Of a stretch of DNA of 64,000 nt, positions 1-64,000 are shown one piece after another. The stretch comes from Stentor roeselii (lineage: Eukaryota > Ciliophora > Heterotrichea > Heterotrichida > Stentoridae). The stretch lies in NCBI GenBank assembly GCA_006503475.1, contig RSEH01000081.1, forward strand, positions 102,592 to 166,591. The letters run 5' to 3'. Position 1 is the first letter of the stretch, and each line of letters opens with the position of its first letter. A program made the translations under genes and the position numbers. The notes beneath the pieces were generated by a model, which made no database searches, was not told the origin of the DNA, and was given only the letters and a program-made list of their open reading frames with translations.

Positions 1-3000
1 AGCGGTGCTTCCTTCTTCATATATGGGAAACTTAAGGTTTTGAACAATGCCGTATAAGTCTTCCTTTATTCTCTCTGGAATTAGTGGATGAAAGTAAACC
101 ATTCTGAATAAGTTTAAAGATTCATTTGTTTTTTTTCTGTATACTAGTGGCTTTAACTTCTCGAAGAGGCTTTGGAAAGTGTTTTCGTCGATTGAGTCGA
201 AGTTGATGCCGAAGAAATTGAAGAAATCGTTTTTGTGATGATATGATAACTCATTGTACCAGGTTTTTAAGATCTTTTGATCACTTTCTGCGAATTTTCC
301 GTCTGGGACTGTGAATCTGGAATTTCTTTCGAGTGCTTTGCGTTGCCACCATTCTCGGATGAATCCTAGTTGGAAGTCGCTTCCTTTGGCTTCTGACATC
401 ATTTCTTTGAAACTTTCCATGTCCATTTTCCAGTAGGTTAAGTCTTTGAAAGATTTGTTGCTTTCGTAGCCGAAGAGGGTGAAAAAGTCTTGGAAGTCTT
501 TTTCAGAGAATTGACCAGATTTTCGCCATAGGTACTCTTCTAGAGCTGAACCTTGCCACCAGAGACCCTTATTATTCCACAAAGGCTTCAGTTTTGACAA
601 CCCTTTAAAATCCGGCTGTATTCCCCATTCTTTAAGCAGCCTTTGCTCAATAACAAAGAACTCAACACGATTCACCAGATAATCATCAATAAAATGTGAA
701 AGTTCAAAAAGTATTTCATTAAGAGAAAAGTTTCCTACTCTTTCTCTTAAGCTAGAAATATTCACCTTATAAAGACATTCAAAGACCTTGCAGTCCTCAT
801 CTTTAAAATCCTTGACGCGAAGTGAAGTGAAATTCTCAGGAATCAAAACTTTTCCTGCCTGAGAAATCGAAGCCTTGCTAAGCGCTTCTTGATAAACCGC
901 AAGATATTCTGATTCCAAATTAGACAAAGGAAGATTTTCATGAATTTTAAGTAAAATTCTTGTTTTTATAAGGTTTGCTTCAGCTTTTCGTTTTTTAAAG
1001 TGAAGATATTCCTTATCCGTCTTATTTTCCATGAAATCCGGGTCATCTCTCAGACTATAAACTCTTTTCCTCAAGTCCCGAGGGTCAGTCTTCCTTCCAA
1101 AGCTCTGTCTGAAGATGGGGTTGTAATAATAACCACGTTCAGGATCTTCCAAGTCAAGAGCTTCTTTTGTGTTTGCATATCTCTGAGTTATTTCATTCCT
1201 TAAAAATACTTTTTCATATAAGTCAAGCTCTTCTTTTGATGATACTGCTTTTAAGTTTTTCTTCATTTTTTCTAAAATTTCTTGTTTACTTGCGTCTTCT
1301 GCGTGAATTTCGCGGAAAAACTTGGCGTATTGGTCTGAGTCTTCAGCTGATTTCATCTGGTTGCTCATAAACTCTGCGAAAGATTCAGGGTCTCTGAAAA
1401 GGTTTAAGGTTTTGAAAGGCTTTGGTCGGAGATGGCTCTCAATCAATTCTTCAAGAGTCCCCAAATTCAATATTTTCCTAATAATTTCATTATCAGTCCA
1501 GTTGCGTTTGATCTCATATTTCAAATTGCTAAGAAAAGCCTTAAACCTTATATAACCGGGGATTTTATCTTCCAAAGAATTAAAACCAATAGTCGGGTCC
1601 GGTTTTAACCCAATCTGTTGCCTTCGATGAATAAAGAAAAAGTTATTAAAAAGTGCATCATCATAGAGACTCATATCAGTAGGCAAAGGATAAGCCGATT
1701 GTAGTTCTTTAGCCCAATCTTTATAATGAAAATAATCAGGTATCAAAAGAAACTTATGATTAATGATCTCATCAGTCAAGTCTACACATTTCTTAATAGA
1801 CCTTGTAGGAAGATGCATAAACTGTCGATACCCATGCCAGAACTCAGGCTCAGGTATCGGCTTCAAAACAATCTTATCATTAGTTTCTTTCACCAAATTC
1901 AAAAAACTCTTCTCAGCACTTGTTTCAAAACAGATCTTGTCGATCCTTTCCTGAGTTTCTGCATCCATTTGTTGAAACCTATGAAAAACCTTCAACAACT
2001 GCAACTTAACTTCTTCAAGTCCTTGATTTGAAAGATAATTTCCAGTTTTCATTCTTGACATTTCTTGTAACTTAAAAGCTCCTAAAAGTTCTTCAGCCAA
2101 GAGAAGTGCATGATGATTATCAGACATTTTTTCATTTTCTTCATTCATGATTCTCACGTATTCCACTGAAAAATCTTGAAGTGACTGTAGGTGATTTTTA
2201 GGAATTCCTACAAATTTTTCAATGTAATTGCTGAGAAGGTCAAGATTTTTCGGTTTCACACTTGGAGCGAAGGGGTCGATTTCAAGAATCTCATTGATAG
2301 GAATAGGAAGTCCTCTTTTTCCCATAGATTTTAAAAGTTTGCATTTTATTGCATAGGTGCCGAGGACATGACCTTTATAAACACCTTCAGATCCAGCGAA
2401 GAAAAGGTAAGTGTAAAATCCATTCATAGCAATGACGTCATCAAATTGAAACAAAGGAAAAGCTTCAGCTTCTCTGATTTTTTTCTGAATTTTTACAGCT
2501 TCTTCCTCAGGCATCGTCATTGACATGAGGTTTCTGCCGAGTTTTTTTAGATAAGGCTTGATTGGGTTATAAAGACCAGGGTCATTCATCCAGAGATTAT
2601 AATAAAGAGCCTTTGATGTTGCCAGGGGAATAGAAAGTTTGGTTTCTGGGATTTTTACTTCATACTCCAGACAAACCATCACATCTCTAAAGAATTCAGC
2701 GTCTTGCCTTGACAAGTCAGCAGGTTCCACGTCGTTGAGCAGTTGAAAGAACGTGTTGAACTCAGGCTTTAACTGTAAGTTAAGAACACAGGCAGCCCAC
2801 ATGGTGCGTATTAAATGATGGAATCCAAGTAATTCAACATCTGGATGCTTTGATAATTTTTCAAATAAAATTTTTCCTGCATTTCTGTGACTGTTGCAAA
2901 GACCGAAGCCGATCACTCCTTCGGATAAGATGTTCAAGTCGATGTCTGTTGGAGTCTCTTGAGAGATTATTGTGGATAGTGAGTCGAGAGTCTCTTGGTC

Positions 3001-4380
3001 GAATAAGTGAACTGCTCCGAGACCGTGAACCAACTTGCAGGCTGAAGAAAAATCTGCTTTTTTCGCAGCTTCTCGGATTACTGGTATTAAGTCTTCAGCT
3101 ATCTTTTGACTTTCTATCCAGATTGTGGTGTAGGGCAGGTCGATGTAAAGTTTTCTTTTTGGGTCAAGTTGATGTTTTGTGGGACGAGCTCGACGTTCCC
3201 AAGGAATATTCGGATACCCTGAATCTTCATTCACATCTCCAAATTCCGCATGCATGATATCTCCAAGTCCAGTTAAAAAAATCCCTAAAACATTAGCATT
3301 GACCAAGTTCGGATTAGGAACATTCGAAATTTTCTCAGGTATCTGAACATGTGAGTAACTTTTCGAAGCTTCATACAACTCATCAACCATTCTATTATTC
3401 AGTTCCGGAAAGTAAGCCGATGTAATATTATTAAAAGTCCTTTCCGCTCTTTCCATCATTTTATCCAAATTTTCAAAGTTACTAGCATCATCCATATCAT
3501 AAGGATTTAATATTCCAGCTTCCGTAAGAGTTTCTTGAAGTTCATTCAATCCAAGCGTAACATTATCATTTTTCGCAAGAACCGGATCAGCTTGCTGAGC
3601 AGCGACAAGCATATAATACTGTTCATTCATATTAGCCAAAGCCGACGCCAGGTCCTTCTGAGCGAGTTTCGCGTCATGAATTTTTTCCGTGAATTTTTCA
3701 ATCATTTTAATCACTTTGTCCTTATCCAAGTTATTATCTTTCGGTTGAATTTTCCATTCCAACAAAGTCGTGAGGTAAGACTGAAATTCTTCTGAAGTTT
3801 GAAAACCTGAATAGACATGATCTTTATACACCTGATTGGCAAAAGGTTCTAAAGGGTCTTTTATGACATCTTTGATGCGATTTCCAGCCATTTGGACGAT
3901 TTCCAGGTCTTTATACCCCATGTTGGCCAGAGCGCTTAACACCCTGCCGATGAAAACAGGGGGCAAATGTTCTTTCCCTGTAAGTCCGAGCTTTAAGTCG
4001 TGAATAACTGTTTGGAACTCCCAAGACGTCTGCAGTTCCATCGGGTCCAAGTCCGTGTAAGGCAGGGTCTTCGATGCCTTGATAACACCGCCCAAGTGCT
4101 CCAAGGTGTCAAGGACCAGCTGTGAGGAGAAGGCTTTTCGATTTCTGCAGTAATAAGACAACATGTCTCGAAGAGGCTCTAAACTCGCCAAAGCATAGCG
4201 CTTCATCTGCTGAGACTGAAGAAACAACTCGTTTTCTTGATCAGCGTAATGTTTTTCTAACTTTGACATCGACTTGCAGAATTCTGAGAACTTTTTTGTA
4301 CGCTCGAAGAAGGACTCGTCTTGTTTCAACTGTGTGTAAAGACCTTGGACGTATGAAGATTTTAGCCTTCGGAGCAGCAT
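1..4380 (-). CDS. Large probable mitochondrial protein, 5' part (1460 codons, truncated by window edge)
   Basis: An open frame runs on the minus strand from the ATG at 4378-4380 to the left edge without a stop, giving at least 1460 residues; the C-terminus is outside the window. The start MLLRRLKSSYVQGLY is basic, hydroxylated and free of acidic residues, as in a mitochondrial targeting presequence. The rest is mostly alpha-helical and soluble, with no membrane segment or clear catalytic motif. Segments such as LPPVFIGRVLSALANMGYKD, near residue 150, recall helical-repeat organellar RNA-binding proteins. I do not recognise the family. A lineage-specific mitoribosome or respiratory-complex subunit would fit the size and presequence, but that is inference. 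No 15-nt intron is needed to keep the frame open. Confidence 0.8.
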   Translation of the reverse strand, partial: MLLRRLKSSYVQGLYTQLKQDESFFERTKKFSEFCKSMSKLEKHYADQENELFLQSQQMKRYALASLEPLRDMLSYYCRNRKAFSSQLVLDTLEHLGGVIKASKTLPYTDLDPMELQTSWEFQTVIHDLKLGLTGKEHLPPVFIGRVLSALANMGYKDLEIVQMAGNRIKDVIKDPLEPFANQVYKDHVYSGFQTSEEFQSYLTTLLEWKIQPKDNNLDKDKVIKMIEKFTEKIHDAKLAQKDLASALANMNEQYYMLVAAQQADPVLAKNDNVTLGLNELQETLTEAGILNPYDMDDASNFENLDKMMERAERTFNNITSAYFPELNNRMVDELYEASKSYSHVQIPEKISNVPNPNLVNANVLGIFLTGLGDIMHAEFGDVNEDSGYPNIPWERRARPTKHQLDPKRKLYIDLPYTTIWIESQKIAEDLIPVIREAAKKADFSSACKLVHGLGAVHLFDQETLDSLSTIISQETPTDIDLNILSEGVIGFGLCNSHRNAGKILFEKLSKHPDVELLGFHHLIRTMWAACVLNLQLKPEFNTFFQLLNDVEPADLSRQDAEFFRDVMVCLEYEVKIPETKLSIPLATSKALYYNLWMNDPGLYNPIKPYLKKLGRNLMSMTMPEEEAVKIQKKIREAEAFPLFQFDDVIAMNGFYTYLFFAGSEGVYKGHVLGTYAIKCKLLKSMGKRGLPIPINEILEIDPFAPSVKPKNLDLLSNYIEKFVGIPKNHLQSLQDFSVEYVRIMNEENEKMSDNHHALLLAEELLGAFKLQEMSRMKTGNYLSNQGLEEVKLQLLKVFHRFQQMDAETQERIDKICFETSAEKSFLNLVKETNDKIVLKPIPEPEFWHGYRQFMHLPTRSIKKCVDLTDEIINHKFLLIPDYFHYKDWAKELQSAYPLPTDMSLYDDALFNNFFFIHRRQQIGLKPDPTIGFNSLEDKIPGYIRFKAFLSNLKYEIKRNWTDNEIIRKILNLGTLEELIESHLRPKPFKTLNLFRDPESFAEFMSNQMKSAEDSDQYAKFFREIHAEDASKQEILEKMKKNLKAVSSKEELDLYEKVFLRNEITQRYANTKEALDLEDPERGYYYNPIFRQSFGRKTDPRDLRKRVYSLRDDPDFMENKTDKEYLHFKKRKAEANLIKTRILLKIHENLPLSNLESEYLAVYQEALSKASISQAGKVLIPENFTSLRVKDFKDEDCKVFECLYKVNISSLRERVGNFSLNEILFELSHFIDDYLVNRVEFFVIEQRLLKEWGIQPDFKGLSKLKPLWNNKGLWWQGSALEEYLWRKSGQFSEKDFQDFFTLFGYESNKSFKDLTYWKMDMESFKEMMSEAKGSDFQLGFIREWWQRKALERNSRFTVPDGKFAESDQKILKTWYNELSYHHKNDFFNFFGINFDSIDENTFQSLFEKLKPLVYRKKTNESLNLFRMVYFHPLIPERIKEDLYGIVQNLKFPIYEEGSTA

Positions 4381-4540
4381 TTATGGTGATTGAAAGAATG
4401 GAAATGGTTTTTAAGGAAAGAGATTTTTTAGGGTTTTGGTTTTATTGGAATTTAGAAAAATTAGGAATTTTTAGAGGAGGGAAGGAGAGGGTGTTATTTT
4501 GGAAGAGGATTTAATGTTTTAAGGTGTTTTTAGTGTAAGC

Positions 4541-4612
4541 GGCCGTTTGGTCTAGGGGTATGATTCTCGCTTTGGGTGCGAGAGGTCCCGGGTTCAATTC
4601 CCGGAACGGCCC
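4541..4612 (+). tRNA. tRNA-Pro (anticodon UGG)
   Basis: The sequence folds as a canonical cloverleaf. The 7-bp acceptor stem pairs GGCCGTT (4541-4547) with AACGGCC (4605-4611). The anticodon stem CTCGC/GCGAG encloses the loop TTTGGGT, giving anticodon TGG, which reads CCA and other Pro codons. The T arm is CCCGG/CCGGG-type with GTTCAATTC. The body from the D arm to the T arm closely resembles animal tRNA-Pro(UGG). There is no intron and no encoded CCA, as expected for a nuclear gene. It sits 160 bp from the divergent start at 4380. Confidence 0.96.
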
Positions 4613-4617
4613 TTTTT
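4613..4617 (+). terminator. RNA polymerase III terminator of the tRNA
   Basis: A run of five T residues follows directly after the tRNA discriminator base. This is the usual RNA polymerase III termination signal. Confidence 0.8.
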
Positions 4618-4784
4618 GATGGTTTTTTTTGGGGAGATTTTTTTTTTGGGTATTATTTTTGTTTTGATGGAGTTTTTTAGGTTTGGGTTTTATTTTTGGT
4701 TTGATGGATTTTTACTTGAGGATAAGACATTTTTGATTGATTGGTAGAAATAAAGATTTGAGGAAGAATGATGTTTTATAAACT

Positions 4785-5504
4785 ATGATAGAATCTGATT
4801 CGGATATCAAGTGTGTGAAAATAACTGGAAAAATTTGCTTTGTTCTTGTATTTTGTTTGGTTTTTTGTGTAAGGTTTAAATAGTCTTGGTTTGTTGTTTG
4901 TTTTATACTTATGCCTGAGATTTACCAAGAGAAGTTTTACTTTTCACTCTCTTTGATTGGTTCTTTAATTGCAGTTCTAATTTTAACTGATCTTACGAAA
5001 TCGAATCTCACTAGTCCTGGGTACTCTACAGATCTTCATCAGCCCGAGCAAATTTTTCAAATGTGTGAAAAATGTTCTTATTTTAAACCCTTGCGTTCTC
5101 ATCATTGTTCAATATGCAACAAGTGCATCCTAGATATGGACCACCACTGCATCTGGATAAACAACTGCGTAGGTCTAAAAAACAAGGCCCCATTCTACCG
5201 TTTTATCCTCTGGTGCATCCTAGCAGGTCTCTACCTAACCCTAACTCTAGGAAAGTCTTTTTTTCAAATTTCAATTCCAAGTTGGGACACAATAGATCTA
5301 AGCCCATTCAGCCGAGGTCTGATAAAATTTTTATTCCCTTTAGGTCTAAGTGTTTTCGTAGTAGTCGGAACATTAATGGGTTTCCAATCCTACCTTTTAC
5401 TAAAAAACCTGACAACACTCGAGTACTTATCAATCAATAAAAACAATTCACTATGTTCAAAAGTCCTTCGATGTTTATCAAGATCAAAAAAATCAAATAA
5501 TTAA
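4785..5504 (+). CDS. DHHC palmitoyltransferase, four membrane segments, one 15-nt intron
   Basis: S-acyltransferase that transfers palmitate to Cys of target proteins at cellular membranes. The spliced protein has 234 residues. The Cys-rich domain includes CEKC, HHCSIC and DHHC at residues 114-117, then NNCVG; the TTxE-type motif appears as NLTTLE after the fourth membrane segment. Removing the intron at 4869-4883 joins a 28-residue first exon (start MIESDSDIK) to the frame. This supplies the first hydrophobic segment and completes the expected order TM1-TM2-DHHC-TM3-TM4. Starting at the internal ATG 4911 would lose TM1, so 4785 is preferred. A TAA ends the gene 19 bp from the end of the convergent copine gene. 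Confidence 0.92.
4869..4883 (+). other. 15-nt intron (DHHC gene)
   Basis: Sequence GTAAGGTTTAAATAG, with A at position 10. It falls between codons (phase 0) and ends in an in-frame TAG. Removal extends the frame to an ATG at 4785 and restores a membrane segment. Confidence 0.88.
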
Positions 5505-5523
5505 TCAAAATTTCACTAGCTAA

Positions 5524-7320
5524 CTAATACCCTTTAGGAGGGTTATATGAATAGTACATCCCACCGTTGTTAGGAGGGTTGTAAGGTGGAAGGTTCCCTG
5601 ATGGGTTGACCGGCTGGAAGCTTGAATAAGGATTTGCAGAGACAAGGATTTCAGGCACGTAATTAGCAGCAGTAGGTCCAGTTGTAGTATACCCTGAAGA
5701 ATCAACAGTATAACTTCTTTGAAAGTCAAAAGCTGGAGCTTCAATCGCACTATTCGGTTGAATTTTCTTGATTTTAAAGAAATTCGTGATTTCCCTTGGT
5801 ATCTCCGCAAGGACTTCCTTAGTCAAAGCACTAGGAGAGTTATTGAAGTTACGATAAGGAACGAACTGAACAATGTCTCTTGCCATCTTGACACCTCTCG
5901 AGTCAATCAAAGGTTCATCATCGGCATCAAGTCGGTCCATATTCTGAAAGCTATCATTTCCGATACCCACAATGACGATGCTCAAAGGAGCATTAGAGCC
6001 TCTTACAATCCAGTCAATAGTTTCATTCATATCATGAATTTCACCGTCAGTCAATATAAGCAAAATAAAGTACTGCTGGTTAAACTGGTTCACTTGAGCA
6101 TGTTCAGCCATCATAACCGCCGTTCGGATCACATGTGAAAAAAGAGTCGGTCCGCTCAGTTCCACTGAATGAAGCGCTTGTTTATAACCTTCCATTATTC
6201 CCTTCAAACCTGTCACTGCCGGGTTGTTCGCATCGAAGTTCAACGGGAAACAATGACTGACTTGACGGTTGATTTTTCCTCCGAAGCCGTAAAGAGGGAC
6301 TTCTTTGTCACTGTCGTAGTTTAGAAGAATGTCGGACACTGAGTGCAAAGCTGACTGGTAATGGTTGTAACCGTTCGGGGATATGAAGTGAAGAGACGTC
6401 GGCGCAAGAGGGTGGCCGTTGGAACCGGTGAAGTCCACTGCGATTAGAAGGTTTATTTGGCACCCTCCTGCGATGTAGTCTAAGAAACTGTAGACTGGAG
6501 TGTGTTGGATGTTTATGATCTCTATCACACCTAAATTTTTCTTTTTACCTTGAGGGTCCATTAGTTCAAATGATTTTTTACCTTCTTCTCGGATCATTCT
6601 TATGCTGAACTCGAACTTGCCTACTGGAGTGTGTTTTCCGCTTCGGTGGTGATCGTATAACTCAAATATGATTGGACGGTCACTGTCACCGTTGCAGAGC
6701 TCTTGCATGCTTTTTACAACCTTTAACCAAGTTGGGTTTACCCCTGAAGAAGCTTCCGAGCAATAAATCCTTTGATTACTCTTATTCTCCCAAGCACGGG
6801 ACAAGTAAAACATCGGCTTGAAAGAATGGAACTTATACCAACATCCCATATTCGGTAATCCTCTCCCCCTAAAAGTGATCTGAATCTCATCATTATTCAC
6901 AGTTGAAATCTCTTCAACCCTCACCACAATATTCCCACAGCTTCCAACACTCCCAGGCATATGTAAAGTCTTAATAATCTGCTGTCCTTTACTTCCCACA
7001 ATTTCACTTAATGTAGACTCTACTTCTCCAAGTTGCAGTCCTTTGACTTCTCTTCCATTTTCAATATTCGCATCGAATACTTTGAAAAAAAGATACAATT
7101 GTTCTTCAAAGTGATAGTCAAGAATGAAACTTTTGATGAAGTCAGGGTTCAAGTTGTCCCAGATGACTTCAGTCTGTCCAACTTTCGTCCATTGACTTGT
7201 GGCTGATCTTTGGAATACTTCTACGAAGGGGTCAGACTTGCTGAAGGTTTCGACGTCTTTCAACTTGCGACAAGAGATGAAAAGCTGGACTTTCATAGTG
7301 TCCGTATTTCTGGCTTCCAT
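5524..7320 (-). CDS. Copine family protein (C2-C2-vWA)
   Basis: Copines are calcium-dependent phospholipid-binding proteins that move to membranes and recruit partners through a C-terminal von Willebrand A-type domain. The 598-residue frame has the full layout. The first C2 domain (about 10-130) shows SDPFVEVF and TEVIWDNLNPDF. The second C2 domain (about 135-275) shows NPTWLK and a Ser-Gly-Lys-His segment before PVGKFEF. The copine/vWA domain (about 295-530) includes NLLIAVDFTGSNG, YGFGGKI, FILLILTDGEIHD and IVGIGNDSF. The C-terminal 60 residues are rich in Pro, Gly, Asn and Tyr. Length is typical (about 530-600). Start is the ATG at 7318-7320; stop is TAG. No introns seen. Confidence 0.95.
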   Translation of the reverse strand: MEARNTDTMKVQLFISCRKLKDVETFSKSDPFVEVFQRSATSQWTKVGQTEVIWDNLNPDFIKSFILDYHFEEQLYLFFKVFDANIENGREVKGLQLGEVESTLSEIVGSKGQQIIKTLHMPGSVGSCGNIVVRVEEISTVNNDEIQITFRGRGLPNMGCWYKFHSFKPMFYLSRAWENKSNQRIYCSEASSGVNPTWLKVVKSMQELCNGDSDRPIIFELYDHHRSGKHTPVGKFEFSIRMIREEGKKSFELMDPQGKKKNLGVIEIINIQHTPVYSFLDYIAGGCQINLLIAVDFTGSNGHPLAPTSLHFISPNGYNHYQSALHSVSDILLNYDSDKEVPLYGFGGKINRQVSHCFPLNFDANNPAVTGLKGIMEGYKQALHSVELSGPTLFSHVIRTAVMMAEHAQVNQFNQQYFILLILTDGEIHDMNETIDWIVRGSNAPLSIVIVGIGNDSFQNMDRLDADDEPLIDSRGVKMARDIVQFVPYRNFNNSPSALTKEVLAEIPREITNFFKIKKIQPNSAIEAPAFDFQRSYTVDSSGYTTTGPTAANYVPEILVSANPYSSFQPVNPSGNLPPYNPPNNGGMYYSYNPPKGY

Positions 7321-7358
7321 TAATATAGGTTAATAACTATACTGATCGGGAAAGACTT

Positions 7359-9539
7359 TTAACTTATTTCGACTTTTTGACGTTTGGAAGGCAAAACTGA
7401 TTGTCTTTGGATTGGCATTAAAGAGATTTCATTCAAAAGATGACCGATTAGAAAAGTCTCGCAATAAGCTTTGTCTGCTCTTTCAAAGTGTTTTTTCGAG
7501 TAAACAACAATCGCATTTAAAATTTCCTTGTCTTTTTCCATCATCTCAGGAGGGACTCTATCAAGAACTTCAGAAAGTAAGCCCTGTGCGACAGCTGCGT
7601 ATTTTTTAAAGCAGTTCCAGTCTCGAATATGACTTAGAAGTGCAGTGAGTCCTTCAGGAGTGTCAATGAGTCCATCAACGAAGTTACAAACGTCTTCCTT
7701 TTTCATATTCGCGACAACAGTGAACAAAGTCTTAGGTCTTTTAAGTCTAAAGGCAATAAGAGCAGCCTGAACAAAAAGTCCATTTTTTATTGAAATTTGC
7801 AAGTCATGTTCAAGTTTAACCACCTCTTTTTTTTCATTTAAAACCTTTTCATCCTCTTCTTTTGTGACATCCTTCCAGATAATCACCATCGAATCAGTCC
7901 CTCCAGTGACTAAAAAATGTTCATTTTGAGTCTTCTGCCAAGTCAAAGCCCAGATCTTGCCATTGTGCGCTTCATGAGTTTGAAGACTAGCTCCAGTCTT
8001 ATAGTCCCAGACCTTAAGCAGCCCGTCACTGCTTGTTGATACGAGGACTGACTGACAGAACAAAACTTTAAGAATTGAATTTTGATTACCTTCCAAAGTT
8101 CTAACACATTCAAAAGTACTCAAAGTCCATACCTTGATAGTCATATCTCCTGAAGCAGAGGCCAAAAGCTGGTCATTCGGGTGGAAGTTCAAGTCCCAGA
8201 CACCTCGTTTATGCCCTAAGAGTTCTTTTTTTAACATCAATTTACTCGACCACAACTTGATTGACTTGTCTTGGCTGCTTGAAGCGATCAGTTTTGAATC
8301 TGGAGAAACTTTCACTGAAGTGATGTCTTTCGTGTGTCCTACACAAGTGAATAAAGAAGAGGAAGGGTCAATCGCGGACTTACTCCAAACTTTCAGCGTC
8401 AGGTCTAAACTGCATGAGACGAACCAGTCTTTTCGTGAGATTGAAACACAAGTCACTTCGTCTGTGTGACCTTTAAAGCAGGAGCATAGGGAACCTGACT
8501 TGAAGAGAAGAATTTGCTTGTCTTTGCCTCCTGTTATTATTGTTTCGTTTTGAACGTCTGAACAGAGGATGTTGTCGCTGTGGCCTTGAAGACTTAGAAC
8601 TGTTTGGTCTTGCTTGTTTAGAATTTTTGGCTCTGTTGAGTTTAAACAGAGGAGAAGCTCGGTCTCGTTTATGACTTTTAGGTCTAGGACTTCGTCGATG
8701 TGGCCAATGTATTCTTTTTTTAGAGTTAGTTTTTTGTTTAGCAGGTATATGCTGCTTTCTTCGTTGCTTACTAGGAGATTTTCTGAATAGGGTTTTATTG
8801 TTTTGATTGAGTGGGAACTTAACTTTTTTCGGTTTTTTACCATTAGGTTTTTCTTGGTTACTGAGATTAGTTCTCCTTGTTGATTACCGAGAATAACTCT
8901 TCGTCCAACCATCAAAGCACTAATCTCAATTTCCAAGCTTTTCTTCTCCCAACTCTTAAATTCAAACTTGATCAACTCAATATTACTAGCAGCAAAGAAG
9001 TAATTTTGATCACAAGCCAAGAACCTAACAGTATCCGCAACATTAAAACTTTGAGCACAATTATACTTACTCAAATCCCAGACCTTGACAGTATTATCAA
9101 GAGAAGCCGAGACAAGTAAAAGTTCATTTTCACAAAATCCAAGAGCAGTGACCGGTTGTTTATGTTTAAACTTATGCGAGAGGTACCCTTGAGCAATTTG
9201 ATAAACTTTGACAGAATAATCAGCACTTCCAGTAGCAAGAAGCCCTCTCTTATCAGCCTGCATGACAACAACGCGACTTTCACTCTTAAACGAAACAGGA
9301 GGTTCATTCCTATAGACAATCATATCATCTTCTCCATAAGTAAGAATAACATCATCAGGACAAAGCACGAACTCTAAAATATCTTCAAAGTCCTTTCCAA
9401 GTACCTTAAAAGAAGGAAGTTCAAAGGAAACAACACTCGAGTTAATCAAAGAGTACCCTCGGGTCAGGTCTTGGGAGAAGAACAACGAGCCACCTGCATA
9501 AAATGATTCAAGTTTCTGTGTCACTGCCCAAGCCTTCAT
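7359..9539 (-). CDS. UTP13: Utp13/TBL3-like WD40 protein of the small-subunit processome
   Basis: The 726-residue protein consists of WD40 repeats forming two propellers (about 55-570), with strong signatures such as VSASLDNTVKVWDLS, ASSSQDKSIKLWSS, ASASGDMTIKVWTLS and VTGGTDSMVIIWKD. It ends in a helical Utp13-type C-terminal domain (about 575-700), recognisable from NGLFVQAALIAFRLKRPKTL and LLSEVLDRVPP. In other eukaryotes Utp13 belongs to the nucleolar U3 snoRNP/UtpB complex that processes 18S pre-rRNA. Length (about 800 in yeast and human) and domain order fit. The tail SKRQKVEIS is a possible nuclear signal. ATG at 9537-9539. It is 38 bp from the copine start and 13 bp from the stop of the next gene, all on one strand. 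Confidence 0.9.
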   Translation of the reverse strand: MKAWAVTQKLESFYAGGSLFFSQDLTRGYSLINSSVVSFELPSFKVLGKDFEDILEFVLCPDDVILTYGEDDMIVYRNEPPVSFKSESRVVVMQADKRGLLATGSADYSVKVYQIAQGYLSHKFKHKQPVTALGFCENELLLVSASLDNTVKVWDLSKYNCAQSFNVADTVRFLACDQNYFFAASNIELIKFEFKSWEKKSLEIEISALMVGRRVILGNQQGELISVTKKNLMVKNRKKLSSHSIKTIKPYSENLLVSNEESSIYLLNKKLTLKKEYIGHIDEVLDLKVINETELLLCLNSTEPKILNKQDQTVLSLQGHSDNILCSDVQNETIITGGKDKQILLFKSGSLCSCFKGHTDEVTCVSISRKDWFVSCSLDLTLKVWSKSAIDPSSSLFTCVGHTKDITSVKVSPDSKLIASSSQDKSIKLWSSKLMLKKELLGHKRGVWDLNFHPNDQLLASASGDMTIKVWTLSTFECVRTLEGNQNSILKVLFCQSVLVSTSSDGLLKVWDYKTGASLQTHEAHNGKIWALTWQKTQNEHFLVTGGTDSMVIIWKDVTKEEDEKVLNEKKEVVKLEHDLQISIKNGLFVQAALIAFRLKRPKTLFTVVANMKKEDVCNFVDGLIDTPEGLTALLSHIRDWNCFKKYAAVAQGLLSEVLDRVPPEMMEKDKEILNAIVVYSKKHFERADKAYCETFLIGHLLNEISLMPIQRQSVLPSKRQKVEIS

Positions 9540-9552
9540 TTATTACTACTAA

Positions 9553-9933
9553 CTACCTGTTTCGAAGCACGTTGCCCAGTGATGACATCATGAAAAAGTC
9601 AAGTCCTGTCAGTCTTTTCTTCGATGCTACCTCTTGACGGTGCTTCAACTGCAACTCGTCTTGTTTTGCTAAAGCTCTCTCGATTCGCGCTACTCGCATT
9701 CTTTTGTTCTTTACACTTTGAGGGAGCTTTGGAGATTGCTCAAAAGGGTTCAAGGGTTCTTTTTTCTGATAACGAACCGGGTCGTATTCCCAAGGAACCC
9801 CGGCTTTTAGGAATTCTTTTTTTAGGACTGAACGGTAACGACTTCCTACTTCTGCACCCAACCACTTCTTGCCTACTTTTGTTGCGGTGAATGCTTGCGG
9901 GAAGGAGAGGTAAGATAGCTTGGTCCACACCAT
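9553..9933 (-). CDS. Small basic protein, possibly a mitochondrial ribosomal protein
   Basis: 126 residues, strongly basic. The segment WLGAEVGSRYRSVLKKEFL followed by KAGVPWEYDP, then a charged helix (RMRVARIERALAKQDELQLK), is the style of mitochondrial ribosomal proteins with a conserved 'GxPWxYDP' turn. I cannot name the subunit with confidence; fungal/plant mL59-like proteins are one possibility. There is no membrane segment. Start ATG at 9931-9933. It is followed closely by UTP13 on the same strand. Confidence 0.7.
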   Translation of the reverse strand: MVWTKLSYLSFPQAFTATKVGKKWLGAEVGSRYRSVLKKEFLKAGVPWEYDPVRYQKKEPLNPFEQSPKLPQSVKNKRMRVARIERALAKQDELQLKHRQEVASKKRLTGLDFFMMSSLGNVLRNR

Positions 9934-10226
9934 TTGTTTATTGGATTTTTTAGGGTTATTTTAGAGATTTTGTTTTGGAATGATGTATTCTCAAACATCC
10001 TCCAAATCTTATTTCAAGAGAACTTAATATAATTCCTTGATAATTGAATTTTTATAAAAACATGTTGTTAAAATCAGTTTCCTTAAGCATCAACTAAACA
10101 TTACCAATCCTTAAACAAACCCAGTTTTTCTCAAATAAAACAAACTTGATGCTTCCTAAAATAAATGAATCTTATTAACCCTTCCCTTAACGATATTCAT
10201 GCTGCACTAATAAACTAGATAATTTA
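9934..10226. other. Intergenic, no feature seen
   Basis: 293 bp between divergent start codons. It is AT-rich and probably contains both promoters; no definite motif was recognised. Confidence 0.5.
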
Positions 10227-10751
10227 ATGGGTTGTGGGATGTTTAAGCGACCAAAAAAAACAGCCAAGTATTACTTCATGAACTTCAGTCTTTCGAAGGT
10301 GAAGAACCCAAACTCTGAAAAATTTGTAAATGTTAATAAAAGAAAGTCAAAACTGGAACCTATAGCTCCGAACTACTTCTGGGTTACAAGTCCTTATTAT
10401 TTTTTGTGTAATCGAATGAATCATCTACGCATTGAAATACAAGATGATGAAAAGTTCAAAGCAATTTTAAAAGACGTGATTTTCTTGCTTGAATTCCTGA
10501 TAAATGAATTTTATGACACTAATGTCGCAAGGGTTAAACTCAAAAAATTCACGTTGTCGTGGGTTAGAGAATACGAAAATTCTTACTTTTTCATTAAGGC
10601 TATTGGACTTAAATTGAAGGGGAAGGAACTTCGAGTTATTCAAAGAGTTACTTTTGTGCAACTTATGACAAAGCTGAGAGAAGTCAGGTTTTTTTTCAAT
10701 AGGTTCAATGTTTGTAATTTTCTTTTCGTTTTTAATAAAAAATATACTTGA
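10227..10751 (+). CDS. Hypothetical 174-residue protein with MGCG N-terminus
   Basis: Family not recognised. The protein begins MGCGMFKRPKK: Gly2 followed by Cys3 and a basic stretch is a classic setting for N-myristoylation plus palmitoylation, which suggests membrane anchoring. The remainder is helical and basic, with no enzyme motif. It ends in TGA (10749-10751), the only TGA stop noticed in this window. If TGA were read through, 13 more sense codons precede a TAA, so the C-terminus depends on the standard code. Confidence 0.7.
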   Translation: MGCGMFKRPKKTAKYYFMNFSLSKVKNPNSEKFVNVNKRKSKLEPIAPNYFWVTSPYYFLCNRMNHLRIEIQDDEKFKAILKDVIFLLEFLINEFYDTNVARVKLKKFTLSWVREYENSYFFIKAIGLKLKGKELRVIQRVTFVQLMTKLREVRFFFNRFNVCNFLFVFNKKYT

Positions 10752-11127
10752 ATGGTTTGGGGAATGGATGAAGTTCAGTTAAGGTTAAGGTAAATAGTTT
10801 GCATGGTTTTGACTGTTTTTAGAGAATAATTCAAAAAGTTAGCGTTTTTTTTTAAATTTTTATTGCTAGATAAAATTAAATGAAGAGTTTTTTGTTTCAT
10901 TTATTGGAAGATTAGCAGATTTTTCTTATGATATTGTTTTATTTAAACTTTTCCTAATTTCAAATTGATTTTACGACTAAACTATAAACTTTTCCTAATT
11001 TCAATTGATTTTACGACTAAACTATAAACATTTCAAAAATTTCATCACATTCAATAAGCAGTAATTTTCAAGGATTCCCACAAAGATCAAAATAAAAAAT
11101 TCTAATTAATCCACCTAAGGAAAATTT
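10752..11127. other. Intergenic with a short tandem duplication
   Basis: 376 bp between convergent genes. Apart from the two-copy repeat at 10945-11025 it is plain AT-rich sequence. Confidence 0.5.
10945..11025. repeat. Two-copy direct tandem repeat, 41-bp unit
   Basis: The unit beginning AAACTTTTCCTAATTTCAAA occurs at 10945-10985 and again at 10986-11025. The copies differ by one deleted A. The sequence then starts a third copy (AAAC) and diverges. Confidence 0.93.
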
Positions 11128-12291
11128 CTAATTAGGCTGACTAACAAAAATCCTGAACCCCATACGAATTCCATCCTTATTAGCCGAAAAGTGTCTTTGA
11201 GTCCTAACCAAATTCTTATTCCCTTCAGTCTTCCTATGATTCATAGACAAGCATCTCCCACTTCTATTCTCCAGTCGATCATGACTAGAGTTTTTCCTAA
11301 AAATGATATTTCGAGGTTTTCTAGTAACTTCGAATCCGCTTCCATTCAAACCCTTTTGTTCAGACTCAAGTCTTCGATGCAGAGGTTTTCCACTGGTCTG
11401 TATATTTAAAGGCTTCATTTTTTTTCTTATCGTTCTCACATCAGCGATTTTAAGTCCTTCTAAAAACAAGACTTTTCTGTCTTCTGCAGAGAAATTAAAA
11501 ACTTTCAAAGCTAACAAATCGTTCTCTTCATTGAAAAATATCTGCGAAATCGAGTCTATCGCTTGAAGAAATTGCTTAAATGTCATAAAAGAGTTCAGAG
11601 TTGAGTGTTTTTTGAAAATTTGAGTCAATTCGCTTCGTTTTGTTAGTTTTTGCTTCTTTTCTTCGTAAAATATTGAGAATTGCTTGCAGAAGGCTAGAAA
11701 TGTCCCGCAGTCTAAGATTTCTGATTGCTCACTTATCATCTGGAATGTTGGAGATTTGCCTAAAAATAGATGTTGAACTGCGTAAAATTTAAAGATCTCT
11801 TTTAGGCTTGAATATTCGATTTCAAGAACTTGCTGACGGAAGTTGATTTCGATGTTTCCGTTAAAATGCTGTTGAGATACTTTGTCATAGGTGAGTTGGA
11901 TCTTTTCAAGAACTTCTTTGATAATAAGCTGATCACCAGTCCCAGCCTTATTCACTAAAAACCTATAATAATTCCCTTTCGCCCTCAAATAATTCAAAAA
12001 TTCATTTTGCCTTTTCGCTAGCCTCGCATTCTGAAACTTATGTATCATAGCCCATCTCGACACCACTTTTAAAAACTCACAAAAATTTCCTTTATCAGGA
12101 AAAGGTTTCCAAATAAACTTAAAAGATTGAGATTTATTTTCATCAGGTCCAGGACTAAGTTCAAGAATTTCAATGATTTCTTGAACAACCGAGTAAAAAT
12201 CAAGATTTTGAGTGTGAATAAGTTTATTATAAATCGGTCTAAGCACTTCTTGATTATTTGAAACGAGCAGTTCAATTGGATGCAAGCTCAT
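11128..12291 (-). CDS. Hypothetical 387-residue protein
   Basis: Family not recognised. The N-terminal 290 residues are helical. Segments such as LRAKGNYYRFLVNKAGTGDQ and KKHSTLNSFMTFKQFLQAID look faintly like paired EF-hand-type helix-loop-helix units, but no canonical DxDxDG loop is visible. The C-terminal 100 residues are basic and probably disordered. Start ATG at 12289-12291, stop TAA. It is preceded on the same strand, 52 bp away, by the FYVE-kinase gene. Confidence 0.8.
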   Translation of the reverse strand: MSLHPIELLVSNNQEVLRPIYNKLIHTQNLDFYSVVQEIIEILELSPGPDENKSQSFKFIWKPFPDKGNFCEFLKVVSRWAMIHKFQNARLAKRQNEFLNYLRAKGNYYRFLVNKAGTGDQLIIKEVLEKIQLTYDKVSQQHFNGNIEINFRQQVLEIEYSSLKEIFKFYAVQHLFLGKSPTFQMISEQSEILDCGTFLAFCKQFSIFYEEKKQKLTKRSELTQIFKKHSTLNSFMTFKQFLQAIDSISQIFFNEENDLLALKVFNFSAEDRKVLFLEGLKIADVRTIRKKMKPLNIQTSGKPLHRRLESEQKGLNGSGFEVTRKPRNIIFRKNSSHDRLENRSGRCLSMNHRKTEGNKNLVRTQRHFSANKDGIRMGFRIFVSQPN

Positions 12292-12343
12292 AAATTAATT
12301 ATCTTAATGGAGAATATTTAGTTAATTATTAATCAGAAACAAT

Positions 12344-13624
12344 TTAAGTCTTTTTCTCAGTCATCCAGTCCTTAACATAAGCAGAAAACTCAGCCTTGAA
12401 CGATGGGCTGATATTAGAAAGAAAAGGATGAGCAAGTAAATCTTCACAAGAAGGTCGAAATTCAGGATCTTTTTCTAAACACTTCGAAACAAAATCTCTG
12501 AAAGTTTCCGACCATTTTTCATTATTCGGTACTTTTGGTGGTAGTTTCGTTGCGATTAAATACAATACTTTTATTGTATTTTGACCAAAATAAGGAGGCT
12601 CGCCAGTGACCATTTCTAAAGCAACGATTCCAAGACTCCAGATATCGACTTCGACTCCATATTCAAGTCCGACTATTAGTTCAGGAGCCATCCAGCAGGG
12701 TGTTCCGACTGTTGAGTGTCGAACACCTTGCTCCATAGTTAACTGAGCGGCATACCCGAAGTCAGCTAGTTTTACAGAACCGTCATGGGATATTAAAACA
12801 TTGTCACTTTTAATGTCTCTGTGAATACGGAACTGGTCATGAAGCGCTTTGATACCCATTAGGGTTTCCCTTAGGATGTATGAAATAACTGTTTCAGGTA
12901 AGTTTCCAGGACGGCTCATTATAATATCAGTCAAACTTGCCTTCATCAGCTCAACAATAATAAAAACAGCTCCCTCAAACAAGTAACTTTCAAAGTAAGT
13001 TACAATATTTTGACTACTAGTCAGCTGTGTTAGAATGATTTCATTCATAATCGAGTTTAAATGATTATCACTTTTCGGCTGTACTTTCTTTATAGCAAAA
13101 TTTTCTTTTGTTATTCGGTTCACAGCTAAAAACACTGAACCCGCACCACCCTGTCCAATTTTATCTAAAATTTCATAAGTCTCACTTGGATCTGCCTGAA
13201 TGAGGTTCAAAGATTGAGTGGCTCTTCTTGAAAACTAAGTAAAAAATACACTTGCCGTGGTAGGAAGACTTCGAATGCCTCCAATGAAAGTTTTCGCAAC
13301 TTCAGTCATATGGCTTCGATTTTCAGAAAATTCTTCAGAAGATATTCCGATGTCAACAGCAAGTTGTTCAATATCTTCTTCCGTTAAAGTAGAAATTCTC
13401 GACCTTAACTTACTTGTTTCTACTTCAAAACAGTGCCGGCAGTACCTTTTATCTCGAAATATGCCAGAACTGGAGACCTTAAGACTGCACCGTCTGCAGA
13501 ACTTAAGCTCTAAATAAAAATTACTGCAAACAGAGCATTTCCGACGTTTAGAAAATAAAGAATAAGAACGACTACAGTTTCCACAAGTGCCTTTCCTGTG
13601 AAATAATCTAGTAAGAAGATCCAT
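12344..13624 (-). CDS. FYVE-like zinc finger fused to a STE20/PAK-type protein kinase, one 15-nt intron
   Basis: Two frames join into one 421-residue protein when the intron at 13235-13249 is removed. Residues about 14-67 hold eight Cys in four CxxC pairs (CGNC, CSVC, CRRC, CRHC), with FYVE-like spacing of 12, 9 and 15 residues between pairs. The RRHHCR phosphoinositide-binding motif is not intact. A short linker leads to a complete STE20-group kinase: glycine loop IGQGGAGSV, AIKK Lys, HRDIKSDN catalytic loop, DFG, activation segment TVGTPCWMAPE, and the C-lobe Arg of RPSCEDLL. The kinase domain ends within about 20 residues of the C-terminus. A TTG had looked like the kinase start; splicing gives continuous sequence (…SLPTTA-IFKKSHSI…). 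Ser/Thr kinase activity is expected; endosomal targeting is inference. Confidence 0.9.
13235..13249 (-). other. 15-nt intron (FYVE-kinase gene)
   Basis: On the minus strand GTATTTTTTACTTAG, with A at position 10, phase 1. It carries the in-frame TAG that otherwise ends the zinc-finger frame. Removal joins finger and kinase in frame. Confidence 0.9.
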
Positions 13625-13642
13625 GAAATTAATAATAAATCA
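13625..13642. promoter_or_regulatory. 18-bp divergent intergenic region
   Basis: Only 18 bp separate the start codons of the FYVE-kinase (minus) and OPA3-like (plus) genes. Promoter elements for one or both must lie here or inside the neighbouring coding sequence, and 5' UTRs must be minimal or overlapping. Confidence 0.6.
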
Positions 13643-14128
13643 ATGATCCCTTTATTCAAAGTGATATCTTTAGTCATCCGACTTTTCACCCGTCCAATTT
13701 CGAACTACCTGAAAAATTCTCTAAAGCATAAACACGATCATCACCCTTTCATCAAAGCTCAAATATTGAACCTTGGACAGTTTTACCATCGAGTCCAGAT
13801 AAAAATCCAAAGAAGACTCATGAACATGTCCTCTGCCGATAACTACATCAAACCACTTGCAGATGATAAGGCCCTTGAATCAGGCGCTGAGTTCATCGGC
13901 GAGATTTTGACTTATGGAACCCTTCTCGTCTGGGGAGTCTATGAAATCGACAAGTTCAGCGAAGAAGCCAAAGCGAAAGAAAAGAAACAACAGGACATGA
14001 TCGCTGATATTCATGCAAGGATTCAAGGCCTTGACTTGAAACATCAGGAAATTTTGCAGACTCTTGAAAAAGAACAACTTAAAAAAAAGAATGTGAGTGA
14101 CGAGTCGACTGACACGAGTGAGGATTAA
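13643..14128 (+). CDS. OPA3-like mitochondrial protein
   Basis: The 161-residue frame matches the OPA3 family layout. The N-terminus (MIPLFKVISLVIRLFTRPIS) is hydrophobic and basic with the family's 'KPI' position as RPI. A segment LGQFYHRVQIKIQRRL follows. The conserved core PLADDKALESGAEFIGEI corresponds to the 'ELGAE..GE' region, then comes a hydrophobic helix and a C-terminal coiled coil rich in Lys, Glu and Gln. OPA3 proteins associate with mitochondrial membranes and affect mitochondrial shape; the biochemical role is unclear. Start ATG lies 18 bp from the divergent kinase gene. The stop TAA overlaps the convergent gene. Confidence 0.85.
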   Translation: MIPLFKVISLVIRLFTRPISNYLKNSLKHKHDHHPFIKAQILNLGQFYHRVQIKIQRRLMNMSSADNYIKPLADDKALESGAEFIGEILTYGTLLVWGVYEIDKFSEEAKAKEKKQQDMIADIHARIQGLDLKHQEILQTLEKEQLKKKNVSDESTDTSED

Positions 14129-14976
14129 TTTAAGTTATTCTCTGGAACACATGCGAACATTTTTAACTCTAGAAGGTCCTCTGGCCAGGTTTCTTGCTTT
14201 TTTTCTTCAACTACTGTGAGACCGACTTTCTGAAATGCGTGTTTTAAGACCTTTTCACATCGAGTGACACTAAAGTCATCCTTATGCACCAAAAAGCCTT
14301 TTTCTTTGATATTTTCTTTAAAAATGATAATTCCTCCGTCTTTCAGCCCAGTCTTTAACTTCGCCAAGAACTCAAGCAAGTCATCATCAGTGAGTTGACT
14401 TAAAACCCACTGAACCCAAATCAAATCATAGTCTTTTCCAGAAAATTCAAAATTTTGAGCACCGATGCAAAAACGATTTAAAACTTTCACGTCATTCACG
14501 AAGTCCTTTGAAAAATTTAGAAATTTTTCACATTGTTCAAGCATGTCAAGAGACTCGAATCGAGGAAGTAGTAAAAATTTACTGACTCTTCCTATTCCTG
14601 CACCGCAATCGAGGACCTTTGAACGTGAAATTTGGTATTTTTCAAGGATTTCGTCGAGGAAAAAGGAAGACTCGCGAATGTCTGGCTCGTGGATCTCGTC
14701 TGAACCGCCCAGGACGTTGGAGATTGTTGGGTCGAGACTTGTCCAGTATTGGTTGCCGAGGGAGTACCAGTTTGATTTGGAACGGATTTGAGGACTGTTT
14801 AGTTCTAGTCTCCACATTTCTTCTAGAGAGTTGTAGGTGAAACCTAAGGAGTCTTCTCCTTTCGCCTCGTCGCGGGCTAGGTATTTTTTAGTATCCATCT
14901 TCTTAAATAATGAACGCATGAGTCTTGTGTTGAATACCATGGATTTATGGTGAAGAAGATGGAGAGGAAAGAGCAT
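14125..14976 (-). CDS. N-terminal Xaa-Pro-Lys protein methyltransferase (NTMT1/METTL11-like)
   Basis: A 283-residue SAM-dependent methyltransferase of the family that methylates the alpha-amino group of proteins beginning X-Pro-Lys. Motif I is VLDCGAGIGRVSKFLL (about 142-157), acidic motif II is in SLDMLEQCEKF, and the family motifs QWVLSQLTDDD and GGIIIFKENI are present. The upstream segment YWTSLDPTISNVLGG corresponds to the YW…VLGG substrate region of NTMT1. About 65 extra N-terminal residues precede the usual domain start; the first part (MLFPLHLLHHKSMVFNTRLM) is hydrophobic and basic. Internal Met codons exist, so the true start could be shorter. The stop codon shares TTAA with the OPA3-like gene. 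Confidence 0.9.
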   Translation of the reverse strand: MLFPLHLLHHKSMVFNTRLMRSLFKKMDTKKYLARDEAKGEDSLGFTYNSLEEMWRLELNSPQIRSKSNWYSLGNQYWTSLDPTISNVLGGSDEIHEPDIRESSFFLDEILEKYQISRSKVLDCGAGIGRVSKFLLLPRFESLDMLEQCEKFLNFSKDFVNDVKVLNRFCIGAQNFEFSGKDYDLIWVQWVLSQLTDDDLLEFLAKLKTGLKDGGIIIFKENIKEKGFLVHKDDFSVTRCEKVLKHAFQKVGLTVVEEKKQETWPEDLLELKMFACVPENNLN

Positions 14977-15357
14977 TACAAAATAGAGATAACAGTGAAG
15001 ACAATCTATAGCCTGTTTTTATGATATAAGATGAATATCAATATAAAAATTCGACGTTGGTAAGTTAAGAGACTAGTTATTAATATTAGTTATTATATTA
15101 ATCTTATTTTATACTTGAAACGTTATAAATGTAGAATAATAACTTTGAACCCTAAATACAATCCAAATTTATCTACCCTTATGAAAATCATTTAATTACG
15201 AATCCATTACATAAGAAAAAAAAATAAGATTAAGCTAAATTATTCCTTTTATCCAAAAAGCCAACAAAAAAATCTCCTTCTCAGACCCAAATTCAAAATA
15301 TTATTAATAAAACCTCATCCTACAAGTAAATATGGTGATCTACCAGTAAAAACACTA
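14977..15357. other. Intergenic, no feature seen
   Basis: 381 bp of AT-rich sequence between two minus-strand genes. No RNA, repeat or recognisable site was found. Confidence 0.5.
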
Positions 15358-16146
15358 TTAAGCATTTCTTATATTTAAAAACTCAGAAGGCGACAGCGCA
15401 TACCCGAACAAGTCATTTCTAAGTCTTTCCTTCGTTTCCGAAACCCTTTCCATTTTCGGTATCTTGTTAGTAATCGGTCTAATAAAATCAGGGACTCTCA
15501 GCTTTTCAGGTTGAGGACTGGTGATGATATCGAAGTTGATAATCTGAGGAGACATAAGCAACATAGTATTAAATCCATATTCCATCGGCTTGATTTCGAT
15601 ATCTTGTGAAAAAAGGTTCAAAAACCCTTTGTTTTCCTCAACAATCGTTTTTTTCTTTTCTAAAGACTTAAACCGATTTTTGACACTATTTTCAGTCCGA
15701 CCAGGCATTTTTCTCGAAATTTCAGACCACTTATTTCCAAGTTCTTTTTGAAGAGTAATCAAATGCTGGTCTTCACCTTCGGTCCATTCGCCTTTTTTCA
15801 GTTCAGGGTCAACATGATTGAACCACCGTTCTCGACAATGCCTTCCAAGACGTACATCGCTTCCATTGTGAACTAGTGCGTTGATTTCTTTCGCGATTGA
15901 ACTCCAAGCTTTAGCTCCTCGAGAGGAAACGATTTTTAAGAGAATTTCGTCCTCAGAAGTGGTCCAGCCTTGTTTGCTGGCAGCTGCGGGCTTTTCTGAG
16001 TGGTTCGCGAGGGGCTTGAGAAGGGGCCTGAATTCATTTTCTGAGTAGTTTGTAACGCATGGAACTAGCCAAATGTCTCCTTCTATGTGGAACATCTGCA
16101 TGTTCCCATCTTTGAACTCACGTCTTAGTGCTTGTTTAATATCCAT
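15358..16146 (-). CDS. Two-repeat Myb DNA-binding protein
   Basis: 262 residues. Two adjacent Myb/SANT repeats are visible. The first (about 60-112) carries WTTSEDEILLKIV, AWSSIAKEI and CRERWFNHVDP. The second (about 113-165) carries WTEGEDQHLITLQKELGNKW, IPR-type helix SRKMPGRTENSVKNRF. The spaced Trp residues match R2R3-type repeats of c-Myb/CDC5 proteins that bind DNA in the nucleus. The C-terminal 90 residues have no domain. There are no introns, and the ATG is at 16144-16146. Probably a sequence-specific transcription factor; its targets are unknown. Confidence 0.9.
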   Translation of the reverse strand: MDIKQALRREFKDGNMQMFHIEGDIWLVPCVTNYSENEFRPLLKPLANHSEKPAAASKQGWTTSEDEILLKIVSSRGAKAWSSIAKEINALVHNGSDVRLGRHCRERWFNHVDPELKKGEWTEGEDQHLITLQKELGNKWSEISRKMPGRTENSVKNRFKSLEKKKTIVEENKGFLNLFSQDIEIKPMEYGFNTMLLMSPQIINFDIITSPQPEKLRVPDFIRPITNKIPKMERVSETKERLRNDLFGYALSPSEFLNIRNA

Positions 16147-16533
16147 TATTATTATATTCTAGAAGGATCGGACTTGATTTGGGAGATTTGGTAGAGAAGA
16201 CATTAGATAAGTTAGGATTTAGTAAATGAAGGGAAGAGGTTTATGGATTTGAAGGTTTTTGAAGATTGTTGATTATGTTTTAGGCGGGTTAGAGCGTGAA
16301 GTGGATTGAACTGGATGGAGTTACTGGAGAGAAAAATTTGGATATTTCTGCGATTTTGTGGAATTAAAATCTCGAAATAAACTATAAGAGCTATATCATA
16401 CTTTTTTAATTGAATTCTCACAATTCTTGTAAGAATTAAGATAACTAATAATTACATCAAATAATTATTTAAAGACTAAGTCTAAATATCTTAATCTTAT
16501 AATTCATCTAAAGTTTAAATCAATTCTATTAAT
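16147..16533. other. Intergenic between divergent genes, no feature seen
   Basis: 387 bp between the Myb start and the next start. Presumably it holds both promoters; no clear box was found. Confidence 0.5.
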
Positions 16534-17208
16534 ATGGACACAAACCTAACAGTTGAATCAGCTTTCGAAATGATCCAAAAGCTGAAACAAGAAAACTCCT
16601 CATTAAAAACGAGTTTCGTCAAAGAAATCTCCGCACTTCAAATGGAACTTGCACAAATCTCAGCATTAAAGTCAATATATGAAGAAAAGTACAATGAACT
16701 TAAACTTAAACTAGCTTATTCTGAGTCAAGTCTCAATGAAAAGTTCCAGGAAAGTCTTTTAATTAAATCTTTGAATCAAAAAATCCAAGATAATGAAAAA
16801 GAATTGAAATATCTTAACGATCAGAAAGTAATTTTAACTGATGAACTCAGTCATTTTCAAGAAATCAACTCTGAGTTTAGAAGGAAACTTTTTAAGTTAG
16901 AGGCTTTGGTAAAAGATTTGAAAAAGGAAAACTTTATACTTAAAGCAGAAAAAAGTAATCAGGGAAGAATTGTTAGCAAGAGTATTGAAAAAAAAAATGA
17001 TCGAAAAACACCTGTTTTGTTAACTACTTCTGAATCTCAGCCAAGGATCTTAGATAAAACTTTAATTTTTAACTCGACTCAAAGTATCCGAAGAGACTAT
17101 TCACTAACTAAGCCCTCATCTCAATATTTACCTTCATTCATGAGAAGTAATTCAAAAGTAAAAGACAAAGGAATTCCAGACCTAGCTCTTCTAAGGTCTT
17201 CAGACTAG
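16534..17208 (+). CDS. Coiled-coil protein, 224 residues
   Basis: Family not recognised. Residues about 8-150 form a continuous heptad-rich coiled coil (for example KLKQENSSLKTSF and LVKDLKKENFILKAEK). The last 70 residues are Ser/Lys-rich and probably disordered. No membrane segment. ATG at 16534, stop TAG. A structural cytoskeletal or basal-body role would be a guess. Confidence 0.75.
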   Translation: MDTNLTVESAFEMIQKLKQENSSLKTSFVKEISALQMELAQISALKSIYEEKYNELKLKLAYSESSLNEKFQESLLIKSLNQKIQDNEKELKYLNDQKVILTDELSHFQEINSEFRRKLFKLEALVKDLKKENFILKAEKSNQGRIVSKSIEKKNDRKTPVLLTTSESQPRILDKTLIFNSTQSIRRDYSLTKPSSQYLPSFMRSNSKVKDKGIPDLALLRSSD

Positions 17209-17343
17209 TTACCTTCCTTCGAATCAACAACTTTTTAAAAACCCAATCCTAATTCATCTAAAACTTTTAAAATCCCTTAAATTCAACCCTTATATAATAA
17301 TATCATGAAACCCATTCACAAGAAACCCTAAAAAAGTATAAAA

Positions 17344-18000
17344 ATGAAAGGCAGGCTTTACAAGCCAACAAAAAAATCTTCTCTTTCTCAAAAACAATTG
17401 AAACCTCGATCAAAACCTTGGAAAGAAACCCAAAAAGTCCCTTTAATCTACTTCTGGAGGTCAAGTCTTCCTGAAAACTTCAAATCTGACAAGTCTCGAA
17501 TATTCCGACATGTTTCAGAAACGAAACATTCAAAAAACACTGAAGAATTCTTAAAGAAAAACCAGAAATACATAGAAATAATCGCAGATTCCCATCGTCA
17601 TACACCGTCAGTGAGAGCTTCGATGTTAAATTCGCGGGAGAGTTCATCTGAAGATCTTGAAAAATACCCAGGACTTTTACTGCCTTTAAAGGTAGGAAAT
17701 GACGAGCCAGTTCCAGTTGAAAACGAGTTTCGAGTTGTTGCAAAACTCAACTTCTCATCATTCAAGCCAGAAAACCAGAAGACCCAAGCTTTAGAGAACC
17801 CAAAAAGACTTCTTCTTCGACGAGCCTCTCTTCCTAAGCTATTCGAATCATCTGACAAAAAAATTCCAAACCATTTAAAATCCCCAAGAATCTTAACCCT
17901 AAACACAAAGCGAGACGCACCTTCCAATTCTCTGATAAACCCTCGAATAAAATACTCTCTAAACCTACCTAAATCAAAAAAGCGAGGTTCAATTAGTTAA
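17344..18000 (+). CDS. Hypothetical basic disordered protein, 218 residues
   Basis: Family not recognised. The protein is rich in Lys, Arg, Ser and Pro with no hydrophobic core. Repeated RRASLP/KRGS-like sites look like basophilic-kinase phosphorylation targets. It starts at an ATG 135 bp after the preceding coiled-coil gene and ends 31 bp before the next ATG. Codon use resembles its neighbours. It could be a cytoskeletal linker, but nothing in the sequence proves it. Confidence 0.65.
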   Translation: MKGRLYKPTKKSSLSQKQLKPRSKPWKETQKVPLIYFWRSSLPENFKSDKSRIFRHVSETKHSKNTEEFLKKNQKYIEIIADSHRHTPSVRASMLNSRESSSEDLEKYPGLLLPLKVGNDEPVPVENEFRVVAKLNFSSFKPENQKTQALENPKRLLLRRASLPKLFESSDKKIPNHLKSPRILTLNTKRDAPSNSLINPRIKYSLNLPKSKKRGSIS

Positions 18001-18031
18001 TTAACTTTAAACAATTTTCTCTTATTGATAA

Positions 18032-18493
18032 ATGAGTGTTAGAAGTGCTTTTGAGCAACTTTGGAAGGTATCAGTTGGGCCGAGTGCTATTTCAGCCTTC
18101 ACGCCGAACCAACTCACTCCAACACAGAAAATGATTCTTGCAAGGTCACGCATTTGGGGAGACGTGATCGGAGGAAACGTGAAAGCCGGTCACAGATGGG
18201 CGAAAAAAGCCTGGCCACATGAAGGCATGATGAATTACTTTGGAAACTCTATTGAAGATTTTGTCTTTCCTTTCGAACTACCTGACGAAGATGATATCGA
18301 TGAAAATAATGAAATTGATACTTTTCGAGAACTTAGGACTTCAAGAAGAGGGAAAATTTTGATTCTTCCACCAAAGAGGCCCTTACACCAGATTCCCAAG
18401 TATAAGGCGAAGAGGTATCTGTATACTGAGAAGATTCGATTAGAACAGCATAAAAAGAGTGGACTTGGAAAGGAACATAGGAAGAAGAATTAA
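18032..18493 (+). CDS. Small protein, tentative mitochondrial ribosomal protein mS33
   Basis: 153 residues, basic at both ends. The segment ILARSRIWGDVIGGNVKAGH followed by RWAKKAWP resembles the start of mS33, where 'RIFGEV…S.KV' precedes a short divergent region. The later RTSRRGKILILPPKRP and the very basic C-terminus (SGLGKEHRKKN) also fit a ribosomal protein. An acidic insert (ELPDEDDIDENNEID) is not typical. The assignment rests on short motifs only. The stop is 8 bp before the next start on the same strand. Confidence 0.75.
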   Translation: MSVRSAFEQLWKVSVGPSAISAFTPNQLTPTQKMILARSRIWGDVIGGNVKAGHRWAKKAWPHEGMMNYFGNSIEDFVFPFELPDEDDIDENNEIDTFRELRTSRRGKILILPPKRPLHQIPKYKAKRYLYTEKIRLEQHKKSGLGKEHRKKN

Positions 18494-18501
18494 TAGTTAG
18501 A

Positions 18502-20559
18502 ATGAATATGTCAGATGTTTTTGATAGTGAAGTTTAAACAGGACTTGAAGGGAATGACTTTCAAGCTTTTTTTGAACAGAGTTCAGGGAAAAGTCTTTTG
18601 AGAGGATGGAATTCTTTGCATTATGCTTGTCAGTTTAGGTTTCTTCCTGGAATTATCTCGATTTTGAATAGGAAAAAACAGGAACTCTTGATGGATGTTG
18701 ATAAGAATGATCGAAGACCTTGTGATTTGCTTCCTTTACCTGAGTTGAACCTCTTTAATCTTTATACTTTTGGAGTAGCTCCTGATTTTCAGCTCGGGTA
18801 TGCGAAGGATAAACAAGGGTTTCCGAAAAAAGTTGATTTTCACTCGCTTAAACACCCTGCAGAGTAAGATTCAAGCAGATCAGTTATTCAATTCGCTTCT
18901 TATAAACTACATTCGCTTTTTGTCACACAGAAACAAGAACTCTGGGCTTTCGGATGTGGGCTGAAAGGAGTTCTGGGCACTGGAAATGAACTCTCATCGA
19001 TCTACCCAACAAGACTCTCATTAAAAAACGTGATTCAAGTGGCAGTCGGAGAAATGCATTCAGTATGCGTAACAAAAAAACAGCTCACAGAAGACAGAAA
19101 CGTATTCATCTGGGGCGACAACTCACTAGGCCAGATCCCAGGAATCAAAGAATCAAGTTGCAAAGAGCCACTATACCTGAAGCACTTCAAAAACATCTAC
19201 GTGTCTAAAATCGTTTCAGGAAAAAACCACATAATTGTCTTCACTGGTGAAAAGATCTACTCCTGGGGAGCCAACCAAGAAAAACAACTTTTCAGCAACT
19301 GTAAAGCAGGAGATATTCTCCTTGTCCAAGCGCGAGACCTGCTGCCTCAAGCATCATCAATCATTGACGTTGAAGCCTACGACAACTCAACTTTAGCTCT
19401 TCTATCAACAGGACAACTTGTAAAATCAGGGACTTTTCATTCTTTATTCCATGTTCCTTCAACGAGTCCAATTGAAAAAATTTGTATTTCAAGTAAATCA
19501 ATTCATGCGCTTTCGAAACTTGGAGTTCTTTTTTCGTTTAACTTTGAAAATTGTGCGAAGAAAAATCATTACAAAATGAAGATGAACCGTGAAAAGGTTT
19601 TTGGAATTTTTTCTGGATTTCATGCGAGTGCTGTTGATGATGAGAGAAATCTTTGGGACTTGGACGAAGGAAAAATTTTTGCAGGGATTTCGTGTGTACA
19701 GGGGGCGAGGGTCAATGAAAAATTTACGGTGGTCTTGGCAGGGGTTGAAAGGGTCCCTTGGCCGGTTAATAATCAGTTGATGACACTTTTTGAAATTGCG
19801 GAAGAAAGGGTTTTAGAGACTCTTGTGAGGATTAGGTAGAATGTCAATACTGCTTGTGAACTTTTACTGTTTAGTGAAGCGCTTAATTGTAAAAAACTCA
19901 AGTTTTGTTGTGAGTATTTTATTGTTAGGAATCTTGTATTGATTATTTAGAGAAGCTTTTTGAATGTTGCGAATTGGGAGTTTTTTAGTGTTGTTGATTT
20001 GAATTTTGCTGATGGACTTCAGAAGCATATATCGATTGGCAGTTTGCCCAGACTTTCATTTATTAAAGATGTGAAAGATTTTGAAGAAAATAAGGAATTT
20101 ATTGTAGCACTTGATTCAAAAGAAAATAAAATTTTGAAGAAAAAAGATGAATTAACTCATGATTCATTCAAAAAACAACAAAAGTCTAGAAAAAAACTTA
20201 AGAAAAAACCAAGAACTTATTCAATTAATGAACAAGAGACTATCCCTATTGCGCCTAACCGTCCAAGAGCAGGAACCGAAACATTTCCAGACTCTCCAAA
20301 ATCTCAAATAATAAAACCTCTCGGTTCATTACCATCTGCGAACCGTTTAAAGCCCTGGGGTTCGCGACTCGAAAAAGTGACAACATTCAACGAGATCCAA
20401 TCCCAAGAGAAGCAAAAGCCATTTTCCATAAGCCGCTGGGAATCCTCATCAAAAGTATCCCTATCAAACTTCCAAGAGATCCAAGAGGTAGAAAAAGAAG
20501 ACAAAGACTTAGAAGAAGCCTTAATTCAAATCGCTCTAATGGAGTCCAAAAGCAGTTAA
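18502..20559 (+). CDS. IBTK-like ankyrin / RCC1-repeat protein, four 15-nt introns
   Basis: Four frame-preserving 15-nt introns (18527-18541, 18864-18878, 19825-19839, 19936-19950) join what look like separate frames into one 665-residue protein. N-terminal ankyrin-type repeats include GWNSLHYACQFRFLPGII and VDKNDRRPCDLL. RCC1 repeats follow (about 130-380), with LWAFGCGLKGVLGTGNE, VAVGEMHSVCVTKK, VFIWGDNSLGQIPG and IYSWGANQEKQL. After them comes a helical post-BTB segment (LLLFSEALNCKKLKFCCEYF), then a disordered C-terminus ending in acidic residues. The order resembles Inhibitor of Bruton tyrosine kinase (ankyrin-RCC1-BTB), a Cullin-3 adaptor. A full BTB fold is not obvious, so ligase function is uncertain. 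ATG at 18502 is 8 bp after the preceding stop. Confidence 0.85.
18527..18541 (+). other. 15-nt intron 1 (IBTK-like gene)
   Basis: GTGAAGTTTAAACAG, with A at position 10, phase 1. It contains the TAA that would otherwise stop the frame after 11 codons. Confidence 0.85.
18864..18878 (+). other. 15-nt intron 2 (IBTK-like gene)
   Basis: GTAAGATTCAAGCAG, with A at position 10, phase 2. Removal links the ankyrin part to the RCC1 repeats. Confidence 0.92.
19825..19839 (+). other. 15-nt intron 3 (IBTK-like gene)
   Basis: GTGAGGATTAGGTAG, with A at position 10, phase 0, ending in an in-frame TAG. Removal exposes a BTB-associated helical segment. Confidence 0.88.
19936..19950 (+). other. 15-nt intron 4 (IBTK-like gene)
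   Basis: GTATTGATTATTTAG, with A at position 10, phase 0, ending in an in-frame TAG. It defines a short exon of 96 nt with intron 3. Confidence 0.88.
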
Positions 20560-20571
20560 AATCTAATTATT

Positions 20572-23500
20572 CTACTGAGAAGCTTTAAAAGACTGAAGCA
20601 TATCATTGAGAGCTCTCTGAAACTCCTGCTGTCTCTTATAAAACGGGCAGTTATTAGCGCACATGACAGGATTATTCAAATTTTTTCTTCTATTCATGGC
20701 TCCACAAGTGCAAACCGCAGGAATGTCTTCAGTGTACTGTTCTTTCATCTTATCTCTGACAATTGACTTCATCGCTGCTGTGAACCTCACCTGTTCCAAA
20801 TGTCGCGCTGAATAATTCAAGTCATTTGATGACTCTGTCATTTCAGGAGCTTTTTCAGGCGACTTACTTGGACTTGAAGCTCTTTTGTTTGGCAGGCTCG
20901 GCTTTGAACGCGAACGTACCGGGCCGTATTGTTTTTTCATGTCGTCAACAGCGAAAAAACGCTGCTTTTTCTCGGGTTTTAATGATTTTTCAATTGGTTT
21001 ACTCTTGTCTTGAAGCTTTTCAGGTTTACTTGAGGACTTTTCTTGGGTTTTTATTGGTTTTGATCGGTTTTCTTGAGTTTTTAAGAGTTTTTCTTCGGTT
21101 TTTACTTGTTTTGAGTCGTTTTTAGAGGTTTTTTCAGGGTTTTTTAGGTTTTCTTTAGAGTTTTCTTCGTCGAAGGGCCTTGATAATGGCCTTCCGGCAC
21201 TTTTGGCCCTTGTGAGCTGTCTTGCTGAGTAGTACTCGTTTATGTCGGAGATTCTTCTGACTAGCTCTACTCTTAAAGCGTTTTCATCGAATCGAACTGA
21301 ATTCCACTTCCAGCAGACTTTTTCTTTTGTTAGTTTTATTTTCGCTGTCACTTTTGCTTGTGATTGCTCAATTTCGTGACTTTGAATTGATCGTGGAATC
21401 TTTGATGTCATTGCGAGAAGGGCGGATCGCTTGTTTGAAAGAGTCGTTGTTACTATTGGGGAAAAGATTGTTGCTGCGTATTTCATTGATGGGTTTTGGA
21501 GGATTGAAGTCCGGTTTTCGGATTCTGATGCGGAGGAATTTTCTGGGGATTGTTTTGATTTGGGTTTTTTTTCTGATTTGGACTTTTCGTCTTTGTCTGA
21601 TTTTTCTTTTTTTTGGTTTTTTTTTTCGTCTTTGTCGGATTTTTCATTTTTTTTTTCGTCTTTGTCGGATTTTTCATTTTTCTTGTTTTTCTTTTCGTCT
21701 TTGTCTAATTTATCTTTTTTCTTATTTTTCTTTTCATCTTTGTCTGATTTATCTTTTTTCTTATTTTTCTTTTCATCTTTGTCTGATTTATCTTTTTTCT
21801 TGTTTTTATTTTCGTCTTTGTCTAATTTATCTTTTTTCTTATTTTTCTTTTCATCTTTGTCTGATTTATCTTTTTTCTTATTTTTATTTTCATCTTTGTC
21901 TGATTTATCTTTTTTCTTGTTTTTCTTTTCGTCTTCTTCTGAGATATCCTTTTGTTTGTCTTTCTTTTCATCTTTTTCTGATTTATCTTTTTTCTTGTTT
22001 TTTTTTTCATCTTTTTCAGACTTTGATTTTTCGTCTTTTTCTGGTTTTTCCTTTTTCTTGTCTTTTTTCTTATCTTTTTTCTTGTCTTTGCTTAATTTTT
22101 TATCATTTTTTTCACTGTCTTCATTCTCGGAGCCTTCTTGTTTTTTAGAATAATGATCTTGATTTTTTAGAGGACTGTCAGAATCACTTCTTAGAGGCTT
22201 TACAAATTTCGTGTCTGAACTTTCATCCTTAGAATCAGATTTTTCGCTTTTATTTTTCTTATCTTTTTTATTTTTCTTATCTTTTTTATTTTTCTTGTCT
22301 TTTTTATCTTTGTTTTTCTTATCCTTCCCAGATTTTTTATCTTTCAAGTCTTTTTTTGGCTTTTCTTGGCTATCTACTTCTGATCCTTCATCATCATCTG
22401 ACATATTTTTTGAGTCTTCTTCAGATCCATAGTCTGAGGCATTTTCTGAGTTTTCTTTTGATTCTCCTGATCTTTGCTTTTCTTTTTTATCTTTTTTCTC
22501 TTTTTTATTCTTTTTGTCATTTTTTTCTTTTTTTGAGTCTTTTTTCAATTTCCCAAAAGAATCTTCAGAAACTGACTGAGAATCATTTTGAGTTAACTTT
22601 GAATTGATTTTCTTATCATCTGGACTCATACTGTCGCTGTTAGTACCTTTTTCTTTATTTTTTTTATCTTTTTTACCCTTATTCTTATTCTTTTTCTTAT
22701 CAATTTTAGATTTTTTTGACTTTTTGTTGTCTGATTCATCTTTGCTGCTCGAATCAAATTTGAATTTTTCGTTTTTTTCTTTTTTCTTATCGTAGAAACC
22801 CTCGATTTCTTCTTTAATCTCTTCAAGACCTTCGTTGCTCATTTCAAAAGATTTTCCACCAGTGAACTTCTGAGGTAAATAAGAAGAAAACTTATTAGCT
22901 TGTAATTTTTCTTCTCCACCTACTTTATAGATTTTATTGGCTTCACTAGAATTTTTTTCTTCTTTATCTTTTACATTTTTATCATTTTCACCTTCTTTAT
23001 CCTTTTTGCCTTCTTTATCCTTTTTTTCTTCTTTATCTTTTTTCCCTTCTTTACCCTTTTTCCCTTCATTATCTTTTTTCCCTTCTTTATCTTTTTTATC
23101 TTTCTTCCCTTCTTTATCCTTTTTCCCTTCTTTATCTTTCTTCCCTTCTTTACCTTTTTTCCCTTCTTTATCTTCCTTCCCTTCTTTATCTTTCTTCCCT
23201 TCTTTATCTTTCTTTCCATCTTTATCCTTTTTCCCTTCTTTCTCTTTTTTCTTCCCATTCTTCCCATCTTTATCCTTTTTTCCATTTTGGTGATCATCCT
23301 CCAAGTTATCAGCCTCATCATCAGCGAGTTGAAAATCTGCAGAAAGACAAGCTCCGATTTTCCTTTCAACGCAATACTCTTTAATCCTGTTAAACTTTTC
23401 AGCGACCTGGTCAAGATTTTTCTGCAGTTCGAGTTGTTCCTTCAACTTCCTCATCCTGACTCGGTCCTGAGTCTTCTTCTGAAACTCTTCGACCTGCTGC

Positions 23501-23736
23501 AGTTTAATCTGCTGTCTTTGCCAAGCGTTTTGCTCTTCTCTTAAAGCGCTGTCACCTGCTAAGGGCAGAGATCCGATTGACGCGCTAACTGAAAAGGCTT
23601 TGCAGCGATTCAAGGGAACTGTCGAGCGCGGGTCGATTTTTGTGCTGGGATTTAAAGGTAAGACTATGGATTCAGCAAGATCTTCAGCTGTGGCTCGACT
23701 TGACTTTCCTGGTAAAATTTGTGAGGACTTGTTCAT
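20572..23736 (-). CDS. 1054-residue Lys/Asp/Glu-repeat protein with conserved-looking ends
   Basis: A single open frame. N-terminal residues 60-135 form a charged helix ([19 protein letters not shown]) followed by a short non-repetitive segment. Residues about 150-255 are repeats of KKDKEG, and 550-715 are repeats close to [13 protein letters not shown]; between them lies more Lys/Ser/Asp-rich sequence. The last 80 residues are not repetitive: [20 protein letters not shown], then four Cys in CTCG…MCANNCPFY, then a helical end. The repeats are intrinsically disordered and polyampholytic. The defined ends suggest a functional scaffold, perhaps cytoskeletal; the family is not recognised. It ends 12 bp from the convergent IBTK-like stop. 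ATG at 23734-23736. Confidence 0.82.
21590..22090. repeat. Coding minisatellite (about 39-nt units)
   Basis: Repeated units encode [13 protein letters not shown]-type peptides on the minus strand, with about a dozen variants in tandem. On the plus strand this reads as TCTTTGTCTGATTTATCTTT-like blocks and produces spurious Ser/Phe-rich frames. Confidence 0.9.
22980..23290. repeat. Coding minisatellite (18-21-nt units)
   Basis: Tandem TTCTTTATCTTTCTTCCC-type units encode KKDKEG repeats on the minus strand. Copies vary slightly, for example GKEGKK and DNEGKK. Confidence 0.9.
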
Positions 23737-23780
23737 CTTTAAATTATGACCGGACTTCTAAAATTTGAATAATAATTCCA

Positions 23781-24935
23781 ATGGAAACAGCTCTTCTCCA
23801 GCAAAAAATCGAGTTCCTCGAAATGGAGGTCGAGGAAATCCGTCGAAGAGAAGAAAACCTAAAGAAAATCAACAACTCACTAATGCAAGCGATAAACAAC
23901 GAGCCGGTGTTATTCAAAGACCACAATCTGAACGAGCTTCAGAAAGCAAACGATCAATACATCAGCGAGATCAACCAGATGAAAAAAAAGCACAAAGAAG
24001 AAATATCAACATTTGAAAAACAGCTCCAAGAGCTTTTTTTAAGTAAAAAAGAACTTCAAATCGATAACAAACATCTCAAAACAGCCGCCGAGTCAGAAAA
24101 ATACGAATTTTTAACAATAATCAAACAACTAGAGTCAGAAAAATTCCAACTCGAGAAGAATTTCAAGAGACTTGAAGAAAATGAATCAGTTTTGCAAGAC
24201 CGCAAATTCAAAGAAAATCAAAGATTGAGTCTTGATTCAAAAAACCTGAATGACAGTCGATTTATCATGAAAGAAAACGAGCAATATAAGAGCAAAATCG
24301 AGTACTTGAACTCAAAACTCAAAAGTAAAAAGGAAAAAATTAAAAGACTTAAGGAAAGAAATAATGAAAGAGCCTTAAGGGTCAGAATCGAGGAAATGGA
24401 AGAAGAACTTGAAACTTATAAAATGATTTGCAAGAAAAATACTCCTAAAAACGCGGAAGTTGAGAAAAGCCTTAGAAAAGAATTAGATGGTGCTTTGAAT
24501 ACCATTGCAAGTTTGAAAAATAAAACTGACCCTAAACCGCTTATTATGAAAAAAGATCTTGAAATTCAGCAACTTAAAGAAAAACTTGTGAAGTGCATCG
24601 CGGAAAATGAAAGACTTACTGCTGATTGTGGAAGAATCAACTTGAAACTTCAGCAAAATGAAATTTATTGGAAAATGGCTGATCAAAAAAGAGCTGAAAC
24701 TGAACTTGCCTTGAAAAATGAAATCAAGTTTTTAATTGGAAAATTGTTGAAAGCGAAAAGTAAACTTGGAAATGATGACTCGAAGGAAGTCACTGCGAAA
24801 CCTGCATTGGTTACTACTGTTAGAAGTCAGTCTGTTAAGAAGGATTTGAAGATGGGGAAAGGGATTTCTCCGTTGGATTTAAGCTCTATTACTCGATCGG
24901 ACTCTCCGTTTTGTGTGAGTAATTTGGATATATAA
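23781..24935 (+). CDS. Long coiled-coil protein, 384 residues
   Basis: Nearly the whole protein to residue 340 is coiled coil, beginning METALLQQKIEFLEMEVEEI; basic patches such as KLKSKKEKIKRLKERN occur. The last 40 residues are Ser-rich. The N-terminal FLEMEVEEIRRREE stretch is in the style of ciliary/basal-body coiled-coil proteins, but no named family can be assigned. Start ATG lies 44 bp from the divergent start of the Lys/Asp/Glu-repeat gene, so the two share a very short promoter region. Confidence 0.82.
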   Translation: METALLQQKIEFLEMEVEEIRRREENLKKINNSLMQAINNEPVLFKDHNLNELQKANDQYISEINQMKKKHKEEISTFEKQLQELFLSKKELQIDNKHLKTAAESEKYEFLTIIKQLESEKFQLEKNFKRLEENESVLQDRKFKENQRLSLDSKNLNDSRFIMKENEQYKSKIEYLNSKLKSKKEKIKRLKERNNERALRVRIEEMEEELETYKMICKKNTPKNAEVEKSLRKELDGALNTIASLKNKTDPKPLIMKKDLEIQQLKEKLVKCIAENERLTADCGRINLKLQQNEIYWKMADQKRAETELALKNEIKFLIGKLLKAKSKLGNDDSKEVTAKPALVTTVRSQSVKKDLKMGKGISPLDLSSITRSDSPFCVSNLDI

Positions 24936-25068
24936 TTAGAACTTTTGATATTTGGATTGGAATTGAGAGTTTAGGGATGATTATTAGGATTTTGGGAACT
25001 ATGATTGTGAATAATCTAGATATTGCTTAAATGACAAATTATTTGTAGTTTTCCATTTATATTACTAG

Positions 25069-25371
25069 ATGGACTTTCTGACAATACTTTTTATAGTATT
25101 TCTAATTTCAGCGGTAATTGCCGCGATTTGTATAATCAAGAGAAGAAGATCTCTTCAACAGACACACTATGATTATAATTTTCATGAAATGCCAGGATAT
25201 TTTTTGATTTATGAAAGTTCGCCACAGGATTTAACATCTCAAAACTTTAGAGGACGCTTTTATCAATTTCCTAGTCCTAACTCAAGCTACAGTTCACAAG
25301 GATTTCAACCTCCTCTTTATCCTCCTAATAATTACAACGGAAGTTTAATGAATTACAGAAGAGAAGTTTAG
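25069..25371 (+). CDS. Small single-pass membrane protein, 100 residues
   Basis: Residues 3-24 (FLTILFIVFLISAVIAAICI) form one hydrophobic segment followed directly by KRRR, which predicts an N-out/C-in membrane anchor. The 70-residue tail is rich in Tyr, Pro, Ser and Asn (YQFPSPNSSYSS, PPLYPPNNYNG). Family not recognised. ATG at 25069, stop TAG. It is short but has clear protein-like organisation. Confidence 0.65.
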   Translation: MDFLTILFIVFLISAVIAAICIIKRRRSLQQTHYDYNFHEMPGYFLIYESSPQDLTSQNFRGRFYQFPSPNSSYSSQGFQPPLYPPNNYNGSLMNYRREV

Positions 25372-26231
25372 TGAAATTGTTTAAGATTAAGATTTTGAAT
25401 TTTTTATGAGCTTTATATATTTTCAGGTTTTGGTTTTTTGAAATGAGGTTTAAGGTTTCCAAAGTTGAAATGACACTTTGTTTACATAATAATCATCAAA
25501 AATCACACCTATTTCTAAAGATTTCACCTAAAATATGCAAATAACACATAAATCCTAAAATTTTCAAATGCTAAGATAATGATACTCATTCATTAATAGC
25601 TATTTCTTGATGAGTAAAACTTTCAGATTTAGTAATTACATGATTTTTTAACTTTTATTTAAAAGTACCAACTGAAGTTAGTATTCAACTGAAAAGCTTT
25701 CAGATAAAGAGCTTCGATTAAATTTTCGGTAATCACCAATTATTGATACACTAATATTTTCAAGTTTTTTTTCTTATTCTTTAGACCAAAACCTTAGAAT
25801 TAGTTTACCACTGAAACCAAACCTTTATCAAGTGTGATGCTAAGAGAAACAACTGAAAATCAAAGAAAAGCTTATACAATTTCGAATGAGAAGAAAATTA
25901 AACTCCAAGGCTGGGACTCAAGAGTAATTCCTGAGTCTTAAAAATATCCTCAAATCAAAAAATTTAATAAAAATTGCCCGAGTTAAATAACTATCAAACT
26001 ACTAAAATTTTTTAGTCTTCAATCGCTCCAAAAAGAAAGCATCTACAGTCCACTTAGTAAAAAAACTTAATCCAAATCTAAATTACTACTTCTAACCAGA
26101 AATACTAAATTGTATTCAAATTCATATTCCTCAAATCTGAAAGCTGATTGATTTGAAGACTAAAAAATCACTATTTCTGTCTTTTTTCGTAAAACTCGAG
26201 ATATCCATATCTACTTAGATATAAAAAATGG
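25372..26231. other. Intergenic, no feature seen
   Basis: 860 bp of AT-rich sequence upstream of the H2B promoter. Short open frames here lack ATG starts or coding character. No RNA gene or repeat was found. Confidence 0.5.
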
Positions 26232-26273
26232 CCAATAGGATTCAATTTTCTTTCTAATTTTCCTTTATAAATA
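26232..26273 (+). promoter_or_regulatory. Probable H2B promoter (CCAAT and TATA boxes)
   Basis: CCAAT lies at 26232-26236 and TATAAATA at 26266-26273, ending 24 bp before the H2B ATG. CCAAT plus TATA is a usual arrangement for histone genes. The closeness to the ATG implies an extremely short 5' UTR. Confidence 0.55.
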
Positions 26274-26297
26274 TGCGGGAAAGGTAAAAATTTTATA

Positions 26298-26648
26298 ATG
26301 GTGAAAGCAGCAAAGACTGAAAAGAAAGCAGCAGCGCCCGCTAAGCAAGCCGACAAGAAGAAGTCCAAGAAGAGGTCAGAAACATTTTCCCTTTACATTT
26401 ACAGAGTTCTGAAACAAGTCCACCCAGATATTGGAATTTCCAAAAGATCCATGAGCATCATGAACTCCTTCATCAACGATATCTTTGAAAAGTCTTGCCT
26501 TGAAGCCAGCAAGCTTGTCAGGTACGGAAAGAAGAGAACTCTTTCCAGCAGAGAGGTCCAGACCAGCGTCAGACTTATCTTACCAGGAGAGTTGGCAAAA
26601 CACGCTGTAAGTGAAGGAACTAAGGCAGTCACCAAATTTTCAAGTTAA
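26298..26648 (+). CDS. Histone H2B
   Basis: 116 residues. The basic N-tail (residues 1-28, rich in Lys and Ala) is followed by the H2B histone fold: [57 protein letters not shown], and the C-terminal helix [20 protein letters not shown] with TKFSS at the end. This pairs with H2A in the nucleosome core. The C-terminal Lys of GTKAV is the usual ubiquitylation site. It is a lone gene; no other histone gene and no canonical histone stem-loop were seen within 350 bp downstream. Confidence 0.98.
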
Positions 26649-27007
26649 ATAATTAAAAATTTGAGTGAATTTGGATAATTTTTGAAGTTTTTTAGGGTTT
26701 TTTAAGGATTTCTTTGGAAACTTGAAATTATGGATGGGTTTAAGTCAAGATTTAAGAAATGTTGAAAATTGATGAAAGATTTTTTATGATCTGAATATTT
26801 GATCGTTGATTGAGGTCTAGTTTGATGATTTCTCGAATTTCATTAGAACTTCTTAGAATTCAATGCTCTTCTCATACAACTCAGAAATTGCAATAAATTA
26901 TATTAATTAGCTAAGCAGATATCATGATATAATTTATAGCATACATCTAAAAACCTCAGATGATTTCCTTTTTCTAGTTTAAAATCAATAAAATAGCTCA
27001 AGTCATT
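26649..27007. other. Intergenic, convergent, no feature seen
   Basis: 359 bp of AT-rich sequence between the H2B stop and a kinase stop. No histone-type hairpin was recognised. Confidence 0.5.
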
Positions 27008-28282
27008 CTAAATAATCCTTACAGAGTAAATTCTGATAGAAAGCTTGACATAAAACTTCCTCGTCCTACCCTTAACAATAGCTTTAATATGAAAAGGTGT
27101 AACAAACTTCCACTTTCCATCAATTTCCACTAACACCCTACAAAAATCCCTAAAAATCTCTTCAACCTTTCCCTTCCTCTGAAATCCTCCAGTCCACTTC
27201 ACATCCCCTCCAAACCTTTGAAAATTAACTCGAAAAGAAGCAGGAGCCAAGACATGATCACAACATTCCTGACTTTGTTTCGCATGAACAAGTAACTCAT
27301 AAGAAACCGTAAAAAGGTCATAATTGTTTCCATCAAAAATATTCGAAACCAACTCATCACGAGTAAAATTTTTAACAAAAGGTAAAATCATAGAATTTTT
27401 CATTAAACTCTGAAAAACCTCTTCATCAAGTGCAACCTGTCGCGAGTAGTTCACAGATCTAGGAAAAGCTTCTTTAAGCCAAGGATGTTGAAAGATCTCA
27501 GAAACAGTAAGTCTTTCCAATGGGTCCACAACGATGAGTTTTTTTATCAAGTCCGCCACAAGTTCAGGGACATGAAAAGGCATCACGTAATTTGCAGTCT
27601 TTACTTTAGAGACTAGACTGGGCATGTTCTGATCGTCGAAGGGCAGAGTACCGGCGATTAAAGCGTATAAAAGAACTCCTAAACTCCATACGTCGGCTTC
27701 AGTCCCGCAGTACTTTTGACCTGTGATCACCTCGGGTGCTGCGTAGTTCGCTGAGCCACATGAAGTTTTCATAAATTCTCCATCTTTCATCGTGTTGCTC
27801 AGTCCGAAGTCACCGAGTTTTATGTTTTTTAAGTCGTCTAGAAGGATGTTCTCGGGTTTTATGTCGCGGTGGGCTACTTGGTGATTGTGGGAATATTCTA
27901 AAGCTCTTAGGACTTGGTAGAAGTACTTTTTGCATTCGAATTCACAGAGTTTACCCTTTTTTTCTATTAAACTGTATAACTCGCCTCCGGAAACATACTC
28001 AAGTACTAAATAATGCACTTTTTCTGTTTTGATGTACTCGAAACTGGATAAATTTCACAGTTTTATTATGTTTGGGTGGTTAAACTTTTTTAGATATGCT
28101 CCTTCTCGTTTGATATTCGCAAGATTGCCCTGTTCACGGGCTAGTTTTTTTTTTATTACTTTTATTGCAACTTTTGTGCCAGTCACAATATGCTGAGCCA
28201 CTTTTTAAATATTACGTTTAACACTTCCAAACGCCCCAGAGCCTAAGTTTCGGAGGATTTTGTAGTTATCCAAGCAGGCCAT
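27008..28282 (-). CDS. SNF1/AMPK-type protein kinase with KA1-like C-terminus, two 15-nt introns
   Basis: 414 residues after removing introns at 28201-28215 and 28044-28058. The N-lobe comes from the first two exons: LGSGAFGSVKL glycine loop, VAIKVIKKK catalytic Lys, NIKREGAYLKKFNHPNIIKL. The C-lobe has HRDIKPENILLD, DFGLSNTM, activation segment TSCGSANYAAPEV, DVWSLGVLLYALIAGTLPFD and HPWLKEAF. The activation loop and following signature are those of SNF1/AMPK-related Ser/Thr kinases. The last 100 residues (CDHVLAPASFRVNF … KFYVKLSIRIYSV) resemble a KA1-type membrane/autoinhibitory domain. Without splicing only a fragment lacking the glycine loop and Lys would be predicted. ATG at 28280-28282. 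Confidence 0.93.
28044..28058 (-). other. 15-nt intron 2 (SNF1-type kinase)
   Basis: On the minus strand GTGAAATTTATCCAG, with A at position 10, phase 2. Removal eliminates an in-frame TGA and gives IIKLFEYIKTE, a normal N-lobe strand. Confidence 0.93.
28201..28215 (-). other. 15-nt intron 1 (SNF1-type kinase)
   Basis: On the minus strand GTAATATTTAAAAAG, with A at position 10, phase 1. Removal joins GSVK to LAQHIVTGTKVAIK. Confidence 0.93.
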
Positions 28283-29036
28283 TTAATATTGACTTTAATT
28301 TCCATTTCATCTGGAGTTTTTCTTTACAAGCAGTGGAAAAAATGTCGCAAGGCTTGTGAGACCCTATCTTGGATTGCTTCGGGCTGAGATGTATTAAATA
28401 GGAATAGATTGAAGGATTTCGTCTTTGATATTGGTTCTTTGAATGCTCTTTAATGTTCGAAATTCTCGATTGTTTCTTAAATGTGAAACTTAGCAGACTC
28501 CTTTAAAAAAGTAAGCCCGAGGTTACAAGAAGGTCTTTAATCCACTTCCCTTAATCAGTAGCTCACTTTAGTTTGAATCAAATGTGAACCACACGGAAAA
28601 GGTTTATTAAATTATCCATTTTAAAGATCAGTAAGCATGTGTTTTGATTATTTTTGTCTTAAATTCAAGAAAAATACCCAAATATTACTTTAAACAAAGA
28701 AAAAAATTGGGAAATAAAAGAAACCATCTAAATAACTCAGTTCATTAATTTTTTGTATAAAAGTGGTTTCGCTTGATTAACTCTCATTCAGGAGCATCTG
28801 TCAAAAAATCAAGTTTTTCTAACAAATACGGGAATTTTCTATAAAAATTACTGGACCAAAAGGCCAAAAAACCTTTTTTATACATTCAGTGAAGATTACC
28901 AAAAAACTTCCAAGCCTAAAACAAACCTCGTTAAAAACATTAAACTTAATTAATGACTTTCAATTTTATTAAGATCACTTCAAGTATTTCGCATTGTTTC
29001 TCATATTTTAGAAATTTTTAGACTACCAGAAATAAT
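28283..29036. other. Intergenic between divergent genes, no feature seen
   Basis: 754 bp, AT-rich. No RNA gene, repeat or long frame was recognised. Confidence 0.5.
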
Positions 29037-30020
29037 ATGGAAAAGGACAAAGTTGATGAAGACTTCGTCGAAACTATGCTGGAAATCGAAAAATGCTATA
29101 TTGCGATGAATAAGCATGAAAAAGTTAGAATTGAGCAATGGGTAAGTTTTAAGTAGTCGAAAAAACTCTGTCAGGTCACTGCTAACCCCATGTGGAAGAA
29201 AAACCGCAACAAATATGCGAAAACTTTATTACAACTTGTAAAACTTGGTACATTGCAAGAACCTTTTACTAAAATACCCCCTGAAGGCCCTCTTCCTCAG
29301 TTCAACGGGCAGGTCTTTATCCAACCAGCAAAAGCCCGTCCAAAGTCCTCAGCAGTAGGTCACCTAAACCGTCTTTCAAGCCACTCAGAGTCCTCGAAGC
29401 AACTTTCAATAAAGCCAGAATCCAAATACCCAGAAACCCCATCATTCGACCATCGATCAAAGCCAGAGTCAAAACTTTATCAAGAAAAAGACCAAAAATT
29501 GCCAAGACCCTCAAAAGACTTTCTCAACTATCAAGATTCAAAAGTCCCAAAAGACCTTTCAAAGCCTTCTCTCTACAAAGTCACGTCAAACCAAAGCCTA
29601 GAAAACGTGAATTTCAAAAACAATGGAGAAAAATACGACACCCGCATTCAGATCTCTTCAAAAGTGAATGAAGAATGCATTCGATTGCAGACCCAGTTGG
29701 AAATCTTTCAAATTAATGAAAAACATATGAGGGAAGAACTCTCAGTAGGCTTTACTTAGAAAAGAAATAGGAAAATACAGGAACAAGCTGAAGAAATTGA
29801 AAGTCTTAAAAGGGAAAATGAAAATCTTAGAAATAAATTAGATGCGAAAAATTTGAAAGAGGTTAGGACTGAACAGTTTGAGGAGGTCAGAAGCCCGTAT
29901 CGGTACTTTATGGAAAAAAAACACTCGGAAGAGGAGTTGTTGAATATTGATGATATCAGTCATAATTTGAGAAGACTGGAAAAGTTGCAGGAGGATTTGA
30001 ATAAAAATAAGTTTAGCTAA
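29037..30020 (+). CDS. DUF4485-like coiled-coil protein, two 15-nt introns
   Basis: 317 residues after removal of introns at 29142-29156 and 29745-29759. Residues 5-85 (EDFVETMLEIEKCYIAMN, RIEQWSKKLCQV, NPMWKKNRNKYAKTLLQLV, LQEPFTKIPPEGPLPQF) fit DUF4485, a helical domain found at the N-terminus of some centrosomal/ciliary proteins such as CEP112. A disordered Ser/Pro/Lys linker (about 90-200) precedes a C-terminal coiled coil (RIQISSKVNEECIRLQTQLE onward). A ciliary or basal-body role fits but is inference. ATG at 29037; TAA at 30018-30020. Confidence 0.85.
29142..29156 (+). other. 15-nt intron 1 (DUF4485-like gene)
   Basis: GTAAGTTTTAAGTAG, with A at position 10, phase 0. It ends in an in-frame TAG; removal completes the DUF4485 core. 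Confidence 0.92.
29745..29759 (+). other. 15-nt intron 2 (DUF4485-like gene)
   Basis: GTAGGCTTTACTTAG, with A at position 10, phase 0. It ends in an in-frame TAG; removal extends the coiled coil by about 87 residues. Confidence 0.88.
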
Positions 30021-30043
30021 TGTGTACTGATCTTCTATAAAAA

Positions 30044-30772
30044 ATGATTCACAGCCTGGCTGATCTCAACAAGAAAAATGAGAATGATAAGGACAAGAAC
30101 AAGAAAACCAACAACTTTTATGCTGGAGGGCAGGCTAGTGGCCTAGCTGTCGCTTCTCCAGATGCTGACCAGATCATCAACAAAGCCTCCAAAGAATCAT
30201 CAAGTTCCAAGCCAGAAAAGAACGAGGTGACAATAACGCTAACTCTCTACTCAAACGGTTTCACCGTAAACAACGGTCCATTGCGAAACTACACTGATCC
30301 CCAGAACCAGGCCTTCATGAGTCAAATAAACCAAAACCGAGTTCCTCAAGAGCTTTTATCAATGACTCAAGGCCGTCCGGTGGCAGTTCAGCTTCAAGAC
30401 AAGCGTCAAGAGGAGTACCGAGCGCCTCCGCCTCCAAGTTACGTTGCTTTTTCAGGTCACGGTAACGCAGTGGAGCGTGCATCGTCCCAGCCTCTGGGCA
30501 CAGTGAACATGAGCGCCCCAGACCCTCCTGTCGAGTCGTCTCTTCCGACGACGAACGTTCAGGTGAGGTTCCACAACGGGCAACGTAAAAATATTACAGT
30601 TAACCTTGGCTCGCCTGTGATGATTTTGCATGAATATGTGAATTTCGCGGCACCTGTCAGTGGAAGTTTCAGTCTTGTCTCTGGGTTTCCTCCTAAACCC
30701 TTGGAAAATATGTGGGAAAGCATTGAAGAGGCTGGAATCGCAGGAAGTGCTGTTATTCAGAAGTTGAATTAG
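30044..30772 (+). CDS. p47/NSFL1C-like p97 cofactor (SEP and UBX domains)
   Basis: 242 residues. SLADLNKKNENDKDKN near the N-terminus matches the linker motif of p47/Shp1. The SEP domain (about 60-130) has TITLTLYSNGFTVNNGPLRN and VPQELLSM. The UBX domain (about 165-242) has NVQVRFHNGQRKNITVNLG and the loop SGFPPKPL, the FPxP-like p97/Cdc48-binding turn. p47 directs the p97 ATPase to membrane fusion and ubiquitin-linked tasks. The N-terminal UBA domain of animal p47 is absent, so this is a short form. ATG at 30044 lies 23 bp after the previous stop on the same strand. Confidence 0.92.
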   Translation: MIHSLADLNKKNENDKDKNKKTNNFYAGGQASGLAVASPDADQIINKASKESSSSKPEKNEVTITLTLYSNGFTVNNGPLRNYTDPQNQAFMSQINQNRVPQELLSMTQGRPVAVQLQDKRQEEYRAPPPPSYVAFSGHGNAVERASSQPLGTVNMSAPDPPVESSLPTTNVQVRFHNGQRKNITVNLGSPVMILHEYVNFAAPVSGSFSLVSGFPPKPLENMWESIEEAGIAGSAVIQKLN

Positions 30773-30795
30773 TTAAGTAGAAATTAGGGTTTACA

Positions 30796-32277
30796 TCATC
30801 TTAATTTATTTAAAAAGAAACTTAGGTCGTGGAATTTTGGACTTTTTTTAAAGGAACTGTTCATCGTGTTTAAACGGTAGTCGAAACTGGAGTTTATTTG
30901 TTTTGAAGAGTTGTTACGGACGGTTATTACTTTTTGGGTTTTTAGACGGGATGGTCTGGTCGAGGTTCTGGAACTGCTTTTGCTTTTTACGCTTTTGTTT
31001 GAGGTTTTACCTGTACTGACATACCTTCTCCCTCTAATATTCTTGAAATTCGGAGAGTTTTCCTTGATATGCGAGTTGGACTTAATAATAAACCCATGAT
31101 GAACAGTCTGTTTCTTCAAGTCATTAGAAGACGACCCTCCAGTGCCCTCTACTTTTTTTTCAACATACTTGCGATGTCTAAGCGGTTTGATATTAAGCGA
31201 GAGTAAAGGAGCAAAAGGTAACAAAGGAGGTCTAGGAACACTTTTTTCACTCGGAACCTGAACAACCCCTTCATGCGCATGATGTTTTTTCAGCAATAAA
31301 TAATAAGTAGTAGTAACATGATTATGCTTATTAGCTTCAATGCACTTCTGCCCATGATCCTGATCAATATTATACATTTCAAGTTTCTGTAAAATCTCTT
31401 TATTAATAGGAATCGCCGAATACCCAACTAAAATTCCTTCACTGGCCATGGGCTTCACCTGGTTAAACCAAGGATGTTGCCTAATCTGCGAAATAGTAAA
31501 TCTAGTCTCAGGGTTAGTATCAAGTATCTTACTCAAAAACTCTTTCGTCAAATGACTGACCCAACTGGGGACCTCATATTCACATCCAAGGATTTTTTTA
31601 TATAAATCCGCAGTATTCGGGTCTTCAAAGGGCAGGTACCCGCTGACCATAGCAAATAAAATAACGCCAGAGCTCCACAAGTCCACTCGAGAACCGGAGT
31701 ACTTGTGACCTGCAATCATCTCAGGAGCCGCGTAACAAGGACTGCCGCAGGCAGTCTGAAGAAGCTCGCCTTGCTTGTAAGTGTTGGAAAGGCCGAAGTC
31801 GACTATTTTGATGTTCTTGTTGCAGTCTAGAAGTAAGTTTTCAGGTTTTAAGTCACGGTGGACTACTCCGAGCTTGTGAATGTATTCGACTCCTGATATT
31901 ATTTGTTGGTAAAACTTGCAGGCTTCAGGCTCGTTTAGGCGCGTGTTTGATACGATAAAGTCGAAAAGTTCGCCGCCACTGGCGTATTCCATGATTAGGA
32001 ATAAGTGTCTTGGGGTTTCTATTATCTGATTAAGGGTTACCTCGTAAAGTTGGATGATGTTTGGATGTCGGATTAACTTTAAGATGTGAATTTCACGAGC
32101 TACTCTTTCGACATCTGCGACGTCTTTAATGCGATCTTTTTCTAGGATCTTGACAGCAACTTTTTCATTGGTCAAGGTATGAAATCCTAGTTTTACTTTT
32201 CCAAATGTGCCCTGCCCAATAGTTTTTCCAATATTATAATGCCCAACAGTCTTGACCTTGAGTTCTCTATTCTCCAT
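30796..32277 (-). CDS. SNF1/AMPK alpha-like protein kinase
   Basis: 493 residues from the ATG at 32275-32277. The frame extends upstream, but that part overlaps the preceding gene's end and precedes the conserved domain. Kinase domain (about 12-270): IGQGTFGKVKLG, VAVKILEKDRI, EIHILKLIRHPNIIQLYEV, HRDLKPENLLLD, DFGLSNTY, activation segment TACGSPCYAAPEM, LPFEDPN. These are near-canonical SNF1/AMPK alpha features. A UBA-like helical region follows (EILQKLEMYNIDQDHGQKCI). The C-terminus is basic and disordered, without a clear adenylate-sensing regulatory domain. Energy-sensing is therefore an inference from the kinase domain only. Confidence 0.93.
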   Translation of the reverse strand: MENRELKVKTVGHYNIGKTIGQGTFGKVKLGFHTLTNEKVAVKILEKDRIKDVADVERVAREIHILKLIRHPNIIQLYEVTLNQIIETPRHLFLIMEYASGGELFDFIVSNTRLNEPEACKFYQQIISGVEYIHKLGVVHRDLKPENLLLDCNKNIKIVDFGLSNTYKQGELLQTACGSPCYAAPEMIAGHKYSGSRVDLWSSGVILFAMVSGYLPFEDPNTADLYKKILGCEYEVPSWVSHLTKEFLSKILDTNPETRFTISQIRQHPWFNQVKPMASEGILVGYSAIPINKEILQKLEMYNIDQDHGQKCIEANKHNHVTTTYYLLLKKHHAHEGVVQVPSEKSVPRPPLLPFAPLLSLNIKPLRHRKYVEKKVEGTGGSSSNDLKKQTVHHGFIIKSNSHIKENSPNFKNIRGRRYVSTGKTSNKSVKSKSSSRTSTRPSRLKTQKVITVRNNSSKQINSSFDYRLNTMNSSFKKSPKFHDLSFFLNKLR

Positions 32278-32311
32278 GAAAAGTTTATTTAAATTCAAGA
32301 AAGTTAATTTT

Positions 32312-33661
32312 TCAAAGCCGTTTAAGAGGCATGTATTCATATTTATCAGGTTCTTCATAGACATACTCGCCATACAACTCATTTGAAAGCAAGGCGAAGT
32401 TATTCACAATATTATCGACACTCGCATCGCTGCTCTCTTCGCTCAAAGGAGGTTCGGGTTCGGTCTTCTCGAACCTTCCAAGAGAAACATGCGCTTTTCC
32501 CTGAAGTGTTTCTTCACTTTGTGTATTTTCTTTCTTTTTACTTGTGCTGTTTAAAAGTCGCTCTGAACGAATCACCCAAGGCAAGACTTTCATTCCAACG
32601 TGATTTTTTTTTATTGGGTTTTTTAAGGTCTTGCTTTGACCACTTCTGACGTCTTTGGCTGAGCGACTTCTTAATGATGTTTTGCGTTGAGAGTTTTTCA
32701 CGAAGTGCTTGTTGTACTCTTTGACTAAACCGTTTAATAGAGGAGATGTGCCGGGTAAAAAGGTTTTAGCGATTATTAGAGATCGCTTTAAATAGGCTTT
32801 GGCCTTTAAGGGCTCTTGGGATAGTTTTGATAGTTCTCGAAAAACTAGGTAAAATGCTGATATTGCCATGCATATCTTGTCGAACATGAAGTCTTTGCTC
32901 AGCTCTACCTTGATGTTGTGGCCCGCTTTCAGCTCTTCAATCAGCAGGACCTTCACCTCAAATATCTGCTCAAAGTTCAAATCTGCCACCCAACTAGTCT
33001 CTTTTTTTCCAGATAAAAAACCCTTAAACTGCAAGTCTTCCGAATTTTTTTTAATTTTTTTTCCATTCATCTGAAGATAAAGCCAATGAAGCACTTGATG
33101 TGCTTCGGAAAAACTTTCCAAAGTTGAACGCTTGTTCGTTAGAAGAGGATTACTTTGTTTTAGATTCTTTTTAAGCTTTTGGTCGTTGCAGTAGTTCAAA
33201 CATAATTTTATCGACTCGAATGACGCTTTTAGAGACTTTTGCGCGGAGCTGAGCGATGTGCTGTGGTTTTGAAGCTTGTGGCAGGTGTCTGAGTGCTGAA
33301 GGTAGAGAAGGCAGAGATATCGCGTTTTTCGAATTGTTTCTGACTTTTTTAAAGACTTTTGAGACTTGCTTGGCTTTGACTTTATGTTGTAGATGCAGGC
33401 TTCTAGGTATGAACTGCAGTCTAGAAGAAGGTTCAGTGACTGGCTGCATAAAGCTAAGTTATGCAGAGTTGCTAAGATCAAGTCACTATCAATGTTGTGA
33501 CCTTGGCTTATAAGAGATTCAAGGTTTTTTTCGCATTTTTTTAGTAGTTCGAAAGACTTAGAATAACGCTTCCCTTGAATTTCGAGGATGGACCTGTCGA
33601 ATAAATCAAGAAGAACAGATTCTTGACAAACTTTTTGAGATAGTTTTTTGGGTTTTTCCAT
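32312..33661 (-). CDS. Hypothetical helical-repeat (TPR-like) protein, 449 residues
   Basis: Residues about 15-340 are alpha-helical with TPR-like pairs (for example FELLKKCEKNLESLI, ILATLHNLALCSQSL, SLSSAQKSLKASFESIKLCL), suggesting a protein-binding solenoid. Residues 350-449 are disordered and end in acidic plus aromatic residues (YGEYVYEEPDKYEYMPL). Family not recognised. Its stop lies 34 bp before the ATG of the SNF1-like kinase on the same strand. ATG at 33659-33661. Confidence 0.8.
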   Translation of the reverse strand: MEKPKKLSQKVCQESVLLDLFDRSILEIQGKRYSKSFELLKKCEKNLESLISQGHNIDSDLILATLHNLALCSQSLNLLLDCSSYLEACIYNIKSKPSKSQKSLKKSETIRKTRYLCLLYLQHSDTCHKLQNHSTSLSSAQKSLKASFESIKLCLNYCNDQKLKKNLKQSNPLLTNKRSTLESFSEAHQVLHWLYLQMNGKKIKKNSEDLQFKGFLSGKKETSWVADLNFEQIFEVKVLLIEELKAGHNIKVELSKDFMFDKICMAISAFYLVFRELSKLSQEPLKAKAYLKRSLIIAKTFLPGTSPLLNGLVKEYNKHFVKNSQRKTSLRSRSAKDVRSGQSKTLKNPIKKNHVGMKVLPWVIRSERLLNSTSKKKENTQSEETLQGKAHVSLGRFEKTEPEPPLSEESSDASVDNIVNNFALLSNELYGEYVYEEPDKYEYMPLKRL

Positions 33662-34014
33662 GATTTAATAATGAATTTGCTGTCACGTGAAGAATGCAAT
33701 GACAAAAAATTCAGAATCTTCAAATAAGAGAGAATTCAAATATTCCGATGAAAAAAAAACACTAAATATAAAGGATTTCAATATTTTATGAATTAGGAGA
33801 GAAAATTGATTCCTTTGTAAGAAAAAAATGCTTTTTTATTTAATTTTCAATGAAAAGTTAGATTTGACATAAGTAAAAACCTTGAAAAATCGAAAAGATG
33901 ACATCATTATCAAAATTCTCTGAAAGATACAAAAAATCAATAAATCATGACTTTATTTATAATTGTTTGATTAAAACCCTAACTTCTGCTTAAAAATTAT
34001 TAAAATCAACAAAC
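33662..34014. other. Intergenic, no feature seen
   Basis: 353 bp, AT-rich, between two minus-strand genes. Nothing was recognised. Confidence 0.5.
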
Positions 34015-35412
34015 TCATCTCTTCTGTAAATTAATAAACATTTTCTGAATATCAGACTTGTTCATTCCTTTAGTCTCCACCATATCAAATGCAAAATAAC
34101 CCGCTCCAACGACATTAACCCCAGCGAAAATTGCGAAAGTCCAGCTCAATCCAAGTGCACCTACCATAAAAGGAAAAAAAAGAATAACAAGAAAAGCTGA
34201 AAACCAATTCACAGCAGAACAAATACTCATTCCCCTGCTACTCAAGACTTCTCCAGAGTAAATCCAGCAAATAGGTCCAATAGACAATCCAAAGCAAAGC
34301 ACATAAACCTGAATAACAAGAAAAGGAAACACATAAAACACTTGAAAAGCACTGAAAGCACTCATTACACCCAAACAAAGACCCATAATAATCGTTCCTC
34401 CTATCAAAGTCTTCTTTCTTCCCACCCCGTCAATTAACCTCATCAAACAAAAAGTTGCAGAAAAGTTAACAAAACCATTCGCCAATGTAAAAACTCTTGA
34501 AATAAACACGCCACTTCCAAAACTCCCGAATAAACTAGTCGCATATGATAAAATCGCGTTAATCCCTGAAAACTGCTGAACAAGACTAAGGAAAAGACCG
34601 AGTCTCATTGATTTCCTGGTGCCTTTAGCACATTTTATCAAATCACAATAAGAAAAATCAGGATTTTCTTGATTTTCTTGATTTTTTTCAGATTTTTCAA
34701 GATCTTCAAACATTTCGATATCTTGTACCGGGAAAAAAAATTGAAAAGTTTCTTTTGCTTCATTTTTTCTGTTTTTTTCCAGCAGCCAAGGAACAGTTTC
34801 AAATTTAAAAACAAGTAAAAACAAGACAAGTTGCATAAAACCAACAAGTGCTTGAAAGGCGAACATAAACATCCAAAGATTATTTTTCGGGTCTTCTGAG
34901 TACTCAGAAGTCGGGAGCATCAATGCGAAAGCATAAGCTGTTATAAGTCCAAAACAACAAAAAGGTTGAATCAAACTTCCAAGTCTTCCTGAAATCTTCG
35001 CAGGAGCGATTTCATTCACATATAAAGGACACAAAACTGAAAACTTCCCGATTGAAATACCAGAAAGAAATCGTCCAAGGGCAAAGGTAAAGGTTTCTGG
35101 AATTATTGTAATGAAACCTGCGAAAATTGATATCAGGTCAGCAAGCATAAGATTTTTCCGACGGCCTATAAATTTTGAGAGGTACCCGGAAAGTAATGCA
35201 CCGAATAAGGCTCCTAGTGGAAGAAGGGATGAGGTGATTGCTATTAACGTCTCGGAATTCTTACCCCAGTGCAAGGATGAGGACACTGATGGCTGACATG
35301 ATGTGAAAACTCCGATGTTGTAGCTCAAAAGAAATGAACCGAGGAAGGCGTTCATTGCGGAAAACCAAAGTCTTGAATTAAAAGGTTTAATTTTTTGGTT
35401 GTTGATTTTCAT
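34015..35412 (-). CDS. Sugar-porter family major facilitator (SLC2/GLUT-like)
   Basis: 465 residues with about 12 hydrophobic segments. Family motifs: GALLSGYLSKFIGRRKNLML (loop 2-3, G…GRR), FALGRFLSGISIG (TM4), VNEIAPAKISGRLGSL (replacing PESPR-like region), QQFSGINAILSYA (TM7, the QQxSGxN motif), RLIDGVGRKKTL (loop 8-9), GPICWIYSGEVLSSRG (TM10) and VETKGM at the C-terminus (PETKG position). Sugar transport across a cell membrane is likely; substrate and coupling cannot be told. A central loop insertion with repeated Glu-Asn (KSEKNQENQENPDF) is local. ATG at 35410-35412. Confidence 0.93.
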   Translation of the reverse strand: MKINNQKIKPFNSRLWFSAMNAFLGSFLLSYNIGVFTSCQPSVSSSLHWGKNSETLIAITSSLLPLGALFGALLSGYLSKFIGRRKNLMLADLISIFAGFITIIPETFTFALGRFLSGISIGKFSVLCPLYVNEIAPAKISGRLGSLIQPFCCFGLITAYAFALMLPTSEYSEDPKNNLWMFMFAFQALVGFMQLVLFLLVFKFETVPWLLEKNRKNEAKETFQFFFPVQDIEMFEDLEKSEKNQENQENPDFSYCDLIKCAKGTRKSMRLGLFLSLVQQFSGINAILSYATSLFGSFGSGVFISRVFTLANGFVNFSATFCLMRLIDGVGRKKTLIGGTIIMGLCLGVMSAFSAFQVFYVFPFLVIQVYVLCFGLSIGPICWIYSGEVLSSRGMSICSAVNWFSAFLVILFFPFMVGALGLSWTFAIFAGVNVVGAGYFAFDMVETKGMNKSDIQKMFINLQKR

Positions 35413-35960
35413 TTTTATCGAAATTTGAATTTTTGATGAGAGATTTACCAGTGAATTTACTTTTATGGAAGTTTTTTTGTGAGGAAGAGTGAAAAGAATG
35501 AAGGATGAGCTTTTGGAATTGGGTTTGGATTGGGTGATTATTGTTTGAAGATTTATTTGTTTTTATTTAGATTTTGAATGAATTTTAAAAGTTTTTTTGG
35601 GGTTTTTTGTTTTTTATTTTATGATTGTGTTTATTGATGCTTTAGTTTTCGTTTTTGTGATGTTTTCGTAAATATCTTGGGATTTAGAGGAAAGTGAATT
35701 TAGGATTAAATAAATAATATATTGGTTTAATATATGGGAAACTTGGATTATTGTTTTTTTTATTAATTAGTTGTTGTCTTATGCTATATTAATAGTTTGA
35801 TTTTTATTTATCTAGATAAGTTTTGATCAATAATTCATCATTAATACTTTTTTATACTATTTTTTAGTATTTCAACCAATCCACAGGTGTGACTTAAAAA
35901 TTGTTTTATAAATAATTTGTCAAATGCCAATAATAAATAATTTTTCGATATTGATACCTA
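35413..35960. other. Gene-poor AT-rich region
   Basis: About 550 bp without coding character. It precedes the mobile-element remnants. Confidence 0.5.
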
Positions 35961-35989
35961 TTATTATATCACACATATGAAAAAAATTA

Positions 35990-36370
35990 TATTATATAAA
36001 CTTAGAAGCAGAAAAAAAATTACAAGGTTAATCTTTATAAATTTGCAAGGAATACCAAAATTTAATTTAAGATTATTGTAAAAAAAATCATCGTTATCTG
36101 AATGAATTTTTATTTCATTACGAATAGTTTCAATTTGATTGTATGACTCCGAACCATCGCTTATAATATAAATACCGGCGAGAATCCATTCAATTATCAA
36201 AGTTTCTAATGTTTCTTTAGTCTTATTTTAACAGTCTGAAAAAAACATAGCCCTGAATTATTTCTACAGTGCCAATTACCTATTTTTCTTTTTTGTAATC
36301 TGGGTCTAAAAAGTAATATTCGTCTATTTCCACAATTATTGATCGTTTTTTTCATCTATTCCTCCTATGA
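35990..36370 (-). pseudogene. Decayed ISXO2/IS1595-Merlin-type transposase
   Basis: Two adjoining reading frames give a recognisable but broken DDE transposase core. The first (about 36240-36360) has IIVEIDEYYF, then a premature TAG where the family has Trp, then VIGTVEIIQGYVFF. The second (about 35990-36235), in another frame, has IIEWILAGIYIISDGSESYN. The family pattern is 'VEIDE…WVFG.VE…PGT.I.SDGW.AY', with the two Asp about 55 residues apart here, as expected. The third acidic region and C-terminus are degraded. At least one frameshift and two stops make it non-functional. Similar transposases occur in bacteria (IS1016/ISXO2) and eukaryotes (Merlin). Confidence 0.7.
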
Positions 36371-36390
36371 TTAGCGTATTTTGTTAAATA

Positions 36391-36470
36391 CAGTAAAAGT
36401 CCCCTAAGTTGGACACCATCGGTTCCAAAAAATTTGTCCAATATACTGGACTGTCCAAGTTATTGGGTTT
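36391..36470. mobile_element. Possible pogo/Tc1-type transposon end
   Basis: CAGTAAAAGTCCCCTAAGTT begins just after a TA and continues TGGACACC, then GTCCAATATACTGGAC and GTCCAAGTTATTGGG. This is the style of pogo-type terminal sequences (CAGT…CTAAGTTGGACACC with subterminal GTCCAA repeats). No partner end was found within the window, so it is either a solo remnant or chance. Confidence 0.35.
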
Positions 36471-37062
36471 ACATATATTTTTTCGAGAATACTAACTTGT
36501 AACCACATCACTTATATGAATTCATTCACTGATAAATACAAGAAATGATCTAAGTATTGCTTAGATACTTTTAGTATTTGTTTAAACCGATCCATTATAT
36601 AAATGGAAATTTATTTAAAACCAAGAGAGGCAAATGATTATTTGTGATATTATTTATTAGAGAAGCTCTTTTCTGCTACGACAATTTCTATACCATAAGC
36701 GCTTGACACAATATATGAGCTTTTTGTTAAAAAAATGCTAGATTTATATCTGTATTTCTACAGAAATCTACTTTTATACACATTCAAACACTCAAATCTG
36801 TTCTTCAACCGAAGTGCTTGGAGTTTGCACATAGGTTGATTAGCAAAACAACAATATTTATTACATTTCAGATCACCGCATTCTTCATTTTTCAAAACTT
36901 GAACTTAATCTTTACTCATAATGCCCCAAGTTTTATTCATCCCCACATGCATTCCAAACAATTCAAAAATTCTTCTCTCACTTCAAACTTCACATTAATC
37001 ATATAAACAATTCATTCCAGTAATACTCACCCATCCTAAATAACCAACATCAACCTTTAAAA
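36471..37062. other. Intergenic, no feature seen
   Basis: About 590 bp between the transposon remnants and the tRNA-binding gene. Open frames here have no coding character. Confidence 0.5.
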
Positions 37063-37813
37063 ATGTTCACAAGAACTTCTGCCATAGTCGACCAGCTGAT
37101 CCAGAAGTACGAAAATAGACTAGGAGTAACACTAGACACTCAAATCCCTTTACAACCCAAGCCAGAAGCCCAGGTTTCCCCCCAGCAGAGTCCCACCCAG
37201 TCCCATGCGTTTCATTTCAAACTCGTTCAAATTATTCAGAAGAGTCAAAAACCTCAAATTCAATCGAAAAACCATCTCACGAAGAAGAATCAAAAGTCGA
37301 CATGTCAAAAGCGACCTACGATTTATTTTCACAAATCGACATCCGAGTGGGCAACATCGTCGAATGATGGAAACACGCTTCAAGTGACAAGATTTACTGT
37401 GAAAAAATCGACGTGGGGAAGAAAACGTGAGAGAAATCGGAAGCGATCTTCAAAAATACATCCCGATCAGTGATATGCCCGGTATCGTGCTTGTCATGGC
37501 GAATCTAAAGCCGAGGAAACTTGGCGGGTTTAAGTCTAATGGCATGCTCATGGCCCTTTACAGTGGAGGCCTTTTTATTTTGATTCGACCTGCTGGAGCT
37601 GTTGTTGGAGAACGTGTCGGACTTGAGGGAGTCCTTGAAGCTCAAGGAAAAAGCAAAATTCTTCCGCAACTTAATCCTCAGAAAAAAGTACTGGAACGTT
37701 GCATTGATTTTTTTAGAACTCATCATGAAGGATATGCTTGTTTTGGAGTTAAGAGGATGTTGACCAGTGCCAGGTTCATTAAGACTGACTTTCCCAATTC
37801 AAAGATTTTTTAA
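37063..37813 (+). pseudogene. EMAPII/Arc1p-type tRNA-binding protein, split over three frames with an internal TGA
   Basis: Clear homology to the tRNA-binding OB fold of AIMP1/p43, Arc1p and MetRS-beta. N-terminus MFTRTSAIVDQLIQKYENRL is in one frame. FSQIDIRVGNIVE, a TGA at 37365-37367, then WKHASSDKIYCEKIDVG lies in a second frame. REIGSDLQKYIPISDMPGIV, LVMANLKPRKLGGFKSNGML and the EMAPII-like C-terminus lie in a third. The breaks sit near a C6 run (37178-37183) and an A4 run (37422-37425). No 15-nt GT…AG intron fits any break. Either this is a recent pseudogene or the assembly has indels in homopolymers plus a substitution. If intact, it would bind tRNA and organise aminoacyl-tRNA synthetases. 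Confidence 0.8.
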
Positions 37814-37867
37814 GGTTTTTAATTAGAGTTAGAAGGTTATTAAGTAATTGTAGTAAAAATGATAAGA
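37814..37867. other. Short intergenic
   Basis: 54 bp between the tRNA-binding gene and a small convergent frame. Confidence 0.4.
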
Positions 37868-38068
37868 TTATTTTGGAGAATGTTTGAATAAATATTTAGA
37901 TGACTTTAAAAAATGAAAGCCTGTTGATTCTTCAGTTCCTAATTCTTCTGATATATTCAAATGGTCAATCATTTCTCTCACTGTCTTAAAACATGACTCA
38001 CGATCAGCAGTAAAAAATTTGATTGACAAATTAGAAATTTCCTGTTCAGTCAGTGATTTATGTATCAT
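37868..38068 (-). CDS. Possible small protein, 66 residues
   Basis: The frame starts with a true ATG (38066-38068) and reads as a balanced helical peptide (SLTEQEISNLSIKFFTADRE, TVREMIDHLNISEELGTEES). Codon use is like that of neighbours, in contrast to the surrounding AT-rich DNA. Family not recognised. It could be real or chance. Confidence 0.35.
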   Translation of the reverse strand: MIHKSLTEQEISNLSIKFFTADRESCFKTVREMIDHLNISEELGTEESTGFHFLKSSKYLFKHSPK

Positions 38069-38486
38069 AAATATTTTGAGGAATGATGAGAGGTAATAGA
38101 AAATAATAGAAATAAAGATTATGCTGAAATAAATAAATTCTAACTCTTAATATTAACAGATGATTAATGCTCATAGATAGTTAGAAAGAGATGTGATTAG
38201 TTGTAGTATAATATTAAGTTGAAAAGAGACATAGCTTTTGGTTTAAATAATTTATCAACACTCTTTGAGTTACTTATGAGATAAATTAACAACGCTTAAA
38301 GTTTAAAAATATAATAACTTAAGATTATCTCTGGGAAATACGTTAGGGTATTATTCTTGGCATAAGTAACGGTAAATATTCTATTTTCTAGAGGCAATTG
38401 AAACTTTTCATTAGTCTCTTCTGAGATATAAAATTATTTAAGTATTAATAAACATCCATCATAATTTTTATCCCTTAATATCTACC
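38069..38486. other. Intergenic, no feature seen
   Basis: 418 bp, AT-rich, without coding frames, RNA genes or repeats that I can recognise. Confidence 0.5.
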
Positions 38487-40568
38487 TTAAGCCAAAAAAG
38501 CTACTTCCATAATCAAATCAACCAAAATATCATCTTCAAGACAAAGAACAAGTCCAGTTTCATGATACTTCAAGTCAACCCAAACCATATCTTCTTCCAC
38601 AACATCGCACTGAACAATCTTCTCCAAGTTATTTTCTCTAGAAGTCTGCAAAACATCTTCATTCAACACTCCAAGACAATTCAACATCCCGACATCAGGG
38701 ATCTTGCCAGCTTCAATGCCAGCCCATTTTTCCAAAGTTTTCTTTACATTTTTTAAAAGCAGTTCAAAGTTGACGTCACATTGAAACTGGTAAATCCAAG
38801 GCCTAGGGACACATTCATGAACAGCCAAACTTAAAGCTTCATTAAAAGTCTCAATTTCAAAATTTCTGTAAATTTTTTTTAACTTGTCTCCCCTCATCGA
38901 GTTATTTTCCAAGAAATAAGAAAAATTTCTGTATTTTTCAAGTAAAAAATCATCAAGTTTAAAGATGAGGTTGAAACTTGACCAATATTTTCCTACTTTT
39001 TTTAAAACTTTTTCAGGTTTGTTATGTAAAAGTACCCGGTTTAAATGTGAAAGTAAAGAATTTACGTCAGTTGAGAAGTTTTGAACGGTTTCTGTAAAAA
39101 TGTTGAAATTTCGAATAGGGACTTTTGTTTTAATTTTATTTAAACTGCTGTTTTCAGACTCGTTACTCAGGTCTTTCAAAACTTCTTCAAAAAGACAGTT
39201 GAAGATAAAAACTTCTAATTCAAATAAAACTCTTTTTTGTTTAATTCTTTCTGAATTTTTATCAATTTTCGGAAGAACTGGTTGATTTGGCACTGGTTCC
39301 GGTGAAAAAGGAGGTAAACAACAGGAAGAGATCTGAAAAATCACAGGTTCTGAAGGGTTTTCAAAAGAGTTTTCATTATGAGAGTATTTTTCAAAGATGT
39401 TCATTTGTTTTTTCGGTGTTTTTTCTGAGTCTTTTGAAGAATTTCTCTGAATTTTTTGAGGTTTTTCGCTGAGATTCTCTGGACTGTTGGGAGACTTAGT
39501 GATGACTGTCGGTCTTACAGGAGAGACTTTTTGAATCGGGTGAATGATTCCCATAGTTTGAGAAAGAACCATATACCTTCTATTAATGATTTCTTCAAGA
39601 TTTTTTTTAATATTTCCTAAATTTTCACATCCCCTGAGCAGTTCAGAAACTTCTAACAAATCATTTTCTCTCATTTCCATCAAACTTCTTAACTGGATTT
39701 TGTTCAGTTCTTTTTCAACTGAAGTAAGATGTTTTTTCTTTAGTTTTTCAAGTTCGGCTTCTCGAAGACGGTTTTCTTTTAGTCTTTTCAGGGTTTGTGA
39801 AAAAACTTTACGGACTAAAAAACCTCTGATGTTTGATTGGATTTTTGTTGCGGCTTTGTGGATCTGGTCGACTGTGTTTCGGCAGGTTATATGTGCATCG
39901 AGTTTAAAGGAATTGATTCGGTCGTTTAAATCTGAAAGTCTTTTCAGGATTTTTTCTTTGTTTTTATAAAAACTTCCTTCTTCACCTTCTCGATGTTTTC
40001 GTTTTTTTCCTGTTTTTGAGGTTTTTTTTAGTTTTACTTTTTTTGAGATGTTTTTTTTTAAGGTTTTTTTTTCACTTTTCTCTATTTTCAGCTTTTTTAC
40101 TATTTCAGGTTTGGGAAGGTCTTCATTAGGTTTAACGATAGTCTTTCCGATGCTTTCCTTTCTTTTAATTTTCGCTAGAAGTTTGTTTTTTAAAGACTTC
40201 AAAGACTTAGACTTATTTTCAGAAGATTTTATTTGAAGCCTTGAAGTGCTTTCCTGAGAATACTGAAAAAGATCAGTTAAATTTGCCCTGGGACTTTTGG
40301 AAAGTGACTTGCCGTCCTTATATCTAATTGAAGAGTCAGAAGCTTCAGTATTAAGCCTCGGCGACTTTGTAAACATCGCAGATGAAAGGGCCAAGTTGCC
40401 AGATCTTGACCCAGGATGATCTTTATAAGATTTCGACAGTTGTTTCTGTTCTAGTTTCGACCTCGGGGTCATTTTCTGCTCATTTCTTATCCTTGGTGAC
40501 TTTTCTTTCGTTTCTTTACCTTTCGAGTTGTTTTGCGCCCGTTTCGGTGATGAGTAGTTTTTTATCAT
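38487..40568 (-). CDS. IQ-motif protein with DUF4378-like C-terminus, 693 residues
   Basis: The N-terminal 200 residues are Lys/Ser-rich and disordered. An IQ calmodulin-binding motif (AATKIQSNIRGFLVRKVFSQ, about 240-260) is followed by a coiled-coil stretch. A Ser/Pro-rich linker (about 340-430) leads to a helical C-terminal domain (about 445-693) ending VEEDMVWVDLKYHETGLVLC and LVDLIMEVAFLA. This final 'W-D…E…I…DLI.E' pattern resembles DUF4378 of microtubule/centrosome-associated proteins (CEP350-like, plant TRM). A calmodulin-regulated cytoskeletal role is inference. ATG at 40566-40568, 47 bp from the divergent MGCC gene. Confidence 0.82.
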   Translation of the reverse strand: MIKNYSSPKRAQNNSKGKETKEKSPRIRNEQKMTPRSKLEQKQLSKSYKDHPGSRSGNLALSSAMFTKSPRLNTEASDSSIRYKDGKSLSKSPRANLTDLFQYSQESTSRLQIKSSENKSKSLKSLKNKLLAKIKRKESIGKTIVKPNEDLPKPEIVKKLKIEKSEKKTLKKNISKKVKLKKTSKTGKKRKHREGEEGSFYKNKEKILKRLSDLNDRINSFKLDAHITCRNTVDQIHKAATKIQSNIRGFLVRKVFSQTLKRLKENRLREAELEKLKKKHLTSVEKELNKIQLRSLMEMRENDLLEVSELLRGCENLGNIKKNLEEIINRRYMVLSQTMGIIHPIQKVSPVRPTVITKSPNSPENLSEKPQKIQRNSSKDSEKTPKKQMNIFEKYSHNENSFENPSEPVIFQISSCCLPPFSPEPVPNQPVLPKIDKNSERIKQKRVLFELEVFIFNCLFEEVLKDLSNESENSSLNKIKTKVPIRNFNIFTETVQNFSTDVNSLLSHLNRVLLHNKPEKVLKKVGKYWSSFNLIFKLDDFLLEKYRNFSYFLENNSMRGDKLKKIYRNFEIETFNEALSLAVHECVPRPWIYQFQCDVNFELLLKNVKKTLEKWAGIEAGKIPDVGMLNCLGVLNEDVLQTSRENNLEKIVQCDVVEEDMVWVDLKYHETGLVLCLEDDILVDLIMEVAFLA

Positions 40569-40615
40569 TATAAAAAATCAACTATCCAATAAAAATCATT
40601 GAAACTCTTTAATAA

Positions 40616-41287
40616 ATGGGCTGTTGCAAGTCTCGAACAATCTACTCCAGGACCAGTGCAGAAAATCAAGAGTTGATTCGCTTCGAAAGCACTTTTCAAC
40701 TTCAAAACATTTCTTTTCAGCAACTTGAAACCATTGCTCGTCGTAGTTCATCAGCAAGTCTTTCAAAAGTGCATCATTTGCTGAACACTTCATTTCCGAT
40801 TCATATTCCTGTAGACTTTCTTGAAAACTCAAGTATAAATCACAGTGATTTCTTGATTTTCTTGATTCTTTCAGGAAAAGGGTCAAGTAAAGAAAAAAGT
40901 ACAGCTCTTTGGTACTTATTTGACAGTGGCTTAGAACAAGTCATGTCAAAAGACCTGCTTTTAAAACTATTCAAAAGTGTGATAAAGGCTTCTGTGGAGA
41001 TTCCTGTTGTTTACTACTTGAAAAAGAATTCTTCTGCTCTTATCAACGCCTGGCATCAGCAGCTTAATGAAAGAACTGAAGGTCTTGAGCAAAAGTTGAT
41101 GAAACATTTCTTGGAAGATGCAGATTCTCTTAGTTTTGACTTGTTTTTGGCGAAGTGTGAAGAAATGCCCACTGGAAAGATCTGTGAAACATCTGCTGTT
41201 AGGACTCAACTAGAACATACTCAAGTCATTCCAAAGAAATTCGCTAATCCTTTTAGAACTATGAAAGTGACCAAATTGACGACTTAA
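40616..41287 (+). CDS. Hypothetical 223-residue protein with MGCC N-terminus
   Basis: Begins MGCCKSRTIYSR: Gly2 with Cys3-Cys4 and nearby basic residues is a strong setting for N-myristoylation and palmitoylation, predicting a membrane-anchored cytosolic protein. Residues 70-185 are helical (FLIFLILSGKGSSKEKSTAL, ALWYLFDSGLEQVMSKDLLL) in a calcium-sensor-like, EF-hand-type arrangement, but no canonical calcium loop is visible. Family not recognised. It shares a 47-bp divergent intergenic region with the IQ-motif gene and converges with the NET-domain gene, with 11 bp between stops. Confidence 0.78.
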   Translation: MGCCKSRTIYSRTSAENQELIRFESTFQLQNISFQQLETIARRSSSASLSKVHHLLNTSFPIHIPVDFLENSSINHSDFLIFLILSGKGSSKEKSTALWYLFDSGLEQVMSKDLLLKLFKSVIKASVEIPVVYYLKKNSSALINAWHQQLNERTEGLEQKLMKHFLEDADSLSFDLFLAKCEEMPTGKICETSAVRTQLEHTQVIPKKFANPFRTMKVTKLTT

Positions 41288-41298
41288 GTAAATTAGAA

Positions 41299-41493
41299 TT
41301 ACTTGAAAAACGACTCTATCTTTAAAAGGACTTCTGTGGGTAGAAGGTCTAAGTCCAGGGTCAACTCCGAGTCTTTCAGGTCTTTTTCCTCGTAAATCAA
41401 ATTGATCAACTGGGGAAGGGAGGAAGGTGGCAAATTAAGAATTTTTTCAGAGATTTTTGACTTTCTTTCGAAACTGACAGAATGATCTGCCAT
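41299..41493 (-). CDS. 64-residue NET-domain protein
   Basis: The whole protein is an extraterminal (NET) domain as found in BET proteins: KISEKILNLPPSSLPQLINL, then LIYEEKDLKDSELTLDLDLL with PTEVLLKIESFF. These match the family's basic/Leu helix 1, 'LP…L..II' helix 2 and acidic 'IDFETL…TLRELE' helix 3. There is no bromodomain. In BET proteins the NET domain binds short basic peptides of chromatin partners, so a stand-alone NET protein is likely a chromatin adaptor. ATG at 41491-41493 is 43 bp from the start of the giant gene. Confidence 0.75.
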   Translation of the reverse strand: MADHSVSFERKSKISEKILNLPPSSLPQLINLIYEEKDLKDSELTLDLDLLPTEVLLKIESFFK

Positions 41494-41536
41494 TTATAGT
41501 TCTTTGATTTTGGATTTCTGTTCTTAGGTTATAAAA

Positions 41537-44500
41537 ATGGTTCGAATGGTTCAATTTTTACTATTGGCCGGACTGATACAGTCGGTCTATAGCGCAGCGA
41601 CCATAAGTCTCTCATCGCCGACAGTGGCTTATTTCACGATAACTGCTACAGTGACTATCGGTGGATCAGATTGCAGTTCAGGGACTTTAGATCTGACAAG
41701 TTCAGGAGGGACTATTTATGAAATTTCCTCACTGAGTCAATCAGTTTCTTCAACTACGAGTTTTACTTTCACTTTTTATTATAAAGCAGCAGCGAGTGGA
41801 TCAGTGATAGTGACTTGCAGTGATTTTACTTCAATTACAGCTTCTCAGTCGATCACTGTAACTGAAGGGACTCTTACTTTTTCGGGTTCTGATACTTATG
41901 TAAGAAATAATTAGCCTTCGTCAAGCTCGGATTCTTTTAGTGTTAATTTAAAACTTCTTGAGTCGGGAGGATCACAAGCTGACCTTTCATCTACTGATAG
42001 TGTCACTTTGTCACTTAGTCCTGGAGGAAAGATTAGTGGGACTATTAGTGGGACGCTTAGTTCTGGGGCAATTACGTTTTCAGGTCTTAAGGTTTTGACG
42101 AAAGGAACTTTTTATTTAGTGGCTTCTGCAAATGGCATGAAAACAGGTGTATCTTCTTCAAGTTTCACTGTCACAAACTCACTTGTAAGCATCAAAGTTA
42201 CTCCATCTGTATACACCGTAGCTGCTTCTTCAACTTTCGATGTTAAAGTCGATTTGATTGGAGATGATGGAAACTTTTATGAGCCCTCTACTTCAATTTC
42301 CTTGACTGAAGACTCAGGAACTTCAATCAGTGGTGCAAGTTCGACTTCAGTCACTAAAACTTACACGTTTTCAAGCTTACAGTTCTCATCGAATGGTGTC
42401 AAAGTGATTAAAGCTACAGATGGAAGTGTGACAGGATACAGTTCGGTGACTGTGACATCTGGAAATTCAGTCACCTTGACATATACTGGAGATCTTATAA
42501 TAAATCATCAAATCACGGTCAGATCAATGTATTATGATAATTCTCTTAACTTGATCACATCTTCAGCTTCTGGTACTTTATCGGGGAACATCGCGGGAAC
42601 GACTACTGGATCTTCAAGTACAGGAATAATTTCATATACAATGTACTTCACTGCAAGTGGGTCGCAAACTTTGTCGGTTCTTCATGGCACAGCCTCCACT
42701 TCGATCACTCTAACTATAGATAAAAATACAGCAGTTATCACTCCAGCTAAAGTCTGGGCTCAGGAGCCTGACACTTTAACCTACACTGTTTATTTGAAGT
42801 ACTCAACAGCAATATCCGAAGTGATTTCGATTACAAACTCTGATTCAAACCAGTTCACTTTAAGTGTGAGTTCACTCAGCTTCACATCAGCGAATACTGC
42901 CCAGACTGTGACTGTGACTGTAAAAGAAACGACTTTAGTAGGATCGACAACTAAGACCATCTCTCACTCGAGTTCAAATGTTGACTTCACTTCCCCAGCA
43001 ACGGCAATATCTTCAGGAGTCTTCACAGTGACAATCTACGATGCCACAGACACATACGTAGTAATGTCCTCAACTCCAACCTTAAAAGAAGGAGGTTCAA
43101 CAAGCACAACATTTTACCTATCAAAAGCTCCATCATCAGACGTGACATTAACCTTCAGCACTCACTCTTCCCTCACACTTTCCACCACAACCCTAACCTT
43201 CACATCCTCCGACTACGGCACAGCTCAATCAATGACAGTGACATCATCAGTGAGTAGTGTGAACGAGGCAGGTTCAAACGTATACTCCTTAACATTTTCA
43301 TCATCATCTTCAGACAAGTCCTGGACCAGTCCATCAAGTCTTCCAAGTTCCTTTAAAATTTACGTCATAAAATTAAGCAACCCTCAAGTGTTAATCTCAG
43401 AATCAGTAGTTTTTCAAGAAAGTCAAGGAGGTTCATATTCAATTGTTTTAACATCTGAGCCGACATCATCAGTGACAGTGACTTTGAGTTCTACAGGAAG
43501 TACTATCAAGTTTTCTCCAAGTGTTCTTACGTTTGACTCAACGAATTATGATGTTCCTCAAAGTGTTTCTTTGTATTCTGTTCAAAGTTCAACTCCGAGG
43601 TATTTGAAGTACTCGATCACGATTTCTCATTCGGTTAGTTCGAGTGATGCTAATTATAATTCGATCACTCCGGTACCGTCTTCGAGTATTAAAGTCACTG
43701 CTGTTCATCCTTGCAAGGCTGGACTTTATGCTTGGCCTCCTGGGTCTGGTACTTGTGAACTTTGTCCTTTGGGGTATGAGTGTCCTACACTTTATGAAGA
43801 AAAAACTGCTTGTACTACTGGGTATTATTCTCCTTTAGGGGTTTGGAATTGCTTGCCTTGTCCTCCTGACCATAGTTGTTCAGGCAGTACAATGCCAAAG
43901 CCATGTGCCGACGGTTACACATCAGCAGAAGGTGTCGGAGTATGTTCATCCTGCTCCGGAGTTCCATGCGATAAAGCAGGAGGAAGTATCTCATCAGCCC
44001 CTGCAGGATTTTATCTAATGAACAAAGGCCACAGTATGTACATCTGCCCACCAGGTTATTCCTGCTCAGGAGGATCATCCCTTCCATCCGCATGTTCATC
44101 AGGTTATTACGCTCCATTAGGTTCATCATCCTGCACTCAATGTCCCAAAGGTTTTTACTGTCCAGACCCAGCGACTCCAATTCCAATTCCTTGCGACCCA
44201 TATTCCTATTCATCAGCAGGTGCTCTTTACTGCAACTACTGTCCAGTGGGTTATTCTTGCACAGGGAGTGGATCAACAGCCTGCACATCATCTCAATATT
44301 CCTTAGAAGGTTGGATGGAATGTGTAACAATCGACATCATGACTTATGGAGGTGGAACTACTGGATGTGGACTTGGTTATTATTATCTTGCTTCAACTTC
44401 CACTTGCACTATATGCCCAGTTGGTTACCAATGCGACGGAATGTTTCGAAAAGCTTGTCCCCCAGGTTGGTACGCATCAAGTACTGGAAGCTCTGCATGT

Positions 44501-47500
44501 ACTCAATGCAGTTTAGGTTACTACGCAGTTTCAGTCGAAGGCACTTCATGCACTCAAGTGACTACCGCGGGAAAGTACTCTAATTTAGTTAACAACGGGG
44601 CCAAGACCTGTCATCGAGGACTTACAAGTGTCTCGCCTTTCATTTCTTGCACGTCTTGCACTGCAGGGTACCAATGTGATGATCCTGCAACACCCACGAC
44701 TTGCGCTGCTGGAAGTGTCTGCTTTCCAATCGGCGTCACTCAGAATTCAGGTTCAAATCAACAGCCGTGTCCGAGTGGGTATTACTACGGGTCTACTGGA
44801 GGAGATGAATTTTCTGATTGTATTGCTTGCACTGCTGGGTATTATTGTCCGAAAAAAACTTCTAGTCCTGTCGCATGTCCTAAAGGACATTATTGTCCAG
44901 CTTATTCTTATGTTCCTGATAATTTCCCGTGCCCTGTTGGATATAAGGAAAACTCTGGAACTCAAGATCAAGTTTCGGATTGTGTTGCTTGTACTGCAGG
45001 GTATTATTGTTATCAAGGAGCTTCTGTTGAGTTGCAGTGTCCTAGAGGGTATTATTGTGAAGCTAATTCTTATTATCCGAAATGGTGCAGTCCGGGTTAT
45101 ACCTCACCTGCGAATAGCGATGATTCTTCAGATTGCACTATTTGTGCTGCTGGGTCTTTTTGTCCACCTGGTTCATTCAAGATGCCTTGCCCACCTGGTA
45201 CCTTCAACACGAATACAGGAGGAGGATTTATGTGGGATGCGTGTAGTACTTGCACAGCAGGATATTCTTGCACAAATTACGGTCAAACAGTTGGAACTAC
45301 TAATGCATGTAGCGCCGGGCATTACTGTCCAGCAGGAACTGAACACGCTGAGCAGTTCCCTTGTCCTGCTGGCACATTTTCTGATGCAACTAATGCGGTC
45401 TCAGTCTCTGGTTGTGGGTCATGTACTCAAGGGTATTATTGCCAACTTGGATCAACTACTGGTGATATAATCAAATGTCCCCGAGGTCATTATTGCCCAA
45501 CTTCCACAGCTTTTTCTCATAATAATCCTTGTGATGCTGGAAGTTATTCATGGTCAACTGGCAATACAGATAGTTCTAATTGTGCAGCATGCACTGCGGG
45601 ACGTTATTGCGCCCGAGGAGCTGCATATATCTCAGGATATTGCTCGCCTGGATATGTCTGTCCTACTTCTTCTATTACACCTGATCTAGAAACAAACGCT
45701 TGTGCTGCAGGAAAGTTCATGGCTTACTACAATGCAACTGCTTCATCGGAATGCCAAGACTGCCCTCCAGGCTTCTTTTGTGTTAAAGGTTCTGGCCATC
45801 CAGTACCTTGTCCTCCTGGTTATTATTCCTCGAGTTCCGGCTCTAGTTCTTGCACACAATGCTCAGCAAACAAATATTGCCCTGCAGGAAGTAGTTCTGA
45901 AACAGTGTGTGCAGATGGTTACTATTCTTTAGCTGGAAGCTATGTATGTGAAAAATGTCCTGGTGGATATTATTGTGCCAGCGGCAGCAAAACCAGTTGT
46001 AGTGCAGGAACTTACTGTCCAGAAGGTAGTTCATCAGAAACTGTATGTCCAGCAGGTTACTACTGCGCAGCCACTTCAAGTGAGGCAACACCATGCGCTG
46101 CAGGAAAAATCCAAGGATCAACAGGAAAATCATTATCTTCAGATTGTACGAATGTTGCAGCAGGCTCTTACAGTATTCTCGGCTCTGCCTCAGCTACAGG
46201 GAAGTGTGAGCCAGGCTATTATTGTGATGCAGGATCAGCTGGCCCATACAACACTCCTTGTCCTGCTGGGAAGTATGTACATGATTATGGAGCAACATCA
46301 TCTTCAAGCTGCCTGGATTGTCCTGCTGGGTATTATTGTAAACTTGGAACAGCTGACCCTGTTATCTGTCCAGTAGGTTACTATTGTGCATCCGGAGTAT
46401 CTCTTCCGACGTTTTGCCCAGCTGGTAAGATCGGCCTTAGTGAAGGGCTTAAAGCAAGTACTGATTGTAGTAGCTGCCCACAAGGTTCATATTGTACACA
46501 ACCTGGACTTTTAGTAGCTGATGGAACCTGCGCTCCTGGGTTCGTTTGTGCAGCTGGAAGCACTTTAAGTTCTGGAGGAGGCTCTACCTGTCAAGCTGGA
46601 GGATACTGCCAGCCTGGTTTTATCACTCAACGTAAATGCCCACCTGGAACTTACAATCCAAATCAAGGGGCTAAAGATGTTACTGGATGTGGAGACTGCG
46701 AAGCTGGATATTATTGCTACGGTGATGAAACTGTTGCTAATCAAAACGAATGCACTGCTGGGTACTACTGTCCAATCGGTTCATACTGGTCCAAAATGAA
46801 GATTTCCTATCCAGGCTACTATTCAGAGGCAGCTCAAAGTGAACCAACAGTTTGTCCAATAGGAACCTACAATCGACTATACGCCCAAAGTGCCTGCACA
46901 ACCTGCAGAGAAGGTTTCTACTGTCCTTCAAAACAAATGATTGAGCCAACAATATGCCCAGTAGGTTACTATTGCGTTGCTGGAGTTGATATCTACTCGT
47001 CATGTCCTGCTGGAACTTTCAACCCTCGATTAGGACTGACAACTCAAGATGATTGCAACTATTGCACTCCAGGAAAATATTGTTTAAAGGCTGGGTTAAG
47101 TGCTGTGACTGGACAATGTGATCCTGGATATTACTGCACTTTTGGAGGCAAGTCGAAAAAACCGGATACTTATGATGATACTGATGGAAATTATGGACAA
47201 TGTCCTACTGGTCATTATTGTGAACAAGGGTCTCCTTTGCCAGTGGCTTGCCCGTCGGGTACTTATAATCCAGATGAAATTAGCTCTGGCGTTAGTGAAT
47301 GTGTTCCGTGTGATGCGGGGAAATATTGTAAAAATACTGGCCTTGATAGTGTTGAAGGCGATTGTGACCCTGGATACTACTGCTTATCAGGTGATGTTTT
47401 CGGTACAAAAGTTCCAAGACCAACAGAAGGTACTGAAATAAATTACTGTAAAAAAGGTTTTTACTGTCCTTCTGGTTCCTCTGAACCTACCTCAGTCCCT

Positions 47501-50500
47501 GTAGGGCATTACCAAGATGAGCTAAGGAAACATGATTACAAAACCTGTCCAGCAGGTTACTACTGCGTGACTGAAACAGGTTATTTTGAGTCTTTCTTAT
47601 GTCCTGCTGGGTACTACTGTCCCGAAGGAACCGAATCGAAATTTCAGTACCCTTGTCCTCAAGGAACTTACAGTCCTCGAGAAGGACTCAGATCTGAAGG
47701 AGAATGCATTGATTGCCCACCTGGGTACTTTTGTGGAACAACAGGAAAATCTTCAATTGATACTACTAATGATAAATGCTCTGAAGGATATTTCTGTAAA
47801 AAAGGATCGAAATTGCAGGAACCTATTGCGGATTACCCAGGAGATAGTAATGGAGGTAGATGTGTGAAGGGATATTATTGTCCTGCTGGCAGTGCTTATG
47901 CGCTTAAATGTGATGGAGGAAAGTATTGTGGAAGTGATTTAATTCATACTGTTTCAGGTGATTGTGATGCTGGGTATTATTGTATTGGAGGAGCTACTAC
48001 AAAAACTCCTTCAGATGGAACAACTGGAAATAAATGTCCCAAAGGTCATTACTGTCCAGCTGGTAGTCAGTCACCGATTCCATGTCCAAAGGGAACCTAC
48101 AACAGTTTTTTCACTCAGGTAGATTCCAATGCTTGTCTCCCATGCACTGCAAAATATTATTGCGGAAGTGTCGGACTGTCCAAGGTGACAGGCTTATGTG
48201 CAGAAGGCTTTTACTGCTCTGGAGGAAACTACGAACTTATGCCAAAAGATTTTAAATGCACAGCTGGACATTACTGCCCTGAAGGCAGCTCAGCTGAAAG
48301 AAACTGCCCAGTCGGGTATTATCAGGATCGAACACTTCAGAAAGAGTGTAAAGAATGCCCGGAAGGGTATTATTGTAAAACTGAAAAAACTGTTACTCCT
48401 ACTCAGTGTGAAACTGGATACTACTGCCCGAAAGGCTCAACTGATCATCAGCCTTGCCCTGCTGGTACTTTTACGAATGTCCTTGGTAGATGGAAAGTAT
48501 CTCAATGCATGGATTGCCCGCCAGGTAAATATTGCTCAGAAGCCGCCAGCACACCTACAGGTGACTGCTTCGAAGGTTATTACTGTCTTGGAGCTACAAC
48601 AAAAAACAAACCTACTGAAGATGCTGAAGGTGGAATATGTCCAAAAGGTTATTACTGCCCAACTGGAAGTACTTCTGCAATTAAATGCACTCCAGGAAAG
48701 TACTGTGAAACCAAAGGATTGAGTGCTCCAACAGGTGACTGTCTTGAAGGATACTACTGCATGGAAGGAGCTATTTCTAAAAAACCTACTGACAAAATCA
48801 CTGGAGCAATCTGCCCAGCAGGATATTATTGCCCGACAGGTTCCACATATCCAATCCCATGCGAAATCGGTAAATACCAGCCTTCCCAAGGTAAATCCGA
48901 TTCATCCCACTGCCTAACTTGCCAAGCAGGTTACTACTGTGCAAGAAAAGCAGCGAAAACATTTTCAGGAGTTTGTGGAGGAGGCTACTTCTGCCCATCA
49001 GGCAGCACAATCCAAAAGAACCCTTCCAACAAATGTCCTCAAGGAACTTACTGCGAAGCAGGGTCATCAACTTCAAAAGACTGTCCAGAAGGAACCTTTC
49101 AAAACTTAGAAGCTCAAAGTTCATGTCAAGAGTGTCCAGCAGGTTTTTACTGTGACGTGAAAACAATAACACCTACAATTTGCCCAGTAGGTTACAAGTG
49201 CCCTGCAGGCACTTCAGACAGTTCAAAACAGCCATGTTCTTCAGGGTATTATAACCCCTTCGAAGGCCAAAGTGACTGCTTGCCTTGTCCTAGGGGTTAT
49301 TATTGTCTTTATAACTCAGCAGGCATCACGGACCCTGTAGAGTGCCCTGCTCGAGCTTATTGTCCTGAAGGGACCAAGACCAGCACTAACTACTGCCCGG
49401 CAGGGACTTACACTGAGAAGACTGGACTTCAAAGCAAGGACCAGTGCATGCCTTGTCCTTCTGGGTACTATTGTGATGAGGGAGAAATCAAGGATCAATG
49501 TCTTGCTGGGTATTTTTGTAGGTCTGGATGTAATAAAGAAGACCCTGACTCTTATACTAATACAGGATCTGGATCGCCTTGTCCTGAAGGACATTATTGC
49601 TTGCTTGGAACTATTATTCCTATTCCTTGTCCTGAGGGAAAGTTTAGAAAGGAAAAAGGAGGAAAAACTGTTGATGATTGTAAATATTGTGAAGCAGGGT
49701 ATTATTGTATTCCTAATGATCCTGTACCTAAACCTTGTCCTACTGGAGCTTATTGTCCTGAAGGTTCAAGCACTCCCTTGCTATGCAAAGAAGGATATTA
49801 CTCAACAGCAACCATGGCTTCATCTGAATCAGTCTGTACTATCTGTCCATCTGGTTATATTTGTGACCGTGCAGGTATCGGTAATTACAAAGACTTCCCT
49901 TGTACTCCAGGTTATTATTGCCCGTCCGGAGCTCAGCTGCCAGTGAAAGCACCGGAAAAATATTACTCACCAGGTGCAAGCGCTGGAAGCATACCAGATC
50001 TGAATGTTTGTCCAGAAGGTTTTTACTGTGAAGAAATGTCAACAGGGTATGCAATGTGCAGTATCGGAAACTATTGTAAAACTGGGGTGAGTATTCCTAC
50101 ACCATGCGGTGAAGGGTACTTCTGCGATTATCAATCAAGTGAGCCAACCCCCTGCCCAATCGGTTTTTACTGCCAAGAATACGAATACCCAATGGACGAC
50201 TACCCTCCCCTTCTATGTCCCTTCGGTACAATCTGTCCAGTGACTTCCGTATCATCAACTCCCACAATAGGATCAATCGTTCCAATTTACTGCTCAGCAG
50301 GTAAATACGCAATAATGGCCAAAACCATAAATTCAGATGAATCGACTGAATGTGGAACCTGCCCTCCTGGAATGTACTCATTAACAGGGTGGATCGAATG
50401 TCTTTACTGTGACCCGGGGTACATTTGTCTTGAAGGCGCCAGTGTGCCAAACCCAGACGATCGAGACATTTACAACGGATATAAATGTGGAAAAGGATAT

Positions 50501-53500
50501 TATTGCCCCAGTGGAATCACTGAACCTATTCCTTGTCCCATGGGAACTTTCAGTCTAAATGAAACTCTTGGAAGTTTAAATGATTGTGAAAAATGCCCTG
50601 TAAATACTTATAGTGATAAAGTTGCTTCTATTAATTGTACTGATTGTAGCAGCTCTTCGAGTAGTGTGGAAGGAAGCACTAATTGTAAATGTAAAGGAAA
50701 TAAAAGACTTTATTTGAAAGAGTTTAAGAGATGTGTTTGTCAGGTTGGGTTTGAGTATATTGACTCTAGTGGAAATGATCAGAGTGATAAAGATGGGACT
50801 GATGATTGCTTAGAAATTGTTTATGATAGGTGTGAAGAAGGACAAGTCAGGGATGAACTCGGAGACTGTAGAAGCAAAAATGACTGTGATGATTTTTGTA
50901 ATGGGAAAGGTGCTAGAGATGTTTCTACAGGAACTTGTCAATGTGAAGATGTTACTGACCTTTCTTCTATTTGCGGTGTTGAATGCAGAGACCAATCCAC
51001 GAAATATTCATTAGGACCTGATGGAAGTATTATTGAAACAAAGTCTGACGGAACTTCTACTTCGAAGAAGATTTCAGAAATACCAAATTTTGCAGGGTCA
51101 ATCGATTGTGGTTCCTCATCTTGTCAAATCGTTTCAATGAACTTCGACAATAAATTCAACGGTGAGTATGGCTATTCGAATGTCCTTAAATTTGATGAAA
51201 AATCAAGAAAACTCAAAGATACTAATGAAACAAATTCAGTTGAAAACCCAGTTGTATGTATTAGTGAAGGAGATACAATGGTTTTTTCAGTTACATCTGA
51301 TAATTTCCCTGTCTACCTAAAGGACTCATTATTAAACAGCAACAAAAAATTCGACTATTCAAAATTCACTCAGCTAAAAAATGATATTGAAGACGGAGAA
51401 GTTAGTTACAGTTCTTTCGGATTCACTTTCAAAGAAGCAGGAATTTACATCTTCGCCGACAACAAAGACCGAGACCAACAAATAATAGTCGGAGTGATGC
51501 GTTCAGATCAACAATGTCCATTCGGTTCCGCTTTCATCCAGCCAAGGATGACATCATCTCTTCACCTTCTCGGTGTGAAGCTCGACGACAACATCGTTCT
51601 AACAGTAGACTGGATTGTTGTATACGGAATAATGGGTTTCTTAGTCTTCACCATCCTTGTCTTCACGGGTTTCTTTTACTATTACTCTAAACTAGTCTGG
51701 TCTCAGCCAGGTTTAAAGCACGTCGAATATCGAGACGAAAATCAAATTCTTGATATTAAAGACGACGTCGGTCCTCGAAACACAAAAAAAGTCATCATTG
51801 AAGGAAAAGAAGCGGAAAGTTCAGGATCTGAAGCAGAAGAAATCCAAGACATGCTTAATGAAAAAGTTCCTGAATCGGCGGACTATGAACTTCCTTCTGA
51901 AAAAGAAGAGAAAAATTTAATTGATGCTGCTTTGATGCAGGCTATTAAAGATAAAATCAGGGATAACAATGGAATGTTTAGAAGATTTATGGAAGATAAT
52001 GATGCGGAAACTGCGGATCGTCTTAATCGTTTGGAAGAAGAGGCTGAGGATTTGAAGAATTTGATGGAATCCCTGCTTAATCCGATTAGGCCCATGTATC
52101 ATAAACCGGCTACTGCGGCTAGTGGGGTTAGTGTTGATTATCATCATGACCTGCGAACCGGAGCATCTTCAGAAGTCGACTACCAAGAAGCCCTAAACGA
52201 CATAGCAGTAAACGAAGACCTTCTCGAGCAAGACAAGCAAAAACTAATGAACGAGTTAAACTCAGAGCTAAGCAAACTCGACCACAACCTAAAACTCGAA
52301 AAATCAAAGCACGATTCAGATCTAAGCAAAAAGCTCGCAGACCGTGCTCAAAAACGACGAGAACTCGAGCGTAAAAAGCAAGAGTTAGAATCTGACGAGA
52401 AATTAACTCAAAAGCGTCACCAAAACGAGAAAAAACAAATAAACATCGAATTAGAAAACGCAGAAGTCCAACTCGACAACGAAATCAACGAAGACAAATT
52501 CGACATGGCCCGGCAGCTTCACGGTCAAAAAGCGATCGAGCTTCAAAACAAGCTACGAGAAGGCGTCGCTATAAACCCTGAAAAACAACAGGAGCTCTTC
52601 AGACAATACGAACTAGAAATCCAATCACTTGAAAAGAACCTCACAATGAATCAGATCCGCCAACAACAGGACCTCGCCAGAAGAATCGAAGAAAAGAAAA
52701 GAAACCGAAAAGCAAAAATCGCTGAAGACAAAGCAAAGACTACTGCTGACCTTGAAGCGAAACATAAAGTTGAAGTCTTTAATTTAAATCAGAGAAGACT
52801 TGAAATCGAAGCACAAGAAGTCGTCGCTAGTGTCATGCCTGTACTGGTTGAGAAAAATGATGACTTGGCTTTACGTGAATTGGAAGAAAAACAGAAAAAA
52901 GAAATCGTTGAAGCGGAAAAAGCTTTGAAGGAACAGGAAGAACAGGAAGTTGCGAAAATGATGAGAAATTCTTCGATTACGGAAAGTAAAATTACACAAC
53001 AAAAGGCACAACTTGAAAAACAGAAAAAAGAACTTGTGGCTAGTCTTGACTCGGCAACTGAAGAGGAAAGAGAAGAGCTGATGAATGATTTGAGGAAAAC
53101 TGAACAAAGACTCAAGGAAATTAATGATGAACAAAGTTTGGAACAGAAGAAAAATTTGGATACCAGACTTGATATGAGGAGGAAAAAAAGAGAGGAAAAA
53201 ATCAGGGAAATTAAAGAGAAACAGGAAAAAGAAAGGGAAAAAGCCGAAAAGGATGCAAGGGAAAAAGTTAAAGCTGATAGGGCTGCTAGTCTTGAAGCTG
53301 CTATTAAGGAAGCTATGGGAAGACTACCCGAGGATCAGAAGGCTAAAGCGATTCAGGCTATGCTTGAGGAAAAACATGAAAATGAACAGATTGAACTTAA
53401 TAAAAAACTTAAGAAGAAAGTTAGGAATCGGCAAAAGAGGACCATTCAAGAAGTAATGAACATGAAAATAAAAGACTTAGAACTTCTCCGAAACGAATAC

Positions 53501-54502
53501 AAAGAAAAAATCAAAGCAGCAGGAAGAGACGCTGAGACCACAGCACGTATCCAAAAAGAAGAAAACGAAGCCCTTTCAAAACTAGACTACTTCTACATGA
53601 AAAAACTCGAAAAAATGCAAGAAGATGACTGGAAAGACCAGCAAAAAAAGAACCAAGACGAACTTCTCGCCCTAATCGATTCCCAATTAGCTGAAATGAG
53701 AAAGCACCTTCATAAAAAAGACCCTAACACCCTAGAACTCGAAGCACGTCTAAAAAAAGAAAGAGAAGAAATCGAAAAAGAAGGAAAAGAACGTCTAGAG
53801 TTCCTCGAAAAGCAGAAAAAAGAACTGGAAGAACAAAGAGCATTAAAACAAAGAGAAATCGAAGACATGATCAGGAAAGACAAGGAAAGAGAAGAAAAAG
53901 AAAGAATGAAAAAAGAAATACAAGACAAGAAAAGAGCGATTCTTGAAAGGCAGAGGAAAGAAAAAGAAGAACTTATGAGAAGAGGACTTATGACAAAAGA
54001 ACAGATGGATAAACTCATTGCTGACCATCAAAAAGAATTAAATGCACTTGAAATGGCGATTGCCAGGGAAAGAGATCGACAAATCGGAATCATGAGTCAG
54101 AAAATCGCTGAAAAACAAGCAAGAAAGAGAGAATATGAGTCTAGCATGCAAAGGATGAAGGAAGAACAAGATAGACTTCAGAAGGAGTTAGAAGAATTAC
54201 CTGGAATTACTAATAAACAAGCTACTACTTTACTGTTGAAGTGGAGAAGGTATCCTAAGAAGAATATCAGAGATATTGAAAAGTCGGTGAAGAATAATGA
54301 CCCTGCACAGAAACTTGTACCTATTGTTAATAAACATACTCAGAAACAAGGAAAAAAAGTTGAAAATAAAAGACTTGAAGAACTCATTTGGAGAATTGAA
54401 AAAATTGAAAATACTGTTGATCATGTCAGTGATGAACATGTCAATAATATCTTCAGAAGTATCAAGACTATTGAAGATAGGGTTAGAACCCTTAAAAAAT
54501 AG
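41537..54502 (+). CDS. Giant single-pass surface protein: Ig-like and Cys-rich repeat ectodomain, long coiled-coil tail (4316 residues, one 15-nt intron)
   Basis: Spliced protein of 4316 residues; an intron at 41900-41914 removes an in-frame TAG. A signal peptide (MVRMVQFLLLAGLIQSVYSA) leads into a Ser/Thr-rich beta region, with at least three modules of about 100 residues (nt 42720-43690; for example SSDVTLTFST … LTFTSSDYGTAQS). From about residue 720 to 3100 lies a very long array of Cys-rich units with GYYCPxGS, CPPGTY and CxxCPAGxYC signatures, the GCC2/GCC3-type (ephrin-receptor-like) pattern. A less regular region and a membrane segment (DWIVVYGIMGFLVFTILVFT, about residue 3355) follow. 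The cytosolic tail (about 940 residues) is almost all charged coiled coil. A surface structural or adhesion protein linked to the cortex is likely; ligand and partner are unknown. Confidence 0.93.
41900..41914 (+). other. 15-nt intron (giant gene)
   Basis: GTAAGAAATAATTAG, with A at position 10, phase 0, ending in an in-frame TAG. The frame continues unchanged for over 12 kb downstream. Confidence 0.95.
43710..50950 (+). repeat. Coding array of Cys-rich GCC2/GCC3-type modules
   Basis: Dozens of degenerate units of roughly 35-55 codons encode GYYCPxGS / CPAGTY / CxxCPxGYYC patterns. Nucleotide sequence varies much more than the Cys/Gly/Pro spacing, indicating old duplications kept under protein-level constraint. 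Confidence 0.88.
52150..54490 (+). repeat. Coding region of the charged coiled-coil tail
   Basis: Long heptad-rich Lys/Glu/Arg/Gln sequence (for example REEKIREIKEKQEKEREKAE). The codons are A-rich. Antisense frames read Phe/Ser-rich and are spurious. Confidence 0.8.
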
Positions 54503-55144
54503 TTAAGTAGTTAGAATGATTTGAATTTTAGTTTTTTAATTTTTAGAAGAGTTGGGTTTGTTGATTGTAAATATTTAGAAAGAAGGGTAAACTAGTTTAA
54601 TTGCCTTGAATAATTAAAGATTTCAATTTCTTAATGTTTTAGGATTTATGATATTTTTAGTGAATTTCTGGTGGAATTCATTAGTGCAATGCTGGTTTTG
54701 TAACTTCATTTTTCTATAAGGTTCTGATATCAGGTTGATTTCTATATTAAAAACAAACTGCATTTATTTAGGGTTTAAATATCGTTCATTTATTACTTAT
54801 TCTTTAGTACTGAATGCTTTCTCTTTTGTTTGAGTTGATTTTTTCTATGGTCTGTAACTTTTACAAATTAAGAATTGTACATATGAAGAACTATCTTTTT
54901 TTCACTCTTTTAAAGAGCTTTTCTTCTGTTTTTGTAAGTGAGGCTCTAAAATTTCCTTTTAAGGCCATTCATAATTTTTAAGGTTTTCTAATTTCTGTAG
55001 TTTCCATAAATATTTTTCCTATTTTTTTAGGATTATTAATTTTCCTGAATACGGGTCTCTAAAAAATTCAATCTCATTTATCATTATTGAAATTAATCAA
55101 TGGCCTTTTCAAAATAAAAACTAAAATCCTCTAATACTCACTAA
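54503..55144. other. Intergenic, convergent, no feature seen
   Basis: 642 bp of AT-rich sequence between convergent genes. Nothing was recognised. Confidence 0.5.
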
Positions 55145-58100
55145 TTAAACTCTAGAAGTTATTGTCCACAAAGGCAAGATATCCGCGAAGACCTTGAATG
55201 AAAAGCTATGAATAGCTTTCCAGCTCATTTCAAGATAATTACTGACCTGAATATCAGGGTCCACCACGTTTTCATCTTCGAATATCAGGACAGTTTCTTT
55301 CAAAGTTGAGGCAAAAGCTTCTTGGGTTGCAGGGACTAAAGGCTTTATCTGAGTCTTAAGTGCAGCGTTATGCATGATTTTATATAAAACTCCATTATAC
55401 CACTTCCAAATCTCCTCTGAACTGGAAACTACAAGACGATGGATCACTTGTTTTGAAACGTCGAAAGCGTAGAGACCTTCATTCATGCTTTCTTTTATTT
55501 GCACGTCGTTTAAAGCAGCTAGTCCTGTCCATTCACTTATTTTCTTGTCAAAGTCTTTTATAGCTTGATGGAAAAATAAGGAATAGTCAGCCATTTCGCC
55601 TACTCCGTCGAAATGATGCAAAATCATGATCGGCTTACTCGCCTTCCTTCCACCCAAAGCAGCAGAAATTCCCGCAAATCCATCAAAAGGTTCTAAAGCT
55701 TTTCCCTGTCTATAAAAAAGACTAACAATTAAGCAATCCGCTATTTTTTCAATAAATTTATGCAGAAATATCGAATTAAACTCCTGAGTATTCAAATGAT
55801 TAGAAGCAGAAGTCATAACAACCCTAGAAGACGGAAAGACCAAAAGTGTATCTTCCTTATTCTGAGCAAAGCAAAACCCAAGTTCAGCCAAATAAAGATG
55901 TGAAAGTTTTTCAGCAGGCAAATTGCTAAACACAGCGATTTTTACCAGATGGTCTTGAAAATCCTGAACAAGAGTTGAATAAACAGTTGCCGAAATATTC
56001 TGATCAATATGATACTGAGCAGGAGAAACATAAACAATATTCTTCAAAGGAAACTGTTGAAACCCTGCCCTGACCTCAGCCTTCCAAGTAGGTTCCAATT
56101 CACATTTCGCAACAAAAGCATCTTCATGCAACTCAAGTTCAGCCTTAGTTAAAAGTTCTCTTTTTCTAGTATTTTGAATAAGCATCAACATTTCAACAGT
56201 ATTTTCAAAGGCAGACTTACAAGTTTCTTTCAAGTCCCAAGAACTGTCAGGGTCGAACAAGTTGTCATTCATCTGGTCTTTGATATTTTCTAAGACTTCA
56301 GAGTTTTTTGATCTGTTGTCTGTGATCTCTTCATGAAAAATCGCCCTGTCGCTCGGTAAGACTGCTGTGACCAGTTCAGTGATTCTTGAAAGTGACTGGG
56401 TGTAACTTATTGAATCACTTGTTTTATGTAAAATGTGAATCGGCTTTTCGGAGTCTTTTAAAGCTGAAAGGAATTTTAATATCAAGTCACTGTGATGCAA
56501 ATCTGGCATTTTGCAGAAGTCGATTATGAGGATTAAGAAGTCTGATAAGAAACTTCCAAGAACCCATGATGAAAGTTGACTAAAGAGCTCGTCTTGAATA
56601 CCTGAAGGAGAAATTTTACTTGAAACTTCTAAGATTTGACTGTTGAAATGACTTGGAAGGAATAAGTCGGAAATGGTCTGCTCGGGAAGGGAAAGGAAAA
56701 TAAAAGAAAGTGGACGGGTTGAAAGAGAAGGTAAAGATGGAGTGAACTGAAAAATAGACTCGATTATCAGATTTTTTCTTGAAATTGATGAAACTTTTAA
56801 AAGGTTTGGATTTTTTAGTTCTTTTTCGATTAGACTTGTAGGGACTGTTGAGAAGTTTTTGTATTTCGTTGAAATTTGAAAGCCGTAGTCTTCGACTTGT
56901 GATGAAGATGAAATTTTTCCTTGAGTTTCAGTCTTTAAAATCAGTTTTAAGCATTTTTTCAGATGTTCTTTGCAATACTCAGCAAAGTCGAACTCATCAC
57001 GAATGAAGTTATTAAAAAACTCAAAACTGAGGATTTTTTCTTCAATAAAGTTAAAACTAGCAGATTTTCCAGCTTCTAAATGAAAAACTTTAAAACTATT
57101 ATCAAAAAATGCGATTTTTGCATGGGTTAATTCGCTTTTCATTCCAAATTCTTCTGAAAATCTTTGACTTAAATTCTGTGCCGAGTTTTCTAGACTGGTT
57201 GTTAAGTGCAAGAAGAAAATAGGTGAGAAGTCTTTTAGAACTTTCCATTTCAGCTTCAGTGAAGTGATGAAACTTTCTGAAAGTTTCGATGAGTCAATCA
57301 AGTAAATTGAAGAATGACTGAGCAAGTTCGTGAAAACTCCGAAAAATAATGACTGGAAATCGCTATCATCAATGAAACTGTTAACTTCAACAGGTTTGAA
57401 CTCATTAGTTCTAATTTTCACGACTCTTTCACTGTTCTGAAATCTTTCTTTTAGTAAATCATAATTCATCTGGGTTAAGTCACTTTGGGTCCAGTCAAGA
57501 AGACTAATGCAATAAGGAGGGTATTGAAAAGGTTTCAAGACATTCAGTTCAGTTTCCAAGTGAGTCTTGAATAAATAATTCACGTTTCCAGTTTTACTTG
57601 TAACTCTTTCAAACAAAAGTTCACTTATCAAAAGTTCCTTCTGGTAGTAGTCCTCATGAATTACCTCAACTGACTCTGACCTCGGCCTGCTTTCTTGAAA
57701 AGTCCTGGCCAAGGATTGAGTCGTGTTTACTTCTTGTTCATCTTGCATCACCCAGACCTGAACTTCAACATCTTTAAAAGTTTTGGTTTCAGTTTGAGTT
57801 TCAGAAAATTTCAGAAAATTTTCAGTTTGGATTAAAGCTGGACGTTTTTTTATCACTTTTCCTGAAATTGATATAAATCCTTGAGAAGAAAGGGTAAAAT
57901 ATGATTTTTTTTCAGGAGTTTCAACTAGACATGAAAAATCTTGAAATTTTAGAGATATTGAAGTGAAGTCGTCTTTTTGTTCAATGTGGTTGGATGTTGA
58001 AGCCTCGGAATATTGTTTGGGTTCGGTTTGGGTGTCTTCGGCTTTCTGGTCGATTTTTGGGTTTTCTAGAGTTTCGGTCATGGTTGATGAGACTTTGACT

Positions 58101-58435
58101 TCGGCTTGAGGGACTTTTAGAGAATCTGCAGGAAATGACTTTAAATCTGATTCAGAGTTTAAGTTGGTGTTGATTGAAAAGTCACTGGTTTCAACGTCAG
58201 TTTTCTTACTATCCACTTTTTTTCCCTCATTTCTTTCAAGAATCCTCTCTTCTTCACAAGGCGGCTCTTTTCTAATGAAAAGATGAGCATTCGAAGCCGC
58301 TTTCAAATAATAACTTTCAAGGAAAAAGTACATCGAAAGAGAGACAAGAAAACTAGTTGTCAAGTCCTGGTTGAAGACTAAAAAAGTGATAACAGTGATC
58401 ACTCCACAAATCCCCGCGCGTAGTTTTTTTTCCAT
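55145..58435 (-). CDS. Hypothetical large membrane-anchored protein, 1096 residues
   Basis: From the ATG at 58433-58435 (an upstream TTG is not a credible start). Residues 8-45 contain two hydrophobic stretches (GVITVITFLVF, TSFLVSLSMYFFL), a possible hairpin or single anchor. An acidic disordered region (60-200) precedes a large folded part. Motifs such as YCISLLDWTQSDLTQMNY, FLILIIDFCKMPDL, CLIVSLFYRQGKALEPFDG, FAGISAALGGRKASKPIMIL and HHFDGVGEM hint at P-loop-like alpha/beta folds, but no true GxxxxGKS/T Walker A is visible. Family not recognised. It is followed on the same strand by an importin-alpha-like gene only 12 bp upstream. Confidence 0.83.
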   Translation of the reverse strand: MEKKLRAGICGVITVITFLVFNQDLTTSFLVSLSMYFFLESYYLKAASNAHLFIRKEPPCEEERILERNEGKKVDSKKTDVETSDFSINTNLNSESDLKSFPADSLKVPQAEVKVSSTMTETLENPKIDQKAEDTQTEPKQYSEASTSNHIEQKDDFTSISLKFQDFSCLVETPEKKSYFTLSSQGFISISGKVIKKRPALIQTENFLKFSETQTETKTFKDVEVQVWVMQDEQEVNTTQSLARTFQESRPRSESVEVIHEDYYQKELLISELLFERVTSKTGNVNYLFKTHLETELNVLKPFQYPPYCISLLDWTQSDLTQMNYDLLKERFQNSERVVKIRTNEFKPVEVNSFIDDSDFQSLFFGVFTNLLSHSSIYLIDSSKLSESFITSLKLKWKVLKDFSPIFFLHLTTSLENSAQNLSQRFSEEFGMKSELTHAKIAFFDNSFKVFHLEAGKSASFNFIEEKILSFEFFNNFIRDEFDFAEYCKEHLKKCLKLILKTETQGKISSSSQVEDYGFQISTKYKNFSTVPTSLIEKELKNPNLLKVSSISRKNLIIESIFQFTPSLPSLSTRPLSFIFLSLPEQTISDLFLPSHFNSQILEVSSKISPSGIQDELFSQLSSWVLGSFLSDFLILIIDFCKMPDLHHSDLILKFLSALKDSEKPIHILHKTSDSISYTQSLSRITELVTAVLPSDRAIFHEEITDNRSKNSEVLENIKDQMNDNLFDPDSSWDLKETCKSAFENTVEMLMLIQNTRKRELLTKAELELHEDAFVAKCELEPTWKAEVRAGFQQFPLKNIVYVSPAQYHIDQNISATVYSTLVQDFQDHLVKIAVFSNLPAEKLSHLYLAELGFCFAQNKEDTLLVFPSSRVVMTSASNHLNTQEFNSIFLHKFIEKIADCLIVSLFYRQGKALEPFDGFAGISAALGGRKASKPIMILHHFDGVGEMADYSLFFHQAIKDFDKKISEWTGLAALNDVQIKESMNEGLYAFDVSKQVIHRLVVSSSEEIWKWYNGVLYKIMHNAALKTQIKPLVPATQEAFASTLKETVLIFEDENVVDPDIQVSNYLEMSWKAIHSFSFKVFADILPLWTITSRV

Positions 58436-58447
58436 TATAAGCAAATC

Positions 58448-59863
58448 TTAGCTAAAATTTATGTTAAGAACCTCAGATGCTAAGGCTTTTATTTCCGGAT
58501 TTGCGTGAAACTCCAGCTTGTTTATAAACTGAAAAAGACAATTTTCTTGAATCGGGATATATCGGCTGAGGGTTTTCAAGCAGTTTAAAGTGTTTTTCAG
58601 GTATTCCGGGTCAGGAAACTTCAGTCCTTGCATCAAAAGACTTTCAGTTTCATTCATCCGAAACGTCCTAATAATGATTTTATCACAATTTGTAATCAAA
58701 TTAAGCATCACAAAGCTACTTTCAAGTCTAACTTTTTCATTAGGATGCATCAGAAATAAACAAACTTTATCTGTGATTTTATTTCCAACAACATAAGAAA
58801 CACAATTTGGGTTATTTCTTAAAAAACAGTCAAAAGCCCAGAAGGCTAATTCAACTTCAGAGAAATTTGAAGAGTCGAATATTTTTGAAAGCTTTTCAAG
58901 AAGGTTGTATTGAATTAAAGTTTCAATTGATTTTGAGTCTTCAAATTTAACAGAAGCTAAGAATTCCAGTCCATTCATTAAAGTTTCTCCTTCAAAATAA
59001 AGTGCCTCGAAATAGTGATTGAGGTAGCCATACCTTTCTATTAGTTCTAATTGACTAGGGTCTTTAGCAAGATTCATTAAAACATTTAAACTTTTCCATT
59101 CAAAGCCTTTTTTATTCATAATCTTCAAAGTTTCTAAAGAATTCACAAAATCACTGAAAAAACACTCGTCTTTATAGCTTAAAAGCGCTTTAATCCCAAG
59201 CATCACTGTTTTTTTCCAGATATCAGAACAACTATTAAACCTTTTACAAAAACTCTGAAAATTTTCTGAGAATTTTCTATCCATCACGTAATTCCAGTAC
59301 TTTTTACAGTCCATCATAATATTACTGAGTCCCCAAATGCAGTTAGCAGCGATTTCAATTGAACTGTGACAAGAAGTGAGAATTAATGAGAGAATTATAT
59401 CATTTTTCACCAAGATTTTTACATATTCATGAGGAGCGAAAGTAATTCCACAGATAATCCCTGAAGCTTCCCTCAAATTTTCCTCCATTTCTTTTAAATT
59501 CAAAAATTGCTTCAAAACCGGGACGAGGCCTACTCCAAAAACTATTCCAATGAAATCTTCTCTGAAAGTATCCAAGTTGCAACTGAGATATTTCAAGACT
59601 TTAAATGAAAAACAGTCCTTTTCCTCCAACTTCCACTTGCAAGTCAGAACTTTTTCCAAATCCGTCAATTTTTCATCAATTCCAAAAAAATCAGGCAAAT
59701 CAGGTAAGACCATGATAGACCCGGGTACAACAATTCCTCTTTTCGCATTAAACAAAGCATTTCTTTTATTTCTTCTGATTTCAACTTTATAAGAATTTCT
59801 TTTTTCCTTTGAAAATTTCTGATTTTCACTTGCCCAGGGGGATATTTTTTCCTCGACTTGCAT
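58448..59863 (-). CDS. Divergent importin-alpha-like ARM-repeat protein
   Basis: 471 residues. A basic N-terminal stretch (YKVEIRRNKRNALFNAKRG, about 25-43) resembles the importin-beta-binding region of karyopherin alpha. ARM-type helical repeats follow: EASGIICGITFAPHEYVKIL, SSIEIAANCIWGLSNIMMDC, KKTVMLGIKALLSYKDE, FWAFDCFLRNNPNCVSYVVG and later units. The conserved W-x3-N pairs of classical NLS-binding repeats are poorly kept (WGLSNI persists). So it may be a specialised or non-NLS-binding paralogue. ATG at 59861-59863 is 28 bp from the divergent next gene. Confidence 0.72.
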   Translation of the reverse strand: MQVEEKISPWASENQKFSKEKRNSYKVEIRRNKRNALFNAKRGIVVPGSIMVLPDLPDFFGIDEKLTDLEKVLTCKWKLEEKDCFSFKVLKYLSCNLDTFREDFIGIVFGVGLVPVLKQFLNLKEMEENLREASGIICGITFAPHEYVKILVKNDIILSLILTSCHSSIEIAANCIWGLSNIMMDCKKYWNYVMDRKFSENFQSFCKRFNSCSDIWKKTVMLGIKALLSYKDECFFSDFVNSLETLKIMNKKGFEWKSLNVLMNLAKDPSQLELIERYGYLNHYFEALYFEGETLMNGLEFLASVKFEDSKSIETLIQYNLLEKLSKIFDSSNFSEVELAFWAFDCFLRNNPNCVSYVVGNKITDKVCLFLMHPNEKVRLESSFVMLNLITNCDKIIIRTFRMNETESLLMQGLKFPDPEYLKNTLNCLKTLSRYIPIQENCLFQFINKLEFHANPEIKALASEVLNINFS

Positions 59864-59891
59864 TAAGATATTATTTTACTCTGTATTAAAA

Positions 59892-60884
59892 ATGCTTCAT
59901 AGATTATTCAGTGTTTCTAACGAGTTCTCAAGAAAATGCATTCTTAGCAGTCAAAACAACTTGTCAAGTCATCCTTTTTTCAAGCTTGAAAATCTCAGCT
60001 CCGCGAAAAAACTCGAAGTTTCTACAGTTGCCTTGAATGAAAACCTTGAAAAACTCAACAAATTTCTACAACCTTTTGTTTCTGACATCGAAGAACATAT
60101 CTGCCAGTCAGTAAGTTCAATTTAGTTGAAAATCGATTTGAAGACCTTAGAAAAAATCAACAAGTACTTCGAAAGCAGTCATAAAAAAAACTTCCATGCG
60201 AAAACAATGCTTCTTATCGCGAAAGCCTGTGGAGGTATCTTGAAAGATCATGAAACTTTTGCACAAGTAATCGAAATGACTTACTTTGGTTCAGTTTTGC
60301 ATTCAAATCTAAGAGAAAATGAAGATTTGAATGAAAGTAAGATTTTTGGTGAAAAAGGAAAAATCCTTGGAGGAGATTTCATGATTTCAAATGCTGCTAT
60401 TTTATGTTGCACTGTTGACAACCTTCGCCTTATTCAGTTGTTATGTGTGATAGTTCAAAACTTCTCGAGATCTAATTTTTCAGGGACTCCTGAAAGTGAC
60501 CCACGTTCAAGTTTTTTAAGAAGGATTTACTTGAAAGATGTTTCAATGCTCGCCTACGCTTGTCAAGGAATTGCTTTGTTGTCTAATTCTGATGAAGACG
60601 CTGCTTTTGCATATGGCGCTCATTTCGCCCTGGCGCATAAGTTGGTAAACGACATAAAAGCCAGCAGGTTGAATAAGGAAAATAAAGACAATAAAGATAA
60701 AACCCAACAAAGCCCTTTATTCTTTCCAGCTTTTTTTGGTGAATCCGTTGATCAGAGCATGTTAAAATCCGAGCAACTTGCAAAGTTGCACATCGAAGCA
60801 GCCTTTAATCTTTCTTCAAAATTTCAAAATTCTTCAGACCTGGAACTATGGGCGTCAAGTCTTCAAGTAAAACTATCATACTAA
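59892..60884 (+). CDS. Hypothetical protein, possibly mitochondrial, one 15-nt intron
   Basis: 325 residues after removing the intron at 60111-60125. The start MLHRLFSVSNEFSRKCILSS is basic and hydrophobic with no acidic residue before residue 11, as in a mitochondrial presequence. The body is helical (KIDLKTLEKINKYFESSHKK, VSMLAYACQGIALLSNSDED), reminiscent of helical organellar proteins. No catalytic motif. Its TAA (60882-60884) is 4 bp before the DMAP1 ATG on the same strand. Confidence 0.82.
60111..60125 (+). other. 15-nt intron
   Basis: GTAAGTTCAATTTAG, with A at position 10, phase 0, ending in an in-frame TAG. Joins exons of the possible mitochondrial protein. Confidence 0.9.
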
Positions 60885-60888
60885 ATAA

Positions 60889-62154
60889 ATGGAAGACGTG
60901 AAAGATATTCTTGGAAATTCAAGAAATGACTCGAAAAGTAAAAACGAGGTCATAAACCGCGAAATTATCAGCTTGACTGGAGGCATCCCGCCAATAAAGC
61001 CTTCATTTTCCAAGCAAATTCTGAAAGGTTTGAAAGAAAAGCGAAATGACAGCAAATTGACTGAAAAATGGTCCTGGTCTTCTTTCACGAACCCTGCAAG
61101 GCGAGACTGTCTTCTTCTGAGTCACTGGAAGAAAGTGTCAGATACTGAAGAGTACCCGTTCGCGAAATTCAATAAGAGCATTGAGATGATTACTTATACA
61201 GAAGAGGAATATCTGAAAGTTCAACATAATCCTAGTTGGACTAAAGAAGAAACTGACTACTTTTGGGACCTTTGCCAAACTTTTGACTTGAGGTTTATTG
61301 TCATTCAAGACCGGTATGACTTGAAGTACCCTGCTCGGAGTGTTGAGGACTTGAAAGAAAGGTTTTATTCTTTGTGTAAAGATATTCTGTTGTTGAGAAG
61401 TATGAACTCTCATCCTATCATCACACTTCCTTATAATGCAAATTATGAGAAAAAAAGAAAAGCTCTTCTTGAAAAGTACTTTTTAAGGACTCGTGAACAG
61501 GATGAAGAAGAAAAAGCTCTTTGTGAAGAGGCTAGAAAACTAGAAATTCGGATTAAAAAGGAAGAAAAGGAAATGAAAGTCTTTGAAAAACTCATGTCGA
61601 ATAACTCTGAAGAAATTGAATTCACTGAATGGAACCAGAATAAAAAGGAACTTGTGAAAGGACCTAGTCTTAGAAGTACACAACTTTATCAACCTGCCCT
61701 GCCTCAAAGACAACAGAAGAAAATTGAAAGTTTGTTGAAAGATTTGTTGATTCCTGATAGACCCATGCCTACTGCTGAGGTTATTGACCTTTATACCAAG
61801 TTGAGAAAAGAACTTTTCATTCTACTTAATCTTCAGAAACATGTGATTAAAAAGGAAAATGAAAAAAAAACATTAGAAGATCGAATTCGAGAAGCGAAAA
61901 ATAATCAGGTTAAGAAAAGTAACAACTTTGTTAATCAGAGTGTTAAAGTTGCTCAACACCCGACTATGCAGGCGAAAAGTGCTGGACTTAAAATTCAAAA
62001 TGTTCCCTCGAATAAACAAACTATTGGTCCTATGAATAATTTGAATAGTACTTACACAACGCCTAGGAAACCTCCTGTTAAAAATAGAAATGATGGGGCT
62101 GATGATGTTGAACAGGCTACTCCTAGTAAAAGACCGAAGAAGTCTAATCCTTAG
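60889..62154 (+). CDS. DMAP1: DMAP1/Swc4-like subunit of SWR1/NuA4 chromatin complexes
   Basis: 421 residues. The N-terminal KSWSSFTNPARRD-like segment (WSWSSFTNPARRDCLLLSHW) and PFAKFNKSIEMITYTEEEY are DMAP1 signatures. A SANT-type domain follows: WTKEETDYFWDLCQTFDLRF, then VIQDRYDL, RSVEDLKERFYSLCKDIL. Later, EKKRKALLEKYFLRTREQDE and EEARKLEIRIKKEEK form the charged coiled coil, and KIESLLKDLLIPDRPMPTAE matches the C-terminal conserved helix. In other eukaryotes DMAP1/Swc4 serves the NuA4/TIP60 acetyltransferase and SWR1 histone-exchange complexes. Length and domain order are typical. Confidence 0.92.
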   Translation: MEDVKDILGNSRNDSKSKNEVINREIISLTGGIPPIKPSFSKQILKGLKEKRNDSKLTEKWSWSSFTNPARRDCLLLSHWKKVSDTEEYPFAKFNKSIEMITYTEEEYLKVQHNPSWTKEETDYFWDLCQTFDLRFIVIQDRYDLKYPARSVEDLKERFYSLCKDILLLRSMNSHPIITLPYNANYEKKRKALLEKYFLRTREQDEEEKALCEEARKLEIRIKKEEKEMKVFEKLMSNNSEEIEFTEWNQNKKELVKGPSLRSTQLYQPALPQRQQKKIESLLKDLLIPDRPMPTAEVIDLYTKLRKELFILLNLQKHVIKKENEKKTLEDRIREAKNNQVKKSNNFVNQSVKVAQHPTMQAKSAGLKIQNVPSNKQTIGPMNNLNSTYTTPRKPPVKNRNDGADDVEQATPSKRPKKSNP

Positions 62155-62170
62155 TTATAGAATAATTGAA

Positions 62171-62719
62171 TTATGATGTTTCTCGCTTTAGTGACCAGGT
62201 ACGCCATGCTAAAGTCAGTACAAATATAAGCGAGCTAGTAAAAACTCCAATTAAAAGACAGTAAAATGCTCTAAGGTTTCCTTTTCCAACACACTTCCCT
62301 ACAAAACCGCAGTGATGGTCATGTCCTTCAATGCAAACATCACAAACGTTGCAGTGATGTCCAGATCGATCAGCTCCACATTTATGACAAAATTTATTTG
62401 AATTCATTTCGATGTCCATACTAGGGAACATGACTCCTGGGTCTTTTAAGCCACAGGAGAGGAAGCTGAACTGAAGAAAAGTGAATGAAATAGTAGATGT
62501 GTATCTTAAGAGTGGAAAGTCTTTTAAAAGTGCGAAGAATAGCACAAGATGAATTGCAAGTATCAAAAGATTGAAGACTAACAGAATGGGCCCTTTTTAG
62601 GTATTACAATGAGGTCCAATTGTAATTATAACTTTTCCTCTGTAAAATAGGATGTACATGCTGCCGTATTCTGTAAAATAAAAACCTGGGGTGTAGTTGT
62701 TATTTGAGTAGGACTTCAT
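62171..62719 (-). CDS. Short DHHC-type palmitoyltransferase-like protein, one 15-nt intron
   Basis: 177 residues after removing the intron at 62593-62607. Splicing creates VIITIGPHWPILLVFNLLIL, the usual start of TM1, instead of a frame that begins inside it. Two membrane segments precede the Cys-rich domain FCHKCGADRSGHHCNVCDVC with DHHC at 129-132 and KCVG. Only one further membrane segment follows; the fourth and the TTxE region are missing. It is therefore shorter than typical family members and may be a minimal enzyme or an inactive relative. ATG at 62717-62719. It converges with DMAP1, 16 bp between stops. Confidence 0.87.
62593..62607 (-). other. 15-nt intron (second DHHC gene)
   Basis: On the minus strand GTAATACCTAAAAAG, with A at position 10, phase 1. 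Removal eliminates an in-frame TAA and creates the Trp of the GPxWP motif. Confidence 0.92.
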
Positions 62720-64000
62720 TTATTAGACAAGTTGGAAGGATTTATAAAGTTTTATTTTTAATTATTTAAAGATTTTAAATTGGTTTTTTCGATTTATCAG
62801 TAATCTCTTTATATAATGATGAGGACTTAATCATAGTTAATCATTTTGATTGATGGAGGCAGCATTAGATAGATTAACCCCTCTGCTAGATTTTTTATAT
62901 TATTTTCATTTTTAAATTAACAAAATATTCTGAAAGTTAAAAACTATAAAAGCGCATTTTCACCACAAAGCACAATAAACCCATGATACACAACTTTATA
63001 TAAATTAGCTACTTTTCTTTTGCTGATAAAATCCAACATATTCCAAAAGATTATAATTAAGAAAGCTATTCAAATACAAAAATCGCTTAATACCGTTTCT
63101 GATTTACATTCTACCTAGGACTACCCCATACACCTTTATATTCACTTTTGATACAGTCTACTTTCTCAAGTAGCTTAGATCTAAGAGGCCTAACCAATTT
63201 CTTATTATATAACATATAATCATTTTAATTCGATTGGCCACTTATTGTTAAGTCAGTACTTGCTAACCTAAAATTTTCTCCAAACAACTTCAAACTGTGT
63301 AAATTTCATAGAGTGCAAGAACTAAAATGACAAAGAGTATTAGGAAAACTATTTAGTACTTTATTTGCAACCCTAAACTTGGATTAAAAAGATTATCTTA
63401 TAATTAAGATTTATATATTAAATCAACTTAGTTCTATTTTCTTATTGAATTTAGAGATTATTGAAAGATGATTAAATGTTCATGCCTTTTGATATTTATT
63501 ACAATTCATGATATAAAAAGATTGCATTTGGATCCAATGTTTGGCATTCGTATCTTTTTTAGAATTAGTGTTTTTTGATTAATAATTCAAATTAGTGATT
63601 GAAATAAATTAATTTTAGGAAGAGGGTGACTTGATTATTGCTACAGTATTTTTAAGATTATTTAGCAGGGAATTTCTTGATTGGGTTGATTATAATTCTG
63701 AAAAAAATGTATTGATTGGGATTAATTATTAAGAACTTTATATTAAACTATCACTCGAAAAGATGCAGAGCTCTGACGATTATAAATCTAAAAAGCTATC
63801 ATAAACTCTTGAGCAAAAAATATCATATCAAACATGATGATTACTATTAATAAAAATAACATAAATCACTATAAAATTATTATAAACAACATATATATAA
63901 CTAAAAAGTTTATCGCTTTAAGATTTTAAATAATGAAATTTTTTATTGACACCAAAAAGTCTACCTTTAAGTTATCTGAACTAAAACTATTTAAGCAGAT
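62720..64000. other. Gene-free right end, no feature seen
   Basis: 1281 bp of AT-rich sequence with frequent stops in all frames. No tRNA, repeat or telomere-like sequence was recognised. It could be intergenic sequence or the start of a non-coding stretch beyond the window. Confidence 0.5.

Follow-up and report, generated by a model that had tools for sequence, protein, structure and literature searches.

The window, the whole stretch of 64,000 nucleotides of Stentor roeselii DNA analysed here, contains a gene of two exons separated by a 15-nt intron, and its product belongs to a family of five collinear giant proteins. In all of them a hydrophobic start is followed by beta modules, Cys-rich repeats of the PF07699 type (about 2,340 residues), a conserved pre-membrane domain, one predicted membrane pass and a charged tail. 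The best explanation, to which an even chance is given, is that the window protein is a membrane-tethered surface coat rod anchored to the cortex by its tail. The features of the gene are listed in Table 1.

Table 1. Features of the giant gene and its product (positions are those of the window).
Feature	Residues	Position	Strand	Basis or remark
Exon 1	1-121	41537..41899	+	signal-peptide-like hydrophobic start (~residues 1-19), first beta sequence; hydropathy; similar starts in four paralogues
15-nt intron GTAAGAAATAATTAG		41900..41914	+	in-frame stop if retained; length class tested by join test
Exon 2	122-4316	41915..54502	+	includes stop TAG
Ser/Thr-rich modules	122-391	41915..42724	+	presumably beta; least conserved part of the ectodomain
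Three predicted Ig-like beta modules, ~110 residues each	392-716	42725..43699	+	AlphaFold2 strands; Foldseek
Cys-rich rod	721-3060	43712..50731	+	PF07699 / Mst1-type repeats, 246 Cys
Cys-containing linker	3061-3230	50732..51241	+	alignment; model
Conserved pre-membrane domain	3232-3318	51245..51505	+	tentatively cupredoxin-like without copper ligands; alignment, model
Single predicted membrane-spanning helix	3355-3373	51614..51670	+	hydropathy; model helix
Charged helical tail, predicted cytoplasmic	3381-4316	51692..54499	+	composition, periodicity, alignment
Tail repeat 1	3567-3620	52250..52411	+	L..RL..R...R element
Tail repeat 2	3684-3737	52601..52762	+	cross-tests vs shuffles
Tail repeat near C terminus	4157-4210	54020..54181	+	cross-tests vs shuffles
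C-terminal block common to five	~4272-4300	54365..54451	+	alignment

Excision of the 15 bases GTAAGAAATAATTAG joins the two exons into one frame of 4,316 codons that ends in TAG. Unspliced, the open frames are 41537-41914 and 42008-54502. The intron itself ends in an in-frame TAG that stops exon 1 when it is retained, and the signal peptide is thus attached only if the intron is spliced. The dependence on microintron splicing, proposed in the sequence-only reading, recurs throughout the family, as 15-nt introns near the start are required for signal peptide attachment in 5/5 paralogues. Introns of 15 nt are genuine here: in 231 kb of sequence, six GTA..YAG joins of length 15 connect two open stretches that are each at least 100 codons long (the window gene's own intron and five outside the giant family), and the other lengths between 11 and 26 yield 0-2 such joins each. 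With a control motif there are 0 joins at length 15 and at most 2 elsewhere. The support for this length class comes from the join test and not from plain GTA..TAG motif counts, in which 15 nt is not set apart from other lengths. A TGA stop ends 6 of the 44 open frames of at least 350 codons. Introns of 15 nt are a heterotrich trait, and these introns and the TGA stops are together compatible with a heterotrich.

The search for paralogues that the sequence-only reading had proposed covers the same genome (a 44.4-Mb assembly) and returns four further full-length members. The five proteins (the window protein, C102, C466a, C466b and C58) have 4,128-4,316 residues, share 30-59% pairwise identity and each have an uninterrupted open frame, of 4,103-4,195 codons across the five genes. 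Four further collinear open genes place the layout of the window gene beyond chance, and the coordinates, length and order of parts first read from it hold in the spliced frame. The start of the protein is above the hydropathy cut-off in four of the five, and that of the fifth (C466a) resembles a short signal peptide. By hydropathy, each paralogue has one internal hydrophobic segment, in agreement with the single pass of the sequence-only reading. The rod is more conserved than the tail, which is the least conserved long part (mean pair identity 41% vs 26%), and the paralogues diverge most in the tail and over their first 300 residues. Among the 303 alignment columns with any Cys, 225 have Cys in all five proteins, which indicates that the rod is under constraint. 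Between C466a and C466b dN is 0.36 and synonymous change is saturated (pS 0.72), a rough sign of purifying selection.

The Cys clustering spans residue 721 to ~3145, and within the rod there is one Cys per 9.5 residues. The GCC2/GCC3 type assigned earlier to these repeats agrees with PF07699 (Ephrin_rec_like, GCC2/GCC3), which matches the exon 2 protein in five stretches with 26.6 bits (cut-off 23.1). Matches to this family are numerous across the genome, and the place C506:151634-151744 exceeds the cut-off. When compared with the PDB, the repeat profile A6 has Mst1 as its best match (E 2.2e-26 summed over five stretches; i-E 8.9e-10 for the best single stretch), followed by TNFRSF21 (8.8e-6); the match falls repeatedly on positions 69-240 only of the 710-position profile and carries a large composition bias (35.1 for a best stretch of 40.7 bits). 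A second profile, A7, matches Mst1 at E 1.6e-10. The window sequence alone has no match in the PDB. Residues 1260-1960 of the window protein alone match no Pfam family; four of the five members of the alignment of that stretch do match. The profiles indicate that the repeats share the growth-factor-receptor-type Cys-rich rod of Mst1 as a repeat type, orthology aside. In the accessible text of PMC11015965, Mst1 has Ig-like domains and, after them, a Cys-rich domain 26 nm long that forms dimers, and among Mst1-like proteins Ig-like domains occur in only two Chlamydomonas species. Ig-like domains in the window protein would therefore probably be of independent origin.

The Ig-like modules themselves were examined with an AlphaFold2 model of residues 300-1000 of low confidence (mean pLDDT 56.7). 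In the Foldseek search with this model, mastigoneme chains take the top three rows (E 3e-16 to 3e-15), followed in rows 4-18 by chains from the central apparatus of cilia (E 9e-15 to 3e-10), so that the Ig-like part of the mastigoneme likeness is generic. By sequence, these modules find nothing better than E 0.12 in the PDB.

The likeness to Mst1 raises the possibility of a ciliary or membranellar appendage, in which the protein would be a membrane-tethered subunit of a mastigoneme-like filament and its tail would reach axonemal or basal-body structures. Both repeats and layout resemble Mst1, and, according to the available text of PMC10846610, the Chlamydomonas mastigoneme joins PKD2 and SIP in an axoneme-attached complex, of which a built-in pass and tail would be the one-chain equivalent. 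We consider this appendage unlikely: a Pro-rich region like that of Mst1 is absent (at most 9 Pro per 40 residues in the window protein and at most 2 from ~residue 3001 to the membrane, with no run longer than 2), and PF07699 is common in the genome, so the likeness may merely reflect which rods have solved structures. A related proposal, also doubtful, is a one-chain membrane-spanning mastigoneme, whose Cys-rich part would assemble laterally into a filament or palisade outside the cell and whose helical tail, up to ~140 nm if fully extended at 0.15 nm per residue, would continue the mechanical line into the cortical cytoskeleton. If true, one chain would do the work of the Chlamydomonas proteins Mst1, MST3, SIP and PKD2.

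Residues 122-391 have no Pfam match, and similar modules occur elsewhere in the genome, in further giant genes. The beta modules match LapA with 17.7 bits, below the cut-off of 27 (in one of the five proteins at E 2.3e-4), and in one family member they weakly match fn3_6. These resemblances, and the N-terminal, membrane-distal position of the most divergent ectodomain modules, would suit five diversified versions of a protein for adhesion or self/non-self recognition (mating, prey, substrate attachment). Such a role has a small chance of being correct, as no binding domain other than the PF07699 repeats reaches its curated cut-off in the window protein.

The hydropathy profile of the window protein has one N-terminal hydrophobic stretch and the one internal pass of Table 1. 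The domain that precedes this pass may be a copper-less cupredoxin, a weak assignment: plastocyanin stands in rows 32 and 41 of the structural matches, with E 0.04-0.05 and a TM by target of 0.53 and 0.62 (matched residues not given), and no row is below E 0.001. Type 1 copper is bound by His, Cys, His and Met. The domain has no His in the window protein or C466a, and its sole Cys, common to all five, sits in the first strand; a copper-binding cupredoxin is rejected, as the type 1 ligands are absent. Weak matches to DUF6037 and AAA_14, in one member each, are taken as chance. Relatives of the domain sought in viral contigs and prokaryote species genomes gave pattern matches, none of them confirmed.

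The tails of the five proteins have 814-936 residues, with 0-3 Cys and 12-22 Pro each; that of the window protein, the longest, has 0 Cys and 15 Pro, 22.5% D/E and 22.0% K/R. Opposite-charge pairs are enriched at i+4 in all five tails (z 3.3-5.7), which together with the few Cys and Pro is as expected of long charged helices. The sequence-only reading had described a charged coiled coil. The charged helical tail stands, and the heptad coiled coil is unsupported for the window protein, whose hydrophobic period has z 0.4 at 3.5 vs 5.5 at 3.65. At period 3.5 z is 2.4 in C102, 5.8 in C466a, 3.0 in C466b and 1.7 in C58, and the best periods across the five tails are 3.55-3.75. The window tail reads as a long charged helix, possibly of the hendecad type or a single helix. 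Its three repeats in Table 1 recognise each other above shuffles in some, not all, cross-tests, and a middle repeat (R3) recognises solely its C58 counterpart; for these reasons the tail repeats are put forward with moderate confidence. The C-terminal block is a candidate docking motif.

In Pfam, the window tail matches no family at E up to 1, and in the PDB the tail profile has no match; neither search returns a cytoskeleton-binding domain of known kind, and the Pfam scan of the window tail returns no signalling, kinase or death domain. The tails of other members give single weak matches to unrelated families (DUF4304, MetOD1, DASH_Dad1, a plant-virus coat family), which are rejected. The description of the protein as receptor-like is thus left without support. 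A likeness to the tail of limbin (EVC2) is unsupported by the Pfam scan and not claimed. A sensor for regulated exocytosis or contact, similar to the CRMPs, would have an ectodomain that feels a ligand or contact and a tail that signals. In its favour, the available text of PMC9670195 describes CRMPs as alveolate surface proteins with cysteine-rich repeats, an exocytosis role and, in TgCRMPa, a cytosolic C terminus, and the paralogues vary most in the tail and the first 300 residues, as expected if each has its own ligand. The sensor is nevertheless improbable, since its tail would have no signalling domain known to Pfam and its single pass stands against five (Tetrahymena) or nine (Toxoplasma, Plasmodium) predicted passes in CRMPs; other open frames of the genome (C26, C344, C390 and C196), which combine a few units of the PF07699 type with four to eight hydrophobic segments, look closer to the CRMP layout. 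There is next to no chance of a reading error (a cytosolic protein starting in exon 2, or repeats belonging to several genes) given the identical exon pattern with 15-nt introns in 5/5 paralogues and the unbroken frames in all five, which support one gene, and the ~250 regularly spaced Cys, which would fit the secretory route.

In the coat-rod explanation, the window protein would become a type I membrane protein at the cell surface after signal-peptide cleavage, with the Ig-like modules at its distal end. The ~2,340 residues of disulfide-stapled repeats would form a stiff rod of about 90 nm, taking the Mst1 rise of 26 nm per 678 residues, and, if the Cys-rich interface of the Mst1 dimer is a guide, the rods could pack side by side as a coat. 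A compact beta domain would be seated on the membrane, one helix would cross it and ~940 residues of charged helix would extend into the cytoplasm. The tail would bind the cortical cytoskeleton and make the protein a coat-cortex tether, which fits the anatomy. Against this explanation count the few N-glycosylation sequons for a coat protein (4-7 per ectodomain) and the lack of a known cytoskeleton-binding domain in the tail; as the least conserved long part, the tail could equally be a spacer or a specific anchor.

To our knowledge, the cohesion of coat, membrane and cortex in large single cells is poorly known at the protein level. The five-member family, each protein with a predicted rod of the order of 90 nm outside and a long helix inside, offers concrete candidates for coat-cortex linkage, and Mst1, the nearest solved rod, is a structural template for the possible packing of the outside part. 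The gene is also a clean case of 4,300 codons relying on a 15-base intron for their signal peptide.

No named protein with this layout was seen among the papers that the literature search listed. The ciliate immobilisation (surface) antigens are large Cys-periodic coat proteins with a GPI anchor, whereas in the window protein the internal pass is followed by a charged tail, with which the chain ends. The Cys-rich repeat type of the rod also occurs, in short stretches, in ELAPOR1, Eph receptors and TNFRSF21, and no common layout was found; signalling of the Eph-receptor kind is rejected, as the window tail has no kinase (Pfam, E up to 1). The CRMPs and the Babesia GCC2/GCC3 domain proteins are, as far as the available descriptions go, likewise alveolate surface proteins of large size that carry Cys-rich modules. 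In Babesia the four proteins have 2,678-3,719 residues with PF07699 and TNFR-like matches, one listed PF07699 stretch each and eight to ten predicted passes, and these descriptions mention no long helical tail in either group. Membership of the CRMPs is rejected on the number of passes (one predicted vs five to nine). By profile, the best match to the repeats among solved structures is Chlamydomonas Mst1 (PDB 8tx1, 8wa2, 9b4h), which resembles the window protein in its signal peptide, its long PF07699-type Cys-rich rod and possibly its Ig-like domains. In its available descriptions, Mst1 has a Cys-rich domain of 678 residues and a Pro-rich helix, with no pass or cytoplasmic tail described; the window protein has a rod ~3.5 times longer and adds the pre-membrane domain, the pass and a tail of 936 residues.

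The observed layout of the predicted surface protein is real and represents a new combination of known parts. It is encoded in two open frames of the window, a shorter one (41537-41914) and a longer one of 4,164 codons (42008-54502), and excising the 15 bases 41900-41914 yields a single frame with a TAG stop, whose 4,316 residues bear out the length claimed by the sequence-only reading. From the N to the C terminus, the translation comprises a hydrophobic start, Ser/Thr-rich sequence up to residue ~720, Cys-rich repeats beginning at residue 721, a single internal hydrophobic segment (3355-3373) and a Lys/Glu-rich tail. The same reading made attachment of the signal peptide dependent on splicing, which finds support, at the sequence level, in the introns of the family described below and in a join test. 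The 15-nt GTA...AG introns near the start are required in 5/5 family genes and amount to six, one per gene except in the gene on contig C58, which has two. In the genes on contigs C102, C466 (tandem pair C466a and C466b) and C58 an intron follows codon 25-32, directly past the signal peptide, and the sole intron of the window gene follows codon 121. Over 231 kb of genome and lengths of 11-26, 15 nt gave six joins (the window gene's own intron, two elsewhere in the window, two in a stretch of contig C390 and one in a stretch of C196) and every other length two at most. Apart from the giant gene's own intron, two candidate 15-nt introns join long open stretches of the window, at 18864-18878 (forward strand) and 13235-13249 (reverse strand).

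Paralogues had been proposed as a check. All 522 contigs of the assembly (44.39 Mb) were searched with the domain before the membrane, the tail and the paralogue versions of each, and four further long genes were found. The same set was returned across queries, except that the C466a tail alone does not find C102. The reconstructed proteins have 4,316 (window, contig C506), 4,196 (C102), 4,128 (C466a), 4,167 (C466b) and 4,258 (C58) residues, each with one internal hydrophobic segment by hydropathy; the C466a start lies under the cut-off used, yet resembles a short signal peptide. Pairwise identity spans 30%-59%, with means of 28% (residues 20-300), 33% (390-720), 41% (the rod, 721-3060), 38% (3060-3345) and 26% (tail), and 225 of the 303 Cys-bearing alignment columns are invariant. 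A broken fragment of a sixth member with in-frame stops (C74:16578-16824, L052) is nearest to C58, with identities of 69% across 32 residues and 55% across 33.

The genome holds at least 138 PF07699 matches (150 of 319 candidates scored), so what is new is the variant, the kind of protein being known already. Many of these places fall in frames the size of those at loci L002, L003 and L008 (944, 938 and 962 aa), in which a PF07699 stretch precedes three hydrophobic segments; this type was seen in three loci, six of the eight loci being read, on one strand. Among the open-access papers listed by literature searches, no title or abstract opening describes proteins of this layout in ciliates. By Pfam, the genes surrounding the window gene are ordinary neighbours, and two further open frames have no match at E 0.001.

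Genes and open frames neighbouring the giant gene in the window
Feature	Window position	Strand	Pfam
Copine	5524-7320	-	match
WD40 protein with Utp13 domain	7359-9539	-	match
Open frame, 1,054 aa	20572-23736	-	no match at E 0.001
Protein kinase	30796-32382	-	match
Sugar transporter	34015-35412	-	match
Open frame, 1,099 aa	55145-58444	-	no match at E 0.001
DMAP1-like protein	60889-62154	+	match

The tail and the domain before the membrane are without clear relatives. The five tails (814-936 residues, 39-45% D/E/K/R) are helical on two measures: their best hydrophobic periods are 3.55-3.75 (z 4.2-6.9), and residues of opposite charge pair at i+4 (z 3.3-5.7), the i+3 signal equalling that at i+4 in C466a. 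The tail had been described as a charged coiled coil: charge and helicity hold, whereas a plain coiled coil is not established, because the window protein shows little heptad periodicity. A 54-residue L..RL..R...R element repeats three to five times per tail, a count made with a profile whose training set was the counted copies themselves. With the scanned protein left out of training, the best copy exceeds all 200 shuffles in 5/5, and cross-tests between positions had a mixed outcome. A C-terminal block is common to all five tails. No Pfam family matches the window tail, and no PDB entry the five-tail profile; in the genome, the window tail matches only the five family genes and two overlapping places on contig C80 with many stops, presumably low-complexity sequence.

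The domain before the membrane (residues ~3232-3318) overlaps the block with the highest mean pair identity (3241-3300, 0.53, 18 invariant columns); rod block 2641-2700 has more invariant columns (21) at 0.48. Six strands and one helix are predicted for it by a model spanning residues 2930-3400, with a mean pLDDT of 64.6 overall and block means of 70-86 within the domain. Among the best 50 of 406 Foldseek rows none fell under E 0.001; the leading ones, chains of calcium-sensing receptor, mastigoneme, 4-1BB and ELAPOR1, presumably match via the Cys-rich part. Plastocyanins rank 32nd and 41st, with TM by target length of 0.53 and 0.62, and rows 45 and 48 are pseudoazurin and amicyanin; the rows do not specify the matched residues. 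Copper ligands are not conserved in the domain, which may, with low confidence, be cupredoxin-like.

In the ectodomain, PF07699 is the sole Pfam family recognised in the exon-2 protein of the window gene. Across the five members, residues 300-1000 match PF07699 in 3/5, NCD3G in 2/5, and the ELAPOR1 TNFR-like model, LapA, fn3_6, Cep192_D6 and two families of unknown function in one member each; residues 1260-1960 match PF07699 in all members except the window's. AlphaFold2, given five sequences for residues 300-1000 (mean pLDDT 56.7), predicts Ig-like beta modules of ~110 residues each preceding the repeats. Arrays of ~190-residue modules with many matches to the window protein N terminus occur at C88:47565-61229 and C201:46023-55028 (L041-L044, L046, L048-L051), where the longest open frames measure 1,790 and 2,175 aa, respectively; one module (L041) has no Pfam family above cut-off, and the arrays are apparently other giant surface genes.

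Given the order of the parts, the simplest reading would be a surface rod outside the cell with the tail inside, and the most likely role, by inference, is tethering of the coat to the cortex. By the five-member profile of residues 1260-1960, the closest protein of solved structure is the Chlamydomonas mastigoneme protein Mst1 (E 2.2e-26 summed over five stretches, the best single one 8.9e-10), the match being confined to profile positions 69-240 with high composition bias. Mst1 is again best for the 721-1100 profile (1.6e-10); residues 721-3093 as a single-sequence query gave no solved relative at E 0.01. Foldseek with the 300-1000 model places three mastigoneme chains on top (E 3e-16 to 3e-15, with a query-based TM of just 0.14-0.16); chains from ciliary central-pair structures rank next. 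According to PMC11015965, Mst1 consists of nine Ig-like domains, a Cys-rich domain (residues 1,176-1,853, 26 nm, antiparallel dimer) and a poly-Pro helix, the Ig-like domains being restricted to two Chlamydomonas species. Scaled from Mst1 by residue number, the window rod would be an estimated ~90 nm long.

Rivals to coat-to-cortex tethering are a mastigoneme-like ciliary appendage and an adhesion or recognition protein. A third is exocytosis sensing in the manner of the cysteine repeat modular proteins (CRMP; PMC9670195); by its predicted number of membrane passes the window protein is not a CRMP. Long open frames on contigs C26, C344, C390 and C196 (L023-L032; 3,590, 3,159, 2,655 and 2,543 aa) carry four to seven CxxCx5C units and, by hydropathy, four to eight hydrophobic segments, and seem to resemble the CRMP plan more closely than the window gene does.
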